Assembly (NCBI RefSeq): GCF_945862485.1
Contig: NZ_CAMAYF010000021.1
Coordinates: forward strand, 1-40,280
Direction of reading: 5' to 3'
Length of the DNA: 40,280 nucleotides
Source of the DNA: Sphingorhabdus sp. EL138
GTDB lineage: Bacteria; Pseudomonadota; Alphaproteobacteria; Sphingomonadales; Sphingomonadaceae
The notes below the pieces were generated by a model, which did no database searches, was not told the DNA's origin, and saw only the letters and a list, made by a program, of their open reading frames with translations. Below, one piece after another: positions 1 to 40,280 of the stretch (the first letter of the stretch is position 1; every line of letters begins with the position of its first letter). A program made the position numbers and the translations under genes.

Positions 1-1104
1 TTTCGCCAGTCAGTGCGTCAGTTCCTTTTGAAGGAAGTCGCGCCTTACGCGAAGCAGTGGCAGGAAAATGGTATCGTTCCCAAATCCATCTGGCCCAAAG
101 CTGGCGAAATCGGGATGTTGTGCCCAACTGCGCCCGTCGAATATGGCGGTCTGGGCCTCGATTTTGGCTACAACGCAATTGTCGACGAAGAATCGGCTTA
201 TTATGGTGGCGCGGCGACTGGCTTCTCATTGCAATCTGACATCGTCGTAAACTACATCACCAGCTATGGCAGCGAAGAACAGAAGAAGCATTGGCTGCCC
301 AAGATGATCGCTGGAGAAGTCATCACCGCCATCGCCATGACTGAGCCTGGCACCGGAAGTGACCTGCAAAGTATGAAGACCACTGCCAAGAAGGATGGCA
401 ATCATTATGTCATCAATGGCAGCAAAACCTACATTACCAATGGCCAAAACGCCGACCTGATTCTGGTCTGCGTCAAAACCGACACTGAAATTCAGCCAGC
501 CTATAAGGGTATGTCCATTGTCTTGGTCGAAGCGGAACGTGAAGGTTTCAAGCGCGGCCGTAACCTCGACAAAATCGGCATGGATGAAGCCGACACCTCG
601 GAATTGTTCTTTGAGGATGTCCGCGTCCCCATGACCAACTGCTTGGGCGAAGAGGGTAAGGGCTTCATCTATCTGATGAGCGAACTGCCGCAGGAGCGTC
701 TGTCGATTGCCGTTTCGTCGATGGCGAGCACGCAAAAGGCGTTTGATGAAACCGTCGCCTTTTGCCGTGACCGGATCGTCTTCGGCAAGCCATTGCTTGA
801 TTTCCAGAACACCCGTTTTGTTTTGGCCGATATCAAGTCCAAATTGCAGGTGGGCTGGGCGCATCTCGATTGGGCATTGAACCGCCATTATAAAAAAGAG
901 CTCACTGCCGAGGAAGGCGCTGCTGCCAAATTATGGCACACCGACTTGCAATGGGACGTGGTCGATGCATGTCTGCAATTGCATGGCGGCGCCGGATATA
1001 TGAACGAATATCCCATCGCCCGCATGTGGCGCGCCGCCCGCGTAACGCGGATTTTCGGCGGCACAAACGAGATCATGAAAGAACTGATCGGTCGCGGTCT
1101 TTAA
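1..1104 (+). CDS. Acyl-CoA dehydrogenase, 5'-truncated by window edge
   Basis: FAD enzyme that introduces the alpha-beta double bond into an acyl-CoA. The frame is open from base 1, and residues before the first GTG (13) already look like family sequence (FRQSV), so the true start lies upstream. Visible motifs are AMTEPGTGSDL (FAD/substrate loop), YITNGQNADL, and the C-terminal GGAGYMNEYPIAR and FGGTNEIMKELI. The position of the MCAD-type catalytic Glu is Gly here (FGGTNE), while the LPQERLSIA segment (Glu codon about 694) carries a Glu where isovaleryl-CoA and long-chain enzymes keep their base. It therefore belongs to the LCAD/IVD-like branch. A thioesterase and a crotonase follow, which suggests an acyl-CoA degradation locus. 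Family is certain; chain length and branching of the substrate are not visible. Confidence 0.95.
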   Translation, partial: FRQSVRQFLLKEVAPYAKQWQENGIVPKSIWPKAGEIGMLCPTAPVEYGGLGLDFGYNAIVDEESAYYGGAATGFSLQSDIVVNYITSYGSEEQKKHWLPKMIAGEVITAIAMTEPGTGSDLQSMKTTAKKDGNHYVINGSKTYITNGQNADLILVCVKTDTEIQPAYKGMSIVLVEAEREGFKRGRNLDKIGMDEADTSELFFEDVRVPMTNCLGEEGKGFIYLMSELPQERLSIAVSSMASTQKAFDETVAFCRDRIVFGKPLLDFQNTRFVLADIKSKLQVGWAHLDWALNRHYKKELTAEEGAAAKLWHTDLQWDVVDACLQLHGGAGYMNEYPIARMWRAARVTRIFGGTNEIMKELIGRGL

Positions 1105-1117
1105 ACACCAAGAACAT

Positions 1118-1146
1118 CGTCATGCTGAACTTGTTTCAGCATGACG
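1118..1146 (+). repeat. REP-like palindrome, copy 1
   Basis: Perfect 12-base inverted arms (CGTCATGCTGAA / TTCAGCATGACG) around the loop CTTGT. It lies 14 bases after the stop of the acyl-CoA dehydrogenase and pairs with a second, inverted copy downstream. There is no T-run, so it is not a classical intrinsic terminator, although the hairpin could stabilise the 3' end of the transcript. The CTGAACTTGTTTCAG core resembles interspersed repeats I recall from sphingomonad genomes; that link is from memory. Confidence 0.75.
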
Positions 1147-1154
1147 CACAGCAG

Positions 1155-1187
1155 TTCGTCACCCTGAAGCAAGTTCAGGGTGACGAA
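1155..1187 (-). repeat. REP-like palindrome, copy 2 (inverted)
   Basis: Perfect 14-base arms (TTCGTCACCCTGAA / TTCAGGGTGACGAA) around the loop GCAAG. Read on the minus strand its core is CTGAACTTGCTTCAG, one base from the core of copy 1, so the two units form a head-to-head pair as in BIME-type elements. The stem base pairs differ from copy 1 (ACCC in place of ATGC) yet remain fully complementary, which suggests selection on pairing. Confidence 0.75.
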
Positions 1188-1207
1188 TTTTATTGAGGTT
1201 CCAATCT

Positions 1208-1642
1208 ATGCCCAAGCCTGAAGCATGGCAGCTTGACCCAGCCAACTATCCGTTCAGCCACCGCACAGAAACACGGTTTGCAGATATGGATTTGCTTGGC
1301 CACATCAACAATGTCGCGATGGCGGGATTGTTTGAGCATGGTCGCGGCATGTTTAATCACGCAATTGAGGTCCAACGGCGAGCGCCGGGGCAACGCTGGC
1401 TGATTGTCAGTGTCGCGATTGAGTATATCGCCGAAGCGCATTTCCCCGCGCATGTCGACGTAGCGTGCGGAATTCTGCGCGTGGGCGGCAGCAGTTGGCA
1501 GATCGCGTCCGCAGCCTTTCAAGGCGGCGAGTGCAAAGCGACTTGTATTACGACTATCGTGCTGACCGACGAAAAAGGGCCAGCGCCTTTACCGAAGGAC
1601 CTGAGAGAGGAATTTGAACGGTTGCACGTTAAGTCGGCTTAA
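1208..1642 (+). CDS. Acyl-CoA thioesterase, 4HBT hot-dog family
   Basis: Small hot-dog-fold protein of 144 residues, likely hydrolysing an acyl-CoA thioester. The N-terminal part has the family pattern ETRFADMDLLGHINNVAMAGLFEHGRG, where the Asp and the GHINN segment form the usual catalytic/CoA-binding region of 4-hydroxybenzoyl-CoA-thioesterase-like enzymes. I chose ATG 1208 over an upstream TTG (1193) because GAGGT at 1195-1199 gives proper spacing. It follows the acyl-CoA dehydrogenase in the same direction, separated by the REP pair. Its stop shares the four bases TTAA with the stop of the convergent crotonase gene. Substrate unknown. Confidence 0.88.
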   Translation: MPKPEAWQLDPANYPFSHRTETRFADMDLLGHINNVAMAGLFEHGRGMFNHAIEVQRRAPGQRWLIVSVAIEYIAEAHFPAHVDVACGILRVGGSSWQIASAAFQGGECKATCITTIVLTDEKGPAPLPKDLREEFERLHVKSA

Positions 1643-2436
1643 TCGGCAAACACCCCTGTCCGCTTCTGCATTCCGGCCATTACCGCTTCAATCTGGTTGG
1701 GCTTGCGGATAACGCGGGCCTGGCGGACGCTTTCGGCCATCAATATCGCGTCTTCGTCCATATCGGCATATTCATTGAACAGTGCCTTTGCCTCGCGCAT
1801 CGCCTCTGGGTTGCGGTCCGCAATCTCGCGGGCAATCACCATGGCACGGCGGTGGGGGTTTTCATCCACGAATGTCGCAAAGCCTAACGTCAGTGCCTCA
1901 GCCCCCGAAAATTCACGATTGGTGTATGTGAGCTCGCGAAGCATATCTTCACGCACCATCACCCGCCACAAAGCATAGCCGCCCATGTCGGGGATAAGGC
2001 CCCATTTCATTTCCATCACGGCCAGCCTTGCATCGGGCGCGATCACGCGGATGTCTGCGCCGCTCGCAATTTGCAGACCGCCGCCGAAGCAAACTCCATG
2101 CACCGCTGCGATCACTGGCATCGGCAATTTGCGCCACAGCATGGCGACCTGTTGGAAGGTGTTGGCGTTGCCATGCGTCCTGTCGGTCAGGCTGCCCATC
2201 CCGCTACTCGCGCTTGCGCCACCGCTTGCCATGCTGGCCATGTCAAGGCCTGCGCAGAAGCTGCGCCCTTCGCCCGACAACACCACCGCGCGCACGCCCT
2301 TCGTACTGGCTAGCTCTTCACCTGCGGCTATAATCCCTTGAAACATCGCTGGATCAAGCGCATTCATCTTGTCCGCACGTGTTAAGCGGACATCGGCGAC
2401 ATGATTTTCGATGGAAATAGATACGCGGTCGTTCAT
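1639..2436 (-). CDS. Enoyl-CoA hydratase/isomerase (crotonase) family protein
   Basis: Crotonase-fold protein of 265 residues, the usual length. The oxyanion-hole segments are RSFCAGLDMASM and HGVCFGGGLQIASGADIRV, and MEMKWGLIPDMGG follows in the region that carries catalytic residues. A short Ser/Gly/Ala-rich insert (SGGASASSGMG) sits just after the first oxyanion loop. It likely hydrates or isomerises an unsaturated acyl-CoA. It is translationally coupled to the upstream DsbA-fold gene through an ATGA overlap at 2433-2436, so the two form an operon. Family confident; exact reaction not determinable. Confidence 0.92.
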   Translation of the reverse strand: MNDRVSISIENHVADVRLTRADKMNALDPAMFQGIIAAGEELASTKGVRAVVLSGEGRSFCAGLDMASMASGGASASSGMGSLTDRTHGNANTFQQVAMLWRKLPMPVIAAVHGVCFGGGLQIASGADIRVIAPDARLAVMEMKWGLIPDMGGYALWRVMVREDMLRELTYTNREFSGAEALTLGFATFVDENPHRRAMVIAREIADRNPEAMREAKALFNEYADMDEDAILMAESVRQARVIRKPNQIEAVMAGMQKRTGVFAD

Positions 2437-3053
2437 GGTTCGCTCCTGTTCAATGCAAATTCTACCAGCGGCAATTGATCATTGCCAAAATACATCTTGT
2501 CGTTGTCCACAAATATGGTCGGCGATCCATAGCCACCCCGTGCTATAACTTCGTCGGTGTTCGCGCGCAGAAGGGATTTCACTGCATCGGTCTGTGAAGC
2601 GACACGCATCGCTGCTCCGTCCAGACCAGCTTTGTTCGCCACCGCGACCAACGCATCAGGGTCGTCAAGATTTTCCTGCGCACCAAAATAACTTTCAAAG
2701 GCCGCTTTTGTGAAGGTTTTTAACGCCACCTGATCGCTTGCGAGTGAACATGCCATGCGCATCGCGTTGATGCTTTTTGCCGGATGATAGATGCTCGGAA
2801 AATTCACTTCGACGCCCGCCAGCTTTGCCCAATCCCGCATAACCCGCCAACTATGCTTGAACTTGGGGTTATCGGCCGCTTCTCGTGCGGCATACACGGA
2901 CGGATTGACGGCATTGAAAACGCCGCCGACCAATATAGGACGCAAGCACAAAGACGCGCCGGTGCGGGCAGTAAGGGTTTCAAGATTATGGAACGCAATA
3001 TACGTCCATGGACTTGAAAGATCGTAGAAAAATTCAACCCGTTTGTCGCACAT
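2433..3053 (-). CDS. 2-hydroxychromene-2-carboxylate isomerase-like DsbA-fold protein
   Basis: Thioredoxin/DsbA-fold protein of 206 residues related to HCCA isomerases and kappa-class glutathione transferases. The N-terminus (VEFFYDLSSPWTYIAFHNLE) has Ser where DsbA oxidases have CxxC, typical of the isomerase/GST-kappa branch. The C-terminus has GGYGSPTIFVDNDKMYFGNDQLPLVE, with the family cis-Pro segment. On the minus strand, AAGGAG lies 8 bases before the ATG. It is first gene of a two-gene operon with the crotonase. In aromatic degradation the enzyme isomerises a ring-cleavage intermediate, but no aromatic genes are near, so the function here is open. Confidence 0.88.
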   Translation of the reverse strand: MCDKRVEFFYDLSSPWTYIAFHNLETLTARTGASLCLRPILVGGVFNAVNPSVYAAREAADNPKFKHSWRVMRDWAKLAGVEVNFPSIYHPAKSINAMRMACSLASDQVALKTFTKAAFESYFGAQENLDDPDALVAVANKAGLDGAAMRVASQTDAVKSLLRANTDEVIARGGYGSPTIFVDNDKMYFGNDQLPLVEFALNRSEP

Positions 3054-3287
3054 GTCCTGCTCTCCTTGACAGTATAAGTCATAGCATTGCGATATATATT
3101 ATGAAGCTGATAAATTTCGATTTACGCGCTTTTGCCAGAAGTCCAACGCTTATCCGCGAATTTGCACCGTTGACCGCAGTTCGACAGAGGCAAGGCTTCT
3201 GTTAATTTGACTTTAACCATCGTACGCCACAGGAGTGCACAGAGATCGCCCGTGGGGATGGGAAGACGGTCGTGGATTATATGCCTT

Positions 3288-4877
3288 ATGTTTGATGGTA
3301 GAGAGGCGCGCTTTGTTGCGCCAGGTTGGGTCCAGGAGGCAATGCTACCCGAGGCAGTGGGTATAGCAACGCGCCATAGTCGCGACACAAAAGTTTCTGA
3401 CGCCAAGTGGTTTAGTCGCCTTGCAGAAATAGATTTCGTGCCAGACCTTGGTGAAGATATCGGGTCGGTTCGCTGGTTCCGTGGCCTTGGCACCTTAACC
3501 GCACTTAGCCTCGCTGCGCTTGCACTTCTGCCAGATTACGGACCAATTTACGGGTTTCAGCCTTCAATGCCCACCAAGGCAGAGTTTGAAGAGGCGCGCG
3601 CACAAATGATCATGCCCATCGGCTACGGCAGCGATAGCGGCAAGCGCATGGCCGCCACCGACGCCGTTGTCGCGCTCGCCGACAGCCCGGAACGGCCGCG
3701 CATCGAGCTCACGGCATCTTTGGGGCGCGGCGACAGCTTTACCCGCGTGCTCCAACGTTCGGGGGTTAGCGGCAGTGAGGCAAACGATGTCGTGAATATG
3801 GTGTCGAACGTAACCGCTTTGTCGGACATCGAACCTGGCACTCCCGTTGACATTGTCCTTGGGACACGACCGTCGAAAAATCAACCAAGACCGCTTGAAT
3901 CGGTGGCCTTTCGCGCGCGCTTCGACCTCAATCTGGAAATCAATCGTGAAGGCGACAGTTTAAGGTTGAGCAAAATGCCCATATACGTGGACAATACGCC
4001 GCTGCGTATTCGCGGGACCGTGGGTAGTGCAGGCATTACCCTTTCGGCGCGGGCCGCTGGCGCACCGGCGCGGGCTATTCAGGATTATCTGAAAGTTATT
4101 TCAGGACGCACATCCATATCAAGCATTCGACCCACTGACCAATTTGACATTATCATTGATTACAAGCGGGCTGCAACCGGCGAAGTCAAAGTGGGCGACC
4201 TGTTATATGCTGGCTTGGACCGCGATGGAAAATCCAACATCCAGATGCTGAAATGGACGCTGAACGGCAGCACCCAATGGTTTGAGGCATCGGGCATCGG
4301 TGAATCGAAAGGCGCCCTTAGCCCCCCAGTGAATGGCCCCATGAACTCGGGTTTTGGACCCAGACGTCACCCGATTCTGGGTTATATGCGGATGCATGCT
4401 GGCCTCGATTTCAAGGCAGCTTATGGCCAGCCCATTTTTGCGGTGACCGACGGTGTCGTAACTTTTGCTGGACGCAATGGCGGCTATGGAAATTTTGTGC
4501 GGCTTAAACACAGTGGCGGTCTTGCAAGTGGCTATGGCCATATGAGCCGGATAGCAGCACGCCCCGGCAGTAGGGTCCGGCGGGGACAAATAATAGGCTA
4601 TGTAGGCTCCACGGGTCTGTCGACAGGACCACATTTGCATTATGAGCTTTATCGCAACGGGCGCGCGATCAACCCAATGTCCGTTAAGTTCACGCAGCGT
4701 GCGCAGCTGTCCGGGCGTGACCTCACCCGCTTCAAGGGCACGCTTCAAAGTCTGAAGTCCGTTACGCCAGGCGCGGCGCTTACGCCATTGCAAACGGCGG
4801 CTAAAAAAGACGAAGCACCAAAACGGGAAATTGACCGCCTGACACTTCGCGACAGTCAGATACCAACCGGCGGATAA
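3288..4877 (+). CDS. M23 family metallopeptidase (peptidoglycan endopeptidase-like)
   Basis: Membrane-anchored LytM/M23 peptidase that probably cuts peptidoglycan cross-links in the periplasm. The N-terminal cytoplasmic part (DFVPDLGEDIGSVRWFRGLG) leads into one hydrophobic segment (TLTALSLAALALLP). A central region resembling the adaptor part of these peptidases follows, and the M23 domain lies near the C-terminus. Zinc/catalytic motifs are HAGLD (His codon 4395), GYGH, and HLHYE (about 4632-4646). The start is uncertain: the frame is open from TTG 3207, with ATG at 3258 and 3288. I prefer 3288 (MFDGREARF), which matches the usual start of sphingomonad relatives as I recall them. hemB follows in the same direction. 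Confidence 0.9.
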   Translation: MFDGREARFVAPGWVQEAMLPEAVGIATRHSRDTKVSDAKWFSRLAEIDFVPDLGEDIGSVRWFRGLGTLTALSLAALALLPDYGPIYGFQPSMPTKAEFEEARAQMIMPIGYGSDSGKRMAATDAVVALADSPERPRIELTASLGRGDSFTRVLQRSGVSGSEANDVVNMVSNVTALSDIEPGTPVDIVLGTRPSKNQPRPLESVAFRARFDLNLEINREGDSLRLSKMPIYVDNTPLRIRGTVGSAGITLSARAAGAPARAIQDYLKVISGRTSISSIRPTDQFDIIIDYKRAATGEVKVGDLLYAGLDRDGKSNIQMLKWTLNGSTQWFEASGIGESKGALSPPVNGPMNSGFGPRRHPILGYMRMHAGLDFKAAYGQPIFAVTDGVVTFAGRNGGYGNFVRLKHSGGLASGYGHMSRIAARPGSRVRRGQIIGYVGSTGLSTGPHLHYELYRNGRAINPMSVKFTQRAQLSGRDLTRFKGTLQSLKSVTPGAALTPLQTAAKKDEAPKREIDRLTLRDSQIPTGG

Positions 4878-4892
4878 GGCGTTGAGGAAAAA

Positions 4893-4907
4893 ATGCATCG
4901 CCGCTAA
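4893..4907 (+). other. Four-codon mini-ORF in frame with hemB
   Basis: GAGGAAAAA (4884-4892) precedes an ATG followed by three codons and TAA, encoding only MHRR. The stop directly abuts GTG 4908, and the mini-ORF is in the same frame as hemB, whose ATG is at 4917. This site has a better ribosome binding sequence than hemB itself. It could be a leader that feeds ribosomes to hemB by reinitiation, or chance. Confidence 0.35.
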
Positions 4908-4916
4908 GTGTTTTGG

Positions 4917-5918
4917 ATGAGCGATATATCTTCTTTCCCAAACAGCCGCCTGCGTCGCACCCGTGTGACGGACTGGAGCCGCGCGATGGTGCGCGAAAAT
5001 ATGCTGTCCCCTGCCGATCTCATTTGGCCCTTGTTCGTAACCGAAGGCGAAGGCGTTGAGGAACCGATTGCAACGCTCCCGGGCGTCTCGCGCTGGTCCG
5101 TTGACCAAATTGTCCTGCGCGCAGCCGAAGCCATAGAATTGGGTATACCCTGTATAGCTTTATTCCCGAACACACAGGCCGATCGCCGTACCGACGATGG
5201 CGCAGAAGCCTTCAATCCCGATAACCTCATGTGCCGCGCCATTCGCGCTATCAAGCAAGCACACGGAGACAAAATCGGCGTTTTGACTGATGTCGCGCTC
5301 GACCCTTACACCACCCATGGGCAAGACGGGCTAATCGATAATGACGGCTATGTCGTCAATGATGAGACCGTTGCTGTGCTCGTCGACCAAGCGATCAACC
5401 AGGCGAATGCGGGCGCAGACATCATCGCGCCAAGCGATATGATGGATGGCCGCGTTGGTGCTATTCGCAAGGCACTAGAAATGAACGGGCACCATAATGT
5501 TCAGATCATGTCTTATGCCGCCAAATATGCGAGTGCCTTTTACGGGCCGTTCCGTGATGCGGTCGGCTCGCGCGGCCTGCTAAAAGGTAACAAGAAATGT
5601 TACCAAATGGACCCGGCCAACACCGACGAAGCCATGCGTGAAGTGGCCATGGACATTGCCGAAGGCGCAGACAGCGTCATGGTAAAGCCCGGCCTGCCCT
5701 ATCTGGATATCGTCCGCCGGGTGCGTGAGCGCTTTGACGTGCCTGTATTCGCGTATCAGGTATCGGGCGAATATGCGATGATCGAGGCGGCCGCCGCTGT
5801 CGGCGCAGGTGACCGTGATGCGCTCGTGCTGGAAACGCTCATGGCGTTCAAACGGGCGGGATGTTCGGGAATATTGACCTATCATGCAGCGGTGGCGGCG
5901 CGTTTGCTTAGAGCTTAA
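4917..5918 (+). CDS. hemB: Delta-aminolevulinic acid dehydratase (porphobilinogen synthase)
   Basis: Condenses two 5-aminolevulinate molecules to porphobilinogen, the second common step of haem synthesis, in the cytoplasm. The protein has about 333 residues, the normal length. Family hallmarks are RLRRTR at the N-terminus, SYAAKYASAFYGPFR (first active-site Lys) and SVMVKPGLPYLD (Schiff-base Lys), then YQVSGEYAMI. The metal-site segment reads DVALDPYTTHGQDG (residues about 125-138), with Asp in place of the zinc-binding cysteines, i.e. the magnesium/aspartate-rich class common in alphaproteobacteria. ATG 4917 gives MSDISSFPNSRLRR; GTG 4908 is an alternative. A four-codon ORF with a strong ribosome binding site lies just upstream in the same frame. 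Confidence 0.97.
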   Translation: MSDISSFPNSRLRRTRVTDWSRAMVRENMLSPADLIWPLFVTEGEGVEEPIATLPGVSRWSVDQIVLRAAEAIELGIPCIALFPNTQADRRTDDGAEAFNPDNLMCRAIRAIKQAHGDKIGVLTDVALDPYTTHGQDGLIDNDGYVVNDETVAVLVDQAINQANAGADIIAPSDMMDGRVGAIRKALEMNGHHNVQIMSYAAKYASAFYGPFRDAVGSRGLLKGNKKCYQMDPANTDEAMREVAMDIAEGADSVMVKPGLPYLDIVRRVRERFDVPVFAYQVSGEYAMIEAAAAVGAGDRDALVLETLMAFKRAGCSGILTYHAAVAARLLRA

Positions 5919-5954
5919 TCCGCTTACCCCTGCATATTCATCTATGGAAACCCA

Positions 5955-6512
5955 ATGACACACATGCGCAACGACATCAGCATCATTACCTTGAACGGCA
6001 AGACGCCGATAATCCACGAAACCGCCTTTATCGCGCCGGGTTGCCGGATCATTGGGGATGTGACCATCGCCGCAGAAGCAAGCATCTGGTATAATTGCGT
6101 CATCCGCGCAGAGTTTAACCGCGTGGTTATTGGCGCACGCACGAATATTCAGGACGGCAGCATCATCCATTGTGACGGCCCGGTGCCCGGGGTTGAGGAC
6201 GGGTTTCCAACCATCATTGGCGACGATGTGCTCGTTGGCCATAATGTCATGCTGCACGGCTGCGTCTTGCATGATCGCGCGTTTGTTGGCCTGTCCTCCG
6301 CCGTCATGAACGGCGCGGTGATTGAAAGCGATGCTATGCTCGCCGCCGGTGCAATGCTGACTCAAGGCAAACGGATAGAAACACGGCAATTATGGGCGGG
6401 TTCGCCTGCGCGCTTTGTGCGCGAGCTTGACGATTCTGCCGTCATGGGCATGCGGCTTGGCGTTGCGCATTATGTTCACAATGCCAAGGCGCATGCCGCC
6501 GCCGCTGGTTAA
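5955..6512 (+). CDS. Gamma carbonic anhydrase family protein (left-handed beta-helix)
   Basis: Hexapeptide-repeat protein of 185 residues like YrdA/PaaY. The repeats start at IIHETAFIAPGCRIIGDVTI and run to about residue 150, followed by a C-terminal helix. Possible zinc ligands are the His of SIIHC and the two His of GHNVMLHGC. An acidic catalytic Glu loop as in true Cam enzymes is not evident, so carbonic anhydrase activity is uncertain. It follows hemB after 36 bases and may be cotranscribed. ATG 5955 was chosen; ATG 5964 is possible. Its stop shares TTAA with the stop of the convergent receptor gene. Confidence 0.92.
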   Translation: MTHMRNDISIITLNGKTPIIHETAFIAPGCRIIGDVTIAAEASIWYNCVIRAEFNRVVIGARTNIQDGSIIHCDGPVPGVEDGFPTIIGDDVLVGHNVMLHGCVLHDRAFVGLSSAVMNGAVIESDAMLAAGAMLTQGKRIETRQLWAGSPARFVRELDDSAVMGMRLGVAHYVHNAKAHAAAAG

Positions 6513-8611
6513 AACGTCGCCTTAATCGTGAAGCGTCCGTTGATTGGCGCGCCGGTCGAGATGTTATTATTGTTATGCGCGTCTGAAAAATAATTGGTGT
6601 CCAGTAGGTTTTCGATGTTGAACTGCAACTGTAACGTAACGCTTAGGTTATAAAAAAAGGCCGCATCGACACGCGTAAACGCAGGCAGTTTTGTGGTGTT
6701 GGCGGCGGTCCGGATCGCGGCAAACTGGCTGGATTGGTGAATGATACCAAGGCCGCCAGCAAATCTGTCATTCAAGTCGTAACGGTTCCATAGGCTCGCC
6801 TGATGCTTGGGAACCTGCCCCAAACGCACGCTGTCATTTCCAGCCAGCTGTGCATCTTGATAGCTGTAGCCGCCATGGACTTGCCATGATGATGTAATCT
6901 TGCCCGTGGCCGCCAACTCAACACCTTGTGTTCGTGTCATACCAATATTGATGCTGGCAACCGGATCACTTGGATCAGGCGTCGTCGCGTTGCTGCGTTC
7001 CAACTGAAACACAGCCAGCGTCAAGTTCAGATTGGGCTGCACATCCCATTTCGCGCCAAGCTCGTAATTGGTAAACTTTTCCGGCGCGAGATTTTCCTGC
7101 GTCACTGTCAGCGCTAAAAACTGGTCGCCGGAACGTGGCAGGAAAGACTGGCTGTAGCTACCATATAAAGAGATATTCTCCTGCGGCTTGAAAATAAGGC
7201 CCAGGCGCGGACTGACCTGTTCGTCCTTCCGGGCAAAAGGCCGGTCAACCGCTGGAAACAGGTCAGTGCCTCCAATGTCGAAATTGTCATAACGCAGACC
7301 AACCACCACATCGACATGGTCGCCAAGGCTGATCTGGTCCTGAACATAAGCAGAGAAAAATCTTACGTCGGATGCAGTATCGCGTGACAATGCGTTGAAA
7401 CTGACCGTCGGGAATATGGGATTGGCAAGGCTCAACGTTGGCATAGAGAGCACACCATTAAAACGCCGGTTGACCGATTTTTGATCTCCATATTCGGTGC
7501 CGACTAGGATTTTATGCATCAGCGCACCCGTTTCCACATCCCAGACCAAATTGGCTTGCGCGATGAAGTTTTCACGTTGGGTCGGATCACTATAACCTGC
7601 CAAAACAACGGTACCATTCTGCGCCGTCGCAGCACCATTGGGATAGACGTTCAGATAAATTTTATCATAGTCACCATACAATATTGTGCCGCTAAAGCTG
7701 AGATTTGAAGTCAACGCACCATCAAGCCGCAGTTTGGCGATTTGCGCCTCCAACTTGGTATAATTGACGCCAGGAACGCCAAAAAATTGGTCACGGTAGC
7801 CAGCAATCGGGCGGTTGGGCTGACCGGCACCAGTAGCGATTGACGGGATGCCTCGGTCGGTTGTGCGGTCGTCATGCACATATTCATAGGACAGCCCAAG
7901 CTTCCACGCGTCATTCAGTTTGAACGCAACATAAGGGCTCCACGCATAACGCGCACCACCAACAAAATCGCGATGGTTGTTGAAGGTCTCGTAAACTGCG
8001 TTGATACGCACGGCGGCTGAACCGCTTAACGGCGCGTTGACATCCGCCGAAATATCATATGCGCCCATGCTGTTGATGCTCGCCTGGCCGGCATATACAA
8101 AATCATCGCTCAACGGTGATTTCTGCACGCGGTTGATGATACCGCCACCGCCGCCGCGTCCGAAGATCAGGGCATAAGGCCCTTTCAATATTTCGACCCG
8201 CTCGATGTTGTAAAGCCCGCGATAATATTGGACGTCGTCGCGCACACCATCCACGAAAAAGTCAGCGGTGGTGTTTTGCCCGCGCAAAGTAATCTGGTCG
8301 CGGTTGCCTTCGCCTTGGCCCACAGTCGTGCCGGGAACATAGCGCAATATGTCCGCAAGCGAGTGATGCGCCTGATCATCCAACTGGTCGCGTGTAACCA
8401 CGTTGATCGTCTGGGGAATGTCCATTAGACGCGTATCGGTTTTGGTCGCGGTAACTGAATTGGTCGCAAGATAGCCATCGCTCAGGCCCGTCACAATGAT
8501 AGTCCGGCTGTCATCATAAGCTTCGACATCAAACGCTTCTTCGGCGAAGGCGGGTTTCCCCAACGCTGAAACGGACAGCAAAGCGATAATGGACGCGGAC
8601 AGGCGAGGCAT
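6509..8611 (-). CDS. TonB-dependent siderophore receptor
   Basis: Outer-membrane receptor of 700 residues, probably importing a ferric (catecholate-type) siderophore. A signal peptide (residues 1 to about 24, ending AFA) precedes a TonB-box-like stretch (RTIIVTG). The plug domain has DIPQTINVVTRDQLDD, LRGQNTTADFFVDGVRDD and VEILKGPYALIFGRGGGGGIIN, the signature of the Fiu/CirA-like branch. The C-terminus ends with INGRFTIKATF, a beta-strand with terminal Phe as needed for outer-membrane insertion. Two Fur-box-like palindromes lie directly upstream, so iron repression is likely. The divergent neighbour is an ArsC-family gene. Siderophore identity cannot be read from the sequence. Confidence 0.95.
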   Translation of the reverse strand: MPRLSASIIALLSVSALGKPAFAEEAFDVEAYDDSRTIIVTGLSDGYLATNSVTATKTDTRLMDIPQTINVVTRDQLDDQAHHSLADILRYVPGTTVGQGEGNRDQITLRGQNTTADFFVDGVRDDVQYYRGLYNIERVEILKGPYALIFGRGGGGGIINRVQKSPLSDDFVYAGQASINSMGAYDISADVNAPLSGSAAVRINAVYETFNNHRDFVGGARYAWSPYVAFKLNDAWKLGLSYEYVHDDRTTDRGIPSIATGAGQPNRPIAGYRDQFFGVPGVNYTKLEAQIAKLRLDGALTSNLSFSGTILYGDYDKIYLNVYPNGAATAQNGTVVLAGYSDPTQRENFIAQANLVWDVETGALMHKILVGTEYGDQKSVNRRFNGVLSMPTLSLANPIFPTVSFNALSRDTASDVRFFSAYVQDQISLGDHVDVVVGLRYDNFDIGGTDLFPAVDRPFARKDEQVSPRLGLIFKPQENISLYGSYSQSFLPRSGDQFLALTVTQENLAPEKFTNYELGAKWDVQPNLNLTLAVFQLERSNATTPDPSDPVASINIGMTRTQGVELAATGKITSSWQVHGGYSYQDAQLAGNDSVRLGQVPKHQASLWNRYDLNDRFAGGLGIIHQSSQFAAIRTAANTTKLPAFTRVDAAFFYNLSVTLQLQFNIENLLDTNYFSDAHNNNNISTGAPINGRFTIKATF

Positions 8612-8629
8612 AATGAACCTTTTTTATTT

Positions 8630-8648
8630 ATTGCGAATGACTCGCAAT
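8630..8648. promoter_or_regulatory. Fur-box-like palindrome 1 upstream of TonB receptor
   Basis: Perfect 7-base arms ATTGCGA/TCGCAAT with a 5-base spacer (ATGAC), 18 bases upstream of the receptor start. The GCGAATGA core resembles Fur sites upstream of TonB receptors in proteobacteria. It probably overlaps the promoter or leader of the receptor gene. Confidence 0.55.
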
Positions 8649-8663
8649 TTTTTTGGTTCACTA

Positions 8664-8680
8664 TTGAGAATCGTTATCAT
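8664..8680. promoter_or_regulatory. Fur-box-like site 2 in the divergent promoter
   Basis: Contains inverted hexamers GAGAAT and GTTATC around one base (8666-8678), each differing by one base from the Fur consensus GATAAT/ATTATC. It lies in the AT-rich space between the receptor and the ArsC-family gene, so it could affect both directions. Confidence 0.6.
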
Positions 8681-8769
8681 ATGCAATTGAAAATTGTAAA
8701 AATCGTTGGATTGCTTTTGCATCTGGGCAATTGTTTGCACTATCAAGATTGGACTTAAGGAGGTTTTCA

Positions 8770-9120
8770 ATGATGCAAGCAACCATTTGGCATAATCCGG
8801 AGTGCGGAACCTCGCGCAAGACACTAGCAATCCTCCAGGAAACCGAAGGCGTCGTGGTTTCAGTAATCGAGTATCGCAAGCAACCCTTTGCCCGCAAAAA
8901 GCTTGAACAATTATTCCAGGATGCTGGCCTGACGCCGCGAGAAGCATTGCGCACGCGCGGATCTCCCGCAGAAGAATTGGGCCTTACCGACGAAGCATCG
9001 TCAGAACGGATATTAGATGCGATGGTGGCGCATCCGATTTTGGTAGAACGCCCGTTTGTCGAAACGGATAAAGGCGTCAGGTTGTGTCGACCTCAGGAAA
9101 AGGTCACCGAAATCCTATAA
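8770..9120 (+). CDS. arsC: Arsenate reductase (glutaredoxin type), ArsC family
   Basis: Thioredoxin-fold protein of 116 residues. HNPECGTSRKTL carries the catalytic Cys (Cys12). Arginines at the positions that bind arsenate in E. coli ArsC are seen in LRTRGS, HPILVERPFV and GVRLCRPQ, so a working arsenate reductase is plausible. The start at ATG 8770 (or 8773) follows a strong AAGGAGG at 8757-8763; the longer TTG frame from 8731 is not needed. No ars regulator or efflux pump is near, and it shares an upstream region with Fur-like sites. A YfgD/Spx-like role is therefore also possible. Confidence 0.88.
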   Translation: MMQATIWHNPECGTSRKTLAILQETEGVVVSVIEYRKQPFARKKLEQLFQDAGLTPREALRTRGSPAEELGLTDEASSERILDAMVAHPILVERPFVETDKGVRLCRPQEKVTEIL

Positions 9121-9147
9121 GCCACTCGCGGACGTCGGCAGGGCGCC

Positions 9148-10887
9148 TTACGCCGCGATGGCATAAGGTTGAATTTCACCCGACAGGTACAGAATGCGCG
9201 CCTTGGCCCGGCTCATCTTGCCAGAGCTGGTCCGAGGCAAAGTGCGCGGCGGGACCAGTTCGACAACGCAGTTCATGCCGGTGACTGAACGAACCTTGTC
9301 GCGGATCTGCTCACGCAGCTTGGCCCGCTCTACCTCATCCGTGGTGCGACATTGCACCAGCACGGCAGGCGTTTCTTCGCCGCCCGGTGTTGTCACGGCA
9401 AAGGCTGCAATGTCCCCGGCCTTGAAGCCCGGCAATTGCTCCACAGCCCATTCAATGTCCTGCGGCCAATGGTTTTTGCCATTGATGATGATCATGTCCT
9501 TGGCACGGCCAACAATGTAGATATAGCCGTTCGACAGATAGCCCATATCGCCGGTGTCGAGCCATCCGTCGACCAAGCAAGCATCGGTAGATTCCTTGTC
9601 GCGGAAATATTCCTTCATCAAGGACGGGCCCGTGCACCACACTTTGCCAATTATTCGGTCCGCAACTGCTGTGTTGTTTTCGTCGCGAATCTCGATGGTC
9701 ATGTCTTTTACGGCACGCCCACAATTGACGATGGCGCGATACCGAACCGGGCGGTCTGTCGCGCCGGGGTGTCCCGTAAGCTCGGTCTCTTCAACCAGCT
9801 CAACTTGAATACCCTCACCTGGCGGCATAATGGATACCGCAAGCGTGGTTTCGGCAAGGCCATAGCTTGGCAAGAACGCCGATGCCTTGAACCCGGCATC
9901 GCCAAAGGCGTCCACAAATGCCTGCATCACGTCAGGCCGGATCATGTCCGCACCATTGCCCGCAAGCCGCCATTTGGACAGGTCAAAGCGGTCGTTCACA
10001 TGACTCTGGCTTGAAATCCGCCGCGCGCAAATGTCATAGCCGAATGTTGGCGAGTAACTGATAACCGTGCCATCGGCGGCGCTGATCACGTCCAGCCACG
10101 CCAGCGGGCGACGCGCAAAATCCTCCGTCTTCATGTAATCGGTCGACACCTGGTTCGCCACTGGCGACAGAAAACAACCGACGAGACCCATGTCATGATA
10201 CCATGGCAACCACGAAACGCAGCGATCATTTTCGGTCACTTCCATACCATGCGAGTGCGCCGAAAGATTGTTTAACAATGCCTTATGCGTCACCGCAACG
10301 CCATGCGGGAAACGGGTCGATCCGCTAGAATATTGCAGATAGCAAATTTCGTCCGTGCCTGCCGCGGGCAGTTCGGCTTCCAATGCAATCCGGTCGTTGA
10401 AGCTTTCCCAATCCAAGCCTTCGACATGACAAGCCTGCGCTGCATCATTGGCCATGTCGGCTAGTTCAGCTGGGAAAAATAATATTTTGGGATCACAGCT
10501 TTTCAACTGCACCGACAGTTGATCAACATAGCTTTCCTTACCGCCAAACGATGTCGGTAACGGCAGCGGGACGGGCCATGCACCCGCATAGACACATCCG
10601 AAAAACAACGCCGCAAAATCGGGCCCAGTTTCTGCGACCAAGGCAACGCGGTCATCCTTAGTTATGCCGTGGCTGATCAACCGATACGCCATTTTCAAAG
10701 CGTCTTCGCGCATTTCGCTATAGGGATAAGGCCGTGCCAATTGGCCACGCATGTCATGGAAGTTCAATCCGCGCTGCCCCAAAGCCGCGTAATCAAGAGC
10801 TTCACCAAGCGTTGCAAAGTCGGAAAAGCGGCGCTGCAAGCTGTCCTGCGTTGGCGTGGAGGCGAGTGCGCTCATCATAATTCCCAT
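9148..10887 (-). CDS. Fatty acyl-AMP ligase (FAAL)
   Basis: Adenylate-forming enzyme of 579 residues that activates fatty acids as acyl-AMP, usually for transfer to an acyl carrier protein of a polyketide or lipopeptide pathway. Motifs are YLQYSSGSTRFPHGVAVTH (ATP loop), PWYHDMGLVGCFLSP, FLPSYGLAETTLAVS, GWLDTGDMGYL, and the C-terminal LPRTSSGKMSRAKAR with the catalytic Lys. The PWYHDMGL and SSGSTxxPHGV forms are typical of FAALs rather than fatty acyl-CoA ligases. No carrier protein, PKS or NRPS is nearby, so its partner must be encoded elsewhere. ATG 10887 is used; ATG 10875 or 10878 would also serve. Confidence 0.93.
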   Translation of the reverse strand: MGIMMSALASTPTQDSLQRRFSDFATLGEALDYAALGQRGLNFHDMRGQLARPYPYSEMREDALKMAYRLISHGITKDDRVALVAETGPDFAALFFGCVYAGAWPVPLPLPTSFGGKESYVDQLSVQLKSCDPKILFFPAELADMANDAAQACHVEGLDWESFNDRIALEAELPAAGTDEICYLQYSSGSTRFPHGVAVTHKALLNNLSAHSHGMEVTENDRCVSWLPWYHDMGLVGCFLSPVANQVSTDYMKTEDFARRPLAWLDVISAADGTVISYSPTFGYDICARRISSQSHVNDRFDLSKWRLAGNGADMIRPDVMQAFVDAFGDAGFKASAFLPSYGLAETTLAVSIMPPGEGIQVELVEETELTGHPGATDRPVRYRAIVNCGRAVKDMTIEIRDENNTAVADRIIGKVWCTGPSLMKEYFRDKESTDACLVDGWLDTGDMGYLSNGYIYIVGRAKDMIIINGKNHWPQDIEWAVEQLPGFKAGDIAAFAVTTPGGEETPAVLVQCRTTDEVERAKLREQIRDKVRSVTGMNCVVELVPPRTLPRTSSGKMSRAKARILYLSGEIQPYAIAA

Positions 10888-10985
10888 AATGTGAGTGGGC
10901 AGCGGCCCGTTTCACTTTTGTTAGCTACTTACTTTAACAGCGGATAGCAGTTCAAATTTCGGCCCGACTGTGGCAAGAATAGGGC

Positions 10986-11519
10986 GTGAACCAACCCCGC
11001 CCTGTCAAAAAGCCCACTCCACCGTTGAATGCGGAAAGCCTGCGTCAATTAGCGCTGCATTATGTCGGCAAATATGCCACGACGCAGTCAAAATTGGCTG
11101 GCTATTTAACGCGCAAAATACGCGAACGGGGCTGGGACGATGAACGTTCTGCCGACATTGCAGGATTGACCGAGCAATTCACGTCCTTGGGCTATATCAA
11201 CGACGCCCAATTTGCCGAGGCCCGAAGCCGGTCCTTTGTCCGCCGGGGCTTTGGCGGGCGAAGGCTGAGCGAGGATTTGCGGGCCAGCGGGATTGGTGAC
11301 GCCGATGCCATCAATGCCAAAGTGCATATGGAAGATAGCATTTTTACCGCTGCCGAAAACTTCGCGAGACGAAAGCGCATTGGGCCCTTTGCACAGGAAG
11401 CGGCACCACCGGAAAAACGAAATAAGCAGCTGAACGCTTTCCTGCGCGCGGGGCATAGTTTTGAATTGGCGAAACGGTTTGTGTATGCCGAACCCGGTGA
11501 CGACCTTAGCGACAATTAA
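10986..11519 (+). CDS. recX: RecX family regulatory protein
   Basis: RecX modulates RecA filaments. The protein of 177 residues is basic and helical, with ALHYVGKYATTQSKLAGYLTRKIRERGW, LTEQFTSLGYINDAQFAEARSRSFVRRGFGGRRLSEDL, and the C-terminal FLRAGHSFELAKRFVY, the three helical modules of RecX. The start is GTG 10986 (no ATG in range), divergent from the FAAL gene across 98 bases. recA is not adjacent. Its stop is separated by 2 bases from the stop of the convergent rsh gene. Confidence 0.85.
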   Translation: MNQPRPVKKPTPPLNAESLRQLALHYVGKYATTQSKLAGYLTRKIRERGWDDERSADIAGLTEQFTSLGYINDAQFAEARSRSFVRRGFGGRRLSEDLRASGIGDADAINAKVHMEDSIFTAAENFARRKRIGPFAQEAAPPEKRNKQLNAFLRAGHSFELAKRFVYAEPGDDLSDN

Positions 11520-11521
11520 AT

Positions 11522-13615
11522 TTAGTCGTAGACGCGGTCTGCTGTCGCCACCGCCTCTGACGCGCGAAGCGCAGAGATGATGCGCATGAGGTGTTGAAGA
11601 TCATGCACTTCCAAATCCACCTCAAATGTGTGGAATTCAACATCCCGCGCGGTCATCCGCAGGTGGATGATATTGGCCTTATGATAGCCAAATATTCCAG
11701 CAATTTCGCCCAATGTGCCAGGCCTGTTGTGAATGATAATGCGCAAGCGCGCCGACGCGCCGTCGCTGCCCTGGCCCCAGCTTAAGTCAACCCAGTCGGC
11801 GTCTGTTCCCGTCGCCAACCGGTCACATTCAATGGTATGTACCTCGACTGGCTGCCCCGTCAGTCGCAGCCCGACAATCCGGTCGCCGGGAATAGGGTGG
11901 CAGCATTCGCCAAGATGATACCCCACACCCGGGGTCAATCCACGGATCGAGATGGCGCTTTCCTGCCCCGGAAAATCGACATCGATGCCATCGGCGTCGA
12001 AACCGGGGACCAACGCCTCCATCAATGTGCGGTCGTTGATTTTACCCAAGCCAATGCGATGCATAAGCTCGTCCTCATCCTCCAGCTTCAACCGACCCAA
12101 CGCCGCCGTAAGGGCCTTTTTGCCGATCTTGCCCGGCATACGCGCGGCGATTTCTTCATACAGCTTGCGTCCAATCACGACCAGCTCATCACGTTCCCGG
12201 TGTCGGACATGGCGACGGATCGCGGCGCGTGCCTTGCCCGTGGTCACGAAATTCATCCATGCTTGTTGGGGCTCTTGCGCCTTTGACTTCAGAATTTCGA
12301 CCATGTCACCATTGCGCAACTGCGTGCGTAACGGCACATGACGGCCATTGACCTTGCCACCAACAGTTTTGTCTCCAAGGTCGGTATGCACAGCATAAGC
12401 GAAATCAACGACCGTTGATCCCTTCGGCAATTGGTGCAGAGCGCCTTTTGGCGTAAAGGCAAAAATGCGGTCCTGATACATCGCCATCCGCGTGTTTTCG
12501 AGAATGTCTTCGGCGTCTTGGCTTGTCTCGAGTATCTCAATCAGATCGCGCAGCCAGCCCGCTTGCCCATCGGGCTTGTCATCCTGTTTGTACGCCCAAT
12601 GTGCCGCAAAGCCATGTTCCGAGTTGCGGTGCATCTCGGCGCTTCTGATCTGCACCTCTACCCGCATATTTTTAGCGAACATAATTGTCGTATGGATCGA
12701 TTTATAGCCGTTGCGCTTGGGTGTGGAGATAAAGTCTTTGAAACGTCCGGGCACCATCTGCCAACGCCGATGCAGTGCGCCCAAAGCGCGATAACAATCC
12801 TCTGTAGTTTCCGTAATGACGCGAAAGGCATTGATATCTGTCAGTTGTTCAAACGCGACATGGCGTTCCTGCATCTTTTTCCAGATCGAATAGGGGTGCT
12901 TTTCTCGGCCCGAAATTTTGATTTTCAGGCCAGCCTGTTCCATTTCCCAAGCGATAGTCTGGTTAATCTGGTCAATCTCGACATCCGCCTTCTCGCGGAT
13001 TTGCTTCAAGCGGCCCGTAATAGTCTGATAGGCGGCTGGTTCCAATTGTTCAAAGGCGAGCAACTGCATCTCGCGCATATATTCATACATGCCAATCCGC
13101 TCAGCCAGCGGGGCATAAATATCCATCGTTTCTCTGGCGATACGGCGTCGCTTTTCGGGGCTTTTGATGAAATGCAGCGTCCGCATATTGTGCAACCGGT
13201 CGGCCAATTTGACCAAAAGCACGCGGATATCATCGGAAATTGCGAGCAGGAATTTGCGCAGATTTTCTGCCGCCCGCTCATCCTCGGTCTGCGCTTCAAT
13301 CTTTGACAGCTTGGTCACACCATCGACCAAGCGTGCGACCTCGGGACCAAAGCGCTTTTCAATATCTTCGATGGAGGTCAACGTGTCTTCCACGGTGTCG
13401 TGCAGCAACGCGGTAATGATCGTGTCTTCATCCATTTTGAGGTCAGTCATCAGCCCTGCAACCTCTACCGGGTGGCTGAAATAAGGATCACCCGATGCCC
13501 GCTTTTGCGTGCCATGCATTTGCACCGTGAAAACATAGGCCCGATTCAGCCGATCTTCATCGACATCAGGTGTGTAAGCCCGCACCCGCTCAACCAGTTC
13601 ATATTGCCGCATCAT
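11522..13615 (-). CDS. rsh: Bifunctional (p)ppGpp synthetase/hydrolase, RelA/SpoT family
   Basis: Makes and degrades the stringent-response alarmone. At 697 residues it is full length. Order: HD hydrolase domain (FSHPVEVAGLMTDL, ALLHDTVEDT, KLADRLHNMRT), synthetase domain (GRFKDFISTPKRNGYKSIHTT), TGS domain (FAFTPKGALHQLPKGSTVVDFAYAVHTDLG), a linker with conserved CCHPIPGD, and an ACT domain at the C-terminus (RPGTLGEIAGIFGYHKANI). RFKD in the synthetase is the RxKD signature of bifunctional enzymes, so both activities are expected. It appears to be the single long Rsh typical of alphaproteobacteria. It starts at ATG ATG (13615/13612). Confidence 0.96.
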   Translation of the reverse strand: MMRQYELVERVRAYTPDVDEDRLNRAYVFTVQMHGTQKRASGDPYFSHPVEVAGLMTDLKMDEDTIITALLHDTVEDTLTSIEDIEKRFGPEVARLVDGVTKLSKIEAQTEDERAAENLRKFLLAISDDIRVLLVKLADRLHNMRTLHFIKSPEKRRRIARETMDIYAPLAERIGMYEYMREMQLLAFEQLEPAAYQTITGRLKQIREKADVEIDQINQTIAWEMEQAGLKIKISGREKHPYSIWKKMQERHVAFEQLTDINAFRVITETTEDCYRALGALHRRWQMVPGRFKDFISTPKRNGYKSIHTTIMFAKNMRVEVQIRSAEMHRNSEHGFAAHWAYKQDDKPDGQAGWLRDLIEILETSQDAEDILENTRMAMYQDRIFAFTPKGALHQLPKGSTVVDFAYAVHTDLGDKTVGGKVNGRHVPLRTQLRNGDMVEILKSKAQEPQQAWMNFVTTGKARAAIRRHVRHRERDELVVIGRKLYEEIAARMPGKIGKKALTAALGRLKLEDEDELMHRIGLGKINDRTLMEALVPGFDADGIDVDFPGQESAISIRGLTPGVGYHLGECCHPIPGDRIVGLRLTGQPVEVHTIECDRLATGTDADWVDLSWGQGSDGASARLRIIIHNRPGTLGEIAGIFGYHKANIIHLRMTARDVEFHTFEVDLEVHDLQHLMRIISALRASEAVATADRVYD

Positions 13616-13719
13616 CGATCCAACTTGGTTCTTTTACGTTGCGATGCAACAGGAAAATGTTTTTGGGCTAGGGTCAAGGCCAGTTGCACGGATACAAGCT
13701 TAGCCGCGCAACGATAAAA

Positions 13720-13751
13720 ACTGCGCCGAGGGGCGATCCCTCCGGCGCAGT
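13720..13751 (-). terminator. Intrinsic terminator of the CC_3452-like gene
   Basis: Read on the minus strand, CTGCGCCG pairs with CGGCGCAG, with an inner AGGG/CCCT stem and a short loop, followed by TTTTTAT. It lies 81 bases after the minus-strand stop at 13832 and would keep transcription from running into rsh on the same strand. Confidence 0.8.
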
Positions 13752-13831
13752 ATGCATTCGGTTCCTGACGCTGCCCGAAAAAGCAGCGAGGGGGGAGGCA
13801 AGAGAGCGGAACAAAAAATTCCGGTGCCAGC

Positions 13832-14191
13832 TTAGTTCTTGGCGACGGCCTTTGCATTATCACCATTGCATGCCGCAATTTCTTCAGCCGTGAACACGCG
13901 CTCACCGGCGGTGAAGGCAGTAACTGCGCCGAATTCACGCGATATGCTAACGCACATATTCTTTGGCGCAGTAGACGCTATCGGCGCGCGGCAGCTTTTG
14001 CCTTCGCATTTTACATATACGCTGCGCAATAGCTCTGGCTTGGCAGTGGTAGGCTGCGCCAGCTCGGCTTTGTAATAGCTATTGTTGGTGGCGGCATGTG
14101 CCTGCGGCGCTGCGAACAAAAGGGTGGCGCTCAAAGCAGCGGCGGCGGCAAGCGCGCCCATACGGGCGGAGATTTGGGAGAGGGTCATCAT
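13832..14191 (-). CDS. Small secreted protein, CC_3452 family
   Basis: Exported protein of 119 residues with a signal peptide (MGALAAAAALSATLLFAAPQAHA, cleavage after AHA about residue 33). The mature part has YYKAELAQPTTAKPELL, four cysteines (KCEGKSC, MCVSI, AACNG) that could form two disulfides, and the end CVSISREFGAVTAFTAGERVFTAEEIAACN. This pattern resembles the uncharacterised CC_3452 family of sphingomonads and caulobacters. The start at the ATG ATG pair (14191/14188) is preserved by AAAGGA upstream on the minus strand. It is divergent from an HxlR regulator and ends in a clear terminator. Function unknown. Confidence 0.8.
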   Translation of the reverse strand: MMTLSQISARMGALAAAAALSATLLFAAPQAHAATNNSYYKAELAQPTTAKPELLRSVYVKCEGKSCRAPIASTAPKNMCVSISREFGAVTAFTAGERVFTAEEIAACNGDNAKAVAKN

Positions 14192-14286
14192 ATTTTCCTT
14201 TAGCTGTGCTAAATAATCAAAATGCCGACTGGAACTTTGGTCCCTCGCAAGCATTTTGCGCTTCTGGTAAATCAGTTGCGAATCAC

Positions 14287-14304
14287 AACTTATTATTATA
14301 AGTT
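14287..14304. promoter_or_regulatory. AT-rich palindrome between secreted-protein gene and hxlR-type gene
   Basis: AACTTATTATTATAAGTT is an 18-base near-perfect palindrome, with outer arms AACTTA/TAAGTT exact. Just after it lie two TTGCAA direct repeats (14311-14316 and 14323-14328). Placed between divergent genes, it is a plausible operator for the HxlR-family regulator. Confidence 0.4.
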
Positions 14305-14382
14305 TCTATTTGCAACTTAAATTTGCAATTTGGGTTGATTATTTGAAATAAGAATCGCAATCTGCGACCGAGGGGATGTTTG

Positions 14383-14898
14383 ATGGGTGAATTGCGGGAA
14401 CCTTTACAACAGCTCGCTGAATGCGGCCTCCCCATGGCGCTTGAGGCAATGGGTGAACGCTGGTCATTCATGATATTGCGCGCAGCCTTTAATGGCGTTC
14501 GGCATTTTGAGGAATTTCTCTCTGAAATCAGCATTGCGCGCAACATACTGGCCAACCGCCTGACCCGATTGACCGAAAGCGGAATATTGCACCGCACGCC
14601 CTGCCCGGACGACCGGCGCAAGGTTGAATATCGTCTGACGGAAAAAGGTCTCGACCTGCTGCCGACCATGATCGCTTTGCGCCAATGGGGCGAAAAATGG
14701 GGAACAGGTGTTTTGTCTAATCCGGTGCTGGTAGATGATCGTGACCGCCAACCCATCCTGCCTGTGACAATCCGCAGCCATGACGAACGGGTTCTTGGCT
14801 ACATGGATTTAAGCTGGATGAACGCGGCAGACATTACACCGATCAGCGCCGACATACATGACGTCGATGATCGCGTACGGAAGTTAAGCGCGATTTAA
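14383..14898 (+). CDS. HxlR family winged-helix transcriptional regulator
   Basis: DNA-binding regulator of 171 residues. The HxlR domain starts near residue 12 with CGLPMALEAMGERWSFMILRAAFNGVRHFEEF, continues with the recognition region ISIARNILANRLTRLTESGIL, and has the wing RKVEYRLTEKGLDLLP. About 60 extra residues follow (from GTGVLSNPVLVDDRDRQ), longer than minimal HxlR proteins (about 110), and may sense a ligand or dimerise. The start is ATG 14383 with AGGGG at 14371-14375. It is divergent from the secreted-protein gene, its likely target. Confidence 0.9.
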   Translation: MGELREPLQQLAECGLPMALEAMGERWSFMILRAAFNGVRHFEEFLSEISIARNILANRLTRLTESGILHRTPCPDDRRKVEYRLTEKGLDLLPTMIALRQWGEKWGTGVLSNPVLVDDRDRQPILPVTIRSHDERVLGYMDLSWMNAADITPISADIHDVDDRVRKLSAI

Positions 14899-14929
14899 TG
14901 TGCGCTACTGACATGATGTAAAGCGGTTA

Positions 14930-14958
14930 TTGAATTTTTGTTGCGAATCTGTTACACT
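14930..14958 (+). promoter_or_regulatory. Sigma-70-type promoter of the carD-like gene
   Basis: TTGAAT (14930-14935) and TACACT (14953-14958) are separated by 17 bases. Transcription would start near 14965, giving a leader of about 146 bases before ATG 15111. Confidence 0.5.
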
Positions 14959-15110
14959 CGTTTGCGATAGGTCAATATTGGTCGACGACTGCGCATCCAA
15001 TTCAGGTAGCGGCAGTTTCATTACGTAAGGGACGAACGTAAAAAGTCTGATGGGCGACGCTCCGTTGCCTGAACAAGCTACTTCTCCCGAATAATCAGAA
15101 AGGTCGTAAT

Positions 15111-15638
15111 ATGACGTCCACCGCGGCGATATTTGATGTAGGCGATTATGTGGTATATCCCAAGCACGGGGTTGGCCGCGTAATTGAACTTCAGGATTCC
15201 GAAATCGCAGGGATGCAGCTTCAGCTTTATGTTCTGCGTTTTGAGAAGGAAAAAATGACGCTGCGCGTGCCTTTTAACAAGGCCGAGGGCGTTGGTATGC
15301 GGAAGCTTTCAAGCGACAAGACGCTGAAAGAAGCGATGCACACCCTGACTGGCAAGCCCAAGGTGAAACGCACCATGTGGTCACGTCGGGCGCAAGAATA
15401 TGAAGCGAAGATCAACTCAGGCGACCTGGTATCGATCGCCGAAGTGACGCGCGATCTGTTCCGTCCCGATGACCAGCCAGAGCAAAGCTATTCCGAGCGG
15501 CAGATTTTTGAAGCCGCATCCAGCCGTCTGGCGCGTGAACTTGCCGCCATGGAAAAGACCGATGAAAAAGCGGCGCTCCAGAAAATCCTCGTCATCTTGA
15601 ATGAAGCGGCCCCGCAATATTACGAAAAAGCGGAGTAA
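15111..15638 (+). CDS. CarD family transcriptional regulator
   Basis: RNA-polymerase-binding factor that stabilises open complexes. The N-terminal RNAP-interaction (Tudor-like) domain is seen in DVGDYVVYPKHGVGRVIELQ and in FEKEKMTLRVPFNKAEGVGMRKLSS. The helical DNA-binding C-terminal domain runs from about residue 75 (MWSRRAQEYEAKINSGDLVSIAEVTRDLFR) to the end. The Trp of MWSRRAQEYE matches the wedge Trp of the family. At 175 residues it has the normal alphaproteobacterial length. It is monocistronic: a promoter lies about 150 bases upstream, AGAAAGG precedes the ATG, and a strong terminator follows 22 bases after the stop. Confidence 0.95.
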   Translation: MTSTAAIFDVGDYVVYPKHGVGRVIELQDSEIAGMQLQLYVLRFEKEKMTLRVPFNKAEGVGMRKLSSDKTLKEAMHTLTGKPKVKRTMWSRRAQEYEAKINSGDLVSIAEVTRDLFRPDDQPEQSYSERQIFEAASSRLARELAAMEKTDEKAALQKILVILNEAAPQYYEKAE

Positions 15639-15660
15639 AATCTCCTGATCTCAAAATCTG

Positions 15661-15690
15661 AAGGGCGCTGGAAACGGCGCCCTTTTTTTA
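15661..15690 (+). terminator. Intrinsic terminator after carD-like gene
   Basis: AAGGGCGC pairs with GCGCCCTT around a TGGAAACG loop and is followed by seven T residues. It closes the carD transcription unit. Confidence 0.9.
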
Positions 15691-15730
15691 TTGTGCTACG
15701 CTACCGCCTAATGCCTAGCCTGACAGGCAC

Positions 15731-16099
15731 ATGCCAGAGATGATAAACGGCTATATGGCTAAAGTAATTGTCTGGTATGACGGGGCATGCCCCATGTGCA
15801 TGCGCGAGATTGCTTTGATGCGCCGACTCGATGTGCGTCGCTCTATCGACTTTCTGGATATAGCGCCTGCGGATGCGGTGTGTCCGCTTGACCGTCAATT
15901 GATGTTGGCGCGCTTCCATGCCAGCGAAGACGGCGTCATCCTATCGGGCGCCGCCGCCTTCGCCGCCATGTGGCGGGCCATTCCATTTTTGAAACCCCTT
16001 GGCTTCATCGCCCGCAACCGGCTTGTTCTCGGGCTACTCGAAAGGCTCTACACCCGCTTCCTCATCATCCGGCCGCGCCTGCAAAAGTTACTGGACTAA
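15731..16099 (+). CDS. DCC family thiol-disulfide oxidoreductase-like protein (DUF393)
   Basis: Protein of 122 residues. VIVWYDGACPMCMREIALMRR contains the YDGxCPxC motif that names the DCC family; the CPMC pair suggests a redox role in a thioredoxin-like fold. The C-terminal part (FLKPLGFIARNRLVLGLLERLYTRFLIIRPRL) is helical and basic, as in relatives. The start may be ATG 15731 or ATG 15755 (MAKVIVWYDG); neither has a strong ribosome binding site. It ends one base before the GTG of the photolyase-like gene, so the two are probably translated in coupling. Role in the cell unknown. Confidence 0.87.
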   Translation: MPEMINGYMAKVIVWYDGACPMCMREIALMRRLDVRRSIDFLDIAPADAVCPLDRQLMLARFHASEDGVILSGAAAFAAMWRAIPFLKPLGFIARNRLVLGLLERLYTRFLIIRPRLQKLLD

Positions 16100-16100
16100 T

Positions 16101-17300
16101 GTGATCGGCGATACCTTCCCCGCAACGCGCAATGTTGCGCTGTTACGCCTCACCCAGTTTGCCCCGCGGGCTGGCGAGGCTTATGCGTCCGGCCGCAATA
16201 CCGACGCTTGGCCAGATCAAGTTGGCGCTGTGTCGATGCTTTCGCCATATCTGCGCTATCGCATGATAACCGAACAAGAAGTCGTCGGTGCCACGCTTGG
16301 CCAACACAGCCTGCAAGCAGCCGAAAAATATGTGCAGGAAGTGTTGTGGCGAACCTATTGGAAGGGCTGGCTCGAGATGCGGCCATCGGTGTGGGCCCAA
16401 TATCTGCAAGAATGTGACCGGCAACGTGACAGCTTCCCCAATACCCGCGCAATTCGCAGTGCGGAGGCCGGCGAGACTGGCATTGAAGGGTTTGATGACT
16501 GGGCCCGCGAATTGGTGGAAACGGGCTATCTCCACAACCACGCAAGAATGTGGTTTGCGTCAATCTGGATATTTACCTTGCGCCTACCTTGGACGCTGGG
16601 CGCTGACTTCTTCCTGCGGCATTTGGTGGATGCCGACGCCGCGAGCAACACATTGTCCTGGCGGTGGGTTGCAGGCTTACAAAGAGCAGGCAAAACCTAT
16701 CTTGCCTCTGCCGATAACATCGCCCGTTTTACCAATGGCCGATTTGCACCAAAGGGCCTCGCGACCATTGCAACGATGCCGACCGAGACGCCGGTATGTC
16801 CGGCACAACCCCTGCCGCAACTTGCATCTGTCGACGCGCAAAAGTCATCCTTTCTGCTGGTAACGCCTGAGGACTTGCACCCTGAATCTGTATTTGGTGC
16901 ACCAGCCAAAATAAACGGCGCAGGCATTTTGTTTGAACCTGAAACCTTATGTGGTGACAATGCCCGATCCTTTGTCGCAGAAGCAGTACGCGACGCCGCC
17001 GCACGCGTTGACAACTGTTTCAACTGTCCAACGAAATTGCTCAACAATTTGGATGTCGCAAGCTTGATAGTCCAAGCCCGCGAAGCAGGCGCAGAGCAGG
17101 TCATCACCGCTTATGCTCCGGTTGGTCCCGTCGCGAATGCCTTGGCCCGCATCGCGCCCTTATTGGCGTCGGAGGGGATACCCCTTGTTCAAGTTCGGCG
17201 TGCTTGGGACGAGAGGTTCTGGCCGCATGCGACCAAAGGTTTCTTCCCGTTCAAGGAACGCATTCCGAAAATGCTGAAGGAAATGGGACTTTCGAGTTAA
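16101..17300 (+). CDS. Photolyase/cryptochrome-like flavoprotein with domains in swapped order
   Basis: Protein of 399 residues. Residues about 10-220 match the FAD-binding helical domain of photolyases: LSPYLRYRMITEQEV, VQEVLWRTYWKGWLE, ETGIEGFDDWARELVETGYLHNHARMWFAS and LVDADAASNTLSWRWVAGL (FAD pocket). The usual N-terminal alpha/beta antenna domain is missing from the front. Instead, residues about 248-395 (FLLVTPEDLHPESV, GILFEP, REAGAEQVITAYAP, GIPLVQVRRAWD, KGFFPFKERIP) read like that Rossmann-type domain placed at the C-terminus. GTG 16101 is the start because upstream in-frame sequence lies inside the DCC gene and in no family region. Repair or signalling activity is not established. 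Confidence 0.82.
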   Translation: MIGDTFPATRNVALLRLTQFAPRAGEAYASGRNTDAWPDQVGAVSMLSPYLRYRMITEQEVVGATLGQHSLQAAEKYVQEVLWRTYWKGWLEMRPSVWAQYLQECDRQRDSFPNTRAIRSAEAGETGIEGFDDWARELVETGYLHNHARMWFASIWIFTLRLPWTLGADFFLRHLVDADAASNTLSWRWVAGLQRAGKTYLASADNIARFTNGRFAPKGLATIATMPTETPVCPAQPLPQLASVDAQKSSFLLVTPEDLHPESVFGAPAKINGAGILFEPETLCGDNARSFVAEAVRDAAARVDNCFNCPTKLLNNLDVASLIVQAREAGAEQVITAYAPVGPVANALARIAPLLASEGIPLVQVRRAWDERFWPHATKGFFPFKERIPKMLKEMGLSS

Positions 17301-17312
17301 GCCGCAAAAATG

Positions 17313-17326
17313 GGTTGCGCGCAACC
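17313..17326. other. Perfect palindrome GGTTGCGCGCAACC
   Basis: A 14-base perfect palindrome 13 bases after the stop of the photolyase-like gene. Without a T-run it is a weak terminator at best; it could act as a 3' stabiliser or protein site for the unit that follows. Confidence 0.35.
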
Positions 17327-17370
17327 AACCCGAGCATATTGTTGAGGCAATCTTCACAAGGGGGCACTTC

Positions 17371-17448
17371 ATGGGTCAGACCACAAGTTTTCTGGCACAG
17401 TTAAGGCAGCATAAATTGCTCCTGAACTACCGACGCAAATACGCATGA
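17371..17448 (+). CDS. Possible 25-residue leader peptide upstream of the methyltransferase
   Basis: A short ORF with AAGGGGG (17358-17364) ideally spaced before ATG 17371. It encodes a basic peptide that begins MGQTTSFLAQL and ends NYRRKYA. Its TGA overlaps the ATG of the methyltransferase as ATGA, and the methyltransferase has no ribosome binding site of its own in between. This is the layout of a translationally coupled leader. No family is recognised; the coding status is inferred from signals and overlap only. Confidence 0.45.
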   Translation: MGQTTSFLAQLRQHKLLLNYRRKYA

Positions 17449-18095
17449 GTAATTGGTGGGATCGGCATGTCGTGCCGCGAATAATCGGCTGCGCGTGCAC
17501 GCAACCTGCAGTAATGCATGATAGAGCCAAAGTGGTGCCGCACGCCTCTGGCGATGTACTTGAACTTGGTTGTGGCGCGCCGAACCTTGATTATTATGAC
17601 TGGAGCAATGTGCATTCGCTATCTGGCGTTGATCCGTCCGAAGAATTGCTCGCCAGTGCAACACGTGCGTTGGAAAGCAAGGGCCTGACGGCCAATTTTA
17701 TGCCAGGCGTTGCGGAGGCGCTTCCCTTTGCCAACGCCAGCTTCGATACTGTTGTGACCACTTTCACGCTCTGTTCGGTCCAAGATCCACGCTTGGCATT
17801 GTCGGAGGCGAAGCGGGTGCTCCGGCCAAACGGACGCTTGTTGTTCGTCGAACATGGCCGTGCGCGGGATCAGTCGGCCGCCGCGTGGCAAAAGCGTATC
17901 GAACCGGTCTGGAAACGGATTGCGGGTGGTTGCCATTTGACCCGGCCAGTAACGCAGGCGATATCGGACGCTGGATTTGTATGTCATGCGCTGCAAGGAC
18001 ATTATATGAAACGGACGCCAAAATGGCTTGGCTGGGTGGAATGGGGTGAAGCACGGTTGGCAGTAACGGACGATGCATCACCACACAGATCATAG
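17445..18095 (+). CDS. Class I SAM-dependent methyltransferase
   Basis: Rossmann-type methyltransferase of 216 residues. Motif I is VLELGCGAPNLDYY, the acidic loop is SGVDPSEELL, motif II/III is PFANASFDTVVTTFTLCSVQDP, and motif IV-V is AKRVLRPNGRLLFVEHGRA. The pattern resembles the UbiE/METTL7-like Methyltransf_11 group. The Cys-containing stretch GCACTQPAVM near the N-terminus is also seen in some METTL7-like proteins. The start overlaps the stop of a 25-codon ORF. Substrate unknown. Confidence 0.9.
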   Translation: MSNWWDRHVVPRIIGCACTQPAVMHDRAKVVPHASGDVLELGCGAPNLDYYDWSNVHSLSGVDPSEELLASATRALESKGLTANFMPGVAEALPFANASFDTVVTTFTLCSVQDPRLALSEAKRVLRPNGRLLFVEHGRARDQSAAAWQKRIEPVWKRIAGGCHLTRPVTQAISDAGFVCHALQGHYMKRTPKWLGWVEWGEARLAVTDDASPHRS

Positions 18096-18140
18096 ACACT
18101 GCCATCCAAATTGCCCGGATCAAAAAGAGGAATATCGTTA

Positions 18141-18653
18141 ATGAGTTTTACCCAGTTCAGCCGTTGCAGCGCCTTTGCCATCGCCTTGTCGCTCACTGCC
18201 TGTAACATGCCAGCCAATGGCGAAAGCCCGGCAGCGGGTTGCACGCCAGGCGCGGCTGCAGGCCAATCGGCGGCGGGGCTGCAAATAGTAACCTTATGCG
18301 TCACCAGTGCCGCCAAAACGCATAGATTCACCGTTGAGGCTGCAAGAACGTCAGCAGAGCAAGCCAAGGGGCTCATGTTCAGGACGGAACTCGCCGACAA
18401 TGCGGGCATGATTTTTCCCTTTCCAGATTTGCGGATCGCGAGTTTCTGGATGAAAAACACTGTTATTCCCTTGGACATCATCTTCGTGCGCGCGGATGGC
18501 ACGATAGAGAGTATCGCCGACAATACGGTCCCTTATTCCATGACCCCCGTTGTGTCGGGCGAACCAGTTGCCGCTGTACTCGAATTGCGCGGCGGTCTCG
18601 CGGCTGAACTGGGAATCGTTTCCGGCGACAAGGTGCAATGGACAACCAAATAA
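18141..18653 (+). CDS. DUF192 family lipoprotein
   Basis: Exported protein of 170 residues. The signal sequence ends in a lipobox (SLTAC, Cys21), so it is probably lipid-anchored. The DUF192 domain covers about residues 60-168: EQAKGLMFRTELADNAGMIF, FWMKNTVIPLDIIFVRADGTI, and VLELRGGLAAELGIVSGDKVQW. I chose ATG 18141 (GAGGA nine bases upstream) over ATG 18111 because only the former gives a clean signal peptide. Function of the family is not settled. It is followed after 40 bases by the NDUFA12-like gene. Confidence 0.9.
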   Translation: MSFTQFSRCSAFAIALSLTACNMPANGESPAAGCTPGAAAGQSAAGLQIVTLCVTSAAKTHRFTVEAARTSAEQAKGLMFRTELADNAGMIFPFPDLRIASFWMKNTVIPLDIIFVRADGTIESIADNTVPYSMTPVVSGEPVAAVLELRGGLAAELGIVSGDKVQWTTK

Positions 18654-18693
18654 GGATTGCGCGGAATCATGCTTAGTCCTAATCGCGTGAGCC

Positions 18694-19080
18694 ATGGGTA
18701 TTCTAAGTAAAATCTTCACTTGGTGGGACGGCGCGACCATTGGCACGTCCATCTACAGCTGGCGCAAAGGCAAAGCTGTGGGTGCTGACGCCTTAGGCAA
18801 CCGATATTATCAATCATCTGACGGCAAACGACGTTGGGTAATCTATAACGGTCCCAATGATGCAAGCCGCGTCTCGCCCGATTGGCATGGCTGGCTGCAT
18901 GGCACACATGATGGAGATCCGGAGAGCTATTTGCCACCACATCGTGGCTATGAAACTGCGGCCGTACCCAATCTGACTGGAACCGACGCTGCCTATCGTC
19001 CGGCGGGTTCGATTGAACGTGGCGGACACCGTGCACGCGCAACGGGTGATTATGAGGCGTGGAGTCCCGACGCATCATGA
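18694..19080 (+). CDS. NADH:ubiquinone oxidoreductase subunit NDUFA12-like protein
   Basis: Protein of 128 residues homologous to the mitochondrial complex I accessory subunit NDUFA12 (B17.2). The signature is GRRYY-like here (GNRYYQSSDGKRRWVIYNG) followed by DASRVSPDWHGWLHGT and HRGYETAAVPNLTGTDAAYRP. In alphaproteobacteria it is a supernumerary complex I subunit, encoded away from the nuo operon as here. Its stop overlaps the start of the DUF2155 gene (ATGA), so they form an operon. Confidence 0.93.
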   Translation: MGILSKIFTWWDGATIGTSIYSWRKGKAVGADALGNRYYQSSDGKRRWVIYNGPNDASRVSPDWHGWLHGTHDGDPESYLPPHRGYETAAVPNLTGTDAAYRPAGSIERGGHRARATGDYEAWSPDAS

Positions 19081-19706
19081 TCCGCGCGCGCGGTTTAATA
19101 TGGTTGCCTTTATTGGCAACGCTTGCTGCATGCGGTTCTTCAGAGGATGCAACGCTTGCGCCAGCGAAATCCGGCGAAGCGATCTCCACAAACGACAAAA
19201 TTGTGGCCATGTCCGACGCAAATATTGGTACCCCCATGGCGGAACGCGTTGCCGTGCTGGGTCTATTGAACAAGCGGAATGGCCAAACCCGCGACGTTGA
19301 ACTCAAACCCGGCCAAGCTATTCGCTTTGATAAAGTAGTTATCCGACTCAGAGCTTGCGAGAAAACCGCACCCTGGGAGAACCAGCCTGACGAAGGTGCA
19401 TTTGTTCAATTGCTGGTGAATGAGCGCCCCCCAGGCACGACTGAAGCGGAAAGATGGCGTAATGTTTTTTCGGGTTGGCTGTTCAAGGAAAATCCTGCGG
19501 CCAATGTTGTCGAGCACCCGATTTACGATGTTTGGGTCAAGGCTTGCAAAATGCGCTTCCCCGGGGAAGAAGCACCCGTAGCGGAGAAGTCTTCTGAAGA
19601 GGCTCCTACCGCGGATCCAGCAGCCAAAGCGACGTCAAGTGAACCCCAGTCGCTACCAGAGCCTACTCCTGCGGGGGCTGACAACGCCAGCCCTGACGCG
19701 GCTTGA
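19077..19706 (+). CDS. DUF2155 domain lipoprotein
   Basis: Exported protein of 209 residues with a lipobox (LAACG, Cys19). The DUF2155 core runs from about VLGLLNKRNGQTRDVELKPGQAIRFDKVVIRLRACE to YDVWVKAC, including [23 protein letters not shown]. The last 50 residues are low-complexity (Glu, Ala, Pro, Ser). The segment from YDVWVKAC onward is encoded opposite the end of aat (184 bases of antisense overlap). The two cysteines in RACEKT and VKACKM may pair. Start by ATGA overlap with the NDUFA12-like gene. Function unknown; the pairing with NDUFA12 is common in this group. Confidence 0.9.
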   Translation: MIRARGLIWLPLLATLAACGSSEDATLAPAKSGEAISTNDKIVAMSDANIGTPMAERVAVLGLLNKRNGQTRDVELKPGQAIRFDKVVIRLRACEKTAPWENQPDEGAFVQLLVNERPPGTTEAERWRNVFSGWLFKENPAANVVEHPIYDVWVKACKMRFPGEEAPVAEKSSEEAPTADPAAKATSSEPQSLPEPTPAGADNASPDAA

Positions 19707-20284
19707 ACGGCTTTTGTTAGAGCAGCCTCAAGCAGTTTAAGATAAGCGGCTTGCGTCATTTCAATTGCCCCTAGACTGGCCAAATGGTCAGTCATGAACT
19801 GGCAATCCAGCAATTCAAACCCGCCGAGCTTCAACCTTGCAACCAGCCACGCCAAAGCAACCTTCGACGCGTCGATTTCGCGCGAGAACATGCTTTCTCC
19901 GAAAAACGCGCGCCCCAGGGCCAGCCCATACAACCCGCCCACGAGCCGACCTTCCGACCAGCACTCGATGCTGTGGGCATGCCCGTATTGGTGCAAGCGG
20001 CAGAAAGCCTCTTCGATATCCGGATTAATCCAAGTGTCCCGCCTGCCCGCTTGCGATTCGGCACAAGTGGCAATGACCTGTGCAAAAGCGGTATCGGCGG
20101 TAACCACAAAACGGTCCTGCCGGATAGTTTTGGCAAGCGACTTTGACAAACGAAAGCCATTCAGCGGCATGATCGCTCGAAACTCCGGTTCAATCCAAAA
20201 AGTATCGGGGTCATCGCGGGCGTCAGACATCGGGAATATGCCATTGGCATACGCCTGAAGCAGTAAATCCAGATCGATGGCCAA
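19523..20284 (-). CDS. aat: Leucyl/phenylalanyl-tRNA--protein transferase
   Basis: Transfers Leu or Phe from tRNA to proteins with N-terminal Arg or Lys, marking them for ClpSAP degradation. Conserved blocks are [54 protein letters not shown], and [29 protein letters not shown]. The core ends near LLEAAL; then come about 50 residues rich in Ala, Gly and Ser, and a final [15 protein letters not shown]. The start is TTG 20284, supported by AAAGGA six bases upstream on the minus strand, and there is no ATG that fits. The C-terminal 60 codons overlap the DUF2155 gene in antisense. Confidence 0.94.
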
Positions 20285-20324
20285 ATGATGTCCTTTCGTG
20301 TCCGTCCTATTTGCCTATCTCGAA

Positions 20325-20353
20325 TTGCGCCGACGCATGCAATGGATTATAGC
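20325..20353 (+). promoter_or_regulatory. Candidate promoter of purC
   Basis: TTGCGC and TATAGC separated by 17 bases in the space between divergent aat and purC. The transcript would start near 20360, about 78 bases before ATG 20438. Confidence 0.35.
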
Positions 20354-20437
20354 GTTGAAATCGCCCCGGCAGAGTTAGTCTCATCAACGGCCAACTCCAC
20401 CGGGGCGCATCATTTCAAGCAAAGTCAGGGACCGCAT

Positions 20438-21217
20438 ATGACCCGCCGCCGCAAAATATACGAAGGCAAGGCCAAGATTCTTTATGAAGGTCCAGAACCT
20501 GGCACGTTGATCCAATATTTCAAGGATGATGCAACGGCCTTCAATGCCCAGAAAAAGGGCACAATTGCCGGCAAAGGCGTCATCAACAACCGCGTGTCGG
20601 AACATGTCTTTACGCGGCTGAGCCATATTGGCATTCCGACGCACTTCATTCGCCGCCTCAATATGCGCGAACAATTAATCCGTCAGGTTGAGATTGTTCC
20701 GATCGAGGTCATCGTGCGTAACGTGGCCGCGGGCACCTTATCGAAACGCCTTGGTATCGAAGAAGGTACGCCGCTTCCGCATACCTTGCTGGAATATTGC
20801 TATAAGGACGATAGCCTTGGCGATCCATTGGTTGCAGAGGAACATATCGCGTGCTTTGGTTGGGCAACGCAGGAAGAAATGCAGGATATTTCGTCCATGG
20901 CGATCCGCATCAATGATTTCATGTGCGGCATGTTTGCTGCCATCGGCATACGGCTTGTGGACTTCAAACTTGAGTTTGGGCGCTTGTTCGATGGCGATTT
21001 TTCGCGGATCATCTTGGCCGACGAAATCAGCCCCGATGGTTGCCGATTGTGGGACATTGAAACCGGCGAGAAGCTAGACAAAGATCGGTTCCGCCGTGAC
21101 CTTGGTGGCGAAGCAGAAGCCTATCAAGAAGTCGCCCGCCGCCTCGGCCTAATGCCAGACGAAAGCGAAGGCGCGGTTCTCGATATGGTTAGCCACCGAT
21201 TACGCAAAGGTAAGTAA
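20438..21217 (+). CDS. purC: Phosphoribosylaminoimidazole-succinocarboxamide synthase
   Basis: Joins CAIR with aspartate using ATP in purine synthesis. The protein of 259 residues begins [21 protein letters not shown] (nucleotide loop). Then come [64 protein letters not shown] and [10 protein letters not shown], all family blocks, with [15 protein letters not shown] near the end. The frame is open 51 codons further upstream, but ATG 20438 gives the standard N-terminus [13 protein letters not shown]. Confidence 0.97.
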
Positions 21218-21278
21218 ATCAATAATTTACACAGAAAGATATTGCAGTTTCCAAACTTCTGCGGAAGAAACTAAGCGT

Positions 21279-24155
21279 ATGAAAAATGCGCTTCGCTTCA
21301 TTTTTGGACTCGCGATGGTCTTTGGCGGATCCGCCGACGCCTTTGCAGCGCCTTCCGCCGCACCTGCGGGTAAAGAGCGGACGCTACCTTGGAATGCCGA
21401 GACATCTGATCTCGAACCCGATGCCAGCATCATTTACGGGCGTCTACCCAATGGTTTGCGCTACGCCATTCGCCCCAATCACCGTCCGCAGAATCAGGTG
21501 CTGGTTCGCATGACCATCGACTTTGGCTCTGCAGCTGAAGCCCAGGATGAGCAGGGTCTAGCCCATTTCATCGAGCATATGGCCTTTAACGGTAGCGCTA
21601 ATGTGCCTGAGGGCGAAATGGTCAAAATGCTTGAACGGCTTGGCCTGTCCTTTGGCGCTGATACCAATGCATCAACGGGATATACGCAAACACAGTATAA
21701 GCTTGATCTGCCAAAATCTGATATGAATCTAATTGAACGCGCGCTGTTTTTGATGCGTGAGACGGCGCGGGAGATATCGTTTAATCCGGCAGCAGTTGAT
21801 CGTGAGCGCGGGGTTATTCTGGCGGAAAAAAGCGCGCGGGAGAATTTTGGATTTCAAAGCGCACGTGCGGCGAACAACCTGTTTTACCCGAATAGCTTCT
21901 ATGCAACGCGCTACCCTATTGGCACAACTGAGGTCATACAAACAGCGTCGGCCGAGCGGATGCGCGCACTGTATCGCAAATATTATCGCCCAGACCGCAT
22001 CAAAATCATTGTCGTCGGCCCGGTAGACCCGATTGTCATTGAACGCGAATTGGTTGCAAAATTTGGCGACTGGCGCGTGGACGCGCCGCCATTAGGTGCA
22101 ATTGACCAATGCAGTTTGGATACCGAACGTGTGTTAACCGCGCAAAGCTTCGTGCATCCCGAGATTAGCGAGAGCATTGGTGTTCAGCAATTCTTACAGG
22201 ATAAAAAGCGGCCTGACACCTTAAAGCGCGCGATGATTGAGCTCAAAATGAGCATCGCAAACGCGATCATATCACGCCGCATGGCGCGCCGATCCCGCGA
22301 AGAAGACATGCCGTTTTTAGGTGGCGGTGTGACTTTCAACTTCGGTCTTTGCGACCAATATGCAACTATCGGCTATGGCGTAGCGGGTAAAGATGGCAGT
22401 TGGCGTTCATTGCTCGCCTTTACCGAGCAAACTGTTCGCCAAGCCGTGGAATATGGGTTTGAAGAGTCCGAAATTGCCGAACAGGTAAAGCGTCTGGATG
22501 CCCAATATGAAAATGCCGCCAAGGATGAGGGCACAGAATCAAGCGCAGCAATTGCGAACGCCTTGGTCAGTCTGGATGAGGACGTTTACAACTCGGACAG
22601 ATATCGCCAGATATTGTGGCGTCAGATACGTCCATTTGTAACGAAGGCAGCCATCACCTCCGAATTTGCATTTTGGTTCCGCCAAATGGAGCGACCGCAA
22701 ATTTTCCTGACAACAAAGCAAAGTGCGGCTGTTTTCGAGGATGAAATATTGGCCGCATATGCCATCAGTCGTGGCACGCCAATCGCTGCGCCAATGACAC
22801 GCGCGGCGTCAAGCTTTGCGTACACAGACTTCGGCCCAGCCGGAGATGTCATTGCAGACAAGACCATTGCAGACCTGGGCATTCGCACCATCCGCTTTGC
22901 CAATGGCGTTTTGCTGAACCTCAAAAAAACCGATTTTGAAGATAATCGAATCCGCTATTCCTTGCGCATTGATGGAGGCCAGCTACATTTTGGTAAGGAA
23001 AATGCGGTTTTGGCCTCACTAATGTCAGCAACTTATGTTTCCGGCGGATTAGAGGCGCATGATATCGAAGATTTGCGATCCATCTTGGCCGGAACAACCG
23101 TATCCCCCGCATTCGGTGTTGCCGATAGATATTTTGGCGCAGCCAGCGCCGTCGCACCCGCCGATTTGGAACGCCAGTTGCAAGTGATGGCAGCCTACAC
23201 AACCCATCCGGGCTATTCGGAAAATGCGCTTCGCTTGTTTCGCCGCCCGCTACCCGAACTATACGCACGATTAAAGGCAACCCCGGCGTCTGCGCTTGCG
23301 GTCGCGATGTCAAAAATCATGACTGATGACGACCCGCGCTTTGCGCTCGCGCCCCTTGAAACCATTCAGGGTGCTGATTTTGCGATGCTTAAGTTGGCGT
23401 TGGGTGACGCTTTACGGCAAAATCGTTTGGAAATCGCGTTGGTCGGCGACTTGGATGACGATGCGGCCATTGCAGCCGTTGCGCGCAGTTTTGGAGCCCT
23501 CCCGTCGCGCGCAGATGACGGGAAGGACCATAACGCGCAACTTCAACCGGGCTGGAGCGCAAAACGCGGAAGTTTCGACATATCCCATAATGGGGAGGCC
23601 AACCAATTGGCGTGGCGCCGCATATGGACGACCACAGGCGATAATGACCAAAAAACCACCCAAGCTATGGATCTTCTTGCACGCGTTGCAACGCTACGCT
23701 TGACCGATGAATTGCGCGAAAAACTGGGGACGACTTATGGCGTTTCCGCAAATTCCGATATGTCCAACCTATATCTTAAGCGGGGCGCATTTTCTGTATC
23801 TACCGCTGGCGATCCTAAAGATATTGCAACCATAGAAACGACGGTCGACCAAGTCATATCGGCGTTGGTAAAGTCACCCGTTGATCCTGACTTGTTCGAA
23901 CGTGCCCGCAAGCCCGTTCTTGAAAGCTATGCCGATTGGAAAAAGCAAAATAATACTTGGTTAGGCGTCGTGGCCGAGACGCAGACAAACCCAGATAGAC
24001 TCAACCGCTTCCGAAACAGTGAGTCCAATTTTACATCAATAACGGCGCAGGACCTCTGGCAACTGGCCAAGCAATATTTGGACAAGCCCGCAGAATTCAC
24101 ATTCCGCGCACTACCAGATGAAATGGTCAGCGCCGACGAAAAATCCGCTCAATAA
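21279..24155 (+). CDS. M16 family metallopeptidase (pitrilysin-like, periplasmic)
   Basis: Zinc peptidase of 958 residues with a signal peptide (residues 1 to about 24, ending AFA). The inverted zinc motif HFIEH (residues 96-100) is intact, and the downstream acidic residue lies in ERGVILAEKSA. The protein consists of two M16 halves. The second half (from about residue 530, IRFANGVLLNLKKTDFEDNRIRY) lacks HxxEH, as is normal for the inactive half of long pitrilysin-type enzymes. It probably degrades peptides in the periplasm. A short AT-rich hairpin (21214-21230) separates it from purC. It converges on the E1-like gene with a 33-base gap. Confidence 0.94.
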   Translation: MKNALRFIFGLAMVFGGSADAFAAPSAAPAGKERTLPWNAETSDLEPDASIIYGRLPNGLRYAIRPNHRPQNQVLVRMTIDFGSAAEAQDEQGLAHFIEHMAFNGSANVPEGEMVKMLERLGLSFGADTNASTGYTQTQYKLDLPKSDMNLIERALFLMRETAREISFNPAAVDRERGVILAEKSARENFGFQSARAANNLFYPNSFYATRYPIGTTEVIQTASAERMRALYRKYYRPDRIKIIVVGPVDPIVIERELVAKFGDWRVDAPPLGAIDQCSLDTERVLTAQSFVHPEISESIGVQQFLQDKKRPDTLKRAMIELKMSIANAIISRRMARRSREEDMPFLGGGVTFNFGLCDQYATIGYGVAGKDGSWRSLLAFTEQTVRQAVEYGFEESEIAEQVKRLDAQYENAAKDEGTESSAAIANALVSLDEDVYNSDRYRQILWRQIRPFVTKAAITSEFAFWFRQMERPQIFLTTKQSAAVFEDEILAAYAISRGTPIAAPMTRAASSFAYTDFGPAGDVIADKTIADLGIRTIRFANGVLLNLKKTDFEDNRIRYSLRIDGGQLHFGKENAVLASLMSATYVSGGLEAHDIEDLRSILAGTTVSPAFGVADRYFGAASAVAPADLERQLQVMAAYTTHPGYSENALRLFRRPLPELYARLKATPASALAVAMSKIMTDDDPRFALAPLETIQGADFAMLKLALGDALRQNRLEIALVGDLDDDAAIAAVARSFGALPSRADDGKDHNAQLQPGWSAKRGSFDISHNGEANQLAWRRIWTTTGDNDQKTTQAMDLLARVATLRLTDELREKLGTTYGVSANSDMSNLYLKRGAFSVSTAGDPKDIATIETTVDQVISALVKSPVDPDLFERARKPVLESYADWKKQNNTWLGVVAETQTNPDRLNRFRNSESNFTSITAQDLWQLAKQYLDKPAEFTFRALPDEMVSADEKSAQ

Positions 24156-24188
24156 AGTTTGACTCAATTTTGTCCGAATTTTGCGGGC

Positions 24189-26531
24189 TTACCTTTTTAA
24201 AAACAGCTCGGCCATGGCATCAATAATCGCTGCAGCGTCGAGGCGATATGTGCTGTAAAGATCGGGCAAATCCCCCGTCTGACCGAAACGATCCATGCCA
24301 AGCGGACTGACGCGCATACCGTGCACGCCGCCCAGCCAAGACAAAGCGCCGGGCGAACCGTCAATCACCGTCACAATGCCGGCATTGGGCGCCAATATGG
24401 ATAACAAATCCTCGGCATGACTTGTTTGCGCGTCCTGATCTGTCCAGCGTGCAGCCTTGCTTGCCGACCATTCACGATGCAGTACATCGGGCGAGGTCAC
24501 ATTCAAAACACCTAAACTGGGAATATCATCCAGCATTTGATCATACGCGGCCAACACTTCAGGCGCGATGGCTCCTGTAAATATAATGGCCGCTTCAGCT
24601 CCTGCCGCTGGTCGACGCAACCAATATCCGCCCTTCAAGGCATCGGCCTCCCAAGACAAATCGGGACGCTCAACTTGCGCGATTTGACGCGTGCTCAGCC
24701 GCAAATAGACGGAGCCTCCCTCAGGCTTTTGCAAATATTCAAAAGCCCACCGCATGAGTAAAGCGACTTCATCGGCATAAGCAGGTTCAAAATAGGCAAG
24801 GCCCGGTTGCCCCATGCCAATCAACGGCGTGTTGATAGACTGATGCGCGCCACCCTCTGGTCCCAAAGTCAAACCGGACGGCGTTCCGACCAGCAGAAAA
24901 CGGGCATCTGAGTAGCAACCATAATTCAGCGCATCGAGGCCACGGGCAATGAACGGATCGTAAACCGTACCAACCGGAATAAGGCGCGTACCGAAATGCG
25001 GTGCAGCCAACCCAAGTGACGTCAGCAGCAAGAAGAAATTGTTTTCGGCAATTCCCAGTTCAATATGCTGCCCCGCCGCATGTGCCGCCCATTTCTGGGC
25101 GGATGGGATTTTAGCCTCGCGAAATATATCTGCCACGTCGGACCGGCGAAACAGCCCACGCTGGTTCACAAAACCGCCGAGATTGGTGGTCTGCGTCACA
25201 TCAGGCGCAGTGGTGACGATCCGGTCCGCTAGCTCTTCGGAAGACTTTGCAAGGTCAAGAAGGACATTGCCGAATGCCGCCTGGGTTGATTGTACATCAC
25301 CCGACGGAACTGCGAAGCGGCCGGGTACATGTATCTGCGGCGATACGGGTTCTAACGGTTTGGCGGCAAGAACGCTGTCCCCGATGAATTTTTTGAGCCG
25401 GGCTGCCATATTGCCGCCGAGGCCAGCAAATGGTTCCCACTCCTCGCCCGCTTCAATACCCATGGACATACGAAGCTGATCAATCTGACCGGGATTCATC
25501 ATCCCCGAATGATTGTCCTTATGCCCCGCCAACGGCAGACCATAACCCTTGACCGTATAGGCAATGAACAAGGTGGGCCGTTCATCATCGGCACTGTCAA
25601 AAGCATCCATCAAAGTTTCGATGCAATGCCCACCCAAATTGGTCATCAGCGCGGCCAGACCGTCGTCATCAAAACTATCGAGCAGTTTTTTCACATGCGG
25701 TTTGCCGCCAATATCTGCCATCAAACGCGCGCGCCAAGCTGCACCGCCCTGATAAGTGAGAACCGCAAATTCCGCATTGGGGCAATTTTCGATCCAGTCT
25801 TCCAGCGATTTCCCTCCGGGTCTTGCAAAAGCTGCTCGCTGTAACTTGCCATGCTTTAAGGTGATGACCCGCCATCCCGAAGTCTCGAAAATATCGTCAA
25901 AGCGCCGAAACATCCGGTCCGCCGTCGTGCTATCGAGCGATTGCCGGTTATAGTCGACCACCCACCAGCAGTTCCGAATGTCATGCTTATAGCCTTCAAT
26001 GAGGCATTCGTAGATATTGCCTTCATCCAGCTCCGCATCGCCCATCAGCGAAATCATCCGGCCTGCATTGGCCTCGTCTATCGATCCATGCGCGATCAAA
26101 TAGTCCTGAACCAGACTTGAAAAGGCTGTAATCGCCACACCCAAACCGACGGAACCGGTGGAGAAATCCACTGGAATTTTATCCTTTGTTCGCGATGGAT
26201 AGCTTTGCGCGCCGCCAAGACCACGAAATTGCTGCAATTGCTCTAGCGATTGATTGCCTAAGAGATAATGGATGGCTTGCAGCACTGGCCCTGCATGTGG
26301 CTTGACGGAAACCTTGTCATTCGGGCGCAGCGCATGAAAATACAGTGCCGCCATAATCGCCGTCATCGACGCGCAGCTTGCCTGATGCCCCCCGACCTTT
26401 AACCCGTCCCGCTTTGGCCGGATATGGTTGGCGTTATGCACGGTCCACGAGGCCAACCAACGCAGGCGCGCGTCGAGCGTTTCAATTGCTGCTATTTTCT
26501 CTTCACGCTTGTCAGCGACAATATTGGCCAT
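24189..26531 (-). CDS. 2-oxo-acid dehydrogenase E1, AceE/MdeB-like transketolase family
   Basis: Thiamine-diphosphate enzyme of 780 residues, shorter than AceE (about 887). The TPP motif is GDAELDEGNIYECL ending in NCWWVVDYNRQSLD, and the pyrimidine domain has HIELGIAENNFFLLLTSLG, GTVYDPFIARGLDALNYG and LGPEGGAHQS. It resembles homodimeric E1 components such as AceE and MdeB, the 2-oxobutyrate dehydrogenase E1 of the methionine gamma-lyase locus. No E2 or E3 gene is close. I use ATG 26531 (MANIVADKREEKIAAI); the longer frame from 26666 crosses the promoter of the divergent Lrp gene. The MdeB comparison fits the adjoining Lrp regulator, as in mdeRAB. Confidence 0.85.
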   Translation of the reverse strand: MANIVADKREEKIAAIETLDARLRWLASWTVHNANHIRPKRDGLKVGGHQASCASMTAIMAALYFHALRPNDKVSVKPHAGPVLQAIHYLLGNQSLEQLQQFRGLGGAQSYPSRTKDKIPVDFSTGSVGLGVAITAFSSLVQDYLIAHGSIDEANAGRMISLMGDAELDEGNIYECLIEGYKHDIRNCWWVVDYNRQSLDSTTADRMFRRFDDIFETSGWRVITLKHGKLQRAAFARPGGKSLEDWIENCPNAEFAVLTYQGGAAWRARLMADIGGKPHVKKLLDSFDDDGLAALMTNLGGHCIETLMDAFDSADDERPTLFIAYTVKGYGLPLAGHKDNHSGMMNPGQIDQLRMSMGIEAGEEWEPFAGLGGNMAARLKKFIGDSVLAAKPLEPVSPQIHVPGRFAVPSGDVQSTQAAFGNVLLDLAKSSEELADRIVTTAPDVTQTTNLGGFVNQRGLFRRSDVADIFREAKIPSAQKWAAHAAGQHIELGIAENNFFLLLTSLGLAAPHFGTRLIPVGTVYDPFIARGLDALNYGCYSDARFLLVGTPSGLTLGPEGGAHQSINTPLIGMGQPGLAYFEPAYADEVALLMRWAFEYLQKPEGGSVYLRLSTRQIAQVERPDLSWEADALKGGYWLRRPAAGAEAAIIFTGAIAPEVLAAYDQMLDDIPSLGVLNVTSPDVLHREWSASKAARWTDQDAQTSHAEDLLSILAPNAGIVTVIDGSPGALSWLGGVHGMRVSPLGMDRFGQTGDLPDLYSTYRLDAAAIIDAMAELFLKR

Positions 26532-26631
26532 GGCTGTTTTCCGCTTAAATCGAAGCAAGACTTTAGCCAGCACATCCCAGCATGTCCTTGCGTATCCTGA
26601 CGGTAAATGCCATATTATTTGAAAGATTATG

Positions 26632-26657
26632 CTTAAATTATAAAAATTAGGTTTAAG
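26632..26657. promoter_or_regulatory. Candidate Lrp-type operator
   Basis: Inverted arms CTTAAA and TTTAAG enclose a 14-base AT-rich spacer. The site sits immediately before the ATG of the Lrp-family gene and within the shared region with the E1-like gene, consistent with autoregulation and control of the divergent enzyme. Confidence 0.4.
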
Positions 26658-26659
26658 AT

Positions 26660-27142
26660 ATGCCAAAAAATAGCTTAGATGCCATTGACCGCAAGATTAT
26701 CGACTGCCTTCAATCAGATGGCCGAATGTCCAATCAGGAACTGTCTGAACGGGTCGGCTTATCGCCCAGCCCCTGTCTGCGCCGGGTACGCCAGTTGGAA
26801 GCCGATGGCACTATCACGCATTATGTCGCTTTGGTTGATCCTGATAAGGTCGGGCTTTCTGTCACAGCATTTGTCCGCGTGCGCCTTGATCAACAGGATG
26901 ATCGTCATTTGGAAGATTTTGAGACAGCCGTGTCCAGCTTTCCAGAGGTCATGGAATGTTATTTAATGACAGGCGAGGCGGATTATCAGTTGCGCATATT
27001 GGTCGCTTCCTTGACCCAATTTGAGGATTTTCTGCGCCATCGGCTGACCCGGGTGAAGGGTGTTGCCAATGTGACCACCAGCTTCGCGCTAAGGCCTGTT
27101 ATTTACAAGACGTCCGTTCCCACGTTGGAGCCGCGCATATGA
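26660..27142 (+). CDS. Lrp/AsnC family transcriptional regulator
   Basis: Regulator of 160 residues. The N-terminal helix-turn-helix reads LDAIDRKIIDCLQSDGRMSNQELSERVGLSPSPCLRRVRQLEADGTI, and the C-terminal RAM/ligand domain has ECYLMTGEADYQLRILVASLTQFEDFLRHRL. Such proteins sense amino acids. It is divergent from the E1-like gene and upstream of a class III aminotransferase. It therefore most likely controls the breakdown of an amino or 2-oxo acid, comparable with MdeR of Pseudomonas. Confidence 0.94.
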   Translation: MPKNSLDAIDRKIIDCLQSDGRMSNQELSERVGLSPSPCLRRVRQLEADGTITHYVALVDPDKVGLSVTAFVRVRLDQQDDRHLEDFETAVSSFPEVMECYLMTGEADYQLRILVASLTQFEDFLRHRLTRVKGVANVTTSFALRPVIYKTSVPTLEPRI

Positions 27143-27232
27143 CCGCGCGGCGGCAGGCATGTGTGACCCAACTAAAATTTTCCGGACACAACAATCTTTT
27201 CAATCGAGAATGACGGTAATACGGTCGCATAA

Positions 27233-27245
27233 GGGTCAAAGACCC
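27233..27245 (+). other. Small hairpin next to aminotransferase ribosome binding site
   Basis: GGGTC and GACCC around AAA, seven bases before the GGAG at 27252-27255. It could modulate translation of the aminotransferase; the stem is only 5 base pairs. Confidence 0.25.
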
Positions 27246-27262
27246 GTTGGTGGAGTGACGTG

Positions 27263-28579
27263 ATGAAACTGGAAAATGACCCCCTTGCTGCATTTTGGAT
27301 GCCGTTTACGGCTAACCGCGCGTTTAAGACGACGCCGCGGCAGCTGAAATCTGCGAAGGACATGCATTATACCAGCGATGATGGACGGCAGATCCTTGAT
27401 GGAACCGCAGGGCTTTGGGCGGTCAATGCAGGCCACTGCCGCCCCACTATTGTCGAAGCGATTCAGACATGCGCCGCAGAGCTTGATTATGCGCCGCCAT
27501 TCCAACTGGGGCACCCACTGGCATTTGAACTGGCTTCGCGGCTCGCGAACCTCATGCCCGAAGGACTGGACCGCATATTTTTTACCAATTCGGGTTCAGA
27601 ATCGGTCGATACGGCTCTCAAGATTGCACTCGCTTATCAACGCGCGATTGGCCAAGGCACGCGTACCCGCCTCATCGGACGGGAACGCGGCTATAATGGC
27701 GTCGGCTTTGGCGGCATTTCGGTTGGCGGCATCGTCAACAACCGGCGTCAATTTGGCACATTGCTGACGGGTGTAGACCATCTGCCGCACACGCATAATC
27801 TTGAACATAATGCCTTTACGATAGGTAGGCCCGAATGGGGCGCGCATTTGGCCGATAATCTGGAGGCGATTGTCGCACTGCATGGCGCGGAGACCATTGC
27901 GGCGGTCATCGTCGAGCCCATGGCTGGCTCAACCGGCGTATTGGTGCCGCCCATCGGCTATCTCGAAAAATTGCGCGAGATTACGCGCAAACATGGCATC
28001 GTGCTTATCTTTGACGAAGTTATCACGGCATTTGGCCGTGTCGGCGGCACGACCGCTTCAGAAACCTTGGGCGTCACTCCCGACATCATTACGATGGCAA
28101 AGGGCCTTACAAATGCCGCGGTGCCGATGGGCGCTGTGGCCGTGAGCCGCCATATCCACGACGGCGTTGTCGAAGGCGGACCTGACGGCATCGAATTGTT
28201 CCACGGCTACACTTATTCCGGTCACCCCTTGGCCGCAGCTGCAGCCTTGGCAACGTTGGACCTTTACAAGTCAGAAGGTATTTTCGAACATGCAAGTTCG
28301 CTCCACGGCTATTGGCAAGATGCGGTACACAGCCTGAAGGGCAAAAAAAATGTCATCGACATCCGCAACATGGGCATTGTTGCGGCTATCGAACTTGCGC
28401 CGCATTCTGCCGGCGTTGGTAAGCGCGGGATGCAATTATTCCACAAATGCTTCGACAATGGCGTGCTCGTGCGTGCGACAGGCGACATTATTGCGCTGTC
28501 TCCGCCGCTAATTTTGCAAAAATCCCATATCGATGAAATTGTTGGACGGATCGGTGAATTGATAGAAACGGTCGACTAG
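27263..28579 (+). CDS. Class III aminotransferase, beta-alanine/omega-amino acid--pyruvate type
   Basis: PLP enzyme of 438 residues. It begins DPLAAFWMPFTANRAFK, the usual start of beta-alanine--pyruvate transaminases. LDGTAGLWAVNAGH, FTNSGSESVDTALKIALAY (phosphate contact), YNGVGFGGISVGG, VIVEPMAGSTGVLVPP, LIFDEVITAFGRVG (Asp contacting the cofactor) and ITMAKGLTNAAVPMGAV (the PLP Lys) complete the signature. It likely moves an amino group from beta-alanine or a related omega-amine to pyruvate. ATG 27263 has GGAG at 27252-27255. The Lrp-type gene is 120 bases upstream. Confidence 0.93.
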   Translation: MKLENDPLAAFWMPFTANRAFKTTPRQLKSAKDMHYTSDDGRQILDGTAGLWAVNAGHCRPTIVEAIQTCAAELDYAPPFQLGHPLAFELASRLANLMPEGLDRIFFTNSGSESVDTALKIALAYQRAIGQGTRTRLIGRERGYNGVGFGGISVGGIVNNRRQFGTLLTGVDHLPHTHNLEHNAFTIGRPEWGAHLADNLEAIVALHGAETIAAVIVEPMAGSTGVLVPPIGYLEKLREITRKHGIVLIFDEVITAFGRVGGTTASETLGVTPDIITMAKGLTNAAVPMGAVAVSRHIHDGVVEGGPDGIELFHGYTYSGHPLAAAAALATLDLYKSEGIFEHASSLHGYWQDAVHSLKGKKNVIDIRNMGIVAAIELAPHSAGVGKRGMQLFHKCFDNGVLVRATGDIIALSPPLILQKSHIDEIVGRIGELIETVD

Positions 28580-28590
28580 GCCGTGCACGC

Positions 28591-29661
28591 CTAAAGCGAC
28601 AGGACAATTTTCCCGACATGCTGCTTCGTCAAAAACGCTTCCTGCGCTTTGACGATTTCAGATAGGTCGTATGTCGCTGCCACCACTGGCCGGATTTCAC
28701 CACGTTCGATATAGGACACGAGGTTTGGGAACACGTCCGGTTCCAGCACGGTGCAACCAATCAGGCGCAAATCCTTAAGGTACAAAGTCCGTAAATCCAG
28801 ATCGACAATGGGCCCCGATATCGCCCCTGAAACGCCATAACGACCGCCGCGTTTTAGGACATTTAGAATGGCGCCGAACTGCGGGCCGCCAACAATATCT
28901 ACCGCAGCGTCGAAATATTCCTGTCCAAATAAGGCAGTAATATCCGAATCACGCGGAACCACCCGAGACGCGCCCAATGACTGAACCATTTCTGCCTTTG
29001 CGTCGGCGGCCATGGCGATCACCTCAGCACCACGCCTTTTGGCAAGTTGTACCGCGGCGGAGCCAACGCCGCCCGACGCGCCAGTGATCAACACGCGTTC
29101 CCCCGCCCGCAAATCAATACGCGTCAGGATATTTTCGGCGGTGCCATACGCACAGGGGAAGCTCGCCAGTTCAACGTCAGATAACGCAGAATGCACGCGA
29201 TGCGCATGGATGGACTGTACGCACGTATAATCCGCAAAGCCGCCATCGACTTCGGAACCAAAATAGAGAATGTCGAAGGTGCTAGCGCCACGAAAAACAG
29301 GTTCAACCAACACCCGTTCACCCATGCGCGCTGGGTCAACATTAGCGCCCACCGAGACAATCCGGCCACAGGCATCAGCGCCTTGAATACGCGGAAATTG
29401 AAAGGCCGCACCTGACCAGCCATCATCGCCAGCGCCGTCTATTCCAGATGCGGCGCCAGCGTCTGTGGCTTCCGCCACCGCCTTTGAATACCAACCGATG
29501 CGGGTGTTGATATCGGTATTATTGACACCAGCTGCGGCAACGCGGATCAAAACATCATTCGGTCCCGGTATAGGCACCGGAACGTCGTCCCGAACATCCA
29601 GCCTGTCATAGCCACCATGGCCGGTCAGCAAAACCGCGCGCATGTTGGCGGCTATTGTCAC
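28591..29661 (-). CDS. Zinc-independent alcohol dehydrogenase/quinone oxidoreductase-like (MDR family)
   Basis: MDR-superfamily reductase. The GroES-like half has DVLIRVAAAGVNNTDINTRIGWY, and the Rossmann half has AGERVLITGASGGVGSAAVQLAKRRGAEVIAMA. The catalytic-zinc Cys of classic alcohol dehydrogenases is absent at GVNNTD, as in quinone oxidoreductase-like members. GTG 29661 overlaps the stop of the Rieske gene (GTGA), and ATG 29643 is an alternative. It is the last gene of the four-gene operon. It might oxidise or reduce an intermediate of the amine pathway; the substrate is unknown. An insert rich in Gly/Ala/Asp (ATDAGAASGIDGAGDDGWSG) is unusual. Confidence 0.86.
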   Translation of the reverse strand: MTIAANMRAVLLTGHGGYDRLDVRDDVPVPIPGPNDVLIRVAAAGVNNTDINTRIGWYSKAVAEATDAGAASGIDGAGDDGWSGAAFQFPRIQGADACGRIVSVGANVDPARMGERVLVEPVFRGASTFDILYFGSEVDGGFADYTCVQSIHAHRVHSALSDVELASFPCAYGTAENILTRIDLRAGERVLITGASGGVGSAAVQLAKRRGAEVIAMAADAKAEMVQSLGASRVVPRDSDITALFGQEYFDAAVDIVGGPQFGAILNVLKRGGRYGVSGAISGPIVDLDLRTLYLKDLRLIGCTVLEPDVFPNLVSYIERGEIRPVVAATYDLSEIVKAQEAFLTKQHVGKIVLSL

Positions 29662-30908
29662 TCGGCGCGTTCCAGCCCGAATTGGTTGAGATACCACTTC
29701 TGGAAGTTAAGCACGCTGCCTTCCTGATCAGAATAGCGACCGGGACGATAGCGGCTGGACATGATACCTTCCTGATTGTTTTCGGTGATGACTTTGTCCT
29801 GCGTCGTTGTGGCATGATAGCCCCAGATCATCTTTTCAATGTCAACTTCCGCCTCGGTCGCGCGTCCATCGACCAGCCAGATCATCTCAACATCAGTGGC
29901 CAATGCGCCACGCGGGGTGAATTGGAACAGGATGGCAAAATGGTCATCCGCAACAATCTGGCTAAATGGACTGAAGCTGAGGTGCATCCGTCCGCCATCC
30001 GCTTTCGTACGCTTGCCCATCAGCGGCGCTGGCGCAGAACCATCTTGCGTCTCCGAGGCCCAGCCGTCTTTGTTCATGCGTTGCATCAGTAGGCGCAGAT
30101 GGCTGCTATCGGGTGCATCATCAATGGTACCAATGGGCCGGCCTGCGGCAGCGGCGCTTTCTTCCCAAGCCTTTAACTTTGGCGCGAAGTCAGCGATTGC
30201 GTCCGCTGGACCGGAACTTGGGCCAGCGCCTACGGCCACGATAGATTCAGATGCATGCATCGAACAGAATTCTGGATGCGATGGCACACAATGATAGCAT
30301 TCAAAGAAATTCTCGACGACGAGTTTCCAGTTGGCTGTCGTGGGGTAGCTGCCTGCATGCGCGATCCGCGCGTCGGCAAATCCATGATAATCGAGAATGG
30401 CACCCATGTCGCCGAAGGTAGCGTCAAAATCGACAGGCTCATCCTCGCTCATATTGATGAAGATCAGGCCGTGGAACACGCGGATATGGCATGCGAACAG
30501 GCTGTTTTCCGCCTTATCGAAATCCTCCGGCATCAGCCGCGCGGAAATCAGCCGCCCATCAAGGCCAAAGGTCCACGCGTGATAGGGGCACACCAGACGG
30601 GGTGCGTTGCCGCTTTCCGACTGGCAGATCGTCGATCCACGGTGGCGGCAAACGTTGAAGAACGCGCGGACGCTGTCGGCATTTTCACGAATGACGATGA
30701 TCTGCTCATTGCCAACCCGAAACAGGAAATAATCGCCCTTGTCGGGGATACGCGACACATGGCCGGCTAGGAGCCATTTCTGGCTAATGACTTGGTCGAA
30801 ATCCGCCTTGAACACCGCATCGCTGGTGTAAAATTCCTGATCAAAGCTGTATCCCATCCGCGTTTGCGCGGCGAGCCGTTGCATGGTGCCATGTGAAGTC
30901 TCGGTCAT
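29658..30908 (-). CDS. Rieske-type ring-hydroxylating oxygenase alpha subunit, betaine demethylase-like
   Basis: Oxygenase of 416 residues. The [2Fe-2S] Rieske centre is Cys87-x-His89 and Cys107-x2-His110 (VCRHRGSTIC, CPYHAWTF). The mononuclear iron site shows ENFFECYHCVPSHPEF with His206 and His211. These features and the overall length resemble glycine betaine monooxygenase GbcA and related quaternary-amine demethylases, which release a methyl as formaldehyde. No ferredoxin reductase (GbcB-like) is visible in the window. The start overlaps by one base the stop of the upstream flavoprotein gene (TGATG). Family very likely; betaine as substrate is inferred. Confidence 0.9.
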   Translation of the reverse strand: MTETSHGTMQRLAAQTRMGYSFDQEFYTSDAVFKADFDQVISQKWLLAGHVSRIPDKGDYFLFRVGNEQIIVIRENADSVRAFFNVCRHRGSTICQSESGNAPRLVCPYHAWTFGLDGRLISARLMPEDFDKAENSLFACHIRVFHGLIFINMSEDEPVDFDATFGDMGAILDYHGFADARIAHAGSYPTTANWKLVVENFFECYHCVPSHPEFCSMHASESIVAVGAGPSSGPADAIADFAPKLKAWEESAAAAGRPIGTIDDAPDSSHLRLLMQRMNKDGWASETQDGSAPAPLMGKRTKADGGRMHLSFSPFSQIVADDHFAILFQFTPRGALATDVEMIWLVDGRATEAEVDIEKMIWGYHATTTQDKVITENNQEGIMSSRYRPGRYSDQEGSVLNFQKWYLNQFGLERAE

Positions 30909-33352
30909 CAGATTTTGATCCGTGCATTTGAAGGGTCATAAAGGGGCTTGAGCGACGCGGTCACTGGGAAACGCACACCCGCAATTTCAATTTCATAATC
31001 ATCCGCGCCAATCGGGCCGACAACGCCGCCATCTGCCGCGGTCACATAACCAAGGCCACAGGATGCGCCGAGCGTATGGGCGTACATGCCCGAGCGGATA
31101 TATCCGGCGATGCGATCCCCCTGCCAGATCGGTTCATTATGATAGAGCATGGGATCGGGCGATTTCAGCAGAAATTGAACGAGCTTTTGCTTCAATCCCT
31201 CTTCTTTCTGCTTCACCAGTGCCTCTTGGCCGATAAAGCCGCCGGGCTTGTCCATCTTCACGGCAAAGCCGAGGCCAGCTTCCAAGGGCGTATCTTCATC
31301 GGTAATGTCATGGCCCCAATGGCGATAGGCCTTTTCCACGCGCAGTGCGTTGAGCGCGTGATAGCCGCAATGCTTGAGGCCAAAGGCCGCGCCTGCTGCG
31401 ACAATCTCATCATAGACGCCCGTCATGAATTCGGTCGGGATATAGAGTTCCCAGCCCAATTCGCCGACATAGGTAATGCGCGAGGCACGCACGATGGCAT
31501 AGCCCAGCTCAATTTCCTGACTCGTCGCAAAGGGAAAGGCCTCATGCGACAAATCATTGGGGCAAATCGATTGGAGCAGCGCACGCGCATTTGGTCCCAT
31601 GATCGAGATCACGCCCATCGCAGAGGACACATTGGTCAAAATGGCATGGGCACCCTCTGGGATATGCCGTAACAGCCAGTTGAAATCCTTCGTTTCTGTC
31701 TCGGCCCCAGTGACAATGAGATAGGCCGTCTGCGACAGACGGGTGACGGTCAAATCCGCTTCGATGCCGCCCTTATCATTCAACCATTGGGTATAGATCA
31801 ACTTGCCTGGCGCCACATCAACATCATTGGCGCAGACGCGGTTCAGAACAGCACAGGCATCGCGCCCTTCCAGCCGGAATTTGGCAAAGGAGCTTTGGTC
31901 AAACAGGCCCACGGCTTCGCGCACCGCTTTGCACTCCTCGGCATTGGCCTCAAACCAATTTTGGCGGCCATAGCTATATTCATATTTGGGCGTGCTGCCC
32001 GGTGCGCCATACCAATTGGGGCGTTCCCAGCCAAAAGCCTCGCCATGGCAAGCCCCGGCCGCAACCAATCGATCATGAATGGCGGAACGGCGGACGCCGC
32101 GCGCGGTTTCATATTGCTTGAAGGGATAATGCGTCGCGTAGAGCAGCCCAAGGCTCTCGGTTACGCGCTCGCGCAGATATTTGCGGTTGATCTGGAACGG
32201 CATGTTGCGCCGAATATCGACCGTCCACAGGTCCGCAGGCGGAATGCCGTCACGGATCCAGTCGGCCATCACCTTGCCAACGCCGCCTGCGGATTGCAGG
32301 CCGATAGAGTTTAGACCAGCAGCGACAAAGCAACCCTTCAGCTCGGCACTTTCGCCCAGATGATAGCGCACATCCGGCGTGAAGCTCTCCGGCCCGCAGA
32401 AGAATTTCTGGATACCTGCTTTTTCAAGCGCAGGCACGCGGCGCATGGCATCCATCAACAAGGGCTCGAAATGCTCAAAGCTGCCGGCGATTTCATCAAA
32501 GCAGAAATCTTCGGAAATGCCGTCCATGCCCCATGGTCGCGCATTGGGCTCAAACGCTCCGACGAGCAGCTTGCCTGCATCATATTTATAATAGCCGCAA
32601 TAATCATAGTCGCGCAGCACAGGGAGCGTATTGTCGATCCCCTCTACGCCTTCGAACAGAACATAATAATGTTCGCACGCATGCAAGGGTGCGGCCACGC
32701 CAATGCTCGCCGCCAGATCGCGCGTCCACATGCCGCCGCAGATCACGACATAATCGGCATCAATCGATCCATCATCGGTATCGACACCCGTCACGCGCTC
32801 CCCATTATGGCGGATTTTGGTGACCTTGGTATTTTCAAATATTTTGGCGCCGCCGGTGCGTGCGCCCTTCGCCAGCGCCTGCGTAATATCGACCGCATTG
32901 GCATAGCCATCGCTGGGGATATGAATGCCGCCGACCACGTCATCGACATTTACGATATAGGCGAGTTCTTTGATCTCTTGCGGCGTCACAACATTTACGG
33001 GCAGGTCAAACACCTTTGCCATCGAAGCGCTGCGTTTCAGTTCTTCAAACCGCTCCGCATTGGTCGCCATCGAAATGGAGCCGCACTGGCGATAGCCTGT
33101 GGCTTGGCCGGTTTCAGCTTCTAGCCCGCGATAAAGTTCGCCCGTATATTTAGCGAGCTTGGTCATGTTGATCGACGGACGCAACTGACCCACCAGACCG
33201 GCCGCGTGCCAGGTCGTCCCGCTGGTCAGTTGCTTGCGCTCCAGCAAAACAACATCGTCCCAGCCAATCTTGGTCAGGTGATAGGCAATCGAGCAGCCAA
33301 TAACGCCACCACCGACGATTACGACTTTCGCCTTTTTGGGGAGTTCAGCCAC
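30908..33352 (-). CDS. FAD-dependent oxidoreductase fused to GcvT domain (DMGDH/SARDH-like), second gene
   Basis: Protein of 814 residues in the dimethylglycine/sarcosine dehydrogenase family. The FAD domain has VVIVGGGVIGCSIAYHL and LTSGTTWHAAGL, where His49 is the site of covalent FAD attachment in the family. A central FAO_M region follows, then aminomethyltransferase (GcvT) halves from about residue 440 (NWFEANAEECKAVREAVGLFD) to the C-terminus (SASCGLGYV-like ASCGLGYVTA). The GcvT part usually passes the methylene to tetrahydrofolate. It is four bases downstream of its paralogue and overlaps the Rieske gene, so it is in the operon. Sarcosine or dimethylglycine oxidation is inferred. Confidence 0.92.
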   Translation of the reverse strand: MAELPKKAKVVIVGGGVIGCSIAYHLTKIGWDDVVLLERKQLTSGTTWHAAGLVGQLRPSINMTKLAKYTGELYRGLEAETGQATGYRQCGSISMATNAERFEELKRSASMAKVFDLPVNVVTPQEIKELAYIVNVDDVVGGIHIPSDGYANAVDITQALAKGARTGGAKIFENTKVTKIRHNGERVTGVDTDDGSIDADYVVICGGMWTRDLAASIGVAAPLHACEHYYVLFEGVEGIDNTLPVLRDYDYCGYYKYDAGKLLVGAFEPNARPWGMDGISEDFCFDEIAGSFEHFEPLLMDAMRRVPALEKAGIQKFFCGPESFTPDVRYHLGESAELKGCFVAAGLNSIGLQSAGGVGKVMADWIRDGIPPADLWTVDIRRNMPFQINRKYLRERVTESLGLLYATHYPFKQYETARGVRRSAIHDRLVAAGACHGEAFGWERPNWYGAPGSTPKYEYSYGRQNWFEANAEECKAVREAVGLFDQSSFAKFRLEGRDACAVLNRVCANDVDVAPGKLIYTQWLNDKGGIEADLTVTRLSQTAYLIVTGAETETKDFNWLLRHIPEGAHAILTNVSSAMGVISIMGPNARALLQSICPNDLSHEAFPFATSQEIELGYAIVRASRITYVGELGWELYIPTEFMTGVYDEIVAAGAAFGLKHCGYHALNALRVEKAYRHWGHDITDEDTPLEAGLGFAVKMDKPGGFIGQEALVKQKEEGLKQKLVQFLLKSPDPMLYHNEPIWQGDRIAGYIRSGMYAHTLGASCGLGYVTAADGGVVGPIGADDYEIEIAGVRFPVTASLKPLYDPSNARIKI

Positions 33353-33356
33353 TAGA

Positions 33357-35774
33357 TTACACCTTCATTTTTGCGTTATCGGCATCATAGGCCGGATGCT
33401 CCAGCACCGTTCCAACCCGCCGTTCGCACTGCAGCATGATATCAAAACGTGATCCTGGCGCGGCATTTTCAAGCGGTACGCACGCAAAGAAAAGGCTCTT
33501 ACCCACACGATGCCCATAACCACCTGACGTTGTCAGACCGATGCATTGGTCGCCGATCAAACATGGCTCCGCGCCGCGTACGTCAACATTGGACGCATCT
33601 ACTTCACCATAGACAATGCGGAAACGGTCTGGCGCATCCATCGTTGCCTGCTTGCCGACAAAGTCATCCTTGTTGAAATTGATGAAGCGCGGCATGTCCG
33701 CCTCAATCATCGTCAATTCATTGGTGAGTTCGGAGCCCCAAGCCTTATAGCCTTTTTCCACCCGCATCGTGTTTGCGGCGTAAAGGCCATAATTGACGAT
33801 GCCATATTCCTGCCCCGCATCCCAAACGGCATCATACAACGCGGCAAGATCGTCCATTGCTGGATGCAGCTCCCATCCAAGCTCACCCGCATAAGACACC
33901 CGAAGCGCGCGCATTTTTATGCCTGCGATGGTGATTTCCTGACCGCTTAACCAGCGGAAAACTTCGTTCGTTAAGTCGGCATTGGTGAGTTTTGCCAAAA
34001 CATCGCGCGAACGCGGGCCATTCATCACCAATACGCCCAAGTCCATCGTCAAATTGCGAATGGTGACATCCTCATGCGGCAATTTGCTTTGGATCAGCAA
34101 GTCCCAATCGCGTTGCTCCGCGGCTGCTGCCGACAGGCAGTAAAAATGATCATCGGCAAAGCGCGTGACCGTCATTTCGCCGTAAATGCGACCTTGAATC
34201 GACAAGGGGTGCACCAAGCCGATACCGCCCAATTTCTTTGGCATGCGGTTGGCGCAAATACGGTTGAGGAAAGCTTCTGCATCGGGGCCGCTTACGTCAT
34301 ATTTGGCAAAGCCGGACAGATCGAGCACGCCAACGCCTTCAGCTACAGCCTTCACTTCGGCGGCGACCGCGTCGAAGCTATTAGTGCGTTGGTAGCCGCC
34401 TTGCTCCTCCGCCCCATCAAGCGCGAAATATTTGGGTCGTTCCCAACCATAAGTTTCGCCATAGACTGCTCCCGCGGAGAGCAATTTGCCATATAATGCG
34501 CTGGTCTTTTGCGGACGGCCGTCGGGCTCTTCCTCGCCGGGTAGCCGGGTCGTAAACGTCATCCGATAATCCAGGAAGACCTTGTCGCGGCTATAATCTT
34601 CATCGGCATAAGGGCCATAACGACGCGGGTCGAATTCAGTCATATTGATGTCGGCATCACCAAACACCATCCATTGCGCCATATATTTTCCGGCACCGCC
34701 GCCTTGCGCGATTCCAAAGCTGGTGCCACAGCAATGCCAGAAATTCTTGAGGCCTACCGCTGGCCCCAATAATGGTCCGCCATCTGGTGTATGTGGAATA
34801 GCGCCATTGACAAAGCGCCTTAGGCCAACCTGACCAAATATCGGCATCCGCTCAATCGCGCGTTCAAGCCATGGGGCAATGCGCTCCAGATCTTCGGGAA
34901 ACAGCTCGCTAGTGGAATCCCACTCAGGGTGTCCGCCGCGTGGTGCCCACGCCTCGACCAAACCTGTGTTTTCGTAAACACCTATCAGGCCGCTTTTCTG
35001 TTCCTGCCGGAAATATCCCGACACGTGCGGGCAGCGCATAACGGGGATTTCTTCTTCGCGATCCTTAAACGCAGGAATGGGATCAGTAACGACATAATGA
35101 TGCTCCATATTCGTCACCGGAATATCAATCCCAGCCATTTGCGCGATCTGCCGCGCATAGCAGCCGGCCGCATTAACGACGATTTCGGCGCGAACAGTGC
35201 CCTTTTCGGTCTCCACATCCCATTCGCCAGACGGCAATTGGGTCAGGCCCGTCACACGGTTTTTGCGGACAATCTTTGCCCCCATATTTTTCGCACCAAT
35301 GGCAAGCGCATTGCAAATACCCGATGGATCAGCATGTCCGTCTTCGGTGGTACGTGCGCCAGCAATAACCCCGTCCAGCGTCATAAACGGATTATGGCGC
35401 AGGATTTCCTCTGGCGGGATGATTTCCATATCAAAGCCAATGATTTTGGAAAAACCTTGTATATAGCGCATCCACGCCAACTCGCGCTCGTTCGTCGCAA
35501 GGCGAATTCCGCCCGATGTATGCCAGCTGACATATTGCCCCGTCAGCCCTTCCAGCTTGGGATAGAGCTGATTGCTATAAGCATGCATTTTAGCGAGGTT
35601 GTAGCTGCCCGTAATGTTTGGACATTGCCCGGCGGCGTGCCAAGTCGAGCCGGACGTCAGCTCATCCTTTTCAATCAACAAACTATCTGTCCAGCCAAGC
35701 TCGGCAAGATGGTAAAGCAACGAAGCTCCCATTATGCCGCCGCCAATGATGACAACCCGTGCCGATGTTTGCAT
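33357..35774 (-). CDS. FAD-dependent oxidoreductase fused to GcvT domain (DMGDH/SARDH-like), first gene
   Basis: Paralogue of 805 residues, same architecture. VVIIGGGIMGASLLYHL binds FAD and LTSGSTWHAAGQ gives His46 as the likely covalent site. MEHHYVVTDPI and LRRFVNGAIPHTPDGGPLLGP are family blocks. The GcvT portion has LDLSGFAKYDVSGPDAEAFLNRICANRMPK, SYAGELGWELH and MRVEKGYKAWGSELT. ATG 35774 follows AAGGAG on the minus strand; the longer frame from 35837 runs into the divergent promoter region. It is first gene of the operon, so it may act first after the Rieske enzyme or independently. Substrate difference from the second gene is not visible. Confidence 0.92.
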   Translation of the reverse strand: MQTSARVVIIGGGIMGASLLYHLAELGWTDSLLIEKDELTSGSTWHAAGQCPNITGSYNLAKMHAYSNQLYPKLEGLTGQYVSWHTSGGIRLATNERELAWMRYIQGFSKIIGFDMEIIPPEEILRHNPFMTLDGVIAGARTTEDGHADPSGICNALAIGAKNMGAKIVRKNRVTGLTQLPSGEWDVETEKGTVRAEIVVNAAGCYARQIAQMAGIDIPVTNMEHHYVVTDPIPAFKDREEEIPVMRCPHVSGYFRQEQKSGLIGVYENTGLVEAWAPRGGHPEWDSTSELFPEDLERIAPWLERAIERMPIFGQVGLRRFVNGAIPHTPDGGPLLGPAVGLKNFWHCCGTSFGIAQGGGAGKYMAQWMVFGDADINMTEFDPRRYGPYADEDYSRDKVFLDYRMTFTTRLPGEEEPDGRPQKTSALYGKLLSAGAVYGETYGWERPKYFALDGAEEQGGYQRTNSFDAVAAEVKAVAEGVGVLDLSGFAKYDVSGPDAEAFLNRICANRMPKKLGGIGLVHPLSIQGRIYGEMTVTRFADDHFYCLSAAAAEQRDWDLLIQSKLPHEDVTIRNLTMDLGVLVMNGPRSRDVLAKLTNADLTNEVFRWLSGQEITIAGIKMRALRVSYAGELGWELHPAMDDLAALYDAVWDAGQEYGIVNYGLYAANTMRVEKGYKAWGSELTNELTMIEADMPRFINFNKDDFVGKQATMDAPDRFRIVYGEVDASNVDVRGAEPCLIGDQCIGLTTSGGYGHRVGKSLFFACVPLENAAPGSRFDIMLQCERRVGTVLEHPAYDADNAKMKV

Positions 35775-35936
35775 GACAGCCGTGCTCCTTAAGGCATTAA
35801 TTCCAGCGAACCTTAGGGCGGGTTTAAGGTCAGGCACAAATGGGGAATATGACGGGATCGGTTAAAAAAATTTTTGGATCATAGCCGTCACTGTCTGTAA
35901 GGGCAGTGGTGTGAAATTATCTTGTAAAGGTCAGCT
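35775..35936. promoter_or_regulatory. Divergent intergenic region between amine operon and SDR gene
   Basis: 162 bases separate the two start codons. It contains a run AAAAAAATTTTT and, near the SDR gene, CACTG/CAGTG inverted arms around TCTGTAAGGG (35889-35908). AAAGG precedes the SDR ATG. No clear -35/-10 pair could be fixed. A regulator site is plausible because this is the only promoter for the operon on the minus strand. Confidence 0.35.
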
Positions 35937-36701
35937 ATGCGGGTTGTGTTGATTACAGGTGCGGCACAAGGGGTTGGCTTTGCCACCGCGAAGATGTTTG
36001 CTGGGATGGGATATCATGTCGTCCTGACAGATGTGCAGCCGTTGGATGCGCAAATCGCAACGCTATCGGCACTTGGGGGTAGCGTATCCGCTTTGTCCGG
36101 TGACATTTCCTCAGAGGCTTTTGTGACTGAACTGGCCGACAAAGTGGCGCGCGATCACACGGCAGTTGATGTCCTTGTGAATAATGCCGGGATCAGCATG
36201 ATATGCCCCGCCGAAGACACAAGTCTCGACCAATGGCAGCGCGTCATGAACATCAATCTGACCGGACCGTTTTTATTGTGCCGGGAATTTGGCAAGCAAA
36301 TGCTGGCGCGTGGGCAGGGCAATATTGTCAATGTCGCTTCCATTGCAGGCTTACACGGCGTAATCGACCGTTCGGCTTATAACGCCTCAAAACATGGGTT
36401 GATCGGATTAACACGCACGCTTGCCGCCGAATGGGGCAATCGCGGCGTGCGTGTAAATGCTATCTGCCCCGGCTGGATCAAAACCGAGATGGACGAGGCG
36501 GACCAAGGTTCGGGCGCCTATTCCGACGCAGACATTATCAACCGCGTGCCCATGGGCCGCTTTGCAAAACCCGAGGATGTTGCGCGCGCCATTGCGTTTC
36601 TGGCACATGAAGACAGCTTCATAAACGGCGTTAGCCTGCCTGTGGACGGCGGGTGGGTTGCCGACGCCAGCTGGGACGCACTTCGTTTAAAAAAACGGTG
36701 A
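35937..36701 (+). CDS. Short-chain dehydrogenase/reductase
   Basis: Classical SDR of 254 residues. TGAAQGVG (residues 7-14) binds the cofactor, NNAG follows at 82-85, and the catalytic Ser135, Tyr148 and Lys152 (VASIAG, YNASK) are present. The acidic residue at the end of the second strand (VLTDVQ) points to NAD. The end PVDGGWVAD is typical. It is divergent from the amine operon and probably oxidises an alcohol intermediate. Substrate unknown. Confidence 0.93.
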   Translation: MRVVLITGAAQGVGFATAKMFAGMGYHVVLTDVQPLDAQIATLSALGGSVSALSGDISSEAFVTELADKVARDHTAVDVLVNNAGISMICPAEDTSLDQWQRVMNINLTGPFLLCREFGKQMLARGQGNIVNVASIAGLHGVIDRSAYNASKHGLIGLTRTLAAEWGNRGVRVNAICPGWIKTEMDEADQGSGAYSDADIINRVPMGRFAKPEDVARAIAFLAHEDSFINGVSLPVDGGWVADASWDALRLKKR

Positions 36702-36792
36702 CAGAATTTGCATGGCTTTTGATGCGCGCACGTGTCAGATAGAGCCTTTCTGGACCGTCATAGCATAGTCACAGTTGTCATCTATCGCCCAG

Positions 36793-36805
36793 ACATCTGA
36801 GATGT
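36793..36805. promoter_or_regulatory. Perfect palindrome upstream of plsC-like gene
   Basis: ACATCTGAGATGT is a perfect 13-base palindrome 25 bases before ATG 36831. It might be an operator or the base of a small hairpin. I see nothing else in the 129 bases between the SDR gene and the acyltransferase gene. Confidence 0.3.
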
Positions 36806-36830
36806 TGTCTTAACAGCAAAGTGAAGTCCA

Positions 36831-37613
36831 ATGACGGCCATTTCCATTTCAATCCGGAAATTCGACTTACAAGCATATGTCCTATGCGCCATTCGGCTAC
36901 TTTGGATTGCGCTGCCATTGGCGATAATATTGCCACTTCATTTGGTCTGGCACATGCTAAAACTGCCTTCGCCTTGGGCTATGTTGTTCCTGCGTATTTG
37001 TGCACGTGCGCTGGGCGCGCGTGTGACGGTTTACGGTAATCCATTGCGCAGAGATGTATTCTTTGTCGCTAATCATATCTCGTGGCACGATATTCCGATT
37101 TTGGCGGGGATTACCGGCTCTTCTTTTGTGGCGCAGGACGGTGTGCGGGATTGGCCAATCATTGGCTGGCTAGCAAAACTGAACCGAACGATTTTCATCA
37201 GCCGCACCGAAAAGCAAAATGTTGCGCAACAAGTGGCCGAATTGCGCGAAGCGATTGCAGAGAATTGGTCCGTGACGCTGTTTCCAGAAGGCACAACATC
37301 TGATGGCCTTGGGCTTTTGCCTTTCAAACAATCCTTGTTTGCGACCTTGGCTCCGCCACCCAAACCAATGATGATTCAACCTGTGTTGCTCGATTTTGGT
37401 GATGACGGCCCAGAGATAGCTTGGTTGGGCGAAGAAACGGGCTGGGAAAGTGCGTGGCGCGCGTTTACGCGGCCTGGCAGCTATGACGTCGGTGTACATT
37501 TCCTAGAACCATTCGACCCCGGCGCACTTGCTGACCGTAAACTTGTATGTGCTGTTGCGCGCTCACGGCTGGCCGAGGCATTATCCGCAAAGCTCGGTTA
37601 CGACGTGCGCTAA
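36831..37613 (+). CDS. 1-acyl-sn-glycerol-3-phosphate acyltransferase (PlsC-like)
   Basis: Membrane-associated acyltransferase of 260 residues for phosphatidic acid synthesis or lipid remodelling. A hydrophobic N-terminal segment (residues about 18-42, LLWIALPLAIILPLHLVW) anchors it. The HX4D motif is NHISWHD (His82-Asp87), and FPEGTTSDG (151-159) is the substrate motif. It lies between the amine operon and the dehydrogenase genes with no evident link to them. Confidence 0.93.
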   Translation: MTAISISIRKFDLQAYVLCAIRLLWIALPLAIILPLHLVWHMLKLPSPWAMLFLRICARALGARVTVYGNPLRRDVFFVANHISWHDIPILAGITGSSFVAQDGVRDWPIIGWLAKLNRTIFISRTEKQNVAQQVAELREAIAENWSVTLFPEGTTSDGLGLLPFKQSLFATLAPPPKPMMIQPVLLDFGDDGPEIAWLGEETGWESAWRAFTRPGSYDVGVHFLEPFDPGALADRKLVCAVARSRLAEALSAKLGYDVR

Positions 37614-37666
37614 AGCAGCCAGTCACGCCTCCATAGGCTTAAGAATAGCAAAATAATTCACCCAAT

Positions 37667-37691
37667 CGGCCAAATTTTTCAATTGTGGCCG
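37667..37691. promoter_or_regulatory. Inverted repeat CGGCCA/TGGCCG upstream of dehydrogenase gene
   Basis: Perfect 6-base arms separated by 13 AT-rich bases, 69 bases before ATG 37760. A candidate regulator site, perhaps for the LysR-type protein encoded nearby; unproven. Confidence 0.3.
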
Positions 37692-37759
37692 CGCATCGAC
37701 GGCGCTCTAACTTTTTCAATCGGCGGGTAACGCTTCTTGAAAAAATATTGGGTGTAATC

Positions 37760-38713
37760 ATGAAAATCGGATTTATCGGGCTTGGCAATGTCGGCGGAAA
37801 ACTGGCGGGAAGCCTGATCCGTAACGGACATGATGTGACTGTCCGTGATCTTGATGACACTTTAGTCGCCGAATATGTGGCACGCGGCGCGAAGGCCGCT
37901 GCATCGCCCAAGTTATTGGGAGAGAATGTTGACCTGATCGTCACCTGCCTGCCCTCCCCTGCGGCCAGCGCAGCCGTGGCCGAAGGCCCAGATGGCTTTT
38001 TGCAAATCATGCGACCCGGCCAAGTCTGGCTGGAAATGAGCACGACCGACTATAGCGAAATCATCCGCTTGGGTGCGCTGGTCGAAGCGCGCGGCGCCAT
38101 GTTTATGGAGTGCCCGGTTTCGGGTGGATGCCATCGTGCCGATACCGGCAATATCGCGATTTTCGCTGGTGGACCGCGCGCGGCCTTTGAATTTGTTCTG
38201 CCTGTTCTGACTACAATGGGCCGTCGCATTCTGCATACGGGCGATCTTGGCACAGCCTCACAGTTGAAGGTGATGACAAATTATCTGTGCACGGTGCATC
38301 TGGTTGCGCTCGCTGAAGCCTTGACCACGTGTAAGGCCATTGGGCTGGATATGAACACCACTTATGAGGCGATCAAAATTTCATCAGGCAACAGCTTTGT
38401 CCATGAAACGGAAAGCCAAGTTATCCTGAACGGCAGCCGGGATATCAACTTCACCATGGATTTGGTGTCAAAGGATATTGGCCTGTTTGACAAGATTGCA
38501 CAGGAAGCGGGTGTTCCGGTGGAAATGTCCCCGCTGATCGTGCGTCTCTTCAAAGAAGCAGAGGCCAATTACGGGTCGCGCGAATTTTCGCCTAACATCA
38601 TCCGTCGTTATGAAGAGCCGCTGGGCCTTAAGGTTCTTGGCACAGGCTTTCCTGACCAAATGGTCGATGATGAGCCCGAAGAGCGCGGGTACGAAGTCGT
38701 TCCCAAACGCTAA
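37760..38713 (+). CDS. 3-hydroxyisobutyrate dehydrogenase-like NAD(P)-dependent oxidoreductase
   Basis: Beta-hydroxyacid dehydrogenase of 317 residues. The N-terminal Rossmann motif is GFIGLGNVGGKLAGSLIRNGHDVTV, followed by the CPVSGG substrate loop and the QLKVMTNYL segment with the catalytic Lys. Relatives act on 3-hydroxyisobutyrate, tartronate semialdehyde or 3-hydroxypropionate. I took ATG 37760 since it precedes the Rossmann strand directly; the frame extends 25 codons upstream. It faces the convergent LysR gene across a 9-base gap. It could process a carbon skeleton from the amine or beta-alanine pathways. Confidence 0.9.
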   Translation: MKIGFIGLGNVGGKLAGSLIRNGHDVTVRDLDDTLVAEYVARGAKAAASPKLLGENVDLIVTCLPSPAASAAVAEGPDGFLQIMRPGQVWLEMSTTDYSEIIRLGALVEARGAMFMECPVSGGCHRADTGNIAIFAGGPRAAFEFVLPVLTTMGRRILHTGDLGTASQLKVMTNYLCTVHLVALAEALTTCKAIGLDMNTTYEAIKISSGNSFVHETESQVILNGSRDINFTMDLVSKDIGLFDKIAQEAGVPVEMSPLIVRLFKEAEANYGSREFSPNIIRRYEEPLGLKVLGTGFPDQMVDDEPEERGYEVVPKR

Positions 38714-38722
38714 GGTCGCAAC

Positions 38723-39652
38723 TTAGCCAGCCTTAGTCGACTGGCTATCGGCGACATTTTTGGCCACCCAATCCATGAAAGTCCGGATTCTGGGATTTTC
38801 GCGCATATCCTTGCGGCAGATTAATCCCCATGCGCCTGGACATACCGCCTTATGCGCGATGGGCTGCACCAGCCGCCCTGCTGCCATATCCTGATCCACA
38901 AACGGGCCGTTGACCAGGGCAATTCCTTCGCCATTCAGCGCCATTTCAAGTGCAACCGCCAAGGTATCCACCATCAGATACGGCACGGATGGCTCAAACT
39001 CGGCACCGACGGACGCAAACCAAGTCTCCCAATTTTGTACCTCCGTGTAAATGGCAACAAGAGGTTTGGTCATCAATTGTTGGGGAGCGGGATTCTGTCC
39101 CATGGCTTCTGCCACCTCAGGACTGCATACGGGGAACAACGCATATTCATACAGCGGCACCCAATGAAACTTGGCCGGGTCCGGCTCGATAGCGCAATAG
39201 ACCAGTCCGACATCAGCATGCACATCATCAAATTCCCATTCAACCGCGCACGTATTGAGCGTCAGTTTTATTTCGGGATGGTCGGCCAGAAATTGGGGCA
39301 CGCGCCGTGCAAGCCAGCGAATGGACGCGGTCACATAGGTTTGTACCCGAAGCGGCTTATCAAGCGCATTGCGATGCACTTCTTCGACGCCCTCGAGCAG
39401 GGATTCAAATGCGGCGCGGACATAAGGGTATAGCACCTTGCCTTCTTCGGTCGAGACAATGTGGCGTCCTTCTTGAACGAACAAAGTAACACCAAGGGCA
39501 TCTTCGATAAGTTGAACCTGGTGACTGACCGCAGGATGCGTCAGGCAAAGTTCATCAGCCGCGTCGCGAATACTTTGATGACGGGTCGCGGCTTCAAAGC
39601 CTTTAAGCGCCTTTAATGGCGGCAATTGCTTAAGATCAATCTTCGGATGCAT
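38723..39652 (-). CDS. LysR family transcriptional regulator, GcvA-like
   Basis: Regulator of 309 residues. The winged helix is seen in LPPLKALKGFEAATRHQSIRDAADELCLTHPAVSHQVQLIEDALGVTLF, the form typical of GcvA, activator of glycine cleavage. A periplasmic-binding-protein-like effector domain follows. ATG 39652 has GGAG six bases upstream on the minus strand. The GcvA-like character and the glycine/one-carbon chemistry of nearby genes make it a candidate regulator of the locus; that is inference. Confidence 0.92.
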   Translation of the reverse strand: MHPKIDLKQLPPLKALKGFEAATRHQSIRDAADELCLTHPAVSHQVQLIEDALGVTLFVQEGRHIVSTEEGKVLYPYVRAAFESLLEGVEEVHRNALDKPLRVQTYVTASIRWLARRVPQFLADHPEIKLTLNTCAVEWEFDDVHADVGLVYCAIEPDPAKFHWVPLYEYALFPVCSPEVAEAMGQNPAPQQLMTKPLVAIYTEVQNWETWFASVGAEFEPSVPYLMVDTLAVALEMALNGEGIALVNGPFVDQDMAAGRLVQPIAHKAVCPGAWGLICRKDMRENPRIRTFMDWVAKNVADSQSTKAG

Positions 39653-39678
39653 CGCCACTCCTTCCCCGGATTCGCGCA

Positions 39679-39691
39679 ATTCTGATAGAAT
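39679..39691. promoter_or_regulatory. Palindrome upstream of the LysR gene
   Basis: ATTCTGATAGAAT has perfect 5-base arms and a 3-base centre, 26 bases before the LysR start. It is a plausible LysR autoregulatory site, or part of the 3' end of the upstream GMC gene transcript. Confidence 0.35.
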
Positions 39692-39721
39692 AGCACAGCA
39701 AAAAAGGACTGGTAAATAAAA

Positions 39722-40280
39722 TTAACGCATCAATTTCGCATCTTCCAAAATCATCGCCGCACCCTTTTCTGCGACCATGACCGTTGGCGCGTTGGTATTC
39801 CCCGACGTGATCGTCGGGAAAACTGACGCATCGACAACCCGCAATCCCTCAATGCCATGCACGCGCAAGCGGGCATCAACGACCGAAGTGGCCGGATCCG
39901 TGCCCATCATACAAGTGCTGGTGGGATGATACACCGTGTCTGCACGAGCCCGGAAATCAGCCAGTAAGGCCTGATCACCGTCCACATCGCTACCGGGAAT
40001 AAGCTCCTCGGTAATGATATCGGCCAGCGGCTTTGTGGACGCGAGTTGACGAAGAATGCGGTTGCCAGCCAAGACGTCGTCAATGTCTGTCTGTGTCGCC
40101 AGATAATTGGGGTGGATGGAAGGATCTCCGAAAGGGTCCGAACCGTTAAGTTCAATATGTCCCCGACTGGTCGGACGGCAGGGGTTGTGCGACAGCAAAA
40201 ATGCCGAAAATGGATCAGGATTCAGCAGTTTGCGTTCCGACAAGGGCGTCTTAGTGTAACTCACTGGGCTAAAATAAAGC
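39722..40280 (-). CDS. GMC oxidoreductase, choline dehydrogenase-like (C-terminal part only)
   Basis: FAD-dependent GMC oxidase/dehydrogenase cut by the window end; the frame is open to base 40280 and reads [15 protein letters not shown] before an internal GTG at 40264. The C-terminal domain shows [27 protein letters not shown], the active-site His in [11 protein letters not shown], and the second catalytic region [16 protein letters not shown]. BetA-like choline dehydrogenases and other alcohol dehydrogenases share these. It lies upstream of the LysR gene in the same direction. A role in making betaine from choline would suit the Rieske/DMGDH operon, but the substrate is not shown. Confidence 0.9.

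Follow-up and report, generated by a model that had tools for sequence, protein, structure and literature searches.

The locus raises the question whether four closely packed genes of a Sphingorhabdus genome (2.2 Mb), encoding two flavin-dependent demethylase-type proteins (DH1, DH2), a Rieske oxygenase and an MDR-family enzyme, work together in the removal of methyl groups from one substrate. We analysed the window, i.e. the whole stretch of 40,280 nucleotides that contains them. Direct reading and the mechanically called open reading frames (33357-35837, 30908-33352, 29658-30908 and 28591-29697, all minus) confirmed the preliminary description of a four-gene minus-strand unit spanning 28591-35774. 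The TAA stop of DH1 (33359-33357) is separated by a gap of four bases from the GTG start of DH2 at 33352, the DH2 stop and the Rieske start share TGATG (30910-30906), and the Rieske stop and the MDR start share GTGA (29661-29658). Both outer genes begin at internal starts of their reading frames, namely ATG at 35774 for DH1 and GTG at 29661 for MDR; the former looks better than GTG at 35837, since AAGGAG lies immediately upstream of it. The same gene order, a search for which had been suggested, was found in further Sphingorhabdus genomes, and 27 of the 45 genomes compared within the genus have a Rieske ortholog with at least 85% identity (here and below, the counted genomes and loci are related to one another and the counts not independent), which argues against a chance arrangement. 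Carriers that are in culture include Sphingorhabdus contaminans KCTC 32445 and S. profundilacus IMCC26285. A promoter and terminator scan scored below the shuffled mean and was uninformative.

Features of the operon and its surroundings in the window.
Feature	Coordinates	Strand	Remarks
AptA-type omega-aminotransferase	27260..28579	plus	Convergent with MDR; neighbour, operon membership tentative
MDR-family reductase/dehydrogenase	28591..29661	minus	ADH_N and ADH_zinc_N (Pfam); accessory
Rieske oxygenase, alpha subunit	29658..30908	minus	Group V; proposed first N-demethylase
DH2	30908..33352	minus	Single-chain FAD-GcvT dehydrogenase; proposed secondary-amine (monomethyl to primary) demethylase
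DH1	33357..35774	minus	Single-chain FAD-GcvT dehydrogenase, DMGDH-like; proposed tertiary-amine (dimethyl to monomethyl) demethylase
SDR oxidoreductase	35937..36701	plus	Divergent; adjoins DH1 in some, not all, related loci
HIBDH (3-hydroxyisobutyrate-dehydrogenase-like)	37685..38713	plus	Pfam
LysR/GcvA-like regulator	38723..39679	minus	Candidate regulator; GcvA subfamily 228 bits, below cut-off of 288
GMC oxidoreductase, C-terminal part	39722..40264	minus	Cut by contig end at 40280

The sequence of the Rieske protein identifies it as a Group V (quaternary-ammonium) oxygenase. It contains Rieske and Ring_hydroxyl_A domains (Pfam), and alignment revealed the ligands of the Rieske centre (C87, H89, C107, H110), the 2-His-1-carboxylate site (H206, H211, D371) and, beside the iron site, the bridging Glu203 together with Cys204-x-x-Cys207, a CxxC motif known for some Group V members (PMC10952381). 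In the tree the protein fell into a clade of 53 rows with GbcA and Stc2, apart from the aromatic dioxygenases and with 99/99 support, which leaves out six of the host genome's other Rieske proteins. E. coli YeaW was placed outside this clade on a long branch, and the program warned of long branches meeting. Residues and tree together rule out an aromatic dioxygenase, and the firm grouping with such enzymes that would have spoken against the original proposal was not observed. The kinship with GbcA and stachydrine oxygenases held for Group V as a whole but not for placement among these enzymes themselves: Stc2 and the 3N0Q protein belong to a separate clade (100/100) with the Asn signature, whereas the window protein lies outside the GbcA/Stc2 clade in a lineage with Phe. 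Its Phe201 aligns with CntA Tyr203 and provides the aromatic residue expected at position 203 of Group Va and CntA, in place of the Group Vb/GbcA Asn. The available part of PMC7948474 defines Group Vb by this Asn, with Phe as the state of Group Va, and places oxidative demethylation in clade Vb; the first reaction could therefore differ. The score against the GbcA model NF058607 was 281.7 bits, below the cut-off of 670, and the nearest PDB entries were 3n0q (249 bits) and Stc2 (230 bits), with CntA at 142 bits. Many plasmid records among the matches listed label such Group V enzymes 'aromatic ring-hydroxylating dioxygenase'.

DH1 and DH2 each carry DAO, FAO_M, GCV_T and GCV_T_C domains in one chain (Pfam). 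The best PDB matches of DH1 were DMGDH 4p9s (598 bits) and mitochondrial DMGDH 5l46 (578 bits), and DH2 matched DMGDH 4p9s (514 bits) and dimethylglycine oxidase 1pj5 (402 bits). Neither reached the NCBIfam cut-offs for soxA (180 and 170 bits for DH1 and DH2; cut-off 1164) or soxB (76 and 81 bits; cut-off 529). A His/His/Tyr set is conserved in both proteins; the folate-site position is Glu in DH1, as in 4p9s, and Asp in DH2, as in all 26 DH2 rows. From the DMGO literature we take these residues to be the FAD-linking His, the catalytic His and Tyr and the acidic folate residue. Judged by domains and residues, both are full-length single-chain proteins of the DMGDH/SARDH type, in agreement with the preliminary description; folate binding and the order of the steps are predicted from homology. 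A single branch with 100/100 support separates 26 DH1 rows from 26 DH2 rows, which indicates two old lineages and hence probably two substrates; several rows from outside the loci with all three genes, including one from Roseovarius, lie on long branches.

DH1, DH2 and the Rieske gene occur as a trio at 28 of the best 80 Rieske loci, comprising 6 sphingomonad, 4 gammaproteobacterial or unassigned proteobacterial and 18 rhizobial-type loci. On an Alisedimentitalea plasmid an MttB-family methyltransferase gene takes the place of the Rieske gene next to DH1 and DH2, and in Roseovarius indicus MttB stands with a DH1 that, at 55%, comes closest among the DH1 rows from beyond the trio loci. By these gene arrangements, the first enzyme is predicted to be exchangeable between a Rieske oxygenase and an MttB-type methyltransferase. 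Genes of one-carbon metabolism or electron transfer recur nearby: EtfBA-DH1-DH2 with purU in Agrobacterium, DH2-EtfBA-PurU-FolD in Sphingobium, and FTHFS and FTCD_C adjoining the trio at one further locus (L054). Judged by title and the start of the abstract, none of the literature matches listed describes a Rieske enzyme combined with dimethylglycine and/or sarcosine dehydrogenase.

The trio, the two old dehydrogenase lineages and the exchange for MttB fit a stepwise removal of three methyl groups. The operon thus probably encodes a pathway that removes three N-methyl groups oxidatively, in three steps, from a trimethylated quaternary-ammonium acid, and three successive demethylations in one operon, as initially suggested, remain the best reading. 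By analogy with the family chemistry, the Rieske oxygenase would hydroxylate one N-methyl group, releasing formaldehyde and a dimethylamine product. DH1 would then oxidise one methyl group of this product on its covalent FAD, the GcvT domain passing the carbon to tetrahydrofolate, and DH2 would act likewise on the monomethylamine to leave a primary amino acid. The GMC and HIBDH-like oxidoreductases, which accompany the trio within the genus, may convert the carbon skeleton, either ahead of the demethylation steps or following them. The further claim that the operon replaces DgcAB and SoxBDAG had to be abandoned: contig C20 of the same genome carries a cluster of a GbcA-like Rieske gene with the Asn signature, a DMGDH-like gene and SoxB/SoxA genes, so that the operon would be an addition, perhaps for another substrate.

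The operon itself contains no reductase partner for the Rieske protein. A scan with GbcB-like, VanB-like and YeaX queries detected no such reductase at any of the 28 trio loci (L029, L030 and L173 were likewise negative), while all 12 GbcA-type control loci were positive; the host genome's own GbcA-like loci also gave none, and a recognised reductase was absent near 75 of the 80 Rieske loci scanned. As these queries are blind to the BenC-like and FNR proteins of the host (L182, L183), reductases of such types may lie near other trio loci. The host genome encodes only two PF00175 (NAD_binding_1) proteins, both on other contigs, one BenC-like and beside an anthranilate-dioxygenase-like gene, the other ferredoxin-NADP-reductase-like. 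The MDR protein (best PDB match 4j6f, a putative alcohol dehydrogenase, 279 bits) was rejected for this role, as no match to an iron-sulfur or FNR-type domain was detected in it and 24 of the 28 trio loci yielded no MDR gene. Its link to a Leisingera Rieske operon is weak, since the Rieske protein there lacks CxxC. MDR accompanies the operon in 25 of the 27 Rieske-positive genomes of the genus but was found at none of the 4 gammaproteobacterial and none of the 18 rhizobial-type trio loci (4 of 28 overall); the fourth enzyme, for which the preliminary description had no place, is accessory, as is AptA.

Two neighbours follow the trio more closely within the genus. HIBDH and a close GMC ortholog (at least 83%) occur in the same 29 of 45 genomes, i.e. 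in all 27 Rieske-positive ones and in 2 of the 18 Rieske-negative ones, where the contig ends before the operon; neither was found in the other 16. Beyond the sphingomonads they are absent from most trio loci, HIBDH being found at 2 and GMC at 1 of the 18 rhizobial-type loci and neither at the 4 gammaproteobacterial ones. HIBDH reached no NCBIfam cut-off (best PDB match 3cky, 2-hydroxymethyl glutarate dehydrogenase, 159 bits). Contig C34 of the host genome carries a further fragment from this GMC family, 404 residues in length. AptA exceeded the cut-off of NF052567 (714 bits; cut-off 500) and matched beta-alanine--pyruvate transaminase in the PDB (417 bits).

Which substrate the probable three-step pathway serves is a matter of tentative choice, with glycine betaine, formed from choline or carnitine, and a longer-chain betaine (beta-alanine betaine, gamma-butyrobetaine or a carnitine-like compound) as equally possible candidates. 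It is conceivable that the operon is a second glycine betaine route, in which choline (by way of GMC) or carnitine is converted to glycine betaine and this to dimethylglycine, sarcosine and glycine by the Rieske enzyme, DH1 and DH2. DH2 is better conserved (75-76% to gammaproteobacterial, 54-56% to rhizobial-type copies) than DH1, which would suit a common substrate like sarcosine, but the low identity of DH1 to the rhizobial-type copies (35-38%) fits this route poorly. Carnitine stays a candidate source, since carnitine-dehydrogenase-like and BKACE-like genes lie beside 7 of the 18 rhizobial-type trio loci; at L070, the only one tested, the former exceeded the NCBIfam cut-off for carnitine 3-dehydrogenase (605 bits; cut-off 592). 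The GMC protein (L050 copy) is choline-dehydrogenase-like in NCBIfam, below the cut-offs, yet in the PDB it matches a chloramphenicol-inactivating oxidoreductase best, with 435 bits against 361 bits for choline dehydrogenase 9lq0. The available parts of PMC3160333 and PMC4744692 predict DMGDH and SARDH of SAR11, one gene each, to act in glycine betaine use, and give these names to SPO3400 and SPO3396 of Ruegeria pomeroyi. The C20 cluster and the position of the window Rieske protein outside the GbcA/Stc2 clade speak against a second such route. An alternative held just as tentatively assumes a longer or hydroxylated betaine, such as beta-alanine betaine, gamma-butyrobetaine or an algal hydroxy-betaine, with transamination by AptA after demethylation and oxidation of the skeleton by GMC, HIBDH-like and aldehyde dehydrogenases. 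It draws on the AptA equivalog adjoining the operon and on the joint gain and loss of HIBDH, GMC and the trio in the genus. In Novosphingobium (L051) and Fertoeibacter (L074), HIBDH stands next to an aldehyde dehydrogenase gene. Of five plasmid regions read, two combine HIBDH relatives with GMC, aldehyde dehydrogenase and mandelate-racemase-family genes, and one of these two also has a betaine ABC transporter. The scarcity of HIBDH and GMC at the rhizobial-type and gammaproteobacterial loci counts against it. Aminotransferase genes point both ways: a class-III gene lies directly upstream of a related Rieske gene at L060, but the aminotransferase near the related Rieske gene of L130 is hemL-like, not omega-type. 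Further, two genomes with operon remnants (G710, G008), in which Rieske, HIBDH and a close GMC ortholog were not found, have kept AptA, and in G701 AptA and the operon lie on different contigs; this weakens AptA as an essential step and suggests a bystander.

Other reactions and substrates appear less probable. Phe201, in the Group Va state of the available part of PMC7948474, would suit a Rieske enzyme that cleaves the C-N bond or hydroxylates its substrate, as CntA and choline monooxygenase do, leaving DH1 and DH2 to other N-methyl amines. We regard this as unlikely, given a sequence nearer to 3n0q and Stc2 than to CntA, the repeated linkage with two demethylase-type proteins and the MttB-family genes in the same place elsewhere. 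Stachydrine carries two N-methyl groups and homarine one. Catabolism of either, as the preliminary description suggested, is weakened to a very improbable reading: Stc2 is among the nearest solved structures, but with the 3N0Q protein it belongs to the Asn clade, both have a GbcB-like reductase gene next door, and two dehydrogenases are one too many for such substrates. A cyclic betaine with one or two methyl groups is an improbable substrate in general. Among the literature matches listed, which exclude preprints, no title concerned a homarine catabolic operon or betaine-lipid headgroup catabolism, and nothing useful linked Sphingorhabdus with choline. It is also rather improbable that the Rieske protein belongs to a third lineage of Group V, one with an aromatic Phe/Tyr at the signature position and a Stc2-like sequence, which would demethylate a betaine outside the assigned pathways, e.g. 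a beta-amino or hydroxylated betaine from freshwater algae. Lacking a dedicated reductase, it would receive electrons from a housekeeping ferredoxin reductase or from DH1 and DH2, in which case the later demethylations would help to pay for the first.

The predicted three-step pathway resembles several known systems. In GbcAB, DgcAB and SoxBDAG of Pseudomonas and Vibrio natriegens (PMC12093977, available part), a Rieske enzyme likewise removes the first methyl group and flavin/folate enzymes the next two. The window Rieske protein differs from GbcA in clade, score, signature residue and the lack of a GbcB-like neighbour, and the next two steps would be carried out by single-chain enzymes, with SoxB/SoxA elsewhere in the genome. 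For SAR11, BHMT is predicted to be followed by distinct DMGDH- and SARDH-type steps, whose methyl carbons would likewise enter tetrahydrofolate (PMC3160333, PMC4744692), and MtgBCD of R. pomeroyi precedes demethylation of DMG and sarcosine in the same way (PMC12478193); in both, so far as the available parts of these sources tell, the first step is methyl transfer, not Rieske oxygenation. Stc2 (3vca) and CntA (6y8j) share Group V membership, the bridging Glu and CxxC with the window protein, which has Phe at the signature position where they have Asn and Tyr, respectively; FAD-GcvT genes were not found in the stretches around Stc2 and E. coli YeaW (L144, L146). DMGDH (4p9s, 5l46) and dimethylglycine oxidase (1pj5) have the single-chain architecture and conserved His/Tyr positions of DH1 and DH2, but here two diverged copies stand in tandem. 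The enzyme types are known, while their combination into one pathway is a proposal. If correct, the reading describes three genes that recur as a compact module for the complete demethylation of a trimethylated amine, and the first enzyme of the module can be swapped between a Rieske oxygenase and an MttB-type methyltransferase. It would also draw attention to those Group V Rieske enzymes that many of the plasmid records listed label as aromatic ring-hydroxylating dioxygenases. Three Group V Rieske genes in a genome of this size suggest that methylated nitrogen compounds are worthwhile food for these bacteria.

Direct reading of the window located all four genes of the putative N-demethylation operon that the preliminary description had placed at 28591 to 35774, with their junctions as claimed, and an AAGGAG motif resembling a ribosome-binding site lies upstream of the ATG at 35774. 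The host genome is a draft (2.18 Mb, 96.6% complete; the window is its contig C21) from whose assembly genes may be missing. We infer a function in N-demethylation, in which the Group V Rieske oxygenase would act first, followed by the single-chain FAD-GcvT dehydrogenases DH1 and DH2 with transfer to tetrahydrofolate; every substrate considered here is likewise putative. The Rieske proteins of S. profundilacus and S. contaminans, Sphingorhabdus that are presumably lake organisms, are 91% and 90% identical to that of the window. The window also contains an 825-residue open reading frame that gave no match in a Pfam search at 1e-15; its relatives, 87–97% identical, come from five further Sphingorhabdus genomes.

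Positions of the operon genes and of other features discussed in the text
Feature	Location	Positions
MDR	window	28591..29661 (-)
Rieske oxygenase	window	29658..30908 (-)
DH2	window	30908..33352 (-)
DH1	window	33357..35774 (-)
825-residue ORF	window	24189-26666
Ala-type Rieske cluster	L030 (G000:C20:20001-40000)	6786-13110
Tandem Rieske genes	L039	1477-4044
Tandem Rieske genes	L062	9941-15448
Permease-like gene	L053	11270-13126
Permease-like gene	L055	11225-13147
Dipeptidase-like gene with FTCD_C and formate-THF ligase	L054	324-3973
DH2 with Asn	L104	5089-7536
Plasmid operon	L162	4017-9427
Plasmid operon	L173	5056-10213
Operon scar	L174 (G710:C480)	1473-3044

Both dehydrogenases contain DAO, FAO_M, GCV_T and GCV_T_C domains (Pfam), match DMGDH across almost their whole length and keep the histidine of the WHAAG motif. 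His and Tyr residues aligned to DMGO His225 and Tyr259 are present in both, and the position aligned to Asp552 is acidic, namely Glu in DH1, as in DMGDH 4p9s, and Asp in DH2. Over 52 aligned rows, this position is Glu in 23 and Asp in 3 of 26 DH1 proteins and Asp in all 26 DH2 proteins. As a single branch (100/100) splits the 26 DH1 from the 26 DH2 rows, the pair does not stem from a recent duplication; five long-branch rows of this tree (L161, L164, L165 twice and L166) are less surely placed. In an Ensifer DH2 (L104), the FAD-linking His, constant in all other rows of the 52, is replaced by Asn.

The nearest NCBIfam model to the window Rieske protein is GbcA with 282 bits, far under its cut-off of 670, followed by HcaE with 110 bits. 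A PDB sequence search placed 3n0q and Stc2 (3vca, 4qup) nearest and CntA after these; Stc2 and TM1040, as the nearest entries are called, fit loci L144 and L145. The protein contains the bridging Glu203 and the pair Cys204-x-x-Cys207, a pair described for some Group V members in a passage of PMC10952381. According to part of PMC7948474, an aromatic signature residue marks Group Va (CntA, choline monooxygenase, OxyBAC) and Asn marks Group Vb (GbcA, Stc2); the window protein has Phe201 at this dividing position. In a 62-row tree, one 53-row clade (99/99) was obtained, and GbcA-type and Stc2-type rows form a 14-row subclade (100/100) together with both proteins from contig C20 of the same genome and the second copy of locus L052. 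Unlike GbcA and Stc2, the window protein has Phe rather than Asn and lies outside this subclade. It belongs to a distinct clade of 10 rows (100/100), every one with Phe, which unites sphingomonads with MAGs that are gammaproteobacterial or proteobacterial without closer assignment. The rhizobial-type proteins fall in a further clade, where the residue is Tyr. The long branch of E. coli YeaW stands outside these groups, with an unsure placement; the tree program issued a warning about long branches that meet. Two Phe-type Rieske genes stand in tandem in a Rhodospirillaceae MAG (L062) and in genome G301 (L039); in L062, two further Rieske genes without CxxC lie behind the pair.

A scan of genome contigs yielded 554 confirmed Rieske loci, and among the best 80, DH1, DH2 and Rieske genes occur together at 28: 6 sphingomonad, 4 gammaproteobacterial or unassigned proteobacterial and 18 rhizobial-type loci (one of the last from Fertoeibacter, Paracoccaceae). 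These counts cover related organisms rather than independent events. The incomplete stretch L049 shows part of DH2 and the Rieske gene, and L105 has DH1 and Rieske only. Matches at E 1e-90 or better were found in 7 of 385 genomes of a class sample, the host included, with 43% identity as the best beyond the genus, and in one of 299 genomes of a phylum sample, the host itself, scoring in both being limited to the top few candidates per genome; close relatives therefore look rare apart from sphingomonads and some gammaproteobacteria. Among the gammaproteobacterial-type trios, those of L053 and L055 adjoin a gene resembling a dipeptide/tripeptide permease; next to the trio of L054 are FTCD_C, formate-THF ligase and a gene resembling an Xaa-Pro dipeptidase.

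A GbcB- or YeaX-like reductase is encoded near all 12 GbcA-type control loci and near the Stc2, 3N0Q and YeaW loci; none was found near the 28 trio loci, and 5 of the other 52 loci of the scan have one. Its absence is not special to the trio, because the GbcA-like loci of the host itself (L029, L030) also have no such reductase nearby. In the host's draft genome, PF00175 is represented by two proteins: a BenC-like one (176 bits, below the cut-off), which adjoins an anthranilate-dioxygenase-like protein, and one that resembles ferredoxin-NADP reductase.

Gene presence was compared over 45 genomes of the genus. Orthologs were found in 27 for Rieske, in 33 for AptA and in 26 for MDR, one a fragment (G710), while HIBDH and a close GMC ortholog (at least 83%) occur in the identical 29; GMC rises to 36 once weaker matches (41–54%) count. 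All 27 Rieske-positive genomes carry HIBDH and close GMC, and 16 of the 18 Rieske-negative ones carry neither; in the remaining two, G014 and G707, the contig breaks off at SDR or HIBDH and does not reach the operon. Genome G710 retains a scar (L174): partial SDR, the last 69 Rieske residues, an MDR with a broken frame and, behind them, AptA in intact form. This 4.4-kb stretch gave no match to DH1 or DH2. G008 retains AptA and part of MDR. From the co-presence counts and these AptA-keeping remnants it follows that the Rieske-DH-HIBDH-GMC set is lost as a unit of which AptA is not part. The association was seen again in Rhizobium setariae (L095: HIBDH, 46%, and GMC) and in L074 (HIBDH and aldehyde dehydrogenase), and more distant HIBDH (28%) and GMC (45%) adjoin DH1 and MttB in Shinella L163. 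Among five plasmid regions with HIBDH relatives, L168 and L169 hold GMC (50%), aldehyde dehydrogenase and a mandelate-racemase-family gene, L170 and L171 do not have this set, and the annotation of L172 is too sparse to judge.

The trimethylamine-methyltransferase-family gene MttB precedes DH1-like and DH2-like genes on an Alisedimentitalea scapharcae plasmid and DH1 on a Roseovarius indicus plasmid, lies near DH1 on Shinella and Mesorhizobium plasmids, and also occurs at four rhizobial-type trio loci (L083, L095, L100, L104). In part of PMC12478193, MtgB of the MttB family is proposed as the methyl-removing component of MtgBCD for glycine betaine in Ruegeria pomeroyi, where MtgC and MtgD were shown to be essential. 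Agrobacterium carries EtfBA-DH1-DH2 with ABC transporter genes and purU, and Sphingobium has DH2 without DH1 beside EtfBA, PurU and FolD. These arrangements are what a module of quaternary, tertiary and secondary demethylases would give; against one single meaning, however, DH2-like genes also occur near phosphonate genes or alone among unrelated genes. In two Roseobacter plasmid operons, a Rieske protein of motif NYCESYHL (Glu but no CxxC, about 26% to YeaW) and then an aldehyde dehydrogenase are followed by MDR (60% to that of the window) in Leisingera (L173) and by a DH1-like protein in Phaeobacter (L162).

Passages of published accounts describe a GbcAB, DgcAB and SoxBDAG route in Pseudomonas and Vibrio natriegens (PMC12093977), single DMGDH and SARDH genes (SAR11_1253, SAR11_1221) predicted to act on glycine betaine after BHMT in SAR11 (PMC3160333), and R. 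pomeroyi SPO3400 and SPO3396, named DMG and sarcosine dehydrogenase (PMC4744692). Among the open-licence PubMed Central papers listed in our searches, we saw none on an operon that joins a Group V Rieske protein to the two single-chain dehydrogenases. Contig C20 of the host encodes a GbcA-like Rieske protein (409 bits, Asn) and a DMGDH-like protein, with SoxB and SoxA above cut-offs, and a second GbcA-like Rieske protein (430 bits, Ala at the signature), with a further SoxB above cut-off and a SoxA-like gene. The Ala-type gene (L030) lies beside a Cys/Met-metabolism PLP enzyme, Pyr_redox_2, DAO and SoxB/SoxA-like genes, a candidate further quaternary-amine-type cluster in this 2.2-Mb genome. 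C20 is a better candidate than the window operon for ordinary glycine betaine use, which argues that the window operon serves another or an overlapping substrate.
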